The notes beneath the pieces are model-generated. The model saw only the letters and a list, made by a program, of their open reading frames with translations, made no database searches and was not told where the DNA came from. The position numbers were made by a program, and so were the translations under genes. Shown here piece after piece: positions 1-64,000 of a stretch of DNA of 64,000 nucleotides. This stretch comes from Monarcha castaneiventris obscurior (lineage: Eukaryota > Chordata > Aves > Passeriformes > Monarchidae): the NCBI GenBank assembly GCA_026261815.1, contig JAMPIT010000884.1, positions 11,049,001 to 11,113,000 on the forward strand. Reading direction: 5' to 3'. Position 1 is the stretch's first letter. Every line of letters begins with the position of its first letter.

Positions 1-3000
1 CACTCTGTACATCAGGATTGGGCTCTCTTATTTCCCTGTCTGAAAAGCAGACAGCCCCCACCTAGTGAATGCTCAGGTTTGAGAATATCTCCTTGAAAAG
101 TGTGCTCACCTGCAGCTATCTGAGAAGTACCAGTCTGAACATTGCCACAGGAAATTAAATGTTCCTGTTATTGTGGGTATTGAGGAAACTCAAGAACAAC
201 ATGGGTTTAGGAAATCATTATATTCAAGAAGCAGCTCTCTTTTGCCTTTTGGGCCCTGGTAGTATCACATTCTGTTTTGACAGCTGTCAGAAGTTAAAAG
301 AAAGACACTTGGAGAAAGAAGGGTTGAGCTACAGGAGAATTCTTACTTGCAGCACTCACCAACAGTTGAAGTGTTCTCTTGGTAACATAGATAGTGTTTG
401 TTTTTCTTTCTCTTTTCTTCTTTGCTGAACTTTGGTGCTTTTTATTTCTGTGACTCTTGTGACAGGGACTGGTGCCATCCAACTTGTGCTACTTTCAGTA
501 GAAAATTACTTTTTGAAATTGTGCATGTGCAGTGTGGGCCCTGTCCTGCCCTAGTTTTATTCTACCTCTTCTTCAGCGATTGTCAGCTTCCAGACTTTTG
601 CTAGTGCCACTGTCCTCCTTTCATCTCCCAAATTTAAGCTACAGTTTTGCTGTGAGGAAAAGGAATTTATGCTTTTTCCTTTTTCCTTATATTTTCCTTA
701 TATTTTCTCTTCCTAGCTGACACCATTTATCTTCACAAATTACTGTATAGCAGTTTAGGGTTTTAGGTGACACTCTGCCAAAGGTCTTTCATGTAGCTGT
801 TTATTAATGTTTACGCTTAGCATTTATATCCCAAGGGGAACATTCATAGGAGTTGGAGCACAAGGGGCTTTTACGTTTGCTTTCTGTTTTGTATTCATCC
901 TTGCAGGCCCTAGAAATAAATGTTATTTTCTCTTTAAATTATTTTAGCTTTAACTCAGGAGCCCCTGAAACTTTTGTTTCTGTAGTCAACCCTTTTTATT
1001 GTTCTGTAATTGCAAATAAATATGGTATCCCAAGGCTGGGTGAACTTGGCAGGGAGTTTGCAGAGGCTTAGCCCATGAAAACAGCTATTCCTCCTCTGTA
1101 TCACACGGTGGCAGATAGTGCCCATCATATGCTCTGTGCTGTACCCATTTTGTAAGTCCTATCAGATAATTTCAGCATGCAGCACTTTATAAAGAATTTA
1201 GTGTTTTGGAAAATTAAGTTTGTTTAATCGTCTGGGCAGGAAAAGCTTATTTTATAGCAAAGTAATATGTGTTCATCCACAACAATATGTGTGTAGGATT
1301 CATTGAAGTATTATATCTGACAGTCTATATAGATACAAATGATATAAATGTAGTAGAAAAGATAATTATATAGCTGGAATATATATAGGCACTTAATTTT
1401 AATTAGGCTTTTGATTAAATATAAAAATGCAATTACAAGTGACAGATACAGTAGATCCTGGTAAACTACATGACAGTTTTTGGCTAGAAAAACTCCTGAG
1501 CTGATTGGTTTAAACCAATGCTTTGTGCACTACTTTTGAAAATAAGACCATTAACTAATCATGGATATGAAGCTAATTACAGAGTCCTCCCTTAAACTAC
1601 ATGACCAAGGTATTTGTCTGGTATCTTAACTAAGTCAATCAGATAATCCTTACACAAAGTGATTGCATAAAGAAAATGAGCGAAGAACCCTTCAGTTACT
1701 GTCAGGGTATTTTGACTATGATTTATTGGAGTTCTGTGTAGTTTTGCATCATTTCACAGCAGGTCTCTGAGGCTTTCTAGTGTCACCTCGAAGCTGTAAG
1801 CTGAACACAGTGGCTTCCTGGCTCTGGCACAAGTCTGCAGGACCCTGGGCAAACCTCCTCTTTACATTTCCATCTACCATGACTGCTGGAAGTGTGAATG
1901 TCCTGAGCAGAACTGTGCCTCTGATACCCGTTTGCACTGCTGATGGGTGTTGGAGTCCTGCCGGCATTTGAGGGACAAGTTACTGGGACACAAAGAGCTC
2001 ACAACATGTGTTACTGCACTTAATATTTGCTGTGGGGACAAATGATACGGTTCCTTCTTGACACGATAGGGGATGATGGCCAGCCTTGAGAGATGGTTTT
2101 CTGCACATCAGTAAATCACTGTGTTTTCATTAAATTGTTTACTTAGGCTCAAGATTGACGTTGGCACCATTTGAAGGGCTCCTGTAGACTCCAGCATAGT
2201 GACACAGGCAGCTGTTTCCCATGTCCGACTGTTAGAACTTGTCATTTTGTTTCACAGCATGGAAGGTGCGAGAAGTGACAGGACTAAATAAGCACGGGGG
2301 GAACTGACTGTTTTATCTGGCTGTGTTAACAAATAAGCGGGGAGTGAAGTTAACTCCATGTGAAGCAGTTTAAATTATTTATTTTCAATCCTGGAACTGT
2401 ACTTTACATGTTGTTAAGGCAGAGCCATGTTGACAGGGTGACGTTAATTACACCACTGGAAACACATCACATTAGCTGAAAACAATTGCAGCTATCATTC
2501 ATGGCTCTGGGTACAGCCACAGCTGTTGCAAAGCTGGGCAAATTGTCCTCTTCCATTCATGGAAGTTCCTCCTGCATCCACCTGCAGCTGCAAATTAGCT
2601 CTTTAATTACTGCAACAAAATGTGATGTCTGATGGTTGTGGGTTTCTTGTATCCCTCTCTTTATTTTATTTATTTTTTGTGAGCTAAGTGATTGTGTGAC
2701 TGATCTTCTCTCCATTTGATGTCTTAAACATCTGAGGATGTTCATTGACCAATCCACCAGTATAAAGGCATATGCTTTACTGTCCCTGTAAATGCTTTCC
2801 CACACAACGCCCTTAATGATTCAGCGCCCACTCCTTAATTCATAACAAGAGTGTTGTGTCCTTCAGAATAGGAAATTACTGCATAGGTTTTCCATTCTTT
2901 GCAAAGGCTTTGGCTTACACATCCCTACTGAGAACTGGATGTGACTTGACTAGCATTTGTATGGATGTGTGCTAATCAAAATGAGGATTTGACTTTCTCC

Positions 3001-3229
3001 TCCCTTATTGTTTAGCATTGCAGTGAGTTAAGAACTTCAAAATGACCTAATTGAGAAGTGCTGGGAATATATGTACAAGTAAATGAATGGTTGGTTACTT
3101 GCAGTAGCTACATTCTGTTTTTCTAAGTGCTCCTGGTCCATGGTTAATGCGCTTAGAGATTCTAGTGGGAGAATGCATGCGTGCAGTGTTTGTTCATGTG
3201 CCTAATAACACCTGACTCTCTGTTTGTAG
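1..3229 (+). other. Intron of PHF21B upstream of the first visible exon
   Basis: AT-rich DNA with only short unsupported ORFs. I see no exon, recognised repeat or RNA gene. An upstream PHF21B coding exon must lie left of the window. Confidence 0.7.
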
Positions 3230-3580
3230 GTTAGGCCAAAGACCCTGATTCCAGACAGCCTCCCAATATCCCCGTGCAGAGACCAACCTTCCAAGCAGCC
3301 TCCCACCTTCCAGAAGGCAACCATAATAAGCATCAAAAACCCTAGCCCTGCCCTCCCAACTGCCAACAACACTGTCAGCCATGTACAGGCACCCAACAGC
3401 CAGTCACAAAGTGTCACTGAGCCCACAGCTCTTTCATCCCCTCTGAGTGGTGCTGGTGTGGCCTACGCAATCATTTCCACCTCCCCCAGCAATGCAGCTC
3501 CGATCAGCACCAGTGCCACAGTCTCAGTGGTCAACGACAGCATTAAAGTGCAACCGCTTCTCATCAGTGCCGAGAGCAAG
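3230..3580 (+). CDS. PHF21B: PHF21B coding exon (first in window), Ser/Thr/Pro-rich region
   Basis: The acceptor is tgtttgtag at 3221-3229 and the donor is gtgagt at 3581. The 351 bases are 117 whole codons, starting [12 protein letters not shown] and ending PLLISAESK. The segment is rich in Ser, Thr, Pro and Val, contains [13 protein letters not shown], and looks disordered. It matches the region of PHF21B that follows the LPQ-VRPK junction, so at least one coding exon lies upstream. Some human isoforms carry an extra Pro/Ser-rich segment directly after this exon; I see no clear equivalent before 5331. Confidence 0.96.
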
Positions 3581-6500
3581 GTGAGTTCCTTGGGTAGCAA
3601 ATGCAGGAACTGTGCTGGAGGTATGAGCAGAATATTCCCCTGTGAGTGCACAGCCCTGTGCAGTGATGTCAGTGGTTCTTCTCAAAGAAAATAGTCAGAA
3701 AGCAATGGGAAAATTTTTACGGGGACACTTAGAGGCTAGTAGACTTTTATCTGTGTGCAAGCCTGTTTTTTACTGGGAACAAAACACATGTAGACTGACA
3801 TTAACAGGACCATATGAACTTCTCTTTCCTTAAGCCAATGCTCACTAATAAGATCCCTGAATTCTGTACAGTCTCAAATTTCCTATGGACTCTCTCTTCA
3901 ATGATACAGTTCTATTGACTGACTCCAAGGAGTACATAAAATAGTCAGAGATTCCCTTCTGCTCTTCCAGGAGAAGACCAAATGAAGTGAGAGCACAGGG
4001 TTTCAGAAATGACCAGGAGATGAATCAGTGGAAAGAAAAAATTCAAGCTATGAATTACTTGTTTCACCTTTGTACTGCTTTTCAGCATTGGAATGCAAGA
4101 ACTTCACCACTTCACCACTATACCAGAGACAGATTCCATACAGGCTGCCAATGTACCCAGCAGACATTCACTGTAATTTCCTACTGGGATTCTGCTACTT
4201 TTGGTCTTGTTGGCAGCACAGGTTGTCATACAGTGCTAAAAAAAATACAGAATGTAGGATGGCTTTTGAGGTAAATAAAAGCAGACATCTCTCTTCCCCA
4301 CTTATTTGACATAAATTATTCTTCTCTTACTTAAAATGGCTGCTGGCTCAGAAAATCATCTCTTTTTATGCTCTTGAATCTTCCAGAGTGACTGAGTTGA
4401 GAAAGGTATCTAACACTTAAATGACATTGATTGAAAATTAGCAATAAAATAGATGGAAAAGGCCCAGTGTTCAAATCTAATAATCCTTATCTAGAAGGTG
4501 ATAGTCCTTGGGAAGTCCTTTTGAAGCTTCCACTGTCCTTTTGATTATAGGTATGAAGTCACATGTGTAGTTCTCTGGGCAGAAATTGTCATTCAGTCTT
4601 TTTAATTTAATAGCTTCTAGAGAATACACCTATATTGTGTAAATCTTCATGTGGTAATTCAAATATGAGCAGCTGGATATACTGCCATAAATGTGGGTAT
4701 GAGATCTGTGTCCTAATTCCTATAGGTTCTAAACAAGACCTAATTTTAATTTAAAACACATATAGTTTATTTAGTTTACAGAAAACTGGACATCCACTGC
4801 TTATAACATATAAAGACTGAGGACTGAAGTCTGATCTCAGTTGCACGAGGAGTACCTGTCACACAATACCTTCTTTCCCATTCCCACGTACTTACTCGGA
4901 AATAACACTCGGACTACTGAGATCAGACTGGGTTTGAATGTTTAGTAATCCCATCTCTTCTACTTGTACACAAAATAAAATCAAAGGCGAGACCTTAAAA
5001 TCACTGACACCACAAATGCTAAAGCATGGCTGCTCAGCCACCTTCACAAGTCCTCTAAATAGAAGGTGTCCTAATTTTCAGAGGCACTGATCAAGTGACC
5101 TAGGGCTGCAGTAGGGTTTTTATAATGCACCAATAAGAATTAATTTTTAGAAACTTAAGTATGGATTTGGGACCCTAACCTAGGTATCCTGTTGTTTTAG
5201 GCTTTTGACTTGTGACTTACATTTCTTATTTGTGGGGTATCAAGTAACCCTTCAAAGAGGACTCAAAGGTTTCAGGCAGAAAAATCCAGTTTCATATCGT
5301 GAATTCTTTTATTTGTACATTGTCTTTTAGGTTATCATTATTCAACCTCAAATCCAAACCCAGACAGAAAGTAAAGTGGAGACAAAGAAACCTCCTGAAC
5401 AGTCAGCTCAGGGACTGCCTGCTACCAAAAAGAAAAAGGAGGAAAATCCAGAGGTGATTTTTTTTTATTTTTGATTTTTAATAAATGAGCTACAATATGG
5501 TTAAGATATGGGGGCTAAATCTAAACATTTTTCTGTGTACATACACGATTACTTTATTTGTGCTTATTGTTCTGCCAGCTGTTCATCTCTCCTCCCAATC
5601 TCTGCAATCAGGGTGGTTTCCCTGCCAGCAAGTGCCCTGACAAGTTTGGTTTGCATCATTCAAACCTTCCACTGTCACAAAATATAAGACTTTAAAGTCT
5701 TGTAATACTTAGAGGTCTCATAATAATCTAGGCACCCTGTGGCTGTAGCTGGATTTCTTGTGAAAGGTGTATACAAGCTTAAGGTATTTTCTTTTATGTT
5801 ATCAAACATGTTGCATCAGATTTAGAGGCTACATATGAGGTGGAATTAACATTTCTTTTTTAAGCTGAGCTTTTAACATCTTCTTTGTAATGAATCTCGC
5901 AATTTTTAGATTGTATTAATAGTTTCCTGCATTTGCTGTGTACATGTCTTCCCACATGTACACAGATTCTAGTCTGAAATACATTAAAATCCTTTAAATT
6001 GAGTAAGAGAGTAGAAAGCAGGTAATAAGACTAAACCTCTTTTCTGAATTATACTTTTGATTTAAACTAGAAATATAAACTGCAAGTCCTTGTAGAAATG
6101 GGGTCTCTCTAACAGATATTTTGGGTTTTCACTGGATATGTTCACATTAGATTGGGTGTAATTTTAAGGCAGTCTGAGAAGTTATACAAACCAAATCAAC
6201 TTCTTTTGTGGAAATGCTCAGCTCCTATGAAATGTTAATCTCACTAGTCTAATAAATGTGTGGCATGAAAGCATTCTTGGAGCTGTAGGTTTAAGAGGAT
6301 TAATACAATATAAATTCATGTTACTTGAGGCACGTGAGTGGTCATTTGTTTTACCATTTTAAGAGTTTCATATAGTTAAAACAGTGTTAAGGATAAATAT
6401 TTTAGCCCAAAATATCACAGCTCTATGTAGAAGCTCTGCAGAACTACGGTTGGGAAACCTCCCAAGTTTAAAATCTGAAACCCTTATATGAATCTTCATT

Positions 6501-9500
6501 ATCACTGAATGATGGGACTGTAGAGTCCTGTTTTGTTTAGGCAGGTTATCTCCAAAAACTTGTTTATTTTGTAGCACCTTATGGGCAGAAAGGCCAGTAG
6601 GCCCTGCTTAGAAACAGAATGCTAGGAAAAAACAACAATTTTTGTTTGTCTGTAACTTATCCCCATGGAAAAAATACTGAATAAAAGTCTTCCAGAAAGA
6701 TGCAGGAAGAGGCAATGGGACTGGGCACACTTTTGGTATGGGATTCATAAATGTAAGAGATTTTCATTACATTGCTAACTAGAATATCTCGACAACCTTT
6801 TTCTAACCACAGACACTCTTCCTACCCTGTTTACTGGAGGTCTCAGAAACCTTTATTTTCTGGGTAGGGTGCTGACACTGTGCCCTAAAGTATGACAGTT
6901 CTTTTATTTTCATAGATTTGTTGCACAGCCATAACTAGGTAGGTCTAGAGTTAATTTCTTTTGTTCTTTGAAAGTAAACATTAGTTGATTGTCATGTATT
7001 TATGCAATTAGTGTAATTAGCACTAACAGCATAATTAGTATAAATACATGTAATGACATAAATAGAACATGTAATTACAAAGTGAAAGGCTTTTGTTTGC
7101 TTCATGAAAAGACATACTGTGTATTTCTAAAAGCACTCATGGCTTTTAAGCAGATGATTAAATTTGAAGGAAAGACAACATGGTATTTTTAAATAGAAAA
7201 TAGGCACTCAATGCACTTCTCACTTTTATCTATCTTCAAAGCACAAAACTGAGGCAGGAACTCCAATATGGCTCTGTGTAGAACTTAGTTGGGAGAGACT
7301 GGGATTTAACAAATTACACTGACAGTTTGAAACAAGTTAACCAGAAATAACCAGATTTACCAGTGGGCAGGAATCCAACACAGCAGTTACTGAGTGTACC
7401 AGAACAAACAGAGAAGAGTGAGGATAATTACTGTCTTTAGTTCCTGGCTTGGTTATTCTGCTGGTAAGCCCTGAAGCTGGTCATGGACTGAGGAGGAGGA
7501 GGCCACCAACTCATTCCCATCAGCGGGGCTCAGCTGGGGATGGAGGACAATGATGATGGATCCGATGATGGGCCTTCTCCCACCAGGGAGAAGAAATGGA
7601 GGAATTTCTGTAAAGAAATAGAGGAATTACAAATTACAAAAGGGAGCTGCTCCTCTGAGGAGAAAATGCCCTGGATGTTGTTTTTTGGGTTTGTTTGTTT
7701 GTTTGTTTGGGGGGGTTTTGTTTGGAGGGGGGCAGGGGGTGTTAATATTTTTTTTTTCTTGAAGAGAGCTGAGTTCCACACAGAAAGAAACAGAATTCTG
7801 CCAAAAACTTTTTACTCATTTAAAAATTCGTATTAGCAAACTATCTGGCAACATTTTCATTCTAAATTTTTTTTTATCTAAAAGAAAAATTACTGCCATA
7901 AATGCTGGTTATTTAATTACTGATATTCTAATCCCTCCTAAGAAGTACAAGAGAGTCATATGGCAATTGTGAACTAAATGCTAATGTTAGGCCTGGATTG
8001 CAAATCTGGAGAAAATGAAGTCATGGTTTTGCAGCTTCCTGCACAGAGGAGAAACAATAGACCTTGTGACATTTGAAAGGAAGGTTTCTGCAGTAGAAGT
8101 CAGAATTTGAGTTGAATCCAATGAGCTATTGAGGTGTGAAATAGCAAAACTCATAAAAACAAATAGGCTGTTAATATAATATGCTTGTTAAAAAGAATAC
8201 AGCTTGTACTGGGATTTTTAAAAAGGAACCATCTTTCAAATCTGTATAATACCTAAAACTTCCTGTGTTTAATCATGAAATAATTATCAAGTCCACTTGA
8301 GATGGCTCTTCATATTGTAAGTATGTTGCCATTACATTTAGTTAGATACATATTAAAACAATTTCAGCATGAAGAGAGGAAATTGTTTAGCAAACATTCC
8401 AGTACACAAATAATTTCAGCTGAGGTATGAGAAAATGTGTGCTTTCCCTATAGTTTAATGTCGGGGTAATGCAGGTATTCTGCACTCCATTAGGAAAACA
8501 CACATTAACCATTCCAGATTTCTGGTTCTATCCCTAAATGCTGTTATTAAATTTGCTCACAGTGCTGAGAAGTATCCTGCCACCATTACTTTTTGATCGG
8601 GCTGAGGTGAAGCTTGTAATTCTACTCAGTTGACTAATTTTCTTCTCAGATCTGCACAGTGGATCAAATAAAAAAGATTTTCCTTCAGGTGTGGGGCCGC
8701 CACTGTCCCTGGCTGGTGTTTCAGGCATATAAGGAGTGAAAATTACTGAAATCAAGGTCTGACATGCAAATGAATGTGTGTAATTATCACAGATATGGAA
8801 GGCAGAAATACAGTGTGAATATATATAAATTGCCAGTGAAGAAACTCTACACCACCATTTTTTAATCTACCTGGAGAGTGGGAGTCTCCCGAGGCTGTGG
8901 AAAAGAAATATTCCTGTCTTATGTGGATGTTAATTCACCTGTTTGACAAAGGTATTTTCACAGATACATGAGTGGTAGAGATGTCCAGTCCTGATCTTCT
9001 GATTCTGACGAAGCCACCCAAGAGTTAGATCTTTTCATCTACCATATGAGGATGTTTTTGCTTTCACAATTTCACTAAGTGAAAGTCAGAACTGCAAAGG
9101 AAATTGTAGTTCTGGTGACTTATTAGTTGATTTTATCCTGAACTGAAATGAAGTGCTGAATCGTCAGGCTTTTCACAAAACAAGAAAAACAGTTTTGACT
9201 TGGAAGTGTTGAAACATGTTCTCCTGACACTCTTTGAACTAAACAGAACGTTTTGACCTTCTGCTGCTTAAACACCATGTTTTAGTTTGACCTAAATCTA
9301 AACATTTTATTTGGGGTACAATAATTGCATCTTCCTATGGTCTTTGTATGCTTCCTCAGACTTGGATTGTGGGCTTTGCTCGCTTGGATTTCCCAAGAGC
9401 TTGAGTTTCATACTCAGATTGTCTCTCCTGTGGAAATGAACCTCATGAAAATACCCCTTGGGTAACCTGATCCAACGAGATTGTTCAGCAGAGCAGAAAG

Positions 9501-12500
9501 AGGAGACCCCCAAAGCCCCACAAGTGCCACAAATGTGACAGAAAACCAAGGAATTCAGTTCAATTTGGGCTTGGAACAACACAGCGTAATTTCAGTTTTC
9601 ATCAAAAACATGCAATAAAAACTTCAGCAAAACCTTTCTGCAAGAAAATATTTTCCAATGAGAAATCACTGACAGTAAATTTAAAATCTGCTCTAATACT
9701 TGTCCTTGTCATGTCAATCTATGCATCAGCATGTTTTGAAGATTTTTTAGTATGAAGATACGTTTTGTGCATATACAGTTTAGAAGATACGTTTTGTGCA
9801 TATATAGTTTAGAAGAGTTGTGAGTAATATTTATGTCAGATTCCTCACTCAAAATCAATTCACCAGCATCAGTGGGAGATGTTTGTTCACTCCCCATTGA
9901 GGAAAAAAAGTTGGATCAGTATATATTTTCACAATCCATGCACATGGTGTTATTTTTGTATCTTGGGAAGAGAAATTTCTGATTTTTATTTTGAGGGGAG
10001 GGGACTTTCAATATGTTTCTGACATCTTGTTTAGTGTTGTACAGTTCATATTTGTTGCACTTCATACATCTTGTTCATATCCAATAAAAGCAATGCCATG
10101 TCTAGATTGTAATAATAATACAAAATCACTTCATTAAAGAATGGAGTAACAATCCAGCTAGCAATGTGAAATTGAACTGATTAAATTGACTGAATATTGG
10201 TCATGTGCTGTGTAAGATCAGTAGTCATTTAGCATTGGCTTCAGAAGTCTTTAAACTGCTAGGGTTTTATAGTCATACAAGGAGAACCAGGCAAATATGA
10301 AGCAAATCTTCAGTTAAAGTTCTTCACATTACTTTGCAATCAAATAAGATACATTTCTAAAAGACTTACTGGGTTTATTCTGTCAATGCTTATTTTATTT
10401 ATTTTCTTACCATGATTATTAGAGTCGAAAATCTAACCTGTTTATTTTTTCCTTAGAAAATTGCCTTCATGGTAGCACTAGGACTAGTTACAACAGAACA
10501 TTTGGAAGGTAAGATGGCATATGTTGATTTACAGTTCAGTTTTTGAGTGAAATCTTTTCTGTTGGCTTCTCTGCCAGAGCACATTACTGATGATTGTATT
10601 CAGATGGCTTTTGAATCTCTCCAGAGAAGGAGATTCCACAGCCTCCCTGGGTAATACGTTCAGTTCTGTTCTGTTACCCTTCTGGTAAAGAAGTTCTTCA
10701 TGTTCAGGTGGAACTTCCTGGGCATCAGTTTCTGCACATGGCCTCTCATCCTGTCACTGGTCACCATGGAGCACAGCCCGTTCCATGCTCTGACCCCTGC
10801 CTGCAGATATTTTTACACATCAACAAGATTCCTTCTCAGTTTTTCCTTCTCCCATCCTCTGAAGTGCATTGAAAACTGAAAAAATGAAAATTAAAAAATC
10901 AGATTAAATGTTACCTTCTCACAATTGTGCCTTTCAGTCTCACAATAGTGTGTGACCTTACTTAGCTCTGCCTCCCACCCCATGGCATGTCTCAAGGGGC
11001 ACGAGGACTGGCCCTGCATCCAGCACCAGCATGCTTGGCACAGGCTGGTATTTGGACTCACTCAGTCATCATGGTCCTTTAAAAGATGTTAATAACTGAA
11101 GGAAATAGGGAAACAAATATCCTGCAAAGGCTCTGACCACCACTGATCTGGTTGATGGATCTCTGAGGTTCAAAGATGTTTGCCCTGATATGCAGCAAGT
11201 GCCCTCTGCTCTCTCCCATGTGAGACGGACTTCTAGTTTCTGAGTTGATTGTCTGTCATCTCTAGAGTTCCACAGAATAACATGTAAAATAGTGGTGAAA
11301 ATATGGCATTTGTTTAATAAGATTTTACTTACTTAAGATTACTTCTCACAAAGAATTCCTTCCCTCCATTTCCCCCACTTAGTCTAAAACTTAACAGTCT
11401 TCCCATCTAATCAATCCTGTGTTTGCATGAGTGCCTCTAGCATGCCTTTCCAGGCTCCTGAATATGACTTCAAACAAATATTGCACATAAGCTAAATGCA
11501 GTATCACATAGTTTTCAGTTTCCTTCTCCAACCTTCCAAAAATAGCTTGCAAAAGTTAGCAGATTTGTATCTTTCTTTGCCTCAGCTTTGTTGTTCTGAA
11601 ATCATAGATGAGAGGGGGGAAAGGAGTTGGTTTAGCAAATCTGCCAGTGATATGAGACGAGTTGGGGTGGCAGAATAGTTCTCACGGACAGAGATGATGC
11701 AGACATTTTTACAAAAAGACCCTTATGGTTTTAGTTACAAGCTCAGCTACGACAAGTTGGTGTGATTCCACTAGTAAAAAGAGAGAAAGCTGGTATCTGT
11801 GTCAGATGACAATGAGTCTTGATCACAAAAAGTGTTAATGGCAACTGATATTAACCACCAATCCCATGGACCATAGTCAGCAAACTACTTAGGAATTTCC
11901 AGTGCATTGATTATAAGTTTTATGTGCTGTAGACTTAGGAACATGCTTAGCTACCTTGCTGTCTCAAAAGGTATCTACCATTTTTAGCTTGATTTCCTTT
12001 TACTAAGATTTCCTGTTCCTTGGTTTTAAGACAAGTTGTGAATTAGTGAGAAAATACATCTGAATTGTAATGTCTCCTCAGTATATGCAGCAGGTTTCCT
12101 GTGGTTCTTGTTGCCATTTTTCAGTGTTTTTCATCTTTAAATCTGCATTTTAGAAAATCATTTAATGTCCCAGTGACTGAGAATTTGAAAGCAGTTTAAA
12201 GAAATTTTAAGCCTTTGTCATTTTTAATCCCTTAATGGTAATGGATTGAAATGGAAATCAAAAACCTACAACAATCTGGGGAGAAGATTTATAATTCAAA
12301 AAGTGCAAATTATGACTGATTCTTGTTTTCTTTGTCTAAGGAAAATAGGACAACATTTGAAATTATCCTGAAGTACAAATTATGCTTACAACAGAGAGGA
12401 CTTAATTTTGAATAATTCTATACCCTTTGATTTTATTGGAACTAATAAATTGTTTGTGTGGATTTATTGCTTTTGTTCAAAATGCCAAGCAGGGTGCTCC

Positions 12501-15500
12501 ACTTTGTTCTACATCAGGTGTGGAGATGCACATTTTAAACCAAACTGCTACAACACTCATCAGGCAGAATCAATTCCTGAAGACTAATTCACTTTTTATA
12601 TTCCTACTAGCATTAAATAAATGGTTCCAACCAAGAGCTATTTACTATGGAAAGGGTATTTCTTCATCAGAATTGGTGATTACTACTGTCAAAAATGCCC
12701 TTATAGCTTTCACATACTGAAGGTTATTATTTTACTGCTCTGTCATGTTTACAGTTATCAGTCATTGCTATTTATCAGGAAGCAGTGGTCATTACACAGT
12801 TCAGTTTATTTTAATACTTCTGATGTATTTCTCAATTTCACATTTTTGGTATTTAACTCTATCAAGATTGGATCATTAAAAGCTTATTCATTTGGTATCA
12901 TTAATTTAAAGTATTACTGTTTTTCTTCATTTTATTCATTAATTTTGTGGTGAAGGGCTGTGATCCACTTCTATATGGATTTCTCTATCTGCCTAGAAGC
13001 CTTCCCACCTAACCTCCACAGGAGCATTCCCTGCCTGGGGGAAGAACTCTGTTCTGCAGAGCCTGAGTGTGAGGCATCTTTACCAGTAAATGAACACAGG
13101 TGCTTCCACTGACTGACAGTCTGCAAGGTACAGCTTTCCCTGAAGATAAATTGCTATCACAGGCCTCATAGAATGACCATGTTTACTGGTGAAGGCAGCA
13201 GCTGATTGGAGTTTGGCCTCCAGCATGAAGCTGTCTTCAAATTCGTTCATCTTTGTCAAATGTATTACAGTTTAATTTTTCCTGTTTGGTTTCTATTTTT
13301 TTAATTAATTGTGCTAGTTTGAAAACAAACCAGTGGGAGATCACAAGTCAGAATTATAATTCAGTAGGAAAATTAAAATAAATGCAGTAGTACAAGAACA
13401 CTGACAGAGTCAGGATACAGCCTGACACCCTGTTCGTCAGGGTGGTGGTAGCAGTCCAGATGAAGTGGTCCTGTTGAAGCAGTGATCCTGTAGAAGGGTC
13501 TGGTCTTCACCTGAAGGTCCAGTGATGTAGCTCTTGTCCTTTGGGAATCCAGTAGGTAGGACTGCTTGTGCTGTTCCAAACCCCTGATTATATCCAGGTG
13601 GGAATGCTTGGCTCCTCCCCCTGAGCAGAGCATCTCACAATGGGTTGATGTAATTCTATGAGTCACGCTGTGGGTCCTTGAACGCCCATTAAACAGAGAT
13701 ATCTCCTGGAGGGCGTTATCAAGGATAAGTCATGGTAGGAGATAACAAACATTGCCCCACCTGCTTTAACAGTTTGTGAAGATGATAATAGAATACATGC
13801 TTTTGGTTATATCTTACATTGTAATCTAGGACATTAATAAACTAAGGAATAAGATAGCTCAGTTCTGTGATGCAGTGCATGGTTGTTACATATTGAATCT
13901 CTTTCTCTAGCATTACAATTGTGTAAAAGAAAAGGTAGATAGCAAAACTTTAAAAGAAGGACCTTTAGTTCAGGTCATTCTAAAAGTGCATATCTTGGTC
14001 TATCTAGATTACTGGAATATTTATGATTTCATCAATTGAAATTAATTTAACTTTACTGAAACCTGTTCTGAAAGATACACAATACTTTTTTTTTCCAAAA
14101 TAACAAAAAATAGCACACCAATGTATGCTTTTGCTCTGTCTAGGTGTAATTATTGACAGAACCACTCTAGGTGTACATAGATGCATGGTATTTTTGTTTC
14201 CATAAAGAAAGTGCTCTCCCTCCCTGATGGCTGCATAGGGTGGTATACATCTCGAGCTGTTTGAGTTCATTACTCTTCATTTCCATCTGTTCCCACTGCT
14301 GTTACTTTTCCTCACAGCCAGCCAGCTTTTATCTCTGTACCATATCAATGCCTCTTCCAAAGCTACATTCCAGGTATCTGCCATATGTGTGATTCAGACC
14401 CCATCAGATATTTTCTCTTGCCTTGATGAGAGCATGCACCGAAGACATTTTCTCTTTAACTTGGGACCAAGAAGGGCAGAGAGTAACAGATCCATCACTG
14501 TCCTTCTATGAGATGCTTGGCCCAGTTACATACAAAGAAAACTCTGCGGCATTGAATTCTTTGTTTCTTTTTCTGGGCCATTGAAAGTCACAATCTTGTA
14601 TCCCTGTGACCCCTTGTGGAAGACCAGGCCTGCCCTAACTCCAGGTTTTTTTCTGCACTGCCATGGCGGTGCTGAGATGCTGCAAGCCCTGAATTCACTG
14701 ACTGGGGTCCTGAGCCTGGCTGCAAGAGCTCCAGCTCCAGCTTACACTGCTGAGACCAAAGGAAAGAGTCAGCTGAGAGCCACTTCCTCTCTTTTATGGC
14801 TGCACCAAGGTTCCTCAGTTGTGACGTCTCTGTTACCTTTGGGCCTTGAGAGCATTTCCCTTTTTAAGAACTGACACTAACATCAAGAACAACCATCTCT
14901 CTTCTGTGTCTTTGACAGGCCACTGGATCTGTGTGTAGCACTCACCCTTGCTGCTGCTGCTGAGGCACGATTCCCTTAGGTGCTCCCTGGGAGCTTCAGG
15001 ATGGATATTTCAGCATAGACACATGAGCATTTCATAGGAAATACTTTCGCAGTAGGACAAAACTGTTTTCCAGACAAGATCCTGTGTTTTGGAATCTGCA
15101 TAGTATGGAGGATGTTAACATGATGTTACAGTGGTTACAGCCAAGGCATTTATCTCACATTGCAGTGCAGCTTTGGATCACACTTTTTCATGGTGGTGAG
15201 ATTCTCTGCAGCCCTTTGAGTCACAAGGCAGCATGTGACAGGTTGTGTCAGACTGTGAATACAGGTCTGCCTGTGCTATTTGAACTGCCCTAGGAGAAGA
15301 CATCTTCTGAACATGAGACGTGACATGTCCCTGTGCCATAGGAAAACCCGGCTAGTAGTTGCTCTCCTGTTTTTCCTGTCCATCTAGTTTCCTTCTGATG
15401 CATCCATCACTCCAAGAACAGCAGCTTAGCCAATAGTCTTTTGTGAAGGAAAAGTTTTAAATCCATATCTTAGAAGTTAGGCCAGTACAAAATCCATGCA

Positions 15501-18500
15501 AAGTGTTGGCCTCATCTATACGGACACTGTGTCCAAGACATGGCCAACAATACTGACACCCTTGTACTGCAGCAATGCTTAAAATGGTGTGTGGGAATGA
15601 TCAACACTTGAAAAGGGTGCTGGCAACCAGAACTAAGTGTTGGGGATCCAGTTCCTGAGTATCATAAACACCCTGAAAACTCAGCTGTATCTTACTGTTG
15701 GATTACAGGTGGGAGATCTTGCTCAATACCCTGAAGGCCATTTTCTGGTGCTGACAGTGTTCTGAGTTAGACCTCTTTAGCTCAGACATTGAGGAAAGAC
15801 ACCAGACCTCCTGCATAATCAGATGGTGTCCTTAGTTTCTCTTGGGTGTGCTCTGGGGCCTCTGGGCTGAAGAACATGCTCCTGCCAATTCCTCTCCTTC
15901 TGAGATAGAGCAAGACAGAACAGAGGTATCACCACCATGGGGGCATTTAGACTAACAAGATCACTCCGGTACCTCAGCACAGAGTCTAAACTTTACCTTA
16001 CAATATTCACATAGGAAATATTTTGGAATAGAGCACACACTTATGTCATGGGATGAATGTTGTGTGGCTCTCCTTTCTAAAGTGTGTCTGGGGTTTATAA
16101 TCAAAATAATAGGCTCTAAAAGACATGCTTGTAATAATCTCAGCATTCTGAACTGGCATCAAGAGCTGGAAAAAGAAATTCCATATGACGTAAACATCAG
16201 ATCAAAGTAGCATTAAACCTACAGATTTCTGTGGCCAAGTAATCTGCTCCCCCTCTCTGTGTCTACAGAGTTGTGCACACGGCTAGTATTTGCTAAACAC
16301 AGTCTTCAGCATGTGCCATCTTCAACAGGTGCCACCATTTAGTGGAAGGGAGTTGTAGAAGTTTAGTGGAAGGGAGAAATGGGCTGCAATCCAAAGAGCC
16401 CATCTGTGTGCTGGTGTTTGCAGTGACACATATACACACATGGCTCGTAATGACATTTTGCATGCTCAGGGTTATGAAGTTGTATACTTCGGGGTGGATA
16501 AATCATCACATTCTGGTTAGAACTGAATCAAGCTCTGCCATTTCAACTATGCTTTTTCTAGCCTTCATGGAGGAAAAGTAATGTAAACTGAATTTAGAAG
16601 GTTCTCTGTGCTTTCATATGATATGAACTAAAGGCTTAATTGCTTTAAATGCTTCCTTTTTGTTAATAGCAGACATTGAGAGTACTTTGAAGGCTCTGTG
16701 ATGATGCTTGCTGAATATGTGTCTGAAGGGATCATAATAAAAATCTTATAGGGGGCTGAGGGTAAGATCATCTTGCTTAACAAGTTATATCCACATTTTT
16801 CCCTGATGAAAATACACAGTTCATGTTCCTTTCCATGGTTACAGAAATCCAGAGCAAGCGTCAGGAAAGAAAGAGAAGAAGCACAGCAAATCCAGCCTAC
16901 AGTGGACTCTTGGAAACAGAGGTACTTTATCATTCACTTTTTTTACCATGGTTCTATTTCATGTCAATAAAAGGTCTAAGTGTTTCTTACTACAAAAATA
17001 TATATGAATGCAGAACCACAGTTACTTGTAAAGAGATACTGATGTAGAAAAGAAAAAAAAGATCTCATCTCAGTAGCTATGCAACAGGTTTTCACCCCAC
17101 AGCATCATTGCTCCAAACTAGAATTCATCTTAGTTTTAATAAAGGCCAAAAGGTCTAAATTAATGTGGGACCTAATTACTCTTTTACCTACAAAGTCAGT
17201 CCCTTTAGATGATAACTGGAGAACAGAAGTGTTGCATTATGTTCAAATGTGCATTGCTAATTCTCTTTTCCTATGTGCCAAATAATAAATGGAGAACTTA
17301 GGTTGTTTTTCTAGTGACATTCATAAAAGAGGTATGTTGGTTTAAGAATCAGTGTGCTCTGCAGGGGTATAGAAGTCTGCATAATAAATATAATAATACA
17401 TAATTAAAAATAAAATGCTCTGGATTATCTCTGTTTTCTGGTACACTTACACTGTTGCATTTATAGTAGTATCAGAATTTGGTCCTGCATAATAATGGAT
17501 TGCAAACTTGGTGCAAAAGCAGAATATAAATAGGCTTAACTTTTTCTGAAATTTTTTTCTTTGTTTCTGAACTAACATATATGCATTTATTCAGCTAATT
17601 AAAATTTCACCTTTAAAATTTCAGCACATTTTGTATTTACTGTCTGAACTTTCTACTGAAATGAGACTCAGTTGCAGCCAGCTCTCCATTTAAGCAATAA
17701 CACTTCTCTGTGTTCTGAGTTCTTTAAGCCTAGAAAGTGATTGTTCTTTATTTAGGCACAAGTGATGCAGAATTTTTGGTATGCCAGCATTTCAGATTTC
17801 TGTCTTTGTTGGCAGATAGCAAACACATGAGGCTAAGAAGAAACTCACCACTGCAGTCAAACTGCTGAATCGCTTGATTGTTCTTTTTTTTTAAAGCATT
17901 GGAGATTTCTATACTCCAGAGCAGCTCTGGGCACTTGAGTTCTTCAGAATTCCGCAACTATTTTCTTTAGTGCAAATACTGATGTCCATACATGCAGTAT
18001 TTAACACAGTAGGAACTTTAGCCTTGCTAGAATTAAATCTGTAGTGTCTTAGACCTTTTTGTCCTGATTATTAAAATACTTGCAGCAGAGTTTTGTGGCT
18101 GTAGCCAGATTGATGTTTGTGACAAACTCAGTTACCTTGGAGCAGAGGTGGAAGAGAAGACAGCCTAGGTCTGCTGCACCCCTAGTTCATACTTCTCATC
18201 ATATCTATTCTCAAAAGCATATGCTGAAATGAAGGATGGCATGGAGAAAGAAATGTCTGTGCAAGAGTCCTGTGGCTGATCAGCTGTGTCCTCATTAGGA
18301 GCTGTCATTAAGTACTGACTATGGGGAATGTCATTCAAGTAAAATGGAGGCAGATAGTTTTTCTCTGATCAATTAGCTACTCAAACTGATTTGCTAATCA
18401 GTGAGTTGAGGTATATGTGGCATTTCAGGCATTTTGGTGCAGTTTAATTTAGTCTACTGAATGATCTTTAATTCATGATTGTTTAAATTGAAATTGCATA

Positions 18501-21500
18501 TAAATTAGTCTTTTTATTTGCCAACACCCCTCAAAATGGCAGGAGCTCAGCATTTGTAGTGGTGATACTAACTTTGATTGCAAAAATGGGATCATGGTCT
18601 TATGTCTTCACTTGAATGGTGTGCTTTTTCTTTTCAATGCTTTGTGCTTAAAAAAAATGATATACCATTTTATTTTCCTACCCTCAGTAGCCTTTTTTTT
18701 CCATAGGAAAGGGTTACATTTCAGGCTGTTATTTTTTGAAGAAAGAAACATCTATTCAAAATTCATTAACAGCCTGGCAGGCACCTGTCTGTAAGAGAAT
18801 AGTTTGCTCACTGCTGAATAAATAATTTATTAGCAAAACCCCTCTAATTTTCTTCCAAGCAGAATCTAACAACATCTAATGGAGAAAAATGGTGCTGTTT
18901 CCAATCCTGCTGTACAAGTATTGGATGGCTCACAGGAACAATTCAGGGTTGTCTAGACTATTAATGAAGCCTGGCTTGCTATTGTGCCATTGGACAAGGC
19001 TGGCCATGGGCTGTGTTAGATGAGTCAAATATCTCAGACAGGTTTGTGGTGCTCTGTTTGTAAGTTTGGTGATCTCAGCAGATTGAAATCACTGCCAGCT
19101 CCTCAAGGTCCTGCACATTCACTTCTGAAAGGGAAATATTTTGCTAAGGCACTCGCTCATTGCTTGCAAATGCAGTATGTTCCTCTGAACTGTAGGTAGG
19201 TGTCACAAAGGTAGCAACGCTTTTCCTGCAGGTGAGAAATCCATCACCCTTTCTATATATGCAAATAAAGATGTCATCTCACAGCAACAATTTTCCCTTA
19301 TGGACATTGTTGGGCTTGGAGTTAGTTTTGCTGTAGCCTTGCTCTTACCAGCCCATGCAGTGTATCCTGCAACCCCATCAATAACATTTGCAATTTGTAT
19401 TTCTCTCTTAATAAAATCTAATGCACAATAAACTGCTCATATGAAGAACTTGTTAGAAAGGTAAATCATGCAGCTGTTTGTCTGACTGTGTCAGTGGTCA
19501 GTCTAAGTAGCTTTTAGAGAGCTGGTTAGGTATGAGGGAAGCCCATGGAGATTGTTAATCTGAAATGTAAGAGACAACCAGAACACTTTGCAATGACATG
19601 GGGGTTGGTTTCTTTTCCTTGTAGCGGAAACGCCTTGCATCGAATTACTTGAATAACCCCTTGTTCCTTTCAACGAGAGGTAAGCGTATTTTTTAATGAA
19701 TATACTATTATTCTAATGGCATGTTAAAATTTATTAGTAGGATTTCGTATGAGTTACAGTTAGGGTACCATAGGGCATTACTTTGTGTAATGTCCCTGCA
19801 TTTTTTAGTATGGAGTGCAAATAGATTGTTTTCCTGCAAAAACAATGGAAAGATAAGGCTAAAGGTCACAATTGTGTAGAAATGGATCCAAAGCCTCTGC
19901 AATCAATGGAAAATCTGATCTCTGGTACTTTAAGCACCCTGCAGTGGGAGAACATATGGAAGAGTGTTGCCAACCCCAAGTGCTTAAAAATATATATTGA
20001 AAAATAATTACTATTTTAGGCTTATCATTTGCCTCTTTCCACCAGCTTTCAGAAACTGCTCTCCATCATCAAGCACTAGAAATTTCCCACATCTTTTGCT
20101 TCAATAACAAGGGCTGAAAACCACAGTTTTTCTGATTCCAAGAGGTGGAGCCATAAATGTAGACCTGATGACCTTGAAGATGCCTTCCAGTCTTGTATTT
20201 ATAATATTATTTATATTATTAAATATGATTTAATTATTTTATTTATCTATTATTTATTATTATTTTATTATTTAATTATTATTATTTATATTATTAAATA
20301 ATATTATATATATTTATAATATTATTTAACTCTGAAAATTTAATAGTAAATGTCTTGAGAATTAACAACTCGGAGGAGCCGTTTGGGGATGCTGATGATT
20401 AGCTCATGGGAAGAAGTGCATTTCAGGAAAAAATGCACAACACAGAGAAGACAAAGAGTTGGGACATGTGAGATGAAACACAGAAAATGTTGAGTATAGC
20501 TCAATTCTTCAGACAAGACCCATGTAGTATTTTAGGGAAGAAAGTGAGAAGCTTGAGTTGTATTTCAGAAAAGGAAACAAAGCCACTAAAGAAATTTGAT
20601 TCTGTCGTTGTCCTTGTTTTGCCTTTATAACTTATTCTCTACTGAGGTTCATTAGAGGTAAGGGAAGACAGAACTTTTTCTAAGTTAAATATTATTTCAG
20701 TATTAGGAGCATTTGCAGGGGTAATTATAATTGAGACATGAAGTTTTGACAGTTTTTCAGTGTTTGCTTTATCTCCCTTTCAAGTGTCGTGTTTAGTGCT
20801 TGAGATTCACCTTTCTGCCTCTGCCTCGACCTCCTGCACCACAGGAGCACTGACTGAAAAGCAGGGGTGCTTCTCTTTGCCTTCAAAACTTCATGTGCAA
20901 GATGCAGACACTTGGCCTACTTAACATATGCCTCTAATGCATTTGGTCTCAAAGGACAGGAGAGGTTATTACAATAAACAGCTATGATAGCATGCCTCTT
21001 AGCAGGAGGCCAGACTTATGTGAGCCCCAGTGGAAAGAACATTATTCCTGGCTTAGTTTTATCTTCAACATTAAAATTGTAATTTATTGTTTGTTTTATC
21101 ATAGCACTTGTTTTTCCCATGTAAACACGTGAGAAACCAGGACAGAACGGTGTAACAATGCAGCAAGCTGTCCTGCCAGCCCCTTGGTGGGTTTAAGTTA
21201 GGGTTTGATATCTCAGACCTTCCTTTCGTGACATGTTTCCCATTTTATTTGCTAGGAAGTAGGCAAGTGACAGAGTTCTACTGATACAGCTGTCTCAAGA
21301 GCTTCCTGGAAATCAGCAACTTCTCTCCTTAATCATTAATTCCTCTTTGAGTCCTCTATCTTTGGTTTTTCCAGAATCCAGACTATGTGCTGGAGTTCCG
21401 CGTATTCTAAGACTGTCAAGATGGACTTCTTTATAGCAGAATTCCCCACCTCAGCGAGGGGTTTTTTGGCACCAGCACTGTTTTGCTGGATGTTGTGCAA

Positions 21501-24500
21501 GCTCTGAGCTGAAGGCAGGTGCTGTCCCAGATTGTTTGGCTCTGCAGTGATGTAGTTCTCCAGCTTCAGTGCAGAGATTGCTGCCTCTTCTCTTATAAAG
21601 TGCTCCTTTAAAAATATTGTCTTCAGTTTAATTTTTAAGCAACTAGAAGAGGGAAGTGGACATGTTTAAAGAAGTTTAAAACTTTGTAGCAAAAGTGAGC
21701 TGAAAAGACAAATAAACTAGAAAAAAATCCCCATGATGTCCAGGAAACAACTGTCATTTCTGGAAATACAGAGGAGGACAATTCTTGTAAATTTTGTTCA
21801 AAATGTCAATTAATCAGGATTCATTTATATGAAAATGTCTTATCTGAAATGAAGTCACATCCCCTGACATGTATCATTTGTACAAAAGACTCATCAATTA
21901 CCAAGCCTTTGTTTATTTGAATAACATTTACATCCCCTGAGTAATCATGGTGTCATACAGTGGTGGATCTTTGGGTGTGTATTTTTGGATATGAAGTAAC
22001 ATCTACAGATTTTATAAGTCTGTGATTATTTTGGAATTCATTGCCAAAGTATACTACAATTCTTGGGAAAACCAGAGAAATTTATGGAAGAAAAAAATCT
22101 GTCAAAGGCTGTTAAATATAAAAATGAACGTGCAAGCTCGGGGTTGGGGAAGCACATAAACTGCCAGCATGAGAAGGATGCTTCTGGAATAGAAAAGTTT
22201 ACTCAGTGTTTGCCCTGTTCTTGCACTCTGTGCAGGAATGGCAGCACTGTGCACTGTTAGCAAAGGACACAGGGATTTACAGCCTGTGGTCCAGATTAGG
22301 TGAAGCTGTTTCTTTATTCTCAAGTTCCTCTTCCTTCCTTCCATGTGTGTGAGGCCTGCTCATGTGTACATCTTCGTGTGTATGCACACATCAGTGTGTA
22401 AAACCAGCATGAGGGGACTTCCAGGTGGGTCTGATATGAGGGATCACAATGGGACAGCTATATTCCCACTCTGATCTGAGACGGATCTGAAGGAGGACAG
22501 CAGAGAAATATCAGTTTGGTTGTCTCCACTTTAACCCAAAGAAAGGCCTGTCTATTAAGTGTTTTTCACTGGGACAGTGTGCTCCAGCCCCTTGCAAGAA
22601 CCCAACAGAACAGGTTTAGACTGGATATCAAGAAAAGGTTCTTCCCCCAGAGGGTAGTGGGGCACTGGACAGGCTCCCCAGGGAATGGTCACAGCCCCAA
22701 GGCTGCCAGAGCTCCAGGAGACACTGGACAACGTTCTCAGGCTCAGTATGGGATTGTTAGGGTGTCTGTGCAGGGCCAGGAGCTGGACTCCATGATCCTG
22801 ATGGGTCCCTTCCAGCTTAGGATATTCTGTGATTCTATGAAATCAGCAGCAAAAATTACAACCAACCGTGCAGTTCCCATAAAGCTCTTAATGTTTTCTG
22901 GCTTTTTATTTTTGGACCAAAGTGTGTTGAATTCCACTTTTTTTTTTTTTTTTTTTTTTTTTTTAATGGAAGGCTTGGCCCGCTTTCCAGGGAGCTCTGT
23001 TGGTTCTTGTTCGTATCAGGTTGTGAGTACAATCACTACAGATTCAGTTCATCCAAAGGTCTCTGGTGTTCTGGGTGGGAGCTGTTTGATGAGAAGGAGT
23101 TGATGATACCATCAGGCTCACTCCCACAAGGAGCTGACCATTTTGTTCAGGAATCAGCTCAACATTTAAACCTGTGTTTAATGATCAGTCAGAAGCATCC
23201 ATTTCATGCTCCACATGAAGTGCATTGCTGGTTCAGGGCCAGCCTTTTCAACACCCAGCATGCTGAGGTCCTCTAGGAAGACTTTTTGACTACTGGCATG
23301 TGGAGAGGAGTTCTGCATGAAAATTTCTGAAAATTGCAAGTACTATGACCTTTTAGCATCGGACCTTTGGATATGGGATTCCTGCAATGTACATTTTTAA
23401 TTCTCAAATGCTAATTCCACTGCTTGCTGTTACATTCTTTCCTGCCCACATTAATTTTGGCAATGTCCTGATCTCCTATGCCACATCTTGACTAAAATTA
23501 CTCCCATAGCTGAGAACTAGCAACCGCTGCAGCAATGTATTTTCCACTAATCTATTTTCTGCCCTTCTTTTATATGCTAGCAAATGAGGATCCATTCTGG
23601 AAGGTATGTGTGGCAAAGTTTATGTATTAGCAGGTATCTTTCTCATCACTGTGTATTCAGTGCTTGCTTCTGATTATTGTAATCACTCTCAAGGTATTGC
23701 AGTATTCTCTTTTCCCACTTGACTAAATCTTTGAGTCCCTAAGCTAGAATTTCAAAGAGATGAACTCTTGGGCTTTCACATGCAAGGCTTGAGTTTAGTC
23801 CTTTTGTTGATTCCACTGACTGAGAAATTGCTAGTCCAGATTTGTGGGTTTAATGAAAATTTTGTAAGAAAAATGAGTAACCATTCTAGTTTGTAAAGAT
23901 TAAATCTCTTTACATAGAGGTTAAAATTAAGATTCTTTGAGCAGGTAGTTTCTAAAGAGTAATATTTTGGAGAGTGGTTTTTTGACAGGACTGGTTTAGA
24001 ATTCAATATACAAGCCTGACAAAAACTGCCATGAAACTTTTTAATTACTATTCCTAAAAATGAAAATATGCTTTTAGAATTAAAAAACATATAAAATTAC
24101 TATTCTCCTTCCCAGAAAACCAGTAGGAAATGTTTTAATTTTTTATAATGATTCACAAGCCATGAGAGTTTCAAAATCAGTGTTTCCTTTATTAAAATAC
24201 ACTTAATTATACAAAGAGTAGTTAATGTTGCCACCAGATTAGCATAGCAATCTACTGCATGACATTGTAACTTTGTTGATGAGTCTTAGTTCATGTTATG
24301 TATTGCCTCAGACAAAGCACTAAACAGTCTTGTTGGAGAAAGGTTGTCAGAGCAAGTCTGAGCAGAGAACAATTAGTGCCAGGGAGAAAGAGGCCAGAGG
24401 AGTTCACAAAAGAGAGTACATAGCCCAAGGCTGTGCTCCAGCCTCTTGTTTCCCCAGCTGCCCTTTGACGCAATGGGCATGAAACATGGAACTGTGCTTT

Positions 24501-27500
24501 TTCCCCAGAACCCTTTTCTTGCTTGCTTCCTTCTGCTTTGGGCATGAAGGACAAGTGATCCCCACATTAATTCTGACTCAAGATAGAGCCATGCATGTGT
24601 TGTAGTAACACACTGGCAAAGAAGAAGTGAAATAATTCCTATGTCACAAGCTGGCTATATTAATCGACTCTCTCCTGTGTTTCATTAGTTGGGTTTTATG
24701 ATTCTGTTTCAATTTATGGAACTTGCTTCTGGCTTTTTTGTTGTGTGTATTTGCTGCTATCATACATCTATTATTTCTGTCTTCTATGTCTGTCAGGGTC
24801 CTTTTGACAATTAGATTTCGTGTTTGAAGGAGTCTGTCTGCTGCAGTAGAGGCTTTGAATGCTGTATAGAGAGACGTTCTCAATGGATTTACCCAGGGCA
24901 CCCTTCTCTTGCAGAATGAGATCCACCACGATGAACACTGCACTGCTTGCAAGCGTGGAGTTAACTTGCAGCCCTGTGGCATGTGTCCTAGAGCATATCA
25001 CCTCAACTGCTTAGACCCACCCCTCAAAACTGCCCCCAAAGGGGTCTGGGTCTGCCCAAAGTGCCAACAGAAGGTAAGCGACATGGAGCATGGCACACCA
25101 AGAAGGGAAAATGGGAGAGACCTAGAATCTGTGTACCCCTAAACTAATCTAACCTGTGGTCATAGCTCAGTGGACTACATTAAATAAAGTACTGAGAGGC
25201 TTTTAGTGCAGTTTGCAGTATTTCTGGTATTTTCACCATCCTAGAGTTCGAACATACTCGAAGTGCTGTAGCTTGCCTGTAATTGCTAAGAATTGTCCTC
25301 TTAAAATGTCTCTTCAGTTCCTTCAGCTCCTTTCTTTACAGTAAAGCCACCAGCATGTAGCCAGACAAAGAACGTAAATCTTAGAGATGAGGGAGGGAGT
25401 GTCAGAAGGAGACACTGTTCACCAGTGGATCTGAAAGGTGTGAGGAGAAAACTTCCTTTTCTTTAAGTCATGTTTGTTACACACAACTGTTCATCACAGT
25501 TACGCTAATCTGTTAGCATAATCCGTTAGTTATATGCTAATCTGTCTAGTTGCTGTGAATAATGCTGATTGCACAAGCAAGAAAAAAAAATTACTAAAAC
25601 ACTAAAGTGTTGCTAAAGTGTAGATTCTGTGCCACAGAGTTCCTCGTGCTTAGCCTTGAGATCACTTTTATGTTCTGAGACAAGTACCCAAGTTCTGGTC
25701 CTGCTACACTGTAAAGCTGGAGCAAACATTAATCTGTGTTTTTTTGGAATCCTAACAATTTATTGTTTCCTGGGCTTATAGGTGTTAAAGAAAGATGACA
25801 ATGTGCCATGGACTGGAACTCTGGCTATTGTTCACTCCTATGTTACTCATAAAACAGGTAGGGATTAACTCAGCCACTGACAAGGGATTCCCTGCTCATG
25901 ATGGGCAATGCCATTTGAGTCCTTCTTAGCAGAAATATCAAGGTAGTGTTATAATGCTGCCAGGTCTGATGGTGTAGGTCATAGGGCCTGGGGAGAGCAG
26001 TGACTGGGGAGTGCAGACTTCTTCTCTCCCCTTCCCTTCAGTCTGCTGCTTTGCCATCTTCTTCCTGTAAGGAAGTTGAGAGTGATCTCTCAGGAACTTC
26101 ACTCTCTGGAGGAAGCTGTTGTCAGAGTGGTGCCTTCCCTGGAACAGGGCTGAAAACAGGATTTTGAGGCAGCATCACTGTTTGTGAGGCACAGTCAAGC
26201 TAAGCAGAGCTATGTAATTGGGTATGTCAGACACCACAGCAATACCAGCTTCTAACTGTTTCAGTATTATTTGTATGGCAGCCACTTAGGGTCATATGCC
26301 ATGTGACAGCTGTGCATTGAGCATTTTTTTTTTTTAGTTCCCTGTTGCACTCTTACAATAATGCTGTTTGGGGCATTAGATCATATTTGTAAGGAGCTTT
26401 ACAGAGATCTGGCGCAGTTATAATTGTGCTTTTCTGCCAGAGTCACTATTGCCATTCCAAGGGGCTGGCCTCTTCCTAAATACCATTCACCTCTTTCTTG
26501 GAGACCTCCAGGATCACATGTGGTCTAAGAATGAATTTTAATTCATCCTAAAGGTGCACTGTACCTTTTGGGTTGTCCTGTGTGCTAACCATTGACATAG
26601 ACATATGCATAGAATCCCAGAACCATTTAGGTTGGGAAGGACCACCAAGCTCATTGAGTCCAACCTATAACTGATCCCACCTTGTCAACCAGCCCAGAGC
26701 ACTGAGTACCATGTCCAGTCGTTCCATGGACACCTCCAGGGATGAAGACTCCACCACCTCCCTGGGCAGCCCTTTCCAATGCCTGACCACCCTTTTTGTG
26801 AAGAAATGCCTGCAAGCAGAAACTCCAGATTTCTTTGGCTGTACCTGCTGACAAAACTCCCAATGCAAAATACCTGCTTCTGCTTTCTGTCCTCAAGTGC
26901 ACAGTATGTCCTTTTCTTAACCTCTGCATCCTTAACCTTATTGTTACACAGTCAAAGAAGAAGAGAAGCGAAAGTTGTTAAAGAGAAGCAGTGAGCTGAA
27001 GAGTGAGCACAGACAGTTAGAAGAAAAAGATCGACTACTCAACAATGCAGTAAAGGTAGGACACCTGACTGGGGACACAGAGTCTCCTGAAGAGATGTTT
27101 ATAAAGAATTTAGGCCAAAAAAATGGTACTTTGTGGCTAGAAAATGATTCAAGCTCCCAAGCTATAGATTTTCAAGTGAGAATGTGTTTCTCTCTGAGGA
27201 AGTACATGTGCATTTCCTTTATGCACGAAAGCAAGCCACTCTGGCAGGCCGAGGAGGAGAAATCACCTGAATTCCTGTGGCACACACACAAACAAAACTC
27301 CCCAAATAACTCCCCAAATAGCCACGGCTGCCTTCCTTGTAGTTGCATCCATAGCTCTGAGCTACCCAATTACTTCAAGGCACTTCCATCCTCTAGGTGA
27401 AAAGTTTAGTCACAAGTGTGTCCTCTGGTGGTAGCTGCTTGTCCATTAGCTCAAACCTCTTGATATTAAGTAGGAATAACCGTCTTTACTGAATGTTGTA

Positions 27501-29543
27501 ATATCTCTCCATGACTGGAAATGGATTCACAACTATTTTGTCTCTCCAAACTTATTTCAAAGCTAAATGTTGTCTGGGGGTGTCTCCCACACATACTGTG
27601 CTATGTCAGAGACAGCAGTCTCTGGCTGAATGGGCTAAATTCAAAGCCGTAATTCCTACCCTTCATGGCTGAAGGAACTGATTTGGGACTACCTCCCTCC
27701 TAAGAGGTAGCTGTTAGTTTGCATGGCAGTCTCAATAAATATTTGACACTTCCTGACCCTGGAAAAATCAAAGTGGCAGCTGCAGGAGTAACTGGTCACT
27801 GCTTGTTTTACCATTGCAGTTATTCAGAGGAGGCATGTTAAAATATTTATCACGTAAAACAGAGTGGAAGGAAAAGCAATAACTTATTAAAAGACATCAC
27901 TGTGGGGAATATTCTCTGTACATGTTTATAGCACTAATGGAACCACACGTGTATCTAGTAGGTAGGAGAGTGCAGTGGGCTGAGGAATTTGGAAAAAGAA
28001 AAGCTGTCAGCCATTCAGGTGTGTGTCACAGCTGTCAAAATCAGTAAGATTTCTACCTAAGCAGAATCGGGTTCATTCAGTGGGCAGCACTGTCTTATTT
28101 AAATGGTAATATCAGCCAATGATTATATTTATTGGAAATGTATCCACTTGAAATGAGAAAATAAATTAAAAGTGCCTCAGCACAGAGCAGTTTCATTCTG
28201 ACATTTTAACAGAGATTTTTATGAAAAAGAACACTCTCATACACCCAATAGGTGCAATGGTAAAAACAGAAGATGATTTATCTTTCATCTGAAATTTCAT
28301 ATCTCTAAACCAACCTCCAAGCAGCTCCACACAATTGCTTTCCAAACAAGTTTATTTTCAAGTGAGCATTTCCCAATTCCCCAGGACTGGAGAATCCCCA
28401 CCCCCAGGCAGTCTGGACCATAGCCAAAGAGGAGCAATCTGCAGACAAGTAATTGGTTTGGCCAGAATCCTGGGCACACTGGGAGAAAGAAAACAAGTTT
28501 CAGATATTAGAGGGCACTGTCCCTTTCCATCTCACAGGCAGACTCAGGGTTTGGGTCTGTTCCTCACAGAAGAATGGGGTGCTGGATGCAGCAGTCCATG
28601 GTTGGGAAGGGAAAGGAGAATTACTGATTTTTCCTCTCTCTTCATGGAGAAATGGAAAATTTGGGATGCTTTTGTTTAGCTCCTGCTCTTGTGCCCATTT
28701 GCACAGAGTTTTGTGTGGAACATTTCAAGTGATCACAGGGTGCAATTTGGCTACCCTGAGGAACAAAAGCTTTCTTGTGACTGCTGTGGTATTAACAGTT
28801 GTGTCTTGGAACAAAGTTATCTGCCAGAAAAATATTGGTATCATGTTCAGTGAGATTAATGGATCTTCACAGTGCCTATTCCCTGAAATGTGTGGCACAT
28901 ACGAAATACCTTCTGGTGAGGTTCACCCATCAAGTACTTATCAGGGTCCTTTGGTGAGAGTGAGAGACCTGAGTGGTGCCTTCTGTATTTTCAGTAACAC
29001 AGCTATTGCACTCCCATGCCAGGAATCTCTGTGGAGTCCAGAAGGCATTCCTCCATCTACAGGATGGAGTCGGAAATGTCTTCCAAATGTGTTTCACCTG
29101 GGAAGAATATTGTTCCCTCAGACAGCTGCTGCAGTGTGTGCAGCACTGGTGATTACTCCATTTGTTAAGCTGTGGTTTTGCTTTCCCTGAAGGAGAATAT
29201 ACTTCATTTGAGCAGAATGTGCACTCAAGGCACCAAAGGATGGTTGTAGAGATGTTTGACACCACTCTGAATGTATTCTCAGTCTTTCCTTCTCTCTCCC
29301 CTTCTCTTTATTTGACAGAAGTGCTTAGAGCTAAAAACCAGCCTGTTGGCCCAGCAGAAAGGGACTCGGTCATCACTGGAACGTCTCAAAACCCTCGTTA
29401 GACTGATACAAAATGAGCAGATGATTCAGGTTACCATGACGACGACCACCACCACCTCCCTGCTATCCATCCCTTGGATCAAACCCTCCCCTGCCTGTGC
29501 TGCAATGCACAAAGACTTGCAGCCATCACAGGGTAAAAACTGA
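3230..29543 (+). CDS. PHF21B: PHF21B (PHD finger protein 21B), 3' ten coding exons, partial
   Basis: The coding exons are 3230-3580, 5331-5453, 10457-10508, 16845-16921, 19625-19679, 23581-23603, 24915-25073, 25782-25857, 26952-27055 and 29319-29543. All have AG/GT borders and compatible phases, giving 1245 bases: 414 residues and a TGA. PHF21B is a nuclear chromatin protein, paralogue of PHF21A (BHC80), a subunit of the LSD1-CoREST repressor complex. In the window-encoded part, residues 1-117 are Ser/Thr/Pro/Val-rich and residues 145-160 contain a Lys-rich stretch. Residues 176-190 are basic (SKRQERKRR). The PHD finger spans 228-280 and a Lys/Glu/Leu coiled coil runs from about 306 to 372. 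I call PHF21B rather than PHF21A because of [23 protein letters not shown] and [12 protein letters not shown], and because no AT-hook (GRPPK) lies between the linker and the PHD finger. N-terminal exons and promoter are outside the window. Nothing suggests inactivation. Confidence 0.97.
3581..5330 (+). other. PHF21B intron
   Basis: No supported coding exon. In some human isoforms extra Pro/Ser-rich coding sequence is used at this junction; nothing comparable stands out here. Confidence 0.65.
5331..5453 (+). CDS. PHF21B: PHF21B coding exon, VIIIQPQ and Lys-rich segment
   Basis: The acceptor is tgtcttttag and the donor is gtgatt. The 123 bases encode 41 residues, beginning [11 protein letters not shown] and ending with a Lys-rich patch KKKKEENPE that could contribute to nuclear localisation. 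Phase is 0 on both sides, so skipping would keep the frame. Confidence 0.95.
7680..7760. repeat. GTTT/G-rich simple repeat and T-run
   Basis: A run of GTTT units (about 7687-7709) passes into a G-rich stretch and then a T-run near 7749-7757. Low-complexity intronic DNA. Confidence 0.8.
9754..9811. repeat. 29-bp tandem duplication (two copies)
   Basis: A 29-base unit starting gaagatacgttttgtgcata occurs twice head to tail (9754-9782 and 9783-9811) with one visible mismatch (atacag versus atatag), indicating a recent local duplication. Confidence 0.9.
10457..10508 (+). CDS. PHF21B: PHF21B coding exon, [11 protein letters not shown] helix
   Basis: The acceptor is ttttttccttag and the donor is gtaaga. 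The 52 bases encode [17 protein letters not shown] plus the first base of a Glu codon. This short hydrophobic segment is shared by PHF21A and PHF21B (LAFMVSLGLVTHDHLEE in PHF21A). A CR1 fragment begins about 60 bases downstream in the intron. Confidence 0.96.
10570..10870 (-). mobile_element. CR1 LINE fragment (old, - orientation)
   Basis: The + strand reads as the complement of CR1 ORF2 3' sequence: a gagaaggagattccacagcc motif followed by cctccctggg, then the segment around tggcctctcatcctgtcact. It is diverged, 5'-truncated and without the terminal microsatellite, so it looks like an older copy. Confidence 0.75.
13310..13833 (-). mobile_element. Solo LTR of an endogenous retrovirus (copy A), TSD TTAAT
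   Basis: On the - strand the element begins TGTCCTAGATTACAATG and ends CTAGCACA. It is flanked by TTAAT on both sides (13305-13309 and 13834-13838), a perfect 5-bp target duplication. It aligns along its length with the LTR at 36884-37360, sharing tgtcctag-ttacaat at the 5' end, tgtgagatgctctgc in the middle, ggatataa as a TATA-like box, and gatctcccactggtttgttttc at the 3' end. At 524 bp with no internal viral sequence it is a solo LTR, antisense to PHF21B. The 5-bp duplication fits an ERVL-like family (inference). Confidence 0.9.
16845..16921 (+). CDS. PHF21B: PHF21B coding exon, basic linker
   Basis: The acceptor is ggttacag and the donor is gtactt. The 77 bases complete the split Glu codon and encode [11 protein letters not shown] then [14 protein letters not shown]. 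The basic cluster is likely a nuclear localisation or nucleic-acid contact segment (inference). [11 protein letters not shown] distinguishes PHF21B from PHF21A, which has NPVYSG followed by a different tail. Confidence 0.97.
16922..19624 (+). other. PHF21B intron
   Basis: A 2.7 kb AT-rich intron without recognised repeats, exons or RNA genes. Confidence 0.7.
19625..19679 (+). CDS. PHF21B: PHF21B coding exon, [11 protein letters not shown]
   Basis: The acceptor is ttttccttgtag and the donor is gtaagc. The 55 bases encode [18 protein letters not shown] plus one base of the next Ala codon. In PHF21A the corresponding position leads into an AT-hook exon; no AT-hook is present here, as expected for PHF21B. 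Confidence 0.96.
20194..20330. repeat. AT-rich TTATT/TATTA low-complexity repeat
   Basis: About 135 bases composed almost wholly of A and T, with repeated tatttatt and attattta units and partly palindromic ttaaataata segments. Confidence 0.9.
22540..22842 (+). mobile_element. CR1 LINE 3' fragment (+ orientation)
   Basis: The sequence reads through the end of CR1 ORF2 (ggtttagactggatatcaag, then a gttcttcccccagagggtagtgg motif) into the typical 3' UTR, ending ccttccagcttaggatattc and tgtgattctatg. It is 5'-truncated and same sense as PHF21B. A long open frame overlapping it is a by-product. Confidence 0.88.
22938..22964. repeat. Poly-T tract
   Basis: An uninterrupted run of about 27 T shortly after the CR1 fragment, likely to vary in length between individuals. 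Confidence 0.9.
23581..23603 (+). CDS. PHF21B: PHF21B 23-base microexon
   Basis: This tiny exon has acceptor tatatgctag and donor gtatgt. With the carried-over G it encodes ANEDPFWK, immediately before the PHD exon. Its 23 bases are required to join phase 1 (19679) to phase 0 (24915). Skipping it would shift the frame ahead of the PHD finger. It is supported by family sequence (ANEDP-WK in human PHF21B). Confidence 0.94.
23604..24914 (+). other. PHF21B intron
   Basis: 1.3 kb between the microexon and the PHD exon, with no recognised repeat or exon. Confidence 0.7.
24915..25073 (+). CDS. PHF21B: PHF21B exon encoding the whole PHD finger
   Basis: The acceptor is cttctcttgcag and the donor is gtaagc. 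The 159 bases encode 53 residues containing the complete Cys4-His-Cys3 zinc pattern: CTAC, CGMC, HLNC and CPKC (window residues C236, C239, C248, C251, H256, C259, C274, C277). Acidic HDE lies just before the first Cys, where PHF21A uses acidic residues to read unmodified H3K4. The Met that lines the PHF21A pocket just before the third Cys is Pro here (LQPC), a PHF21B feature. Both flanks are phase 0, so the domain is a skippable module. Confidence 0.98.
25074..25781 (+). other. PHF21B intron
   Basis: 0.7 kb, AT-rich, with a short tract of repeated gctaatctgt/gttagcataa words near 25500-25550. Nothing else recognised. Confidence 0.7.
25782..25857 (+). CDS. PHF21B: PHF21B coding exon after the PHD finger
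   Basis: The acceptor is gggcttatag and the donor is gtaggg. The 76 bases encode [19 protein letters not shown] and YVTHKT plus one base of Val. The [13 protein letters not shown] stretch is strongly conserved between PHF21A and PHF21B and links the PHD finger to the coiled coil. Confidence 0.97.
25858..26951 (+). other. PHF21B intron with CR1
   Basis: 1.1 kb intron whose 3' third is a CR1 fragment in - orientation (separate entry). Confidence 0.7.
26608..26880 (-). mobile_element. CR1 LINE 3' fragment (- orientation)
   Basis: The + strand starts atagaatcccagaaccattt then aggttgggaaggaccacc, the complement of the CR1 3' tail. It continues into the ORF2 end, which on the - strand encodes [20 protein letters not shown]. 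5'-truncated and antisense to PHF21B, it ends roughly 70 bases before a PHF21B splice acceptor. Confidence 0.9.
26952..27055 (+). CDS. PHF21B: PHF21B coding exon, first half of coiled coil
   Basis: The acceptor is tgttacacag and the donor is gtagga. The 104 bases encode [20 protein letters not shown] and continue with a Gln/Leu/Glu-rich helix to AVK. The spacing of hydrophobic residues in a charged background suggests an amphipathic coiled coil. A CR1 fragment ends within roughly 70 bases of the splice acceptor. Confidence 0.96.
27056..29318 (+). other. Last PHF21B intron
   Basis: 2.3 kb. It contains an unusually long open frame on the + strand (28453-29190) that I do not recognise and regard as probably non-coding. 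No repeat was identified. Confidence 0.6.
29319..29543 (+). CDS. PHF21B: PHF21B last coding exon and stop
   Basis: The acceptor is ttatttgacag. The 225 bases encode 74 residues and [23 protein letters not shown] and [14 protein letters not shown] finish the coiled coil. The tail is low-complexity, with six consecutive Thr codons (ACG ACG ACC ACC ACC ACC) and ending LQPSQGKN. Human PHF21B ends comparably (…HPQGHN), which supports this stop as the native terminus. Confidence 0.96.
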
Positions 29544-31345
29544 CAAGAGTTGGCTGTGCAAGGTCTAAGGATGGGGAGACGAGAAACTTTATGCATTTGA
29601 GCAGAGGAGAGATGAAACTGGAAAAAAGACGAGAAGGAGCAATCTCAGTTTTGATACACTTAGAGACTTGCAAACCAGTCAGCGCATTTTGTAGGTCACT
29701 GTGGCAGCAGGTTCCCACAGAGCAGGTTGTTTCGCAGTTTTGTATTTGCCAAGACCTTCAGTGCTTATGACGTTTTGTTATGTTGGCCTTAATGTATTTA
29801 TGACTGAGGATGAACAGGAAAAACATGGCCAATAGGAAGCAGGATAGCCTTATGTGGTGGCAGACAGGCTTTCTGTTCTAAGCAGAAAGGAGTTAGTGAG
29901 GTATTAGAGAAGTAGTTGGGCTGAAAGCTATGTGTGTGGGGGGTGTTCAGTGAGATAACCAGAAACTGAGCTACTTGGGACTTGACATGGATTGTTTTCA
30001 GAGGAACAAGTTTGGCCCCATTGATTCAGGTGACCTGGAGATGGGGTCGTTGTGACCAGAACAGCATCATGGACACTCACAGAGCCTTGGAAACAGAAGA
30101 TCATTTTTTTCCGTATTATTAGACTTGAGAATTGCAGATATTTAAATAAAGAAACTGTATGAAGTTAGCATTTCTAGTAAAATATTGAAGTATTTTCATG
30201 CTGATGCTTCTGTATATGCGTTCTGAAGTATTTAAAAAATACGACTGTAAAACTCCTTTTGCAGGTCCTTTCTAATTATTTTGCTATCAGTGTATTTTTC
30301 TCATGGAATTTTTGTGCAAGGTTTAGCATAAACCATAACAGTGGATATCTTTGCCAATTTGGGTTTCATTCTTTAAAGATATTATTTTGTGGTTTTCTTT
30401 CCTTTTTTTTTCATTTTGGATTATTTTTTAAAGAAAAAAGCAAATAAATATTCTGGGATTTGTTTCTTGTCAGTACAGATAATATGCCAAAAAGATAACT
30501 TTACATTTTTGTACTGCATTTTTTTGTTAAAGATATGTAACATGATTTAAAATTTTTTTCTTTTTTTTTTCTTGTAGAAATATCTGCTGAAACAGTACAG
30601 GAAAAAAAACTGCCTCAAGGGGTTGTTTCTCTAACTGGAGACTCAAACTTAAGACTTCTGGGTGAGGGACAGGGCATGGAAAATTAAAAGGGTTTGGGGG
30701 GATTTTGTTTCTGGAGACTTGATTCCTTTTTAACATTTTGTTGGATTTCAGCATATTTGGGAAGTGTTTAGCATTAGCCTGAGAAAATCCCAGTGTACCT
30801 GCTTGTTTCACTAGCTGGTCTTCCTGATTCTGCAAGGTCCTGCCTGGCCCCCAGGGCCCCTGGAAAGGTGGTGATAGACACCCCGGTTTTCTCAATTCAC
30901 ACTCCCCAGTGCCATTGTCTCTGTCTTTTTGAGTTCCCCATCAATTAGCACAACAGGTACTTATGGAAAGCCACCAGAGCAGGACACAAGGCTAGTCTTT
31001 CACATCAGCATATCACATGGTGCCGAATAGCTTTTTTTGGTTGTAATTTAAAAAATAAACACATGAGGGACTGGCTGTTTCTGTTGCCCATCACTAGGCA
31101 GCACATGGTCCCTTCAACCATTTTCACAACTCCGGGAGAAACTGTGCAGTACTATACAAATCTATTTTAATACACAACACTCGATTGAACAAGATTTTTA
31201 TATTCTTTTATTGATGAACAAAGTGAACTAAGTAAAACACAGTTATTATACATTGGTTAATGTATGCCAATTATGCATTCTGAGTGGCTTGCAATGTAAA
31301 TGTTTTCAGGTTTAATGATTTTTTTTCCTCTTCAGACAAATAAAA
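29544..31345 (+). other. PHF21B: Probable PHF21B 3' untranslated region, extent uncertain
   Basis: Downstream of the stop there is no further supported ORF. Candidate poly(A) signals AATAAA occur at 30145-30150, 30443-30448, 31054-31059 and 31339-31344. The first two sit in AT-rich DNA and either could end the transcript; the last lies at an A-run. Which is used cannot be seen from sequence. Confidence 0.5.
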
Positions 31346-32340
31346 AAAAAAAAGTGTGGAAGGTTGAATATGTGCAGAATTTCTGAAAAACTGTCTTCAA
31401 CTGTTAAAAGTAGTTATTTTGAGAAGGGGACTGTCCAGTGGATAGTGTGCATAGAAAAAAAAAAGTGTTTGTCTTAAATATGCCAATGTAGTTTTACTTC
31501 TTTATGATGCATTAAACTTGACTGACAATTTCCTGGCATTGTCGTGGTGGTCTCTGCTGCCGAGGGCCACAGCATGGCCTGCCCAGGGCCTGTTGAGGGA
31601 CCCCATCCCTGGCCAGACTCTCTCTGGGGTGGGGAGGGGGGAGTGACTGCTGACAATTTCTCCACCACTGTGTTCAATTTTCAAACTTAAGTGCTGCAAG
31701 AATGAGTACAGTACTTTCTGCTTTCCTTCTACCAGGAAGGTGGCCTCTTGCTTGAGTCTCCCAGGCAGAGGCACCCTGTCCAGTCCCTTGCTTAGCTTCC
31801 CACCTCTTGGAACAATCTGCCAGACTCCTGGGCTTCGCTTTCATACCTGCACTCTCAGGTGCTCTTCAAATGTGTGGTGATCCTATTTTGTAAAGTAATT
31901 TATAAATCACTTTATAACTAAAAAGAAACAAGGAGGGTTGGCTGGTTTCTGGCTGGCGGAGGGGATGGAACTTCTTCCCAATAAAATTGATCAAATTAGA
32001 GCAAAACACTGTCACAGCTACACAAAGCCTGCCACAGTGACTAGTGCTTATACAGTGCAGAAAGAGGGTTGGGGTTTTCTTGTCAGGGGTAGGGGAAAGA
32101 GTATTTTTTTGTCTGGGAGTGTGTTGCTTGTCTTTGCCTCCTGGCAGTATCACCATTTTAATTTCAGGCTGCAATGGGCAGAGGAACTCAGCACTGCACT
32201 CCTGCCTCCCCTACAGTTCAGCTGCCCCCTCCTCCCTCCCAGCCCCTGCCACACAGAAGGCAGGCTGATTTTTCCTAATATTGCTTCCAGTATTAGAAGA
32301 CACCTCTCCTCCATGCCAGAAAACTCCCCAAATCATAGGT

Positions 32341-32369
32341 CGTCGTCATCATCATCATCATCATCATCA
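32341..32369. repeat. (ATC)n trinucleotide microsatellite
   Basis: A cgtcgtcatcatcat-type run of about nine trinucleotide units. Intergenic and probably length-variable. Confidence 0.9.
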
Positions 32370-35344
32370 CCTGTCTGCCACCACCCTAACCTTTAAACTC
32401 AGTGCTGTGCTAACAGACAGGAGCCATTTACAGAGCTCTGCATGTTGCCTTAATAATTAATGCAGTTGCAAGAGAGTGTAGCCTTTAATCTTTGATAGTA
32501 ATTTAAATTGAGGTTTTGGTGGAGATTTGCAGGAGCCATGGTAGCCTCTGTGATTCTTGCTGTGGTACGGGCATTGTCTTTGAAAAGAATCAGGAGCTGC
32601 AGGGTTCCCAGCCTCCCCTCCCAAGTGGAAGTTATTTTTACAGCTATGCCAGACTTCACAGCTTCAGGGCTGTTTATTTTACCATGACAGACTGTTTTCT
32701 GTGCACCAGACCTTTTCACATGCTATCTTGCAGAGGATCTGCTCTGCAAATAGCCATTTAAATGAAGTGTGTTGTCTCCAAGCCTGTCAGTTTTTTATTT
32801 GCACCTCTTCAAATGTAATTTCACCTATTCTTCCTCCTCACTGTCTCTTGCCCCTCAGAAATTAGAGGAAAAAGAACACTTCTGTCTGTTGGGAAGTAAC
32901 ACAGAGCAATGCCAGAATGAGAAATTTTTGTGTCAAGATCTCAGATGTTTCGAGGTTTCATACTCTTCAGAGGGAGAAGCCACTAGTACCTAAATGCTCA
33001 GAAGTCAGGAAGCAAAGTCAAGACCTCTCAATTTGTTTTTTTAGTATTTTGTTACGATCACAGCAGCAATTTTTGCAAGATGTTGCAAGATGATTTCACG
33101 ATAATGTCAGCCCAGCAAGTGGCTTCTCTCATGGCAGACCTCTGTGTAAGGATAGCAACAGAGACTACAGAAGCTATACCACGAGTTTATTCCACATGCC
33201 AGCCAGCTTTCTAGTAGTTAGATGACCTCTTAGGATCACTTGAACTTTTAGAAGAATGCATTATGAACTGATATGTACTTTTTGTTCTGTGTTCTGCATG
33301 TCATCTGTAGTTAGAAAGAAAGTCATTGTGCTGAAATGAGTGGCAACAGCCACATCAGATAAAACTACTCACTTTAATCAAGTTCTTCCAGCCGCAGCTT
33401 ATTTTGCTTAGAAAATGAAGCCTGGCTTCTGAGCTCAATCACTATCGACAGAAAATGCCAGACTCCCCTGCTGTAAGCCCCTTTTAAGTTCACCATGGTG
33501 AAGATCATTAAAGCAAGAGTTGGGACTTTTTTCCTCCCTTAAAAAAGCAAACAAAAATTAAATTGTCATGATATGAAAAAATACTACAAAGGAAAAACAA
33601 GCTTGCTATAACATATTCTATGCAGGGAGAAAGAAAACAAAAAGAAGGATGCCATTGCCCTTTGAAGTTCTTGTTTGCATTTGCACTGGCAAATTGCAGA
33701 TGATTCTTTGCTGTTTAAATGCAGCAAAAATACTGCACTCCAACCTTTGATTCTCAGCAGTGACCCCAGAAATTTTAATTCACTTTTGCATTTCATCTTC
33801 GGGCTTAAAATGCTGCAATAAATCACTTTTCTCCTCAATATTCATGCTAGAAACACAGCTGACTGGCAGGCCAGTTGCTGTTGACACTCTTCCAGTTGCC
33901 GAGATGGAAACTTCAATCTTCCCAGCACTGGTGATATATTGGTTCCACATGGGAACAGTGCCATTTCACTGCTGGTGTGTGGCCCTGTCCCCACTGTGTT
34001 TGTGGTTACCCTGCTAAGCAGGAGTGCTGCTGTGATGGCAGCTCAGGGAGAGGCTGCTCTGGCTCACTCCTTGAACTCTGGAACTCCACATGCTTTCCTT
34101 ATCTCCCTCTCAGGGAGACGAGAAATCCAAGCAGAGCAGAGGGTGCAAAGCTAGAACCATGGCCAAGGCCCTGAAAATCAGAGTGACACCACACTCATTA
34201 TTTTCCATTGGAGGAGGATTGAAATAATAATTTAATGAGCGAGTCCAATATCTCTTTAAATACTACATTCCCTTTCCCAGTCTCATTTTCCAAACTGGGG
34301 TGCTTTGCTGCAGCAGCACCAGGGAGAACAAGAGACACAGGCCCAGAAAGTGACTTTGTGTCCCTGCATACAGGTGAGCAAAAGCTCCAAGCCTGGAGTG
34401 ACAAGTGCCTGCAAAAAGCCTTCCTCCATCTGCAGCCAAGCATGGCAACCTTTAAGGTACCAAAGGAGCTGGAAGATCTTTACAATCTCTCCCCAACATG
34501 AGGGTCCTGCTGCCAAAGTGCTCCATGTTGTTGAAAACTCAGGGTTGTGGTTTAAGCTGTAGCTGCTGAAAAAGAAATTATGCATCCTTCACCCTGATGG
34601 GCTTTTGCATCCCTTCCCAATTGTCTTGCTCTGCATCTTGGAGCCACTCCTGCTTTGCTTGGCCATGGAAATACTGTCTTAGTTAAAACTCGAAGGAGAA
34701 TTAAGAAGGGGTGGCATTAGAAATAAATTCACAAAGCAGTGAATTGAGAAAAATGACATTCTGGTGTAGATATTATGTTATGGTTTAAAGTGCACTTGCA
34801 TAACTAAAGAATTTTCTAGTGGTTTGAAACTGCATCATAAAAAAATACGTGCTGAGCCACTGACTATGTGTTTCAGTCTTCTTACCTTCCTCCATTACCT
34901 CACAACTTCAAAAACTAAACCAAAAAAACCCCCAAATTCCAAATCCCACCCACATAGTTGGGTGTCACTTCATCTGGGGGCTCATGCATCTGACTTTGCT
35001 CAGCTCTGGGAGGTTTCAGGCTGATGAAAATGGCTGATTTCAAGGACTTTTCACACAATATATTTCTACTTTTTTTCTTTTTTTTTTAATTCTCCCATTT
35101 GTCCCTGGGTCTCCTGTCAGCTGGAGACTGTGCTGGTTTCTGCTGCCCCAGCTGCCCTTCCCCTCTCCCTCTGCTGAGGGACTCCAGGAGCTTCATCCAG
35201 TCAGTGTTGCATGGAGCAGAGAGGCACAACCAGTCAAGTGGAGGCTGCACAAATTCATCTGGGTTGAGATTTGGTTTAACATCAGCCATCTGGTGGAACA
35301 GGCTTGGCACAGAGTGGCTGTAAAGCTGCTTGTTGGCAACAGCT

Positions 35345-35840
35345 GAACATAAGCCCAGGTGTGCCCAGGTGGGCAAGAAGCCAAGGACACCTGGCCTGGA
35401 TCAGGAACAATGTGTCCAGTAGGACCAGAGCAGTGAACATCCCCTGTGCTGAGCACTGTTGAGGCCACTCCTTCAGTGCAGTGTCTGGTTCTGGGCCCCT
35501 CATAACAAGACAGACACTGAAGGGCTGCAGCATGTCCAGAGAAGCAATCAGTGCTAGGGTCTGGAACACAGGAGCAGCTGAGGGGTCTGGGGGGCTCAGC
35601 CTGGGAAAAAAGAGGCTCAGAGGGAACCTTCTTGCTCCCTACAATTTCCAGACAGGAGAGTGCAGATAGGTGAGGGTCAGGCTTTGCTCCCAGGAAACAA
35701 GTGACACCATGTCTGAATATATTTAAAAGCCTTGTAGCACTTGGGGACATGGTATAGTGGTGGACTTAGCATTTTTAAGTTAGTCATTGGATTCAACCTT
35801 AAAGGTCTTTTCCAATCTAAATGACACTGGGATTCTATCA
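35345..35840 (+). mobile_element. CR1 LINE 3' fragment (+ orientation)
   Basis: From aagcccaggtgtgcccaggt the sequence follows CR1 ORF2 (…ttctgggcccctcataacaag, catgtccagagaagcaatca, ggctcagcctgggaaaaaag) into the 3' UTR ending aaaggtcttttccaatctaa, atgacactgggattctat. Several internal deletions and stops are present. A 185-residue antisense open frame across it is not a gene. Confidence 0.9.
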
Positions 35841-36883
35841 TCACCTCTGCTGTGCACCCTGGGTGTTTGAAGCTGCCACAGTGCTGCCTCAAACACGGCT
35901 ACCCAGTGTGCTGGGGCCAGAAGGTCACTTTCTTTGAAGCAATGTTGCTCTGGGCGTGTCTATCACCTGTTCCATTTAAGTGGGCTCAGGCTGGAGCCAG
36001 GGGGTGAGTCCTGGCAGTGACCTGCCAGGTGGCTGCCAGGTTCTGCCCTGTGCTGGAGTAGTAACTAAACACTGCAGCCTAATGAAGAACTGAAAGACAC
36101 ACGTAAAGGACTCAAACATGAAATAATGATGAAACAAAAAAACAGATCAAAGCTTTTAATTTCACACTAAGTACTTTACTCTCATACTCAGAAATTCTTA
36201 TCAAAGACAGGCAGATGTCACTGCCTCCAGGGGTCTCAACTCAGAGCTTCCCAATTTGCATTTACTCCACAAATTTGCCTTCAATACCAGAGACCAACGA
36301 CGTAATAGTAACAGCAGGTTTTTCTGTGGCAAAGCCACGCTGAAATTTAATAGCACTGCAGAGTTGAGTAAGTCTTTCCAGTGCCCATTAGGTGCTGTAC
36401 AATTGTAAATGCAAATAAATCCCTGCACAAATGCCACCAACTTTCTGCATACTGGTAAGATGAATTAGTATCAAGTAACACACACATTTATTTCCACAGC
36501 AAAGTACTAGAACAAGCCTTCCATTTTGGGCTCTGTATTAAGCAGGAGAGGGTTTACAAAGTTTATAAATAAATTGTGCTCCCAGATGCACCAAGCCATG
36601 GGCTGGGCACCCACTCCTGTGGGCCTCTGCCTGTGTGAGTCTCCCTTCTCCCCAGATGAAGGTGGGGATTGCTAGGCTTTTATGTTAGGTGGTTTGCCTG
36701 GTTTTCTTTACCTTTCTGGTCATCAAATTGCTTTCCACAGTCAAAAGCTCACTTAACCAATGACACAAGTAGTTAGTTCATTGGAAATAGCATTGCAAAG
36801 GCCAGCTGGGAGCAGGGCAGGGTCCACAGGGTGGTGGGACTCCCTACCATCAAAGCTGCAAGGAGCCAGGGATGCAGCACAGG

Positions 36884-37360
36884 TGTCCTAGGTTACAATA
36901 TCGATATATTCTATTACCACCAGCTGTGGGACATTAGCTGTTATCTCCTGCTATGACCCACCCCTGATAACAGTCAATGAGCCATCAAGAAACCACTGCA
37001 TGACTCATGGACTTATCTCATCTTATTGTGAGATGCTCTGCCCAGGAGGGAGGAGCCAAGCATTCCCACCTGGATATAACCCGGCCTTGGAACTGCCTAA
37101 GTTAGCTCTGTCTACTGGGTTCTCAGAGGACAAGAGCTACCACTGGACCCTCAGCTGGAGACCAGACCTTCTATAGGATCATTGCTTCAACTGAACTACT
37201 TCATCTGGACTGCTACCACTACCCTAGCAAGGTGTCAGGTTGTAGCTGACTTTGTCAGTGCTTTTTCCTTGTATTATTTCACTTATTTTTACTTTTTTTT
37301 TCCTATTAAATTTTAATCCTGACTTGTGATCTCCCACTGGTTTGTTTTCAAACCAATACA
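36884..37360 (+). mobile_element. Solo LTR of an endogenous retrovirus (copy B), TSD ACAGG
   Basis: Begins TGTCCTAGGTTACAATATC and ends CAAACCAATACA. It is flanked on both sides by ACAGG (36879-36883 and 37361-37365), a perfect 5-bp target duplication. A TATA-like atataa lies at 37074-37079 and an ATTAAA poly(A)-type signal at 37305-37310. It is 477 bp, the same family as 13310-13833 but in the opposite orientation and with a shorter 5' third. No internal viral sequence is present. Confidence 0.92.
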
Positions 37361-38009
37361 ACAGGCTGTTATGCTCCTGGATTTTGGAAAGTGAAGTTGC
37401 ACAGGGCAGTACTGGGTCATGGGGACAATTCCTCAGCTGCCAGCAGAGGTCCAGGTGAGTTGTTTTCTGCAGCAATGCTGACACAGCCATCCAATGCTAG
37501 CCCAAAGGGGAAGGTTGGGGAGACTTTGTTACTGAGCTCAGCTAACAGCCTAGAAAAATAAATTGTACTCTTCTTGGAGAGAAGAAAGCAACATCCCATA
37601 TGTTATGGCCTAATAATAATTCTAGTGATACCACAGAAGTGCATCTTCAAAGAAAACTGCAGAAAATGAGTGCTAAACTAAAACCTGGGGTGCTGCTCCC
37701 CTGATTTGGTAGTGCCTACAAGGGTCTCCCTAGGGCCCTGCTGCCTTAAGCTCATGATGAACATGAAGTTGACTCCCTTTGAACCATCCTGACCTGTTCA
37801 TCAGCTGTTAGCACCCAGCTGTGCGTTGTAGAGCACGAGAGCGTTACACTTCTCCTTCAGTGGCTCAGGGCAGACACTTGGACTTCTGCTATGCTGTAAA
37901 GGGCATAGACTTGCTTTTCTCTGCCCACACAGAGAGAAATCACTGCCCCCAAATCATCATGGCTGACCATGGCAAGGGTAGAGACCCCTTTGAGGTATTT
38001 CAAAGATGT

Positions 38010-38088
38010 GCAGATGTGGTGCCTTGGCAGTGCTGGTGGAGCAGCTGGAGGTCTTTTCCATGCTAAACAATTCTGTGATTCTATGCTG
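38010..38088 (+). mobile_element. CR1 LINE 3' tail remnant
   Basis: gatgtggtgccttggcagtg followed shortly by ggaggtcttttccatgctaa and acaattctgtgattctatg is a short, deleted CR1 3' UTR in + orientation. Confidence 0.75.
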
Positions 38089-41000
38089 ACCGGGGAGTTT
38101 CAGGTTCTTTAGCTGAGTCATCCTCTCCTGCACTTCACTAGTGTTGTCCTTCACAACTCCTGCAGGGAGGAGGAACCATCTCTCCATCTCTGCACTATCC
38201 ATCATCTTCAGTGCCATGGTACAACAGGGTTTCCTATAGGGAAATCACTTGATTTTTAATGCAGCCTCAAGCAACTTGTCTTCCAAAATGGTGCTTCCAC
38301 AGCCAAGTCTGCAATGATAGCCATGGATACAGGACATGCGGTGACTATAGAAAATACAGCCTTCATGATGGGAGTAGAGTCCTGTTAACTTTCAAGTGGT
38401 AATTATATGGAGAAATTGTGTATTGTGACATGGAGAGAATGGAGTGTTTATCCAGGCTGGCTGTCAGGGCTTGTGAGAGAGCTCTACAAAGCCTCTCATT
38501 ATTTTCATCCTCTCATTTATATTATTTCATAAAAGCTCTTTTGGTGTCTAAGGCACTTATCTTATCTTACTGAATTTTAAGTTATTTTGTAATGGAATAA
38601 GTTTGTTTTGTCCTTGCACTGTAGCCACTTACCCATCAGGGTTGGCAGCATGCACTCTGGACCCTGGAAGGCTTTTGCTGCAGCATTGCCTGACAGGAAA
38701 GACAGGAAAATAAAAATTTAATCAAGCATCTGAATAGAATGTGAGAATAAGAATAGAATGTAGGCCTGCTAATCCTTCTTAAAACATGGAAGCTATTTGT
38801 GATAGTTCAACATCTTTGTTGTTCTGCAGCAGCATTAAGTACTCCATGCAGATGAGACTGAGAGCGTTTGGTGGCCTATGGTAAGAGTATGGCCTATGGT
38901 ATGAGTTTGGTAGCTCAGTAAGAATGAAGGAGTTCCTGTACTGGGAGGGAAGGGGGGAAGGGAAAAAGCCCCCTCTACAGCCCCCAAGGCAGCCACAGAC
39001 ACCGGCCCGTGTCTTGCTCAGCTCTGTGCATGGAGAGCAATGCAGCCTGATGTGATACTGTGTCTATTCTCAGCATAGCTATTAAATACAGCATTAGCGT
39101 TACTAGACATCAGCTGGGGTTGCATTTCATCATGCACCAGTATAGCAAGTTTTTCAAAGGACACAGGCTGATGAGGAAGGCTGGGAGCACGGGGAAATGT
39201 GGAAAGAAAAAGATCATCCTAACTTCTTTTCCCCTTCATCACAACAAGTGTTGGGTTATGGAGATATAAAAGCTCAATCTAGTTATCAGAAGCACAATCA
39301 TCTTTCTGCTTCAGAGATGGGGGAAACCCAATCTGGGGAATTCCACTCACTCAGATGCTGTAATTTAAAACTTACCTGCAACCCCAAACCTCCTGCAGTT
39401 TCAGGTCAGTTTATTCAGCTGTAGAACGGCCCTGAGAGCCTTACATCATTCCTATCCCCTCAAAATCCCAGTGGGATTGTGTGCGCAGGCTGCTGACAGA
39501 CTGCAGATGAAGAAGGATGCAGCTGGCAATGGACAGAGGACACAGCTTTGAAGGGATGGGAAATACATAGGAAAAGAAAAAATACAACACTGGCAGGTGA
39601 AATGGGGAAGAACACGTTTCTTTGGATGCTTTTGAAACAGAAAAGCTAAATTCCTTACTATAGCCGTTATTATTTTTTGAGCTTTGGATCAAGAAATTCC
39701 TGGGTGAAGTGTCAAATATCTACCCATCCAAAGACTCCTCCATGACTTGGTGCAGAAATGTAGTTCAGACACTAAAGATTATGCAGTTTGGTGCATTTTA
39801 CAGTTGCTTTTTATTATCCCATTAATTAAGGGGGCAATTTTCATGACAGATGAGTAAGAGGCTATAAACTGCTTTTGTGGGCTATTAAAGGTTGAAGTGC
39901 AGAAATAACTTCAGAAATAACTTGAGAGTACAACTCAGTATTAGGGAATACAATCCATGTAATAAAGAAAAAAAAAAAAAGGAAATCCTGCTTTTTTATC
40001 AGGCTTGAGGAGCTTGGCATTAGTATCTGGCCTGGCAGCAGCTTAAATGAGTCTGGTTTTAAGGACTGAAACAAAAGAAAAGAAAGCAGGCAGCAGAGCA
40101 AGCTGTGTTTCAGAGAAGCACATTTCCATGCTGCAGTTTTGCCCCCCCAAATATTTGGGTCAGGCATCAGGTCCCACCACTCCCAACAAGAGGCACAAGC
40201 TCTAACCTGTGAGTGACAAGCTGGTGCTCTGGGGACTAGAGAGACTGCCAGGCAGGAGAGAAGTTACCACACCATGGAGAAATCAGGGCCACACAAAAAA
40301 AAGTCAGTGTTAATGATCAGTCAGTTCCCACGGTTCCAGTAAAATTCCCTCCTTATCCCTGGCAAGAATTGCAACACTGTGCAGAAAGGTGATGCCATCT
40401 CAGAAGTCCATGAATGGGAAGCAGCAATGCTTGTTTCTCTGGCTCTGGAGCACTGCAGAGGCTGGCAGAGCCAAAGCTGGGCCCTTGATGAATCCGGAAT
40501 TCTGTGGCTCAGAGGGTCACAGGAAGCTTTCTAGAAGAACTTCATGATTTCTGGAAGAACTGCAACAAAGCTAGCCTTTTAAGAAAGCACTTGTATTTTT
40601 TGTTGTCATGTTCCAGCAGAAATAATTTTTTGGTAAGCTGATTTTTTTTCATTGGTCAACTATTCTAGAGAGGAACAGCCAGGCTAACAGGTCTATGGTC
40701 CTATTGTGTACAATTACCACAGCTTTCCTTGCACTAAAGTCACCAGTTAGGAAGAAACATGAGAACTCATGTACCAAATCAAAACGCTTTTCCCTCAGAG
40801 TGACATTTCTGGGTGACAGTTCTTAGGTGCCAATCAGCCAATGTGGAAAAGGGCTTTTTTCCTGGTTGTCTCCAGCCCAGTTCACTGTACAAATCACCAG
40901 CCCTCAAGGCGGTCTTTCCTCAAGCAAGACCGAAGAGAGCATTTCTAGCACTTCATTACAATCTTCCATCACTCTCAGATGATGCTGGAGGACACTGGAA

Positions 41001-44000
41001 TCCTTTGCAACATTCCACACACCAAAATCGCTTTCCAGGATGTGCATGGATAAAGACAAAAATCAAACTCTTCAGATTGTGCAAATGAGCATTACTCCAT
41101 CAGGAAAGGCAGAACACCTTTCACACCCCAGCCATGTGTATCAAATATAGAATTTACTACTTCTCACAGTCATACCTTTGGCTTCAATGGAGATGTTCCT
41201 GCTCAAAACAGGGCATGTTTGCTTCTGACTTGTCTTGGTAATTGAAAAGCTGTTAGAAATGAAGAGAGTATGAACAGGAACACTACAGGCCAGCAGAGCT
41301 TTGACTGAGTGTAAGTTTCTCACTTCAAAAATTCCAGGTGCTGGCAGTAACTCTCCTTCACCTTGTTCCCCCATGTCCCAACCCCACCACAGCCTCTCAA
41401 AAAGTGAGAATGTTGGCAAACCTACATTTTCCACAGTTGGGAATACAAACTAGTCAGGAAATGAAAGGGGGGATGTGTGATTGTACCATCAATCCCATTA
41501 AAAGTTCAACTCGCTACCTAAGCACACATTGATCATGCAAATAAAATATCGGGAGCTTTTCTATTATTAGTTTTCCTATGGGTGGATGAATATATTAAAG
41601 TCTATAAGGCTCTGAGAGATTCTGTGATGGATGCTACTCAAGGATTGCAGCACACCCAGACAGATCATCTGCACACATGTAAGTGACAGTCATTTATGGA
41701 AATTTTTTTGTAAGAACTGCAAAGGCCCTCCCTGGTTAATGGCACTGTTCAATCTTCTTAAGTTTCTTCATAGAGTCAGGGTAGAAAAGTATTCCCTTTC
41801 TCCTTCGGTGCTTGTTGATAGAGGTGTCCTGATAATCAGACTAATCTTGGGACCAATTTTCAACTCCTAACAGCTCAGTAAACTAAAATGCTTAGGCAAT
41901 TTATTCTCTATATATTGTCAGCTAGGTAACACTTGATTTCTCCTTTCATGACTGCATCTTATTGTTTTAAACTGAAATCCAGCATTTGTGTTTTCAACAG
42001 ATTATCTCCATAATCACTTCCTTTTTGCTATGGAAATGATCTGAAAATTGTTCTTTGATAGGAGAGAAGAGTTCACAAGGCCACACTGTACAAAAGCTTG
42101 AATCATGCAATTATCATTTGTAAAGAGAAACTGTTATCAAAGTAACTGCAGGGGACACCTCCAGGACTCCTCTTAGAGTCAGGAAATTTGAAACATATAT
42201 TTCTCTAACATGAATTTCACTCCAAACCCTTCTGAATAATTAATGTGAACTGATTTAATGCCATAGTTAAGTCTGGCACTCGGGACAGAGAGCCAGAGAT
42301 CCTGCCACAGATGGAGAATTTCATCAGTTCCTCTAGGACTGGGGGCCAGAGCTGGGGTCTCATCATTAAGGGATTTGTACCCAGGTGCCTTTAGTTTGGG
42401 AGAGTCCATTCCCTGTGATCAGCAGCCTTGCAGGGAAAGGCTGGGGTGGAGGTGAGTCCCTTCCTGTTTTTGCCCAGACTGCCTGCTGGGGAGGCAGGAA
42501 GGCAAAGGGGAGCAGGAGCCCCAGTCACCCATCACTCTGCCCCCAGCAGAGCTAATGGCAATCAGAACCAGAGCTTCTGGTTTTCTTAAGCAGCATCAAA
42601 TGACCCACACTGGGATAACAGGTGTTATCTGTTCTTTAAAGAAAGAAGGCACCTTGATACGAGAGAGCACCATTTTGTTCTTCATTCACTAAATGAGAGG
42701 AGCTATAAGTCGCTGGGAAATGGTAGTTTTCAAAGCACTAAGAGGAAGACCTGGCATTTAGCATGTGACCAATACTGAAAGAGGGAGTCCAGCTTGGGTG
42801 TCCCCAGGCAGGCAAATCAGCTGAAGGGATGCTTGTGGCTTGTATTTTTTCTTTGTAAAAGTAAAGGGGTTGGAGACAACTGTGTTCTGACAACTGCAGC
42901 TGGCAAATTCCTGTTGTCTCCCAGCCTAGGAACTAAATCTGTGTGGGAGCCCCCTATCTACCTCTGGGGACATTTTGAGCAAAGCTGACTTCCATGAACT
43001 CGGGATTTCAAACTACAGGATTCTGGTCTGTTACTATCCAGGTCTCTCATTCCCATTATGCAACACAGCCTGCAGACCAAATGCCATATGGTGTTGCCAG
43101 ATTTTTAAAAAAGGACATGAGGAAATGGAAAACAACCATTTTATAGGACTTACCAGCATTTAATCCCAAGGAACTTTTCTAATGCCAGGTGCTCCTTTAT
43201 TTTTTTTACAGTGAAACTAACACATACGTATTTTAGCCAAGGTCAGAGGGTGGCAAAATATTGTGGTTTTGTTAATTCCCAGAGGCTAAATTCCTCCCCT
43301 ATCAAAACAAGGTGCTGATGTACAGAACCGGGTTGCTGAGTAGTGCTGAGCATAACTGTGTTTGGGTTCCAATACAAGGCTAGGAGGCTCTCACTCAGAT
43401 GCAAAGCTGATGAGTTGCAATACAAAACTATGATAGTTTTGTCCTTAGCACTCTCATTTTGCTGAACTGCAACAGTCCTGAGTTCTTGTTAATTATTCTC
43501 TTTGTATTCTGCCAGATTTTATATTTAAATGGGAGTCATATGTGGTTATTACTTACAAATATTCAAAAGCCACACGTTGTCTTTAAGACACTTGAGGGAC
43601 TGGAGAAAACACACAGCTGCGTCATCAGAAGTTGGCCCTAACCTCTCTTGTTCTAAAGCCTCTATTTTTCAAATTTTAATCACTGCCTAATGCTGTAGAT
43701 GACACCTACTGGGCAAATGAAGTCCTTGCACATTCAGCATTCCGCAGCCTCCTTAATATTTGGTTATTTCCTGAGACAAGAACAAATCCTCCTCACCCTC
43801 TGTGACAAGATTTTGTTGCACTCTTCACACAGGCTGGCAATTTCCAACTGCCAAAAGGAAGGACAGAAGCACAAGTCCTCAATTCACTAAAACCCATGGG
43901 ATAAAAAGTGGCTGTGTCTGCAGAGAAGATCCTCCTGAGACTATTACTTTTACTGAAATCTAAGTATTCCATCTGTTTCATTAGCTCTGTACAGAAGCAG

Positions 44001-44420
44001 GAAGACCAGGAAGACAGAGCATTAGAGAAAACACCACTTACCTTTTTTAACACTGGTTAATTTTCTTTTGCTTTACAGGCAACTATGATCATAGCTTGTT
44101 TAAATATGTCATTGTCAATCAGTGTTAAGCAATGAAATAGTAGGGTGTTAATTAAATACAAGCAATATTAATGGCATAGTTAGAAAGAAAACACTGAAAA
44201 TTCTCCCTTTATGTTGGCTAATTATTCACATTGGGACTAATATCAGACTTCCAATGTGTAAAAATGATATTAGGTATATTATCCAAGTTGTTGCTCTTAC
44301 TGCTTTCTAAAGAAACTAATTTGAAATTTCTATCGATTCAATCTGCAAAAGCAATTGGGGGTACTCAAAGTTAGTCTATATTCTGTATTATGCACTCACT
44401 AATATAACTCCACTGACTAA

Positions 44421-44461
44421 AATTCCAAGAATTTAGAGGAAAACTCCAAGAATTTAGAGGA
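44421..44461. repeat. 22-bp period tandem duplication
   Basis: The word ccaagaatttagagga occurs twice (starting 44424 and 44446), separated by aaact. A small local duplication. Confidence 0.85.
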
Positions 44462-44727
44462 TTGTTGTTCCTCATTTGAACTTACAAGAAAAAACTTTGA
44501 CACACTTTGCATGTGCAGCCACAGTGATTAACTGCATGTATTAGATATTTGGAAGCATAATTAGTTAGCCATCTGCACAATTCAAATTTCACAGGAAACA
44601 TTGTATTCTTTGTGGTACTTGTCAACCTGATGTGCCACAACTGCCCACACTCTTTGTGTAAAAGAAGATGCTTAAGTATATGGAATAATGGTTCAAAAAT
44701 TTTAGTATCTTAAAAATTGATTCCACC

Positions 44728-44733
44728 TTTATT
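44728..44733 (-). promoter_or_regulatory. Candidate poly(A) signal for ARHGAP8
   Basis: AATAAA on the - strand about 410 bases past the ARHGAP8 stop codon. It is only a candidate; a hexamer like this is common in AT-rich DNA. Confidence 0.3.
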
Positions 44734-45139
44734 AACTTAATAGGGTAAATTTGTATTCAAATAAAAAGTAGAAAAGAAAAAAAATAAAAGGAAGATGTAC
44801 ATTCAGAAGTTGTCCAGAAATTATGTCTGCCCATGGAGAAAATATTATCACATAATAAGTTCTCCAGATCCCCAAAGAAATGACAGACTGGCATGCAGTG
44901 TCATGCGTTTAGTAAGTGGATTCACTTTGATCTGTCTTTGAATGTTCACGTTCATATTCTCCCCATGTGATGGGAATACATGTGGCACCGGTCTTCTCCC
45001 AACATCTTTGTATTTGGAAAGATACAGAAACTTTACTCCATGCTGAAGATTTTTTTCACAGGAGAGCCCTAAATATAGAGGTCTCATCTGAGAGACCTTT
45101 CCCTCAGGCAGCCTTATTCCATTTTCCCTTCTGAGAGCA

Positions 45140-45331
45140 TTAAGGTAAGATCTCTCCAGGCACTGTTCGGGAGTTGAATATATTCATGTAGAAATCTATC
45201 AGCAGTTCAGTGAAGAGATTCACAGGTACCAGAGCGCACAGGGAAGTGGTTCCTTTCAATGGCCAGATCAAACCAAACACACAGGCCAGGCTGGATGCTG
45301 TCATTCTGTTATGGATGCTCTCCTGTGAAAC
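45140..45331 (-). pseudogene. ARHGAP8: ARHGAP8 last exon: C-terminal RhoGAP segment, FGxNLxW damaged
   Basis: The acceptor is gttttgccag. The exon starts [20 protein letters not shown], continues [10 protein letters not shown] and [20 protein letters not shown], and stops with TAA at 45142-45140. It is open throughout. Human ARHGAP8 has FGLNLIWP where this has FGLIWP, a six-base in-frame loss removing Asn-Leu. The Asn is conserved in RhoGAP domains and contributes to GTPase interaction. It is shorter at the C-terminus than the human protein, which continues with a Pro-rich tail. Confidence 0.93.
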
Positions 45332-45834
45332 CTGGCAAAACATAAACATGAATAGGTATATGCAGACAGGAGACAAGAGACATGATCCTGTATTGAGGAG
45401 GAACCAATAAGAGGAGCAGACCCTGGCCATGGGGTTCATCACTGGTTTCTTACCCTCAAGGCTGACAAGGCAGCCTAGAGCAACAGGGGCACTGGAGGCT
45501 GTGTCCTTTGAATATAATACAAGATCAAGCAAAAAGGCTGAATTTTTTCCTTGTGCTAGAAAATTAATTGTTTTCAATCTTTCTGTCATAGAATCTATTG
45601 TTATCTCTGCCGGGATGGGGAAAAACAGCATAAAGGAATTTATTCTGCTTCAGATGACATCAGTTCAAACAAGAGCTCTTCATACCACAGCAATGTAGCA
45701 AAAGCTAAGCTAGTGCCAAAATTTCTGATGAGGGAAAATGATAAGAACAAAGAGCACTCTGTTAACAAGGAGACACAGAATGAGGTATTGCCCTGAAGGT
45801 AGCTGGACAATGAAATGGTGTTTGTTTACGAAGA

Positions 45835-46223
45835 TGTCGCAGCCGCCAGCTGGAGAGTAAAGAAAGACTCAGAGACAGGAATGCAGTCCAGCGAATAGAT
45901 GGAATTATTTAATTAATAATGGACGGGTTTTTATGTGTTTAGTTCTCTTAGTGTCTACCTAGATGGCAAGAGGTTATTGGACCTCTTGCTAACTAACTAC
46001 CAGAGTGATTGGTCAGTTAACACATCGTTCATTCTCCTAGTCAAGATCATAACAATTCTAATTATATCTGCAGGTGCAAGATAGCAAACTCGGTTTACAG
46101 AAACCTTATCATGTTTTGCATAGTTCAGCATGAGAAAGACAGCTTTCACGAACTACTGCAGAAAGCTGGAGAACTCAATCCTCTGCTGAGGCTTCCTCAG
46201 CATCCATATTAAGAAATATGACA
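45835..46223 (-). mobile_element. Probable solo LTR (- orientation)
   Basis: On the - strand the segment runs from TGTCATATTTCTTAATATGG to CTCCAGCTGGCGGCTGCGACA. It has TG/CA termini and an internal CATAAAAACCC TATA-like motif, and its 3' end resembles passerine ERV LTRs as I remember them. I could not find a clear target-site duplication, so the outer border near 46223 is uncertain. Confidence 0.6.
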
Positions 46224-47749
46224 AGGTTGGGGGCAATATTACTCTGTAATATTGTACACTGGGGATCATGGACAAATTATTTTTTGGTGGTTCTTTCAGT
46301 GGAAAGTCTCTAAAATATCGTGAGAGCTACAGCCCATCACACTTTATTTTCTATAGCACAAGGAAGTGCTGTACCCTAAGAAAGGTACCTTAAGTGTACA
46401 TAAGGCAGGTACTCTGGAATGGCACAAGAGCATGTGGTATAGTACTGGAGGACAGTGGAGGCTGCAAGAAACCAAACCTGTTGCAGTTGTATTCACCCAG
46501 TTTTTGGGAGTGCTCCTGACACCTTCCAAGGTGTATATAGGAGCTTCTTCAAGTGCTACCTGAAATACAGACATCTTACTCCAGATGCTGCTTTGGAAGG
46601 CAAATATTTCAGCTCAAAGCAATACCACTGTGACTTGCTGTAGAGCTAGATTTAATTTCTTTTCTTCATGTTAACTCTTTCAAAGAATGTTCCCAACTCC
46701 AAAATTATACCATGTCTTCCCACCTGCAACCACTCTATAAACATTTCAAGGAGACAGTCGACATAGAAATGATCAACAAAAATACCCACAACACAGCATG
46801 TCGTCTTAGAAAAAATCCTGACGATTAAATGAAACAGTCATTTTATCAACTGAGGCAGAGCTTCACTAAGCCTTATCTGTGAGTCATTAATGGGGATGGC
46901 TTAGGAGCTCAAAGCAGACATGGCAACATTGCTTCATTCTAAAATATATAGCAATCCCTTCCTTAGTAGATACAAGAAAAAGTGTGCAAACCAACTCACC
47001 AAAAGCTGCAAGCAAGGAAACTTTGCCACACTAATGGTACTGGCTTTATCCCTTTCCAAAGGAATCAGGCTTCCTACCATCTCAACCCCCTCACTACTCT
47101 CAGTGCCAGATTTCTTTCTCAAAGGTTATGAACGATATATATCAACTCCATCTACACCACCAAAAGCAGTTGATGAGTTCTTCCAGCCCTAGATCCTATA
47201 AGGATAGCATGCAGCTAGCCAACCTCTTCATGGGCTGCCTGTCTGAATAACTGCAACCCAAAGCTACATTCTAGCTAAGAAATACAAAAGGCACATTCAG
47301 CATTTAGAATTAACTCCCTTGCCTCCTTCTTTGATTCCATCACTAAGTTAGTAACTGTCATCTCTGTTTTAATTGAAAATACATGCTCTGTCAATTTGAT
47401 GAGCTAATAAAATTTTCCAAATACCTAGATCATATCCTTGAAGCAATCATCTGAACATCACAGGAAAGGATCACTACAAAGAACCACACAGCTCCACTTT
47501 GTGAGGCTTTTTCTCCCTTTCACTGAAACATATATAGAAAAATCATTAAGTAATGACAGCCTATATTGTACGGAAGTCATTTATAGAGATACAACTTGTA
47601 CTTTGCAAAAATCATACTTGGGAACAAACACTGAAGTTTTGGTGCCACATCACCAAATGCAAAAGATATATGTTCGCTATCCCAGAATAAATATCCAGCT
47701 CCTCCTAGAAAATTGTGATGATTTTTGATACCACATACTTTCACCCCAG

Positions 47750-48712
47750 CACACTCATGGATTCATTTGGTGGCTGGTCACAAGTGGTGTCCTCAGGGCT
47801 CAGTACTGAGGAAGGTCCTGTTTAATATCTTTATTGATGATCCAGATGAGGGGATTAAATGCACACCCAGTCAGTTCAGAGAAGACACTGAACTGGGCAG
47901 GAATGTTGATCTGCTGCAGGGCAGGAAAGCTCTGCAGAGGGATGGGCTGAGGCCTCAGTAGTCTGAGGTTCAACAAGACCAAGTGCTGGGTCCTGCCCTT
48001 GGGTCAGACCAACCCCCTGCAGCTCCAGGCTGGGGAAGAGGGGCTGGAAAACTGGGAAAAGGGGGTAGCTGGATATAAGTCCAGGTATGCCCAGGTCAAG
48101 AGCCCAGGTATGCCCAGGAGCAAGAGGCCAATGGCACCTGGGCTGTCCCAGCCAGGTGTGGCTACAGGACCAGGGCAGTAACTGTTCCCCTGTGTTTGCA
48201 TTGCTGAGGCCACACCTTGAGTCCCAAGGGCAGTTCTGGGCCCTCATGACAAGAAAGACATTGAGTGGCTGGAGCATGTCCAGAGAAGAGAACAGTGCTG
48301 GGGAAGGGTCTGGAGTACCAGAAGCAGTCGAGGGAGCTGTGGGGGCTCAGTCTGAAGAAAAGGAGGCTCAGGGGGGACCTTCTCACTTGCTACAACTCCC
48401 TGACAGGAAGGTGCAGCCAGGTGGAGGTTTGGCTCTTCTGTCATGTCTCAAGCAAAAAGACTAGAAGAAATAGCCTCAAGTTGTGCCAATTAGAAAATAA
48501 TTTTTCACTGAAAGAGTGACAGTGGTCAGACACTGGAATAAGTTGCCCAGGGAAGTGGTGGAGTCACCGTCTCTGACAGTGTTCCAGAGGTGTCTGGATG
48601 TGGCACTTGGGACATGGTTTAGCGGTGATTATGGTAAAGCTGGGTTGATGGTGGGACTCGATCCTGAAGGTCTCTTCCAACCTTGATAATTTCATAATTC
48701 ATGGATACCGCA
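47750..48712 (+). mobile_element. CR1 LINE with degenerate reverse-transcriptase C-terminus
   Basis: The frame at 47725-47961 contains TSGVPQGSVL followed by LFNIFIDDPDEGI, the CR1 reverse transcriptase core. The catalytic FADD box is changed to FRED (SQFREDTELG), so it is inactive. Further CR1 ORF2 and 3' UTR follow with internal deletions, ending gaaggtctcttccaaccttg, ataatttcataattcatg. About 960 bp, 5'-truncated, antisense to ARHGAP8. Confidence 0.9.
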
Positions 48713-49164
48713 GGAGTGAAGCAGTCACTACCTAATGAACTTAAACTGTGAAATACAGAGGGCAGAAACAGCCAATTACTATCATGTTTTAAAAATATAA
48801 CGACATCATCATCTCTTTGGTTGCTGAATTACAATGCTGAAAGGAACTCTGCAAAACACTTTCAAGAGAAAATTAACAGATACTAAAACACCCCCACAAA
48901 CTGACTGAAATTTAAATTTCTACCACCCACTGTCAGCTACTTTGCAGACGTGCCAATTGCTTCTATCTGCTCCGTGAGGCTTAGTGATCTAATCCTTCCC
49001 AACATGCCCCATCATCTCCAGCCACCCCTAAGCTTTACTGCAGGTAATTACACTTTTCAATTGGACAAGTGGTTGAGACAAAACATTAATTCAGAGCAAT
49101 TTTGTCCAGCTTGCATTTGGTTTTAAATTTGCTCCTTTGGTTGTAGATCTGAAGCACAGCTCAT

Positions 49165-50102
49165 GGGGGTTTTTAGGAGTTGTCCTGTTTTTTCTCTTAA
49201 AGAATTTTCCCTATATATGTTGCCAGGGGGACAAATTGCTAGGTGCTTAAGAAAAACAAAAGACCTGGCCACAGGGGCAGGGTTCCAACCAACTACTTGT
49301 CTTTCACCTGGGGGGTTGGGTACACAGGAGGCTGGCTGGTGTTCTCGGCGTGCAGAGAGCTGCCATCGTGGTGGAAAGTAAGCACTGCAAGCTTCTTTTT
49401 CGGCTGCCTTCTTTCCACGGGAGAACCCCCGGGATTCCCAAGCTCACCTTTCCCTGCCCCGCTGGGAGCTGGGCTGCAGCCGCCCTGCCCCCATCATTGC
49501 TCGGAGCCGTTGCTACATCGTAGTCCGCACACCCTGCCAGCCGAGACCTCCCGAGGTTCCTGCTGCAGCTCCGCAGTTTGATACATCCCGCCTGCCACCC
49601 GGGATCTGTGCTCGTCTCTGCTGTTCCAGCCTGCTGTTCCCGAGGGTCCGGCCGGACACCGGGATCAGCTGCCCAGGTGTTTGTGAAGCTTTTTGTCCAT
49701 CCCTCCCGGGACCCCAGGCCGCCATTGCCGTGTGCTCCCCGAGCTCGCTCCGGAGCGCCCCCTGCAGCCGCGGGGGAACCATCGCACCCGCCCTGCTCAC
49801 CGGGGGCCGCCAGCGCCCCTGCCGGCCGTGAGCGGAACTGCACCCAAGGGAAAGGGCCCGGCAGCCAAGAAGGCCGGCACTGGGTTTGTGGTTCTGTTTG
49901 CTGTTACGGCCAGTTATTGTTGTTTGTTTGTGTTGTTATATATATATATATATTAGTAAAGAACTGTTATTTCTATCCCTTATATCTTTGCCTGAAAGCC
50001 CCTTAATTTCAAAATTATAACAATTTGGAGGGAAGGGGGTTGCATTTTCCATTTCAGGGGAGGTTCATGCCTTCCTTGACAGACACCTTTCAAACCAAGA
50101 CA
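49165..50102 (+). mobile_element. Long GC-rich solo LTR (+ orientation, approximate 5' border)
   Basis: The 3' part reads ttgcctgaaagccccttaat, ttcaaaattataacaatttg, then an aggggaggttcatgccttcc stretch and ends caaaccaagaca at 50102. I associate this with a common passerine ERV LTR. The upstream part (gttgtcctgttttttctctt … gccagggggacaaattgcta) belongs to the same unit. The centre (49390-49870) is rich in G, C and CpG. A (TA)n run is at 49937-49954. No target duplication was found, so the start is an estimate. Confidence 0.75.
49937..49954. repeat. (TA)n microsatellite inside the LTR
   Basis: About eight TA units in the U3/R-like part of the LTR just before the agtaaagaactgttat segment. 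Confidence 0.9.
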
Positions 50103-52689
50103 GGCCCCAGACCTTGTCCATTTTCTATGATCCTGGTCCAGGTTTGACAATTTGAATTTGGCAAATTTTTGCAATGGTTCTTTCAGGAAAGTCATCCACC
50201 ATTCTCCCACATCAGGTGTGACTGCAGGGACAGAAGTCAGCAGCAGGTAGGGAAAATGTAAGCCTCTACAGACTCTCCTGCTTCTTTAGCCTTAGACTGT
50301 CTTGGAAAAATACAATTATAGTGTTCTTCTAAATGGTTTCTGGCTTCAGAACTGGGTACCTGTAGCCCTCAGAGTGTTTTGCCAAGAATTCTTCTTTGCA
50401 AGGAGATTTCTTTGAGCCCTTGAAGTTTGCATGTGCGTTCATCACTCCACTGCCAGTGCACACTCATCTCTCTTGCAATCAGCTGAGCAAGCACAGAGAT
50501 GTTTCACAGGCATTATTCAGGGACTAGCTTGTGAAAACTGGTCTGTCTTTGCCCTCTTGCTCCTGGTTGCCCATTTCTGCCAATGGACCTCAGCCCACTG
50601 CAGCTTCAAGAAGACCCTGCAAATCATTCTCTAGCAGCCAGGTGGACTGCTAAGTAGAGATGGGATGGTTTATACCTTTCACCACTGGGCTCATTACTGG
50701 CAAAATCACTACTAATCTAAAGTTAAAGAACTTGGACCTATTTTTGAAATTCAAGTCTGTTACTTCTTTACAAGTTGTACTGTCTTGCTGTAGCACTCTT
50801 GGAGTACAAGGAACTGTTTCATTAAGCAAGAGGGTTGAGACTGCAGAGAAAATAGGGATATTTTTTTTTCTTCTTTCACAAGCCTGTATCAAACTTGGAG
50901 TGTTCAAAACCTGTATCTAGTGCTTAAAATTCATCCCACTTCATGAAATTGCTACAAGTACTTTTTGCACCACCCAAAACTTAGCTCATGAAAGAATTAA
51001 ATTGCCTCTTATACGTAAGGCAGAAGGTTGATGCTTGCAGGTAAGAACTGGGATTATTGTTAAAGTATGAATTGTGGAAGCTTGTGCAGCACACCAATCT
51101 GCAGTGAATAGAAATCCCTAGCTCTGAGAATGTTTCATGTTCCCCTGACCTTTCCAAATGCAAATATACCCTGAGACATTACAGAAGAAAACCCATGGAT
51201 CAGCAAAAATTGCAGATCTGAGCACTAGTATCACTTGGTGCTGTGCTTGACATAACAAAGCCTACTTAAAAATAAGGCTATATTCTGTTGCCCAATTGCA
51301 GAAAATATTGTGTAGTACTTTTGCACACCTTATTAACATATCAAGAGCTCAGCTCTTAAGAAATGCATTAAGATGATGCATCTACTGCTGGAACAAAGTA
51401 GTAAATTCATAACTTAGACTATTCATAACACTGAGGAGAGATATCAGTTGCTAAAATAATAGCAAATGACATGAGGATTTCCTTAATAGTTTTTTTCAGC
51501 CAGGCAACAGTAAATGAAAACATGAGTATTACAGCAACTGCTGGTTATATCAATGTGTTTATCCTTTAATCTTTCTTTTTGCTAGTATTTTGACAGAAAA
51601 AGGGATTAAATGCACTTGTTTCTGAAATACACTGTTGACTAGAATATGCCAAACATGACTGTAGCTCAAGAAGAGCTACTGAGGGCCAATTACCTCACTG
51701 GTGAAAATCAGTATCATTCCCCAGACATGACTACTGTGGTGGGTTCTTAGGGCTTTTGAAGGACAGACCACTTGCTTCAGGTGTTAGCTACACCAGGACC
51801 CTTCATTTCAGGTTTGAAAACTGCAGTCTGAAAAATGCGATGCATTGGATAAGGTAGAAGGAAGGGAAATATACAGCCCTGTGACTTTTTCTGCACAGCC
51901 AAACTATGCCACAAGGCTGAATGTAGAACTATTCAAGAGCTGATGTTCCCCAAACCCTCAGACTCACGGGTTTTCCAGAAATGGGTTAAAAGAAATCATC
52001 AAATCAAAAAGTAGGACAGAAGACATGTGATTTAATTTATCCTGGAACATAAAAAAATCCTTGCAAAATCCTTACATTTTAAGTTTTTCATTTAACACTA
52101 GTAATGAATGGCTATTTTAAACAGGAAAATGCTATTTTAAAGATTAAATATGATTTTTTTTTTCTGATGGTTGTTCTAAAGCTTATTAATATAATTTTCT
52201 AAAATAACACTAATTTATTTGGTGTTCTAGTTGCCCAAGATCTATACTTCAGGGAAAACAGATGATTTCACCTGTTTTCCCCAGCACCTAAAATTACACA
52301 ACCACTATTTTCCTGCTTTTTTCATGCCAAAATAGGAAAAAAACCCCACAAAACTAAATAAAAAACAACATACATTGTGAATGTGGAGTGAAGGAACAGG
52401 ACTTGTAAATATACCAGCACTGGCACAGTTCATTTAAATGTGCACAGTAGTTTCCATGACATCTGAAAAATTTCATGGTGAAGGGATGGCCAGACTACGG
52501 CTTTTCACTGACTTGTATCACAGCTGGAGGGCTCTGTACCCCAAATTCAGTCTACTGACAAGTACTGTACAATCACCTCACCAGACTATTTAAACTATTC
52601 AGTTTTGCCTTCTATGGAGGTGTTAAATTTTGAATTTACAAGAGCAGATTTAGAAATAAAATTATTTTGAAAATTTTGCCCATACTCAC

Positions 52690-53168
52690 CATATGGAGAA
52701 AGCATATCAGATGTTACAGAACGACATAATTGTGTTCAGGAATAATACTGTAATTGCCTGGCTCTGTGGGATCCCATGTGCCCCCACAGGTGCCTGGGCA
52801 GGTTCAGTATTAAGTCCATGACAAAGACATTCGGGAAGGGTATCTGCTTGCATTCCAGCAGGATTTATTCATCTTCACTGTCGAAGCATGCAGAAGCAAA
52901 TACCAACAGTATGGCTAACGCAGGGTTTTTCCCGGGGCCGGGGGAAAGGCAGGACCAGGGAGCGGGGACCAATGGGAGAGCTCTGGGGGAGTGAACAGGC
53001 TGACAGACAATTGCGGAATTCAAATTGGGACAGGTCATCCCAAAGAGCAATGCACCTCGGGGGGAGCCCCTCCGGTCACCCCAACACAATATAAGTTCAC
53101 CGGCCACCACACAGGAAGTCCTTGAATGATTCGTTTGCATCTGGTGACTCGTAAACAGCTCTCCACAC
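52690..53168 (-). pseudogene. ARHGAP8: ARHGAP8 exon d, split by a solo LTR and carrying a stop
   Basis: The upstream half (53168-53112) encodes VESCLRVTRCKRIIQGLP. The downstream half (52742-52690), beyond the LTR, encodes EHNYVVL, a TAA stop (52716-52714), then HLICFLHM and a good donor gtgagt. Human ARHGAP8 reads [20 protein letters not shown] and continues NYVVLRYL, so the halves join exactly at the insertion. At the acceptor side the two bases before GTGTGGAG are GA, not AG. Confidence 0.94.
52743..53111 (-). mobile_element. Solo LTR inserted in an ARHGAP8 exon, TSD CAGGAA
   Basis: A 369-bp element whose - strand begins TGTGGTGGCCGGTGAAC and ends CAGTATTA. The exonic hexamer CAGGAA (+ strand) is duplicated at both borders (52737-52742 and 53112-53117), proof of integration; six bases fit alpha/betaretrovirus-like avian ERVs. 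AATAAA on the - strand at 52869-52864 supports LTR sense equal to gene sense. The element contains CCATTGG and a GC-rich stretch. No viral coding sequence is present, so it is a solo LTR left by recombination. Confidence 0.92.
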
Positions 53169-53285
53169 TCGCAATGTCAAAGTCATTCTTAACTCTGAAG
53201 CACCACAATATTACCAAGAAATAATACCTTATTTATATCAGCTGGAATTACTTTATATCCATCTGTAAAACTGACCACAAAATTC

Positions 53286-53340
53286 AGCTCTACTAATCAC
53301 AACCACAGTCACAACCACAGCTCTACTAATCACAACCACA
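53286..53340. repeat. Duplicated 22-bp word
   Basis: agctctactaatcacaacca (plus ca) occurs at 53286 and again at 53319, with cacaaccacag in between. A local duplication. Confidence 0.85.
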
Positions 53341-54237
53341 TTCAAATATTCCTTTGAATGCCTCTGTCATATTTTGTATTATTATGTATCTGGCTAAGAC
53401 TAATGTCTAGAGTATTTTCTCAATGCAGGAAAACAGCCAAAACAATTTTTTTCTACACAAGACTTCCAAAGGTCTTGATTTGAATCTCATTATCTCTCCA
53501 TGCACTGAATTGAGACATCTACTTTTTATTCTCTGATTTTATTCTTGCTGAGACATAGTCCTGCTCAAAGTGCTATTTTGGTAATCTACTAACTGAAAAA
53601 ACCCCACTTTTGTCACTCTGCCAGAAATTCTTTTGTCATGGGAAAGAATTTATGAGACGGACATCTGAGTGGCTGAGAATTTTCTGGAGATGAACCTAAG
53701 CAGGTTCATTTCTACAGATGGGCAAAACCAGATCTGGACCCCAAATTTCTTGCATCATCTAGACAGTCCAGGTGAGAATTACTCTGACACTCACATTTCA
53801 AATCCTGTACCAAGTGACTCTTTTTTCCCCCCGGGATACTTTAATTATTTAAGTACTGTAAGTTTAACACCAGTTTGGAGAAAGATCTGATGATGCTAAT
53901 CATGCAAACCTAAAGCATCCCATTTTTGCTGATACTTTTTCTGCATCTGTTGCATTTCTCTCTCTTTTCCTGAGAGTTCTGCACATGGATGTGTGTGCAT
54001 ATACAAAATTTCAGCATGTTAAGTGTTCTTCAAGCACTGAACCAAATGCATGAAGCTTTACTGTGATAAACTGTAGTGACATTTTTCCCACCGCAAAACT
54101 ATCAGTTCCCATAAAACGCACTAGTCTGTATCCGAAGAAGTATTTTTGTCAGCTTTCTGCAGAATAAATAATGCAGGAAGTGTAGCAATCTTGGGTAAAA
54201 GAAATCTTGCTTGCAGTTTTCATGACCAAAGGTCATG

Positions 54238-54428
54238 AAATTTTATAAACTTTTTTATGTTTAAAAGCTTTTAATATAAGCTTATAAACTTTATATAAGT
54301 TTATTATATTTATTACATTTATAAGTTTATTATATGCATAAGTTTATAAGCTTGTATTTTATGCTTATATACTTATGTATACTATATATATATACTTATA
54401 TATACTCCTATAATTAAAATTATAATCT
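54238..54428. repeat. AT-rich palindromic tract
   Basis: Repeated units of tttataa, aagtttat and tatacttata form many short inverted repeats over about 190 bases. Confidence 0.88.
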
Positions 54429-55498
54429 TTTTATAAACTTCAAGGTTTTATTAATTTTTAAGTCTCTCACTCAGCTCATTTATTTCACGGCTCCCACCAG
54501 TAACACTTAAAAAAATTCAAATAAGACAATAAAGAGAAAAGTTTCACTATAATTTCAGAGTGCTGTAAAGCAGAAAAAGTACTGTATTTCTGGGCTTTCA
54601 GGTTAAGATGTGTAATAGATGCATCACACATACACATACACACACATTTCCAGACGACAGAATACAGAATGAGAATTTTCAAATTATCCCAAGACAGCTG
54701 TCTGTGATCACATCTCTTCAAAGCTTCCTTCTGCACTTTATTCACAGAGAAGGTACCTTTGCTGTGCTCCAGCTTGGCTTTTAAGCTTAAGATCTTTAAG
54801 AATTGGAATATCACCACAGCAGCAGTAAAAGACAGCAGACATCATACTACATGCACACAAGAAAGCCCAAGGATTAATTCTTTTAAACTCCACTTTTCAA
54901 AATATTTTGTCAAAATTGAAAACACAAGTAAACAACAATAACATGGGATGAATGTTCCACAGGCACTTTGCCAAGCAAAACCTTCTGGTGTTCCTAGACA
55001 ATGCACTGCCCTTAGATTATTTTCAGACTTGTTCACATTTTTTACTCTCTCACAAAGTAAAAATATCACACCCAGAAAGTCAGAACAAGATTAATTCAGT
55101 AAAAATTAGCATTTATGCATCCATTTTCCAAACTTCCCCTATTCTTTCTAGTTCTGAGTGACTATCCTTAGTCCCTCAACTTCCTGTGAACAGACGTGTT
55201 CTTCAGAATGCCCTGAGATATTGTGTGAACAGAGGAATCCTTGATTTGGAAAATGCATGCTCATGACTGGAAGCCCGCTGGGTTCCCTGATAGCTTGGCT
55301 ATAGCCTGGATGGCAAAATCTTGTTCTCTGTATGTAGGTACTAACTCCCAGATATTCTGGGATCTCAGGTGTTCCAGCCCCATGCATTAAAGGGCATTAT
55401 AAACTCCTACTCCCTGACAAAGGCTACATAATTAAGTTTTATAACTCATAGCTTTAGATCCTTTATTCCCCAGGACGTTATCCTATGGGAATAATTGC

Positions 55499-55665
55499 AA
55501 TGAAAAAATCAAACTAAACCGAACAAAAACCCCACAAACGAAAACCAAACCAAACAGAACAACCCCCCCCAAAAAACCCAAAACCCCGCAAAACAAAAAC
55601 AAAACAGAAACAAACAAACAAACAAAAAACCACCTCCCCCCAAAAAAAACACCTAAAAACAAATC
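55499..55665. repeat. A/C-rich (AAAC)n-like tract
   Basis: The + strand is nearly free of T for about 165 bases, built of aaac, aaacc and aacaaac units with runs of C and A. The - strand is correspondingly T/G-rich. Confidence 0.88.
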
Positions 55666-56097
55666 CCAAGAAACATATAAATATCTATTACCATTTAAAG
55701 ATCATGTAACCATCTAACTTTTGTTTCGACAATTCTGCTGCTGAAACTGAAGCTGCTTTGATGCAACTTGTATCACTGAGACTCACTCATTGCTGGGCCA
55801 TAACATACAAATGGAGCCCTGACTGTGTGAAGTCTGATCCAATTGTTAATAATACAGTAGAATATATAATAAACAGGCGAACTCTGTAAAAAGCAAAGAG
55901 GGCCTTGGCGACCTTGACTACAGTGCTCTGGTACAGATGATAAGGATCAGGCTGTCCGTCCATGGCTGCAGCAAAGTATTAATAATATTGTAAATCCACA
56001 ACTGCCCCTTGGTTAGCAAACAAACAGCAGTGATTTTGAATTAGCCAGGTCCAGTTCAAGCTGCTGTATAAATTTTTCCAACCATATATAAACTCAC

Positions 56098-56218
56098 TAG
56101 TGATTCTAAGGATATGATCATAACAGTCAAATGTTAGCAATGGCTGAGGCATTTCCTTAAGGAAAGTCTTCAGGATAACTGCAGGAATATGGATAATCAT
56201 CAAAATTCACAGACTTGC
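56098..56218 (-). pseudogene. ARHGAP8: ARHGAP8 exon c with 8-base frameshifting deletion
   Basis: The acceptor is ctccttttag and the donor is gtgagt. The exon opens KSVNFDDY, then [20 protein letters not shown] resumes in a different frame. Family members have Gly-Asp-Ile (9 bases) between DDY and HIP; only one C remains at 56192, so 8 bases are missing. The exon is 121 bases where 129 would preserve phase between its neighbours. The shifted frame meets TAA at 56159-56157. Confidence 0.93.
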
Positions 56219-56855
56219 CTAAAAGGAGAAAAAGAAGCAAAAAGGGTGTTCAATGATGTTTTACTTTTTCTTTAAACTGCTCCTTGAAAACTGTTTCATA
56301 CAACATTTTGAGCAGAAAATCCCTTGGCTTTCTGCTGCTGGTAACTCCTGATACTTTATTTTCGCATTTTTCATTTGCATAGAGCTTTATGAATTTTGCT
56401 AAAAGATGTTCTCCCCATAAAGGCAGTTCAAAAATGACTTCACAGGGAAGTCAGTGACTTTCACAATTACTTCACTACGTTTCATAAATTATTAGGTAAA
56501 ATTATATTTCTTTGCCATAACAAGAGGCAAGATGACATAGGGACTCTGTAACTACAGTAAAGTGCATAGACTCAATAAAATGTTTATTTAAAAATATACA
56601 ATTTTGGACTCAAACTTCATTAGCTGTTACAGATTTTTTACAGCTCTGGTGTGACATCAAGACATGACTTGCTATTCAGTAAGCATTTAAGTGCCTGTTG
56701 CTACGTCTCAGGTTCTGTACTAGTGCGCTTATTATTTTATGTTACAAATGGCTTTGATTACTTAGTTGCAAGAATTTGCATTTCTGCTTCACTAACAAAA
56801 CCAGGATGAACAAAGCCCTCACATTACTACTGGCAATGATATGATGACAGCTTAC
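56219..56855 (-). other. ARHGAP8 intron (short)
   Basis: 0.64 kb between exons b and c, with no recognised feature. Confidence 0.7.
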
Positions 56856-56933
56856 CCTGATTGTAGAGTTTCTGCGCATCTTTGATAGTCTGGATGCTGG
56901 CTGACCTCCTGAAGATGCCCTCTACTTGTAGTC
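56856..56933 (-). pseudogene. ARHGAP8: ARHGAP8 exon b: arginine finger (itself intact)
   Basis: The acceptor is ttttcag and the donor is gtaag. The 78 bases encode [20 protein letters not shown] then QKLYNQ plus a split Gly codon. GIFRRSA holds the catalytic arginine of RhoGAP domains. Frame and borders are intact, in contrast to the two exons that follow. Confidence 0.95.
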
Positions 56934-59900
56934 CTGAAAAATAATTTTGAAATTAAACAACTATAAAACAAATTTAAAAACCCCCACTGTTTTAAGGCAT
57001 TTTGGTGCAGAACGTTACTCCTTCCACTTCTCTGGAAGTCATTGGGACTCAACACTCTGCCTGTCCATGGTATTTTGAAATACCTGAGTCTAGTCTTGAG
57101 GCAGTTCTGAATTATTTATCATTAATCTCCTGAATGATATCTAACATTGTGGACTAACTGAAATCTGACTTCATCTAGAGAAGAAAAATGTCGACAAAGG
57201 ATCTCACTTGGACCTCAGCTTTCAAGGTAAATTATTTATCTGAATTATTATGCAAAACAGGATGGGGACAAGAACTGCTGCCTTTCTTGAGACTAGTGGT
57301 ACTTTTTGCTTTTTGAGTTTGGTAAAACTCTCATTTCCCTCTCCTTCTTTCCAGTTTGTGCTGTTCCTCACATCCAGCACATAATGTAATTTCACTCACA
57401 TGTTGTCTGAATTGGAAATTCCTACTGGAAGCAGAGTAATTAAAATATTAGCCTGTGCTGGTGTGATGAAACATAAAATTGCAGTTTTGAGAAGGCTGGC
57501 AGACTACCCATAGCCTTGGAGGCACTACTGTATGTTTCTATATGTGAGTGAGGAAGACCAGATTGACTTTCTTATTTTTTCATGCAGGTAAGTAGCCAGA
57601 CTGAAACATTTGAGTATTTCAATTAAAGTACACGTGGTTTTGGTTTCATGATCAAGAATCTTTACTGTGTACTAGAAAAATTGAATCATACATTAATGAA
57701 GGATACTCATTCATTCTTGCAAATTTACCCAGGTTGTAGATGTATTTCATACATGAAAAATCAGTAAATAATAACAAAATTCCTCAATGAACCCATCATC
57801 TAGTATTGTTCACATGAATTTAGGTCAGTATACTAAAAGAACTGATAACTACCACTGAAGTACATTTTCATAGACAAGTTTCAGGGACTTTTGCCAAGGA
57901 CCTCAAGCTCTACTGGAAAGTGCTCCACTGACTAGATTTAGAGGTTTGGCTGGAGTTCAGCTGAATACAGCTCCTAGTTACTTCCCAGGAATACATGCCC
58001 TTGCCTGTTTAATTGAATATTAAAATTTTAGCCCATGCACTCAGTTCTGGAAGTAGTATGACATCTCAAATTACCATATCTAAGCTTCTTAACATGTGTG
58101 GTTACTAAAGGAACTAAGTAACTATGGTATATTTGATGCCTGGCTTTACTCTCCATCGGATTGTGTTTCACTTAAATAAAGTTACAGCAAATAGCATCAC
58201 TGTAGTAAAACTGTTCCATTAGATTTATAGTACAACCTGTCTAAAGACATGGTTTTGGAAGTGGCAGCTGGAAACTGCTAGCTCATCAAGGCACTGTCCT
58301 CAGCAATTTTTTCCAGAGAATTTGTGAAATTTTATGCTGGCTATCAGTGGACTAGAGGTGTTCTGTACAAACAACTCTTTCAGAAAATGGATATCCAGAA
58401 ACACTTCCAATTTGGTTTCCTAGGTTAATAATTACTGTTTTTTATCTGATGTGAATCTTGTTGTAAGGGCTACAATGCAATAAATATCAATTATTAACAG
58501 ATTTATGCATTTATTGGCTAAGCTTTCAAGAGTCTTATTACAGACATTTATCTGTAGCACAAACAACAGCTGTACTTGTCTGGCCCTACATCCCATCAAC
58601 ATTACTGTAATGGCACATAGCACTAAGCTCTTGCTGGTTATGTTTTTGGAGAGGAAAAAGCAACTTTTATCTTCATCTGCAAAAAGTTGGGATACAGGCA
58701 GTATCTGTGCTTCTTCCAGAACTCACTTACTAGGCCAAGTGAAACTGAATCAATACACAGCAATTTGTTTGATCGCAGGTGGCAACAAGCCAACTACCAA
58801 AGTAAATATACCCAGTGCTTTTTACAACTGTAGGCAACCCAGCCAAATGACAGGACACATAATTAAGTGTAGGTTAGTGCAATTCTTAGGGAAAAAGAAA
58901 AAGTCATATTCTTCTATAGTAAATGAACCACAACAGCAAGAGTAACTTTTTTTTTTTTGCATATAAGATGCTCAGACCAGAAAATAAGAAATTAGAGCAA
59001 TTCTTAAATCAATCTAGGGTTCTAATTTCAGTCTCTGTTAAATAGAAATATGAGTCAAAAGCAATTATGCTCTTGATGGCAAAAAGAATGAGCCTGGGTA
59101 CACTGATGAACTGGGATATACATGAACTGAAAAGGGCACTTTGCTTTAGAAGTTTGTAAATCTATTAATTGCTCTCAGTGCTCTCTGTATTTAAGCTGGT
59201 ATGGGGAAAGCCACCTAAATCCACCTAAACATTATTTGAGAGGTGGCATTTCCCATGTCACAGAACCTGAACAGCATTAGCACATGCCCCCTACAAGGGT
59301 CTCATAACAAGCAATGGGAAGGAAGAAAGGGACCTGATGTCTCTTGTTAGATATTCCACTGTGATGGGTAAGTACACAGTCTTATAAGCCTGGAAACCTT
59401 CTCCAATCCTGAATCTTCCTTTTCAGACACTGGGGGAAAAACAACACAGATCTTAGAACCACCATAATTAAGTCAACACAAGTTGCACACACTAAAATAA
59501 AACTAATCACTGGGTCTTCCTTTTTGCAGACAAAATGCATGCTAAAGCCACCTGAGTCATAGGATGAGAAAACAAAACTGACGGAAGGCAATATTGATCA
59601 TTATAGCTCAAAGCATTAATTTTTGTCCTATCAAGAAATAATTTTGAAGCAATCTATTTAATTTTTGTTAGCAGTGTTCTTCGATCAAATCCTGTTTACA
59701 GCATGACCCCTTTCAGCTGTGTCTGTAAGAAGACTTCTTTTTCTGTGTGTACAAGTTGAGCTGTTTTGCCATGAATAGCATGAATAGCACAGCCCATATG
59801 GAATATCCACCCTGGAGTAGCAGTGCCAGAGCACTGCGAGGGGATGAGGGACATGAGGCTGGACTACCCAGTTCTGATGAACACTGTATGGTTTGGTCCA

Positions 59901-62900
59901 GAAGATGCTCTGAGGTTTAGTCTTAATAAGCTGATGATTCTTTCAGGTACTCAGAACTCATTTTAGGAAACCAGTTCTTCTCTGTGAAGGTTACAAAAAC
60001 TGAAATCGGAAATTTTTAAATACAGTATTAAAAACATTTTTTCACTCTAAAGTGGAGCTGGAATGAAAGTGGTGAGATGGCTACATTTTATTCCCTTTTT
60101 GAAAAAAACAACTTGCAAATTACAGAAATTAAGAAACTTCAGCTTATTGTGTTTATTGTAATACTGTCTGAGGCATGAGCTATAATAGTTCTTGTTTCTA
60201 AAATACAAACATATGTAGATGAATCTCTGCAAACAGCAAATTCTTTAGTCTCTGTAAAAGTCTCTGAGGGGCTTACTACCTGTATCCAGTGAGAGCCATC
60301 TTGGTCAGAAAGAGCTATCTAACTACGCAGTCAGATGAATGTAAATGTCTGATAAAGGTAAACTGGGTCCAAGAAGGGGAGTTTTGGCTCATTTGTACAG
60401 GTGACAGTGCCTCCACACTGGGAGGAGCTGCTACAAATAGAGGTGTCTGGAACTGAGGCACAAAATTTAAACATCAAGGAGGAAGACCGTGACCCCAGGG
60501 AATCTGTCAAAGGGACTGGGATCAGTAAGGTGAAAAAGGTCGGGTGAACTTTAGGGACTGAGAGCTTCCTTAGCCTGGACACACCACTGCGGGTGTGTAG
60601 TCTGAATAGCAGCACAGCTCCTGCACCACAGCTGCTCAAGAAATAAGAATCTGAGCAGTGCAGAATGGACTTAAAGGATGCCAGAGGGTCACTGATATTT
60701 CAAGAAATCCTACTCTGTTGATGAAACAGGATTTTGCAGAAGCTTCTGTGATCTAACTCAAAACTGACTTCAAGTACATAGATGTGAAAATGTAGCAATG
60801 GAAGAAAGAGTGGAACTACTGCACCTTGGGTGAAAACCAAACTCCACTCGCTGTTAACTATGCAAGGCTGAAAACTCTGCCAAAATCAAGTGAAACAGGG
60901 CAATGACAGTGAATTTTCTTCACTTCCAGAAGACAAACTGAAGCTTTCACTGTGCTTATGACCATGTCTGGAGTGCCAAGAATGCTACGAGTCACCCTCC
61001 CAGGGTTGTCAGCAACCCACAGGGCCAGCACTTGCTGGAGACGGCACAACTGATTATAGAGAGAGTTAAAATCACAGCAGACAGCAGGTATAACAGATAA
61101 CCTCCACACCTACAATCAATTGAAAAAAATGCATGTCTATCACATACTACTTGCCTTGGCATGGCAGGTACTTGGCTTTCAAGCATCAGTTGGCTGAGAA
61201 TATCAAAAAACACTCTACCTGACAAGGCATCTCTCTTTAGAAATCTGGTTTGTGGAAATCTCTTTATGACAGGGAATATGACACCTCTGAGCAAACCTGG
61301 CCTTGGCTGGAAAATAACAACATGGACAGAGCCCTGGACCCTTCTTCCTGAGGACACAGAGGGATTGAGAGCTGGGGAAAAATTATATAGTTCAGCTAAG
61401 AAGTGTTTGGACGGGACTATGTGTCAGTGGCCAGCACTACAACACCTCTGACTTCTGAAGATGCACAAAGTAGGACAAGAAGTCTCATCACATAGGAGTC
61501 CATCCATTACGAGCTGTGCTGATACTGCTTTGAATAGATGAAATTTTAGCCAAAAGTAGACATGGTTTGCAGAAAACTCAAGGATGATTACTGCTTTCAG
61601 AATGACAAACATTTCATCAAGGAGAAATTCTGCAGTGATGAAGATGAGCCAACCCTGTTATTTTTTTAACCATAATCATCGTAACTTGCTTTTTTTTCCT
61701 CTACAACATTTGGTGTTGCTGTTTCAGAAAACTGTGGGTATCTGAGCTGACTCAGCAGTTGTTGAGGGTTAATAGTATGAAATTGGTGCAGCAGTGATGA
61801 GACAAAACGCCCAGAAAAAACAAAAGCAAGACACAGAGGGTTTGTGTCAGATCAATGCAAGACTAACTAGTTATTGGTCACTAACACAACATAATGATGG
61901 CCATAAACCCTCTGTTTCTTTAAAATATTTAAATGGGCCCAAGAAAGTACCAGAATGCAAAGCCTTCCTCATTTGCACAGGCAAAAGTTTAATTAGCATT
62001 TTATGGCTTTATTCTCACTCAATTTCTAAGTAATAACAGCTGTAAGAGATAATAATGTTAGTGCCACACTCACCCTCATCATAGCTCTCTTGACTCCTGT
62101 GATTAGTGAGGAAGAGGTATTTGCCTATTAAGACAAGCTAAGTATATGGAAGGATGATTGTTTCATAACAATTTAAAGCACAAAAAAAATCTGGCTTTCA
62201 TCTGCTGATGGGGCATGCACTGATATACGACACAAGCTCAATTACCCACTTATGATTATCACAGGAATGCCACTCACTTGCATTCGACATTCTTAGTAGT
62301 GAACTATTTACATTCCCTGTATTCAACCATAATATTTGGTACAAGCTACACCTGCAAAGTTTTCATAATCAGCACCACTCTGGAAACAGCACATCCAAAG
62401 ACCTTTATGGGTCTGAGTGGAAATCCTGAATTTGGACCATGAAGTGTTCAAAAAGGTCTGTTAGGAACTCTTCACCTACTGCAGAACTCTTCACCTTTAA
62501 TAGCAGAACTGGACCCACTGCAGCACTTGGCATTGGCTATTGCAGCTATTCTGAAGTTAAATCAGCAATTTTAGGGGCAAGGAGCCAGCTATTTTGTACT
62601 CAAGCATCCCTACAGATGCTCCACTACTTGCACACTCTAAGGTACAGCAGATATCTCTCTTATTCTCCCATACCCATCATTAATCAGGTACATTTAAGGT
62701 ATGAAATACACAACAAAAAATAGTGGTCAGTTATTTAATGTTCTTATTTATCCTGAGATAAACTAAAATATGAAGGAGCATAGCCTAGCAATGAGGGCAA
62801 ATATCAATGTTGTCTGTCCTCAACTAAATACGTGTTATCTTGCATTGACCTAATGGAAGTCAGGATTTCTCTTGAAAATTAGCAGTAAAGCTGAGAAGCA

Positions 62901-63440
62901 ACGTTCTTCTTGCCTGCCTCCTTTTGTCTTCACAATTGAAAAGCCTATTCAGCACAAGTTTTTAAAAATGTTTGTAATTTATCATTTAGGGTTTAAATAA
63001 ACTCAGGCCAAACCTTGGTGGAAATAGTTAAAATTAACCCATACTAAGACACACATTGTTTGAATAATGAAAGGGAAAACTAGAATACATTTATTTTTAT
63101 TGGACATTCTACTTAATTCAAACACTATTTTATGGGTTTACAATGCATATTTCAAGACACTGCTCAGATTTGCTGTTTCCTAACCAATCCTAAGAGAAAA
63201 AAACTTCTTGGTTTGGGTTGTTTGTTTTTTTTTAATAAGACAGTATCAGACAATAATCTGATAATAATTATTTTCCATCCTCTCATGGCAGCACCCAATT
63301 GCCACTCCAGTTCCAGTTCTCAGGACATAAACATATCCTGTGTAGTTGTAATCTTTGCTGTATCAGGAATTGAGTGTTAAATAGTTTCATACTATTGTTC
63401 TTGTTCAGAAAAACCCATCCTCTTTTGACACAGAACTCAC
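56934..63440 (-). other. ARHGAP8 intron (6.5 kb)
   Basis: Separates exons a and b. Contains several open frames up to about 146 residues with no recognisable similarity and no recognised mobile elements. Confidence 0.65.
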
Positions 63441-63514
63441 CTTTACTTTTTAGAAAGGATACAGTTTCCTTCATTACTGGGGGGATTAGTTCACCTTTGG
63501 TTTTGTCCTTGATA
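63441..63514 (-). pseudogene. ARHGAP8: ARHGAP8 exon a: start of RhoGAP domain (itself intact)
   Basis: On the - strand the acceptor is ctccctgacag and the donor is gtgagt. The 74 bases encode IKDKTKGELIPPVMKETVSF then LKSK plus a split Gly codon, matching the human segment LKDKNQGELIPPV. Splice sites and frame are intact. It ends phase 1, which fits the next exon. Confidence 0.93.
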
Positions 63515-64000
63515 CTGTCAGGGAGGGGGGGGAAAAAAAAAGGTAACATCCTTTACATGGCACTTATAGACAAAGACTCAAAAGTAAGACAGAACAGTCT
63601 GAGCAAAAACCTGAGAGAAATCTGAGAGCACAGACACATTAAATTTCACAAATGAAGGCACCTGTACCTTCAGAACTCTAACAGGCACTGAATGAAAAAT
63701 GGAAACAAATAGCTTGGGTTTCTATTCAAAGAGCCATTCCTAAACACTTATTTCTATCTAGGAAAGCTGTATAACTGCCCCAGTGCCCAGAAATAAATAA
63801 GTGCTATTTGGTGGGCTGAAAGGGAAGCAAGGACAGAGCATTAGAATGATGTTCCAAGCTAACTTTCTCCCTACTTGAGACTGGTTTTGCTTTAGTTTAG
63901 TTCCCCTCCATTGGCATGTCCCAGCTGAGCTATGTTTAACCACAACAAGCTGATGGTGGCAGCTCTGATTGGTTTGGGTGGACACTGTTGGTGGAACAGG
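63515..64000 (-). other. ARHGAP8 intron, upstream side, cut by window end
   Basis: No exon seen. The proline-rich linker and SEC14-like exons of ARHGAP8 are expected at higher coordinates outside the window. Confidence 0.6.

Follow-up and report, generated by a model that had tools for sequence, protein, structure and literature searches.

In human cells, ARHGAP8 (BPGAP1) inactivates RhoA and recruits Vav1 and Rac1, and cell experiments assign the protein a role in coupling Rac and Rho during migration (PMC10011724). Bird ARHGAP8/BPGAP1 proteins such as those of Donacobius (P0137), Empidonax (P0048) and Aptenodytes (P0047) present the same domain segments in the same order as the gene studied here, with 87-89% identity and a similar C-terminus. 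These bird proteins are open through the RhoGAP domain, whereas the gene in the window (i.e., the whole stretch of 64,000 nt that was analysed) is broken at five sites. The same RhoGAP domain, with the arginine-finger motif GIFRRSA, is also found in ARHGAP1 (p50RhoGAP, P0026), a paralogous gene whose product shows 45% identity to the translation of the window. A comparable case of decay is STK33, a unitary pseudogene of neognath birds, which is likewise a conserved vertebrate signalling gene that decayed in place, with indels and stops in its remaining exons, and which is non-functional in all 28 neognaths analysed and carries several large deletions (PMC4509753). Unlike STK33, ARHGAP8 is considered here in one genome, all five visible exons are present and one of them contains an LTR-like insert. 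Unitary pseudogenes of birds are thus already known (PMC4509753), and the locus adds a new case to this familiar kind of gene loss. We found no report of ARHGAP8 loss in birds in open-licence PMC papers. Among the papers listed, the single one on a bird, a chicken granulosa-cell study, reportedly mentions the gene once.

Five RhoGAP exons were located on the minus strand, in order from position 63514 down to 45140 (Table 1). The first-pass annotation had placed five such exons in the correct order and orientation beside PHF21B, with intact splice donors, and its coordinates proved exact. Across the five visible exons, normal splice sites are found for 4/4 donors and 4/5 acceptors. The joined translation of the five exons, with X placed at the lesions, matched the Pfam RhoGAP domain (E 9.5e-37), ARHGAP1 as the best solved structure by sequence (E 2e-48) and bird ARHGAP8 in protein database searches (best E 3.9e-101 and, separately, 5.2e-107), values that exclude a chance match. 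Among the matches listed from a set of 5.8 billion proteins, the closest named ones were bird ARHGAP8 proteins with 86-89% identity, which, against the 45% of ARHGAP1, rules out ARHGAP1 or another RhoGAP paralogue as the identity of the gene. Partial or oddly modelled bird records scored lower (Columba guinea 59%, Zosterops 79%). These listings comprise the best 120 matches with one name per 90% cluster (P0047 represents 207 sequences and P0083 represents 126), and among the protein matches listed ARHGAP8 is present in birds, turtles, lizards, mammals, amphibians and fish. The C-terminus of exon e and its stop match the bird proteins P0002 and P0047. On sequence comparison, the five exons are identified as ARHGAP8. 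The window holds the RhoGAP half of the gene only: P0047 is 424 residues long, and its residues 1-231, which comprise the BCH domain and the proline-rich region, would fall beyond base 64000, outside the window.

Table 1. Positions of the PHF21B and ARHGAP8 features in the window.
Feature	Position	Strand	Description
PHF21B coding exons, seven blocks	3230..29540	+	six by tblastn with a human sequence, one by eye
ARHGAP8 exon a, start of RhoGAP domain	63441..63514	-	74 nt, open; both splice sites intact (CAG acceptor, GT donor); translation IKDKTKGELIPPVMKETVSFLKSKG
ARHGAP8 exon b, arginine finger GIFRRSAS	56856..56933	-	78 nt, open; both splice sites intact; aligned to ARHGAP1 EGIFRRSA
ARHGAP8 exon c	56098..56218	-	121 nt; both splice sites intact (AG acceptor, GT donor); frame disrupted by the 8-bp deletion
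8-bp deletion, frameshift, exon c	within 56184..56201	-	size judged from proteins; DDYHDIHIP here in 24/29 other birds
TAA reached in shifted frame, exon c	56157..56159	-	59 nt ahead of the end of exon c
Presumed former acceptor AG of exon d, now GA	53169..53170	-	new AG one base further on, which would shift the frame
ARHGAP8 exon d, first piece	53112..53167	-	translation VESCLRVTRCKRIIQGLP
LTR-like insertion inside exon d	52743..53111	-	369 bp; same sense as gene; TTCCTG on both flanks
ARHGAP8 exon d, second piece	52690..52742	-	PEHNYVVL*HLICFLHM; donor intact; first six bases duplicate the end of the first piece
Premature TAA, exon d second piece	52714..52716	-	Lys in 28/28 other birds with data
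ARHGAP8 exon e, last coding exon	45140..45331	-	192 nt; acceptor intact; natural stop 45142-45140
6-bp in-frame deletion, exon e	site 45263..45282, at 45269/45268	-	removes Asn-Leu of FGLNLIW; size judged from proteins

PHF21B and ARHGAP8 are convergent, on the plus and minus strands respectively, which is also the layout of human 22q13 and the ancestral arrangement. The PHF21B-like exon recognized by eye lies at approximately 5332-5453, within an inspected region of 3100-7700. The middle and the first part of the human PHF21B query gave no match in the window, and this stretch of the query may belong to an isoform or be inaccurate. PHF21B had been described as fully intact, which is consistent with the seven blocks, in which no lesion was seen; its first exons lie outside the window. 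Scans of the window for tRNA genes and Rfam families gave no hits.

The lesions of ARHGAP8 are of different kinds. The acceptor change of exon d is deduced from the protein P0043, which reads DFDIAGVESSLRV at the junction where the window reads DFDIASVESCLRV; the sequence DFDIAGVESS of P0043 across this junction fits an AG there. The new AG combined with the deletion in exon c would remove nine bases (8 + 1), but a rescue of the frame by this route was ruled out, as the TAA in the shifted frame is reached before the end of exon c. The LTR-like insert interrupts exon d after GLP and before EHNYVVL, and it contains an AATAAA in the gene's sense (52869-52864). It begins with TGTGG, and its ...TTACA is followed by a further six bases, GTATTA, ahead of the 3' TTCCTG; the insert presents TG...CA ends only if these last six bases are extra. 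Neither the window nor 282,540 bases from the same genome yielded a second copy of the insert, and no LTR family was matched. The Asn-Leu missing from exon e is present in 25/25 other birds with data and the gap aligns to GPNLL of ARHGAP1, whose Asn is an active-site residue; the deletion lies in the active-site loop of the GAP domain. The first-pass annotation had listed a frameshift, a premature stop, an LTR in an exon, the loss of an acceptor AG and the loss of a conserved Asn; each was recovered, with the acceptor loss deduced as above. The five lesions are separate events. No working RhoGAP can be produced from this locus, since reading stops about one third into the domain, an acceptor appears to be gone, exon d is interrupted and the active-site loop lacks two residues.

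Seven other oscines (Donacobius, Cyanoderma, Origma, Alaudala, Malurus, Leiothrix and Cisticola) have predicted database proteins that read open through the same exons, and the predicted proteins of Oreocharis and of three suboscines are also open through the RhoGAP exons, although database protein models of this kind may mask lesions (that of Zosterops leaves out part of exon c). Because other oscines and suboscines possess proteins reading through the region, the loss of ARHGAP8 is, on these predictions, lineage-specific. The first-pass annotation had suggested that losing this Rho GTPase regulator could be a lineage-specific trait. The window itself can be attributed to an oscine songbird because of the Val of ALVPVNLF, which it shares with 9/9 oscines with data, in contrast to the Leu found in 16/16 other birds with data. 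It is without Glu at two places that carry Glu in 4/6 and 6/6 of the oscines that we assign to Sylvioidea, a weak hint that the lineage may lie outside this group. No name from Passeroidea, Muscicapoidea or Paridae appears among the best 120 matches, an absence that is uninformative with one name per 90% cluster.

We then considered the constraint on the visible exons. From 31 proteins taken, those of Dromaius (anchor missing) and Scytalopus (too short) were dropped and 28 birds and Chelonia were kept; irregular segments in the proteins of Atrichornis, Falco, Zosterops and Cyanoderma were masked manually before the invariant sites were counted and the tree was built. The window is replaced at 7/118 sites that are invariant in the 28 other birds. 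The eight other oscines of our first baseline, which left out Oreocharis and Atrichornis, present 8/913 changes in sum (1.03 expected for the window, Poisson P ~1e-4), and with Oreocharis (6/121) and Atrichornis (1/78) included the baseline becomes 15/1112 (1.59 (~1.60) expected for the window, P ~0.0013), in a comparison that is made at the protein level and ignores branch length. In addition, 11/188 residues of the window are found in none of 29 other birds aligned. The share of such unique residues is not lower in exons a and b (4/52 codons) than in exons c to e (7/136; Fisher P 0.50), so the excess of change also extends upstream of every lesion. Neither exon a nor exon b contains a lesion, and the four changes found there are of a conservative type (N>T, Y>F, L>I and V>A). 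Overall, constraint looks relaxed in all the visible exons, judging from these replacements.

On the protein tree, the terminal branch of the window measures 0.062, and those of Oreocharis and Malurus measure 0.057 and 0.056, respectively; the window is placed beside Oreocharis (without a support value). The window differs from the consensus at 18/188 residues and Oreocharis at 17/190. As a counterweight to relaxed constraint, the branch length and the consensus differences barely exceed those of Oreocharis, and most splice sites are still normal. It is the lesions, not the rates, that carry the case for loss. We also compared the two halves of the protein across birds, counting differences from the non-passerine consensus. 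Oscines present 54/1656 differences in the BCH domain and proline-rich region versus 56/4503 in other Neoaves, and 118/1824 versus 114/4491 in the RhoGAP domain, with suboscines in between (18/809 and 32/802, respectively). This comparison is rough, as a change inherited from a common ancestor enters the count again for each species that carries it, and it was made on 43 database proteins, many of them partial records, of which 18 had locally misaligned stretches masked before the consensus counts. Both halves are raised by about the same factor in oscines, which rules out a relaxation specific to the RhoGAP domain in all of them.

Taken as a whole, we regard it as probable that the window contains an oscine's native ARHGAP8 locus and that its lineage has lost the gene. 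Under this scenario, selection on the ARHGAP8 protein would have eased or stopped, and the RhoGAP exons would then have gathered the deletion that shifts the frame, the LTR insertion, the premature stop codon, the acceptor change and the small deletion affecting the active-site loop. In a transcript spliced through exon c, reading would end 59 nt ahead of the exon end, which makes the transcript a candidate for nonsense-mediated decay under the rule of 50-55 nt. The insert would also bring a polyadenylation signal in the gene's own sense. We infer that the upstream half is dead as well and that there is no second copy of ARHGAP8. The locus is likely a unitary pseudogene: the coding lesions found are inactivating (frameshift, stop, LTR-like insert, probable acceptor loss and active-site deletion) and orthologues are predicted to be open in relatives (the seven oscines, Oreocharis and the three suboscines). 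It is plausible that the loss is relatively recent.

Other explanations account less well for these observations. That the lesions stem from an assembly error, or from one faulty allele in the sequenced animal, is extremely improbable: five lesion types are found at five sites, together with replacements over all exons, and one error cannot produce such a pattern. The same reasoning had led the first-pass annotation to consider the lesions independent and a single sequencing error insufficient, and we agree. It is also very unlikely that the locus is a dead duplicate and that a working ARHGAP8 is found elsewhere in the genome. The exons are separated by introns and adjoin PHF21B, the position that the human map indicates as ancestral, and with these introns and this neighbour the locus looks like the original and not like a processed or moved copy.

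Alternatively, the domain and not the gene might have been lost, with a shortened ARHGAP8 (BCH domain and proline-rich region) kept from the upstream exons while the RhoGAP half decayed. Such a protein would serve as a scaffold for Vav1 and cortactin but would not inactivate RhoA. Every lesion falls in exons c to e, and the reading frame of exons a and b is open and conservatively changed, as would also be expected from a retained truncated protein; the upstream exons, moreover, lie outside the window. According to PMC10011724, Vav1 binding needs no RhoGAP activity and cortactin binds the proline-rich region, and it is because of this independence of Vav1 binding from GAP activity that we keep a scaffold-only remnant as a rival. 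We nonetheless consider it unlikely, as the rate of change in exons a and b equals that of the remaining exons and the truncating stop, 59 nt before the exon end and with exons downstream, would be expected to lead to decay of the message. Cells with a GAP-inactive protein are also reported to migrate less (PMC10011724), so a protein of this type may do harm. If domain loss were nevertheless the correct reading, the lineage would express a scaffold without the RhoGAP enzyme, and Rac activation would be uncoupled from Rho inactivation.

Loss of the whole gene remains our preferred interpretation. It is conceivable, though less likely, that ARHGAP8 is undergoing repeated loss in oscines: out of 121 sites that are otherwise invariant, Oreocharis is changed at six. 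The LTR-like insert of exon d constitutes a potential marker for placing the loss of ARHGAP8 on the songbird tree. Finally, a healthy bird lineage without ARHGAP8 would amount to a natural knockout, showing which of the roles of this gene in migration are dispensable.

Besides the insert in exon d, the last intron of ARHGAP8, between exons d and e, holds two additional LTR-like stretches, and within the second of these 65 bases match another place in the same genome at 92% (locus L035). Part of a CR1-like repeat (48101-48434) is approximately 75% alike to positions 35352-35683 of the window. A PHF21B-like exon, judged by eye, looks similar to its counterpart in PHF21A.

Features recognized in the window
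Feature	Position	Location	Basis
PHF21B-like exon (reading of 17 protein letters, not shown, and onward)	5332-5453		by eye
LTR-like stretch	45835-46262	last ARHGAP8 intron	by eye
Interspersed repeat, CR1-like in appearance	47900-48690		by eye
LTR-like stretch	49200-50050	last ARHGAP8 intron	by eye

Across both halves of the protein, the ARHGAP8 sequences of oscines diverge from the non-passerine consensus roughly 2.5 times as much as those of other Neoaves, a rough ratio since changes shared by descent were counted once per species. The tryptophan of NLIWP is replaced by arginine in both Leiothrix (P0128) and Cisticola (P0149). In Zosterops lateralis (P0087), the database model continues beyond the donor of exon b and leaves out the beginning of exon c, which would fit a model built around a lesion or a gap at that point.

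The ARHGAP8 of Oreocharis arfaki (P0164) adjoins the window sequence in the protein tree, a placement that carries no support figure. Its arginine-finger motif reads CRRP, and its BCH part presents 11 differences from the consensus over 124 positions. Six of 121 RhoGAP sites that are otherwise invariant among the birds compared are replaced. Because replacements are unusually numerous for such conserved sites, these protein comparisons suggest that Oreocharis arfaki may represent a second oscine lineage with a decaying ARHGAP8.
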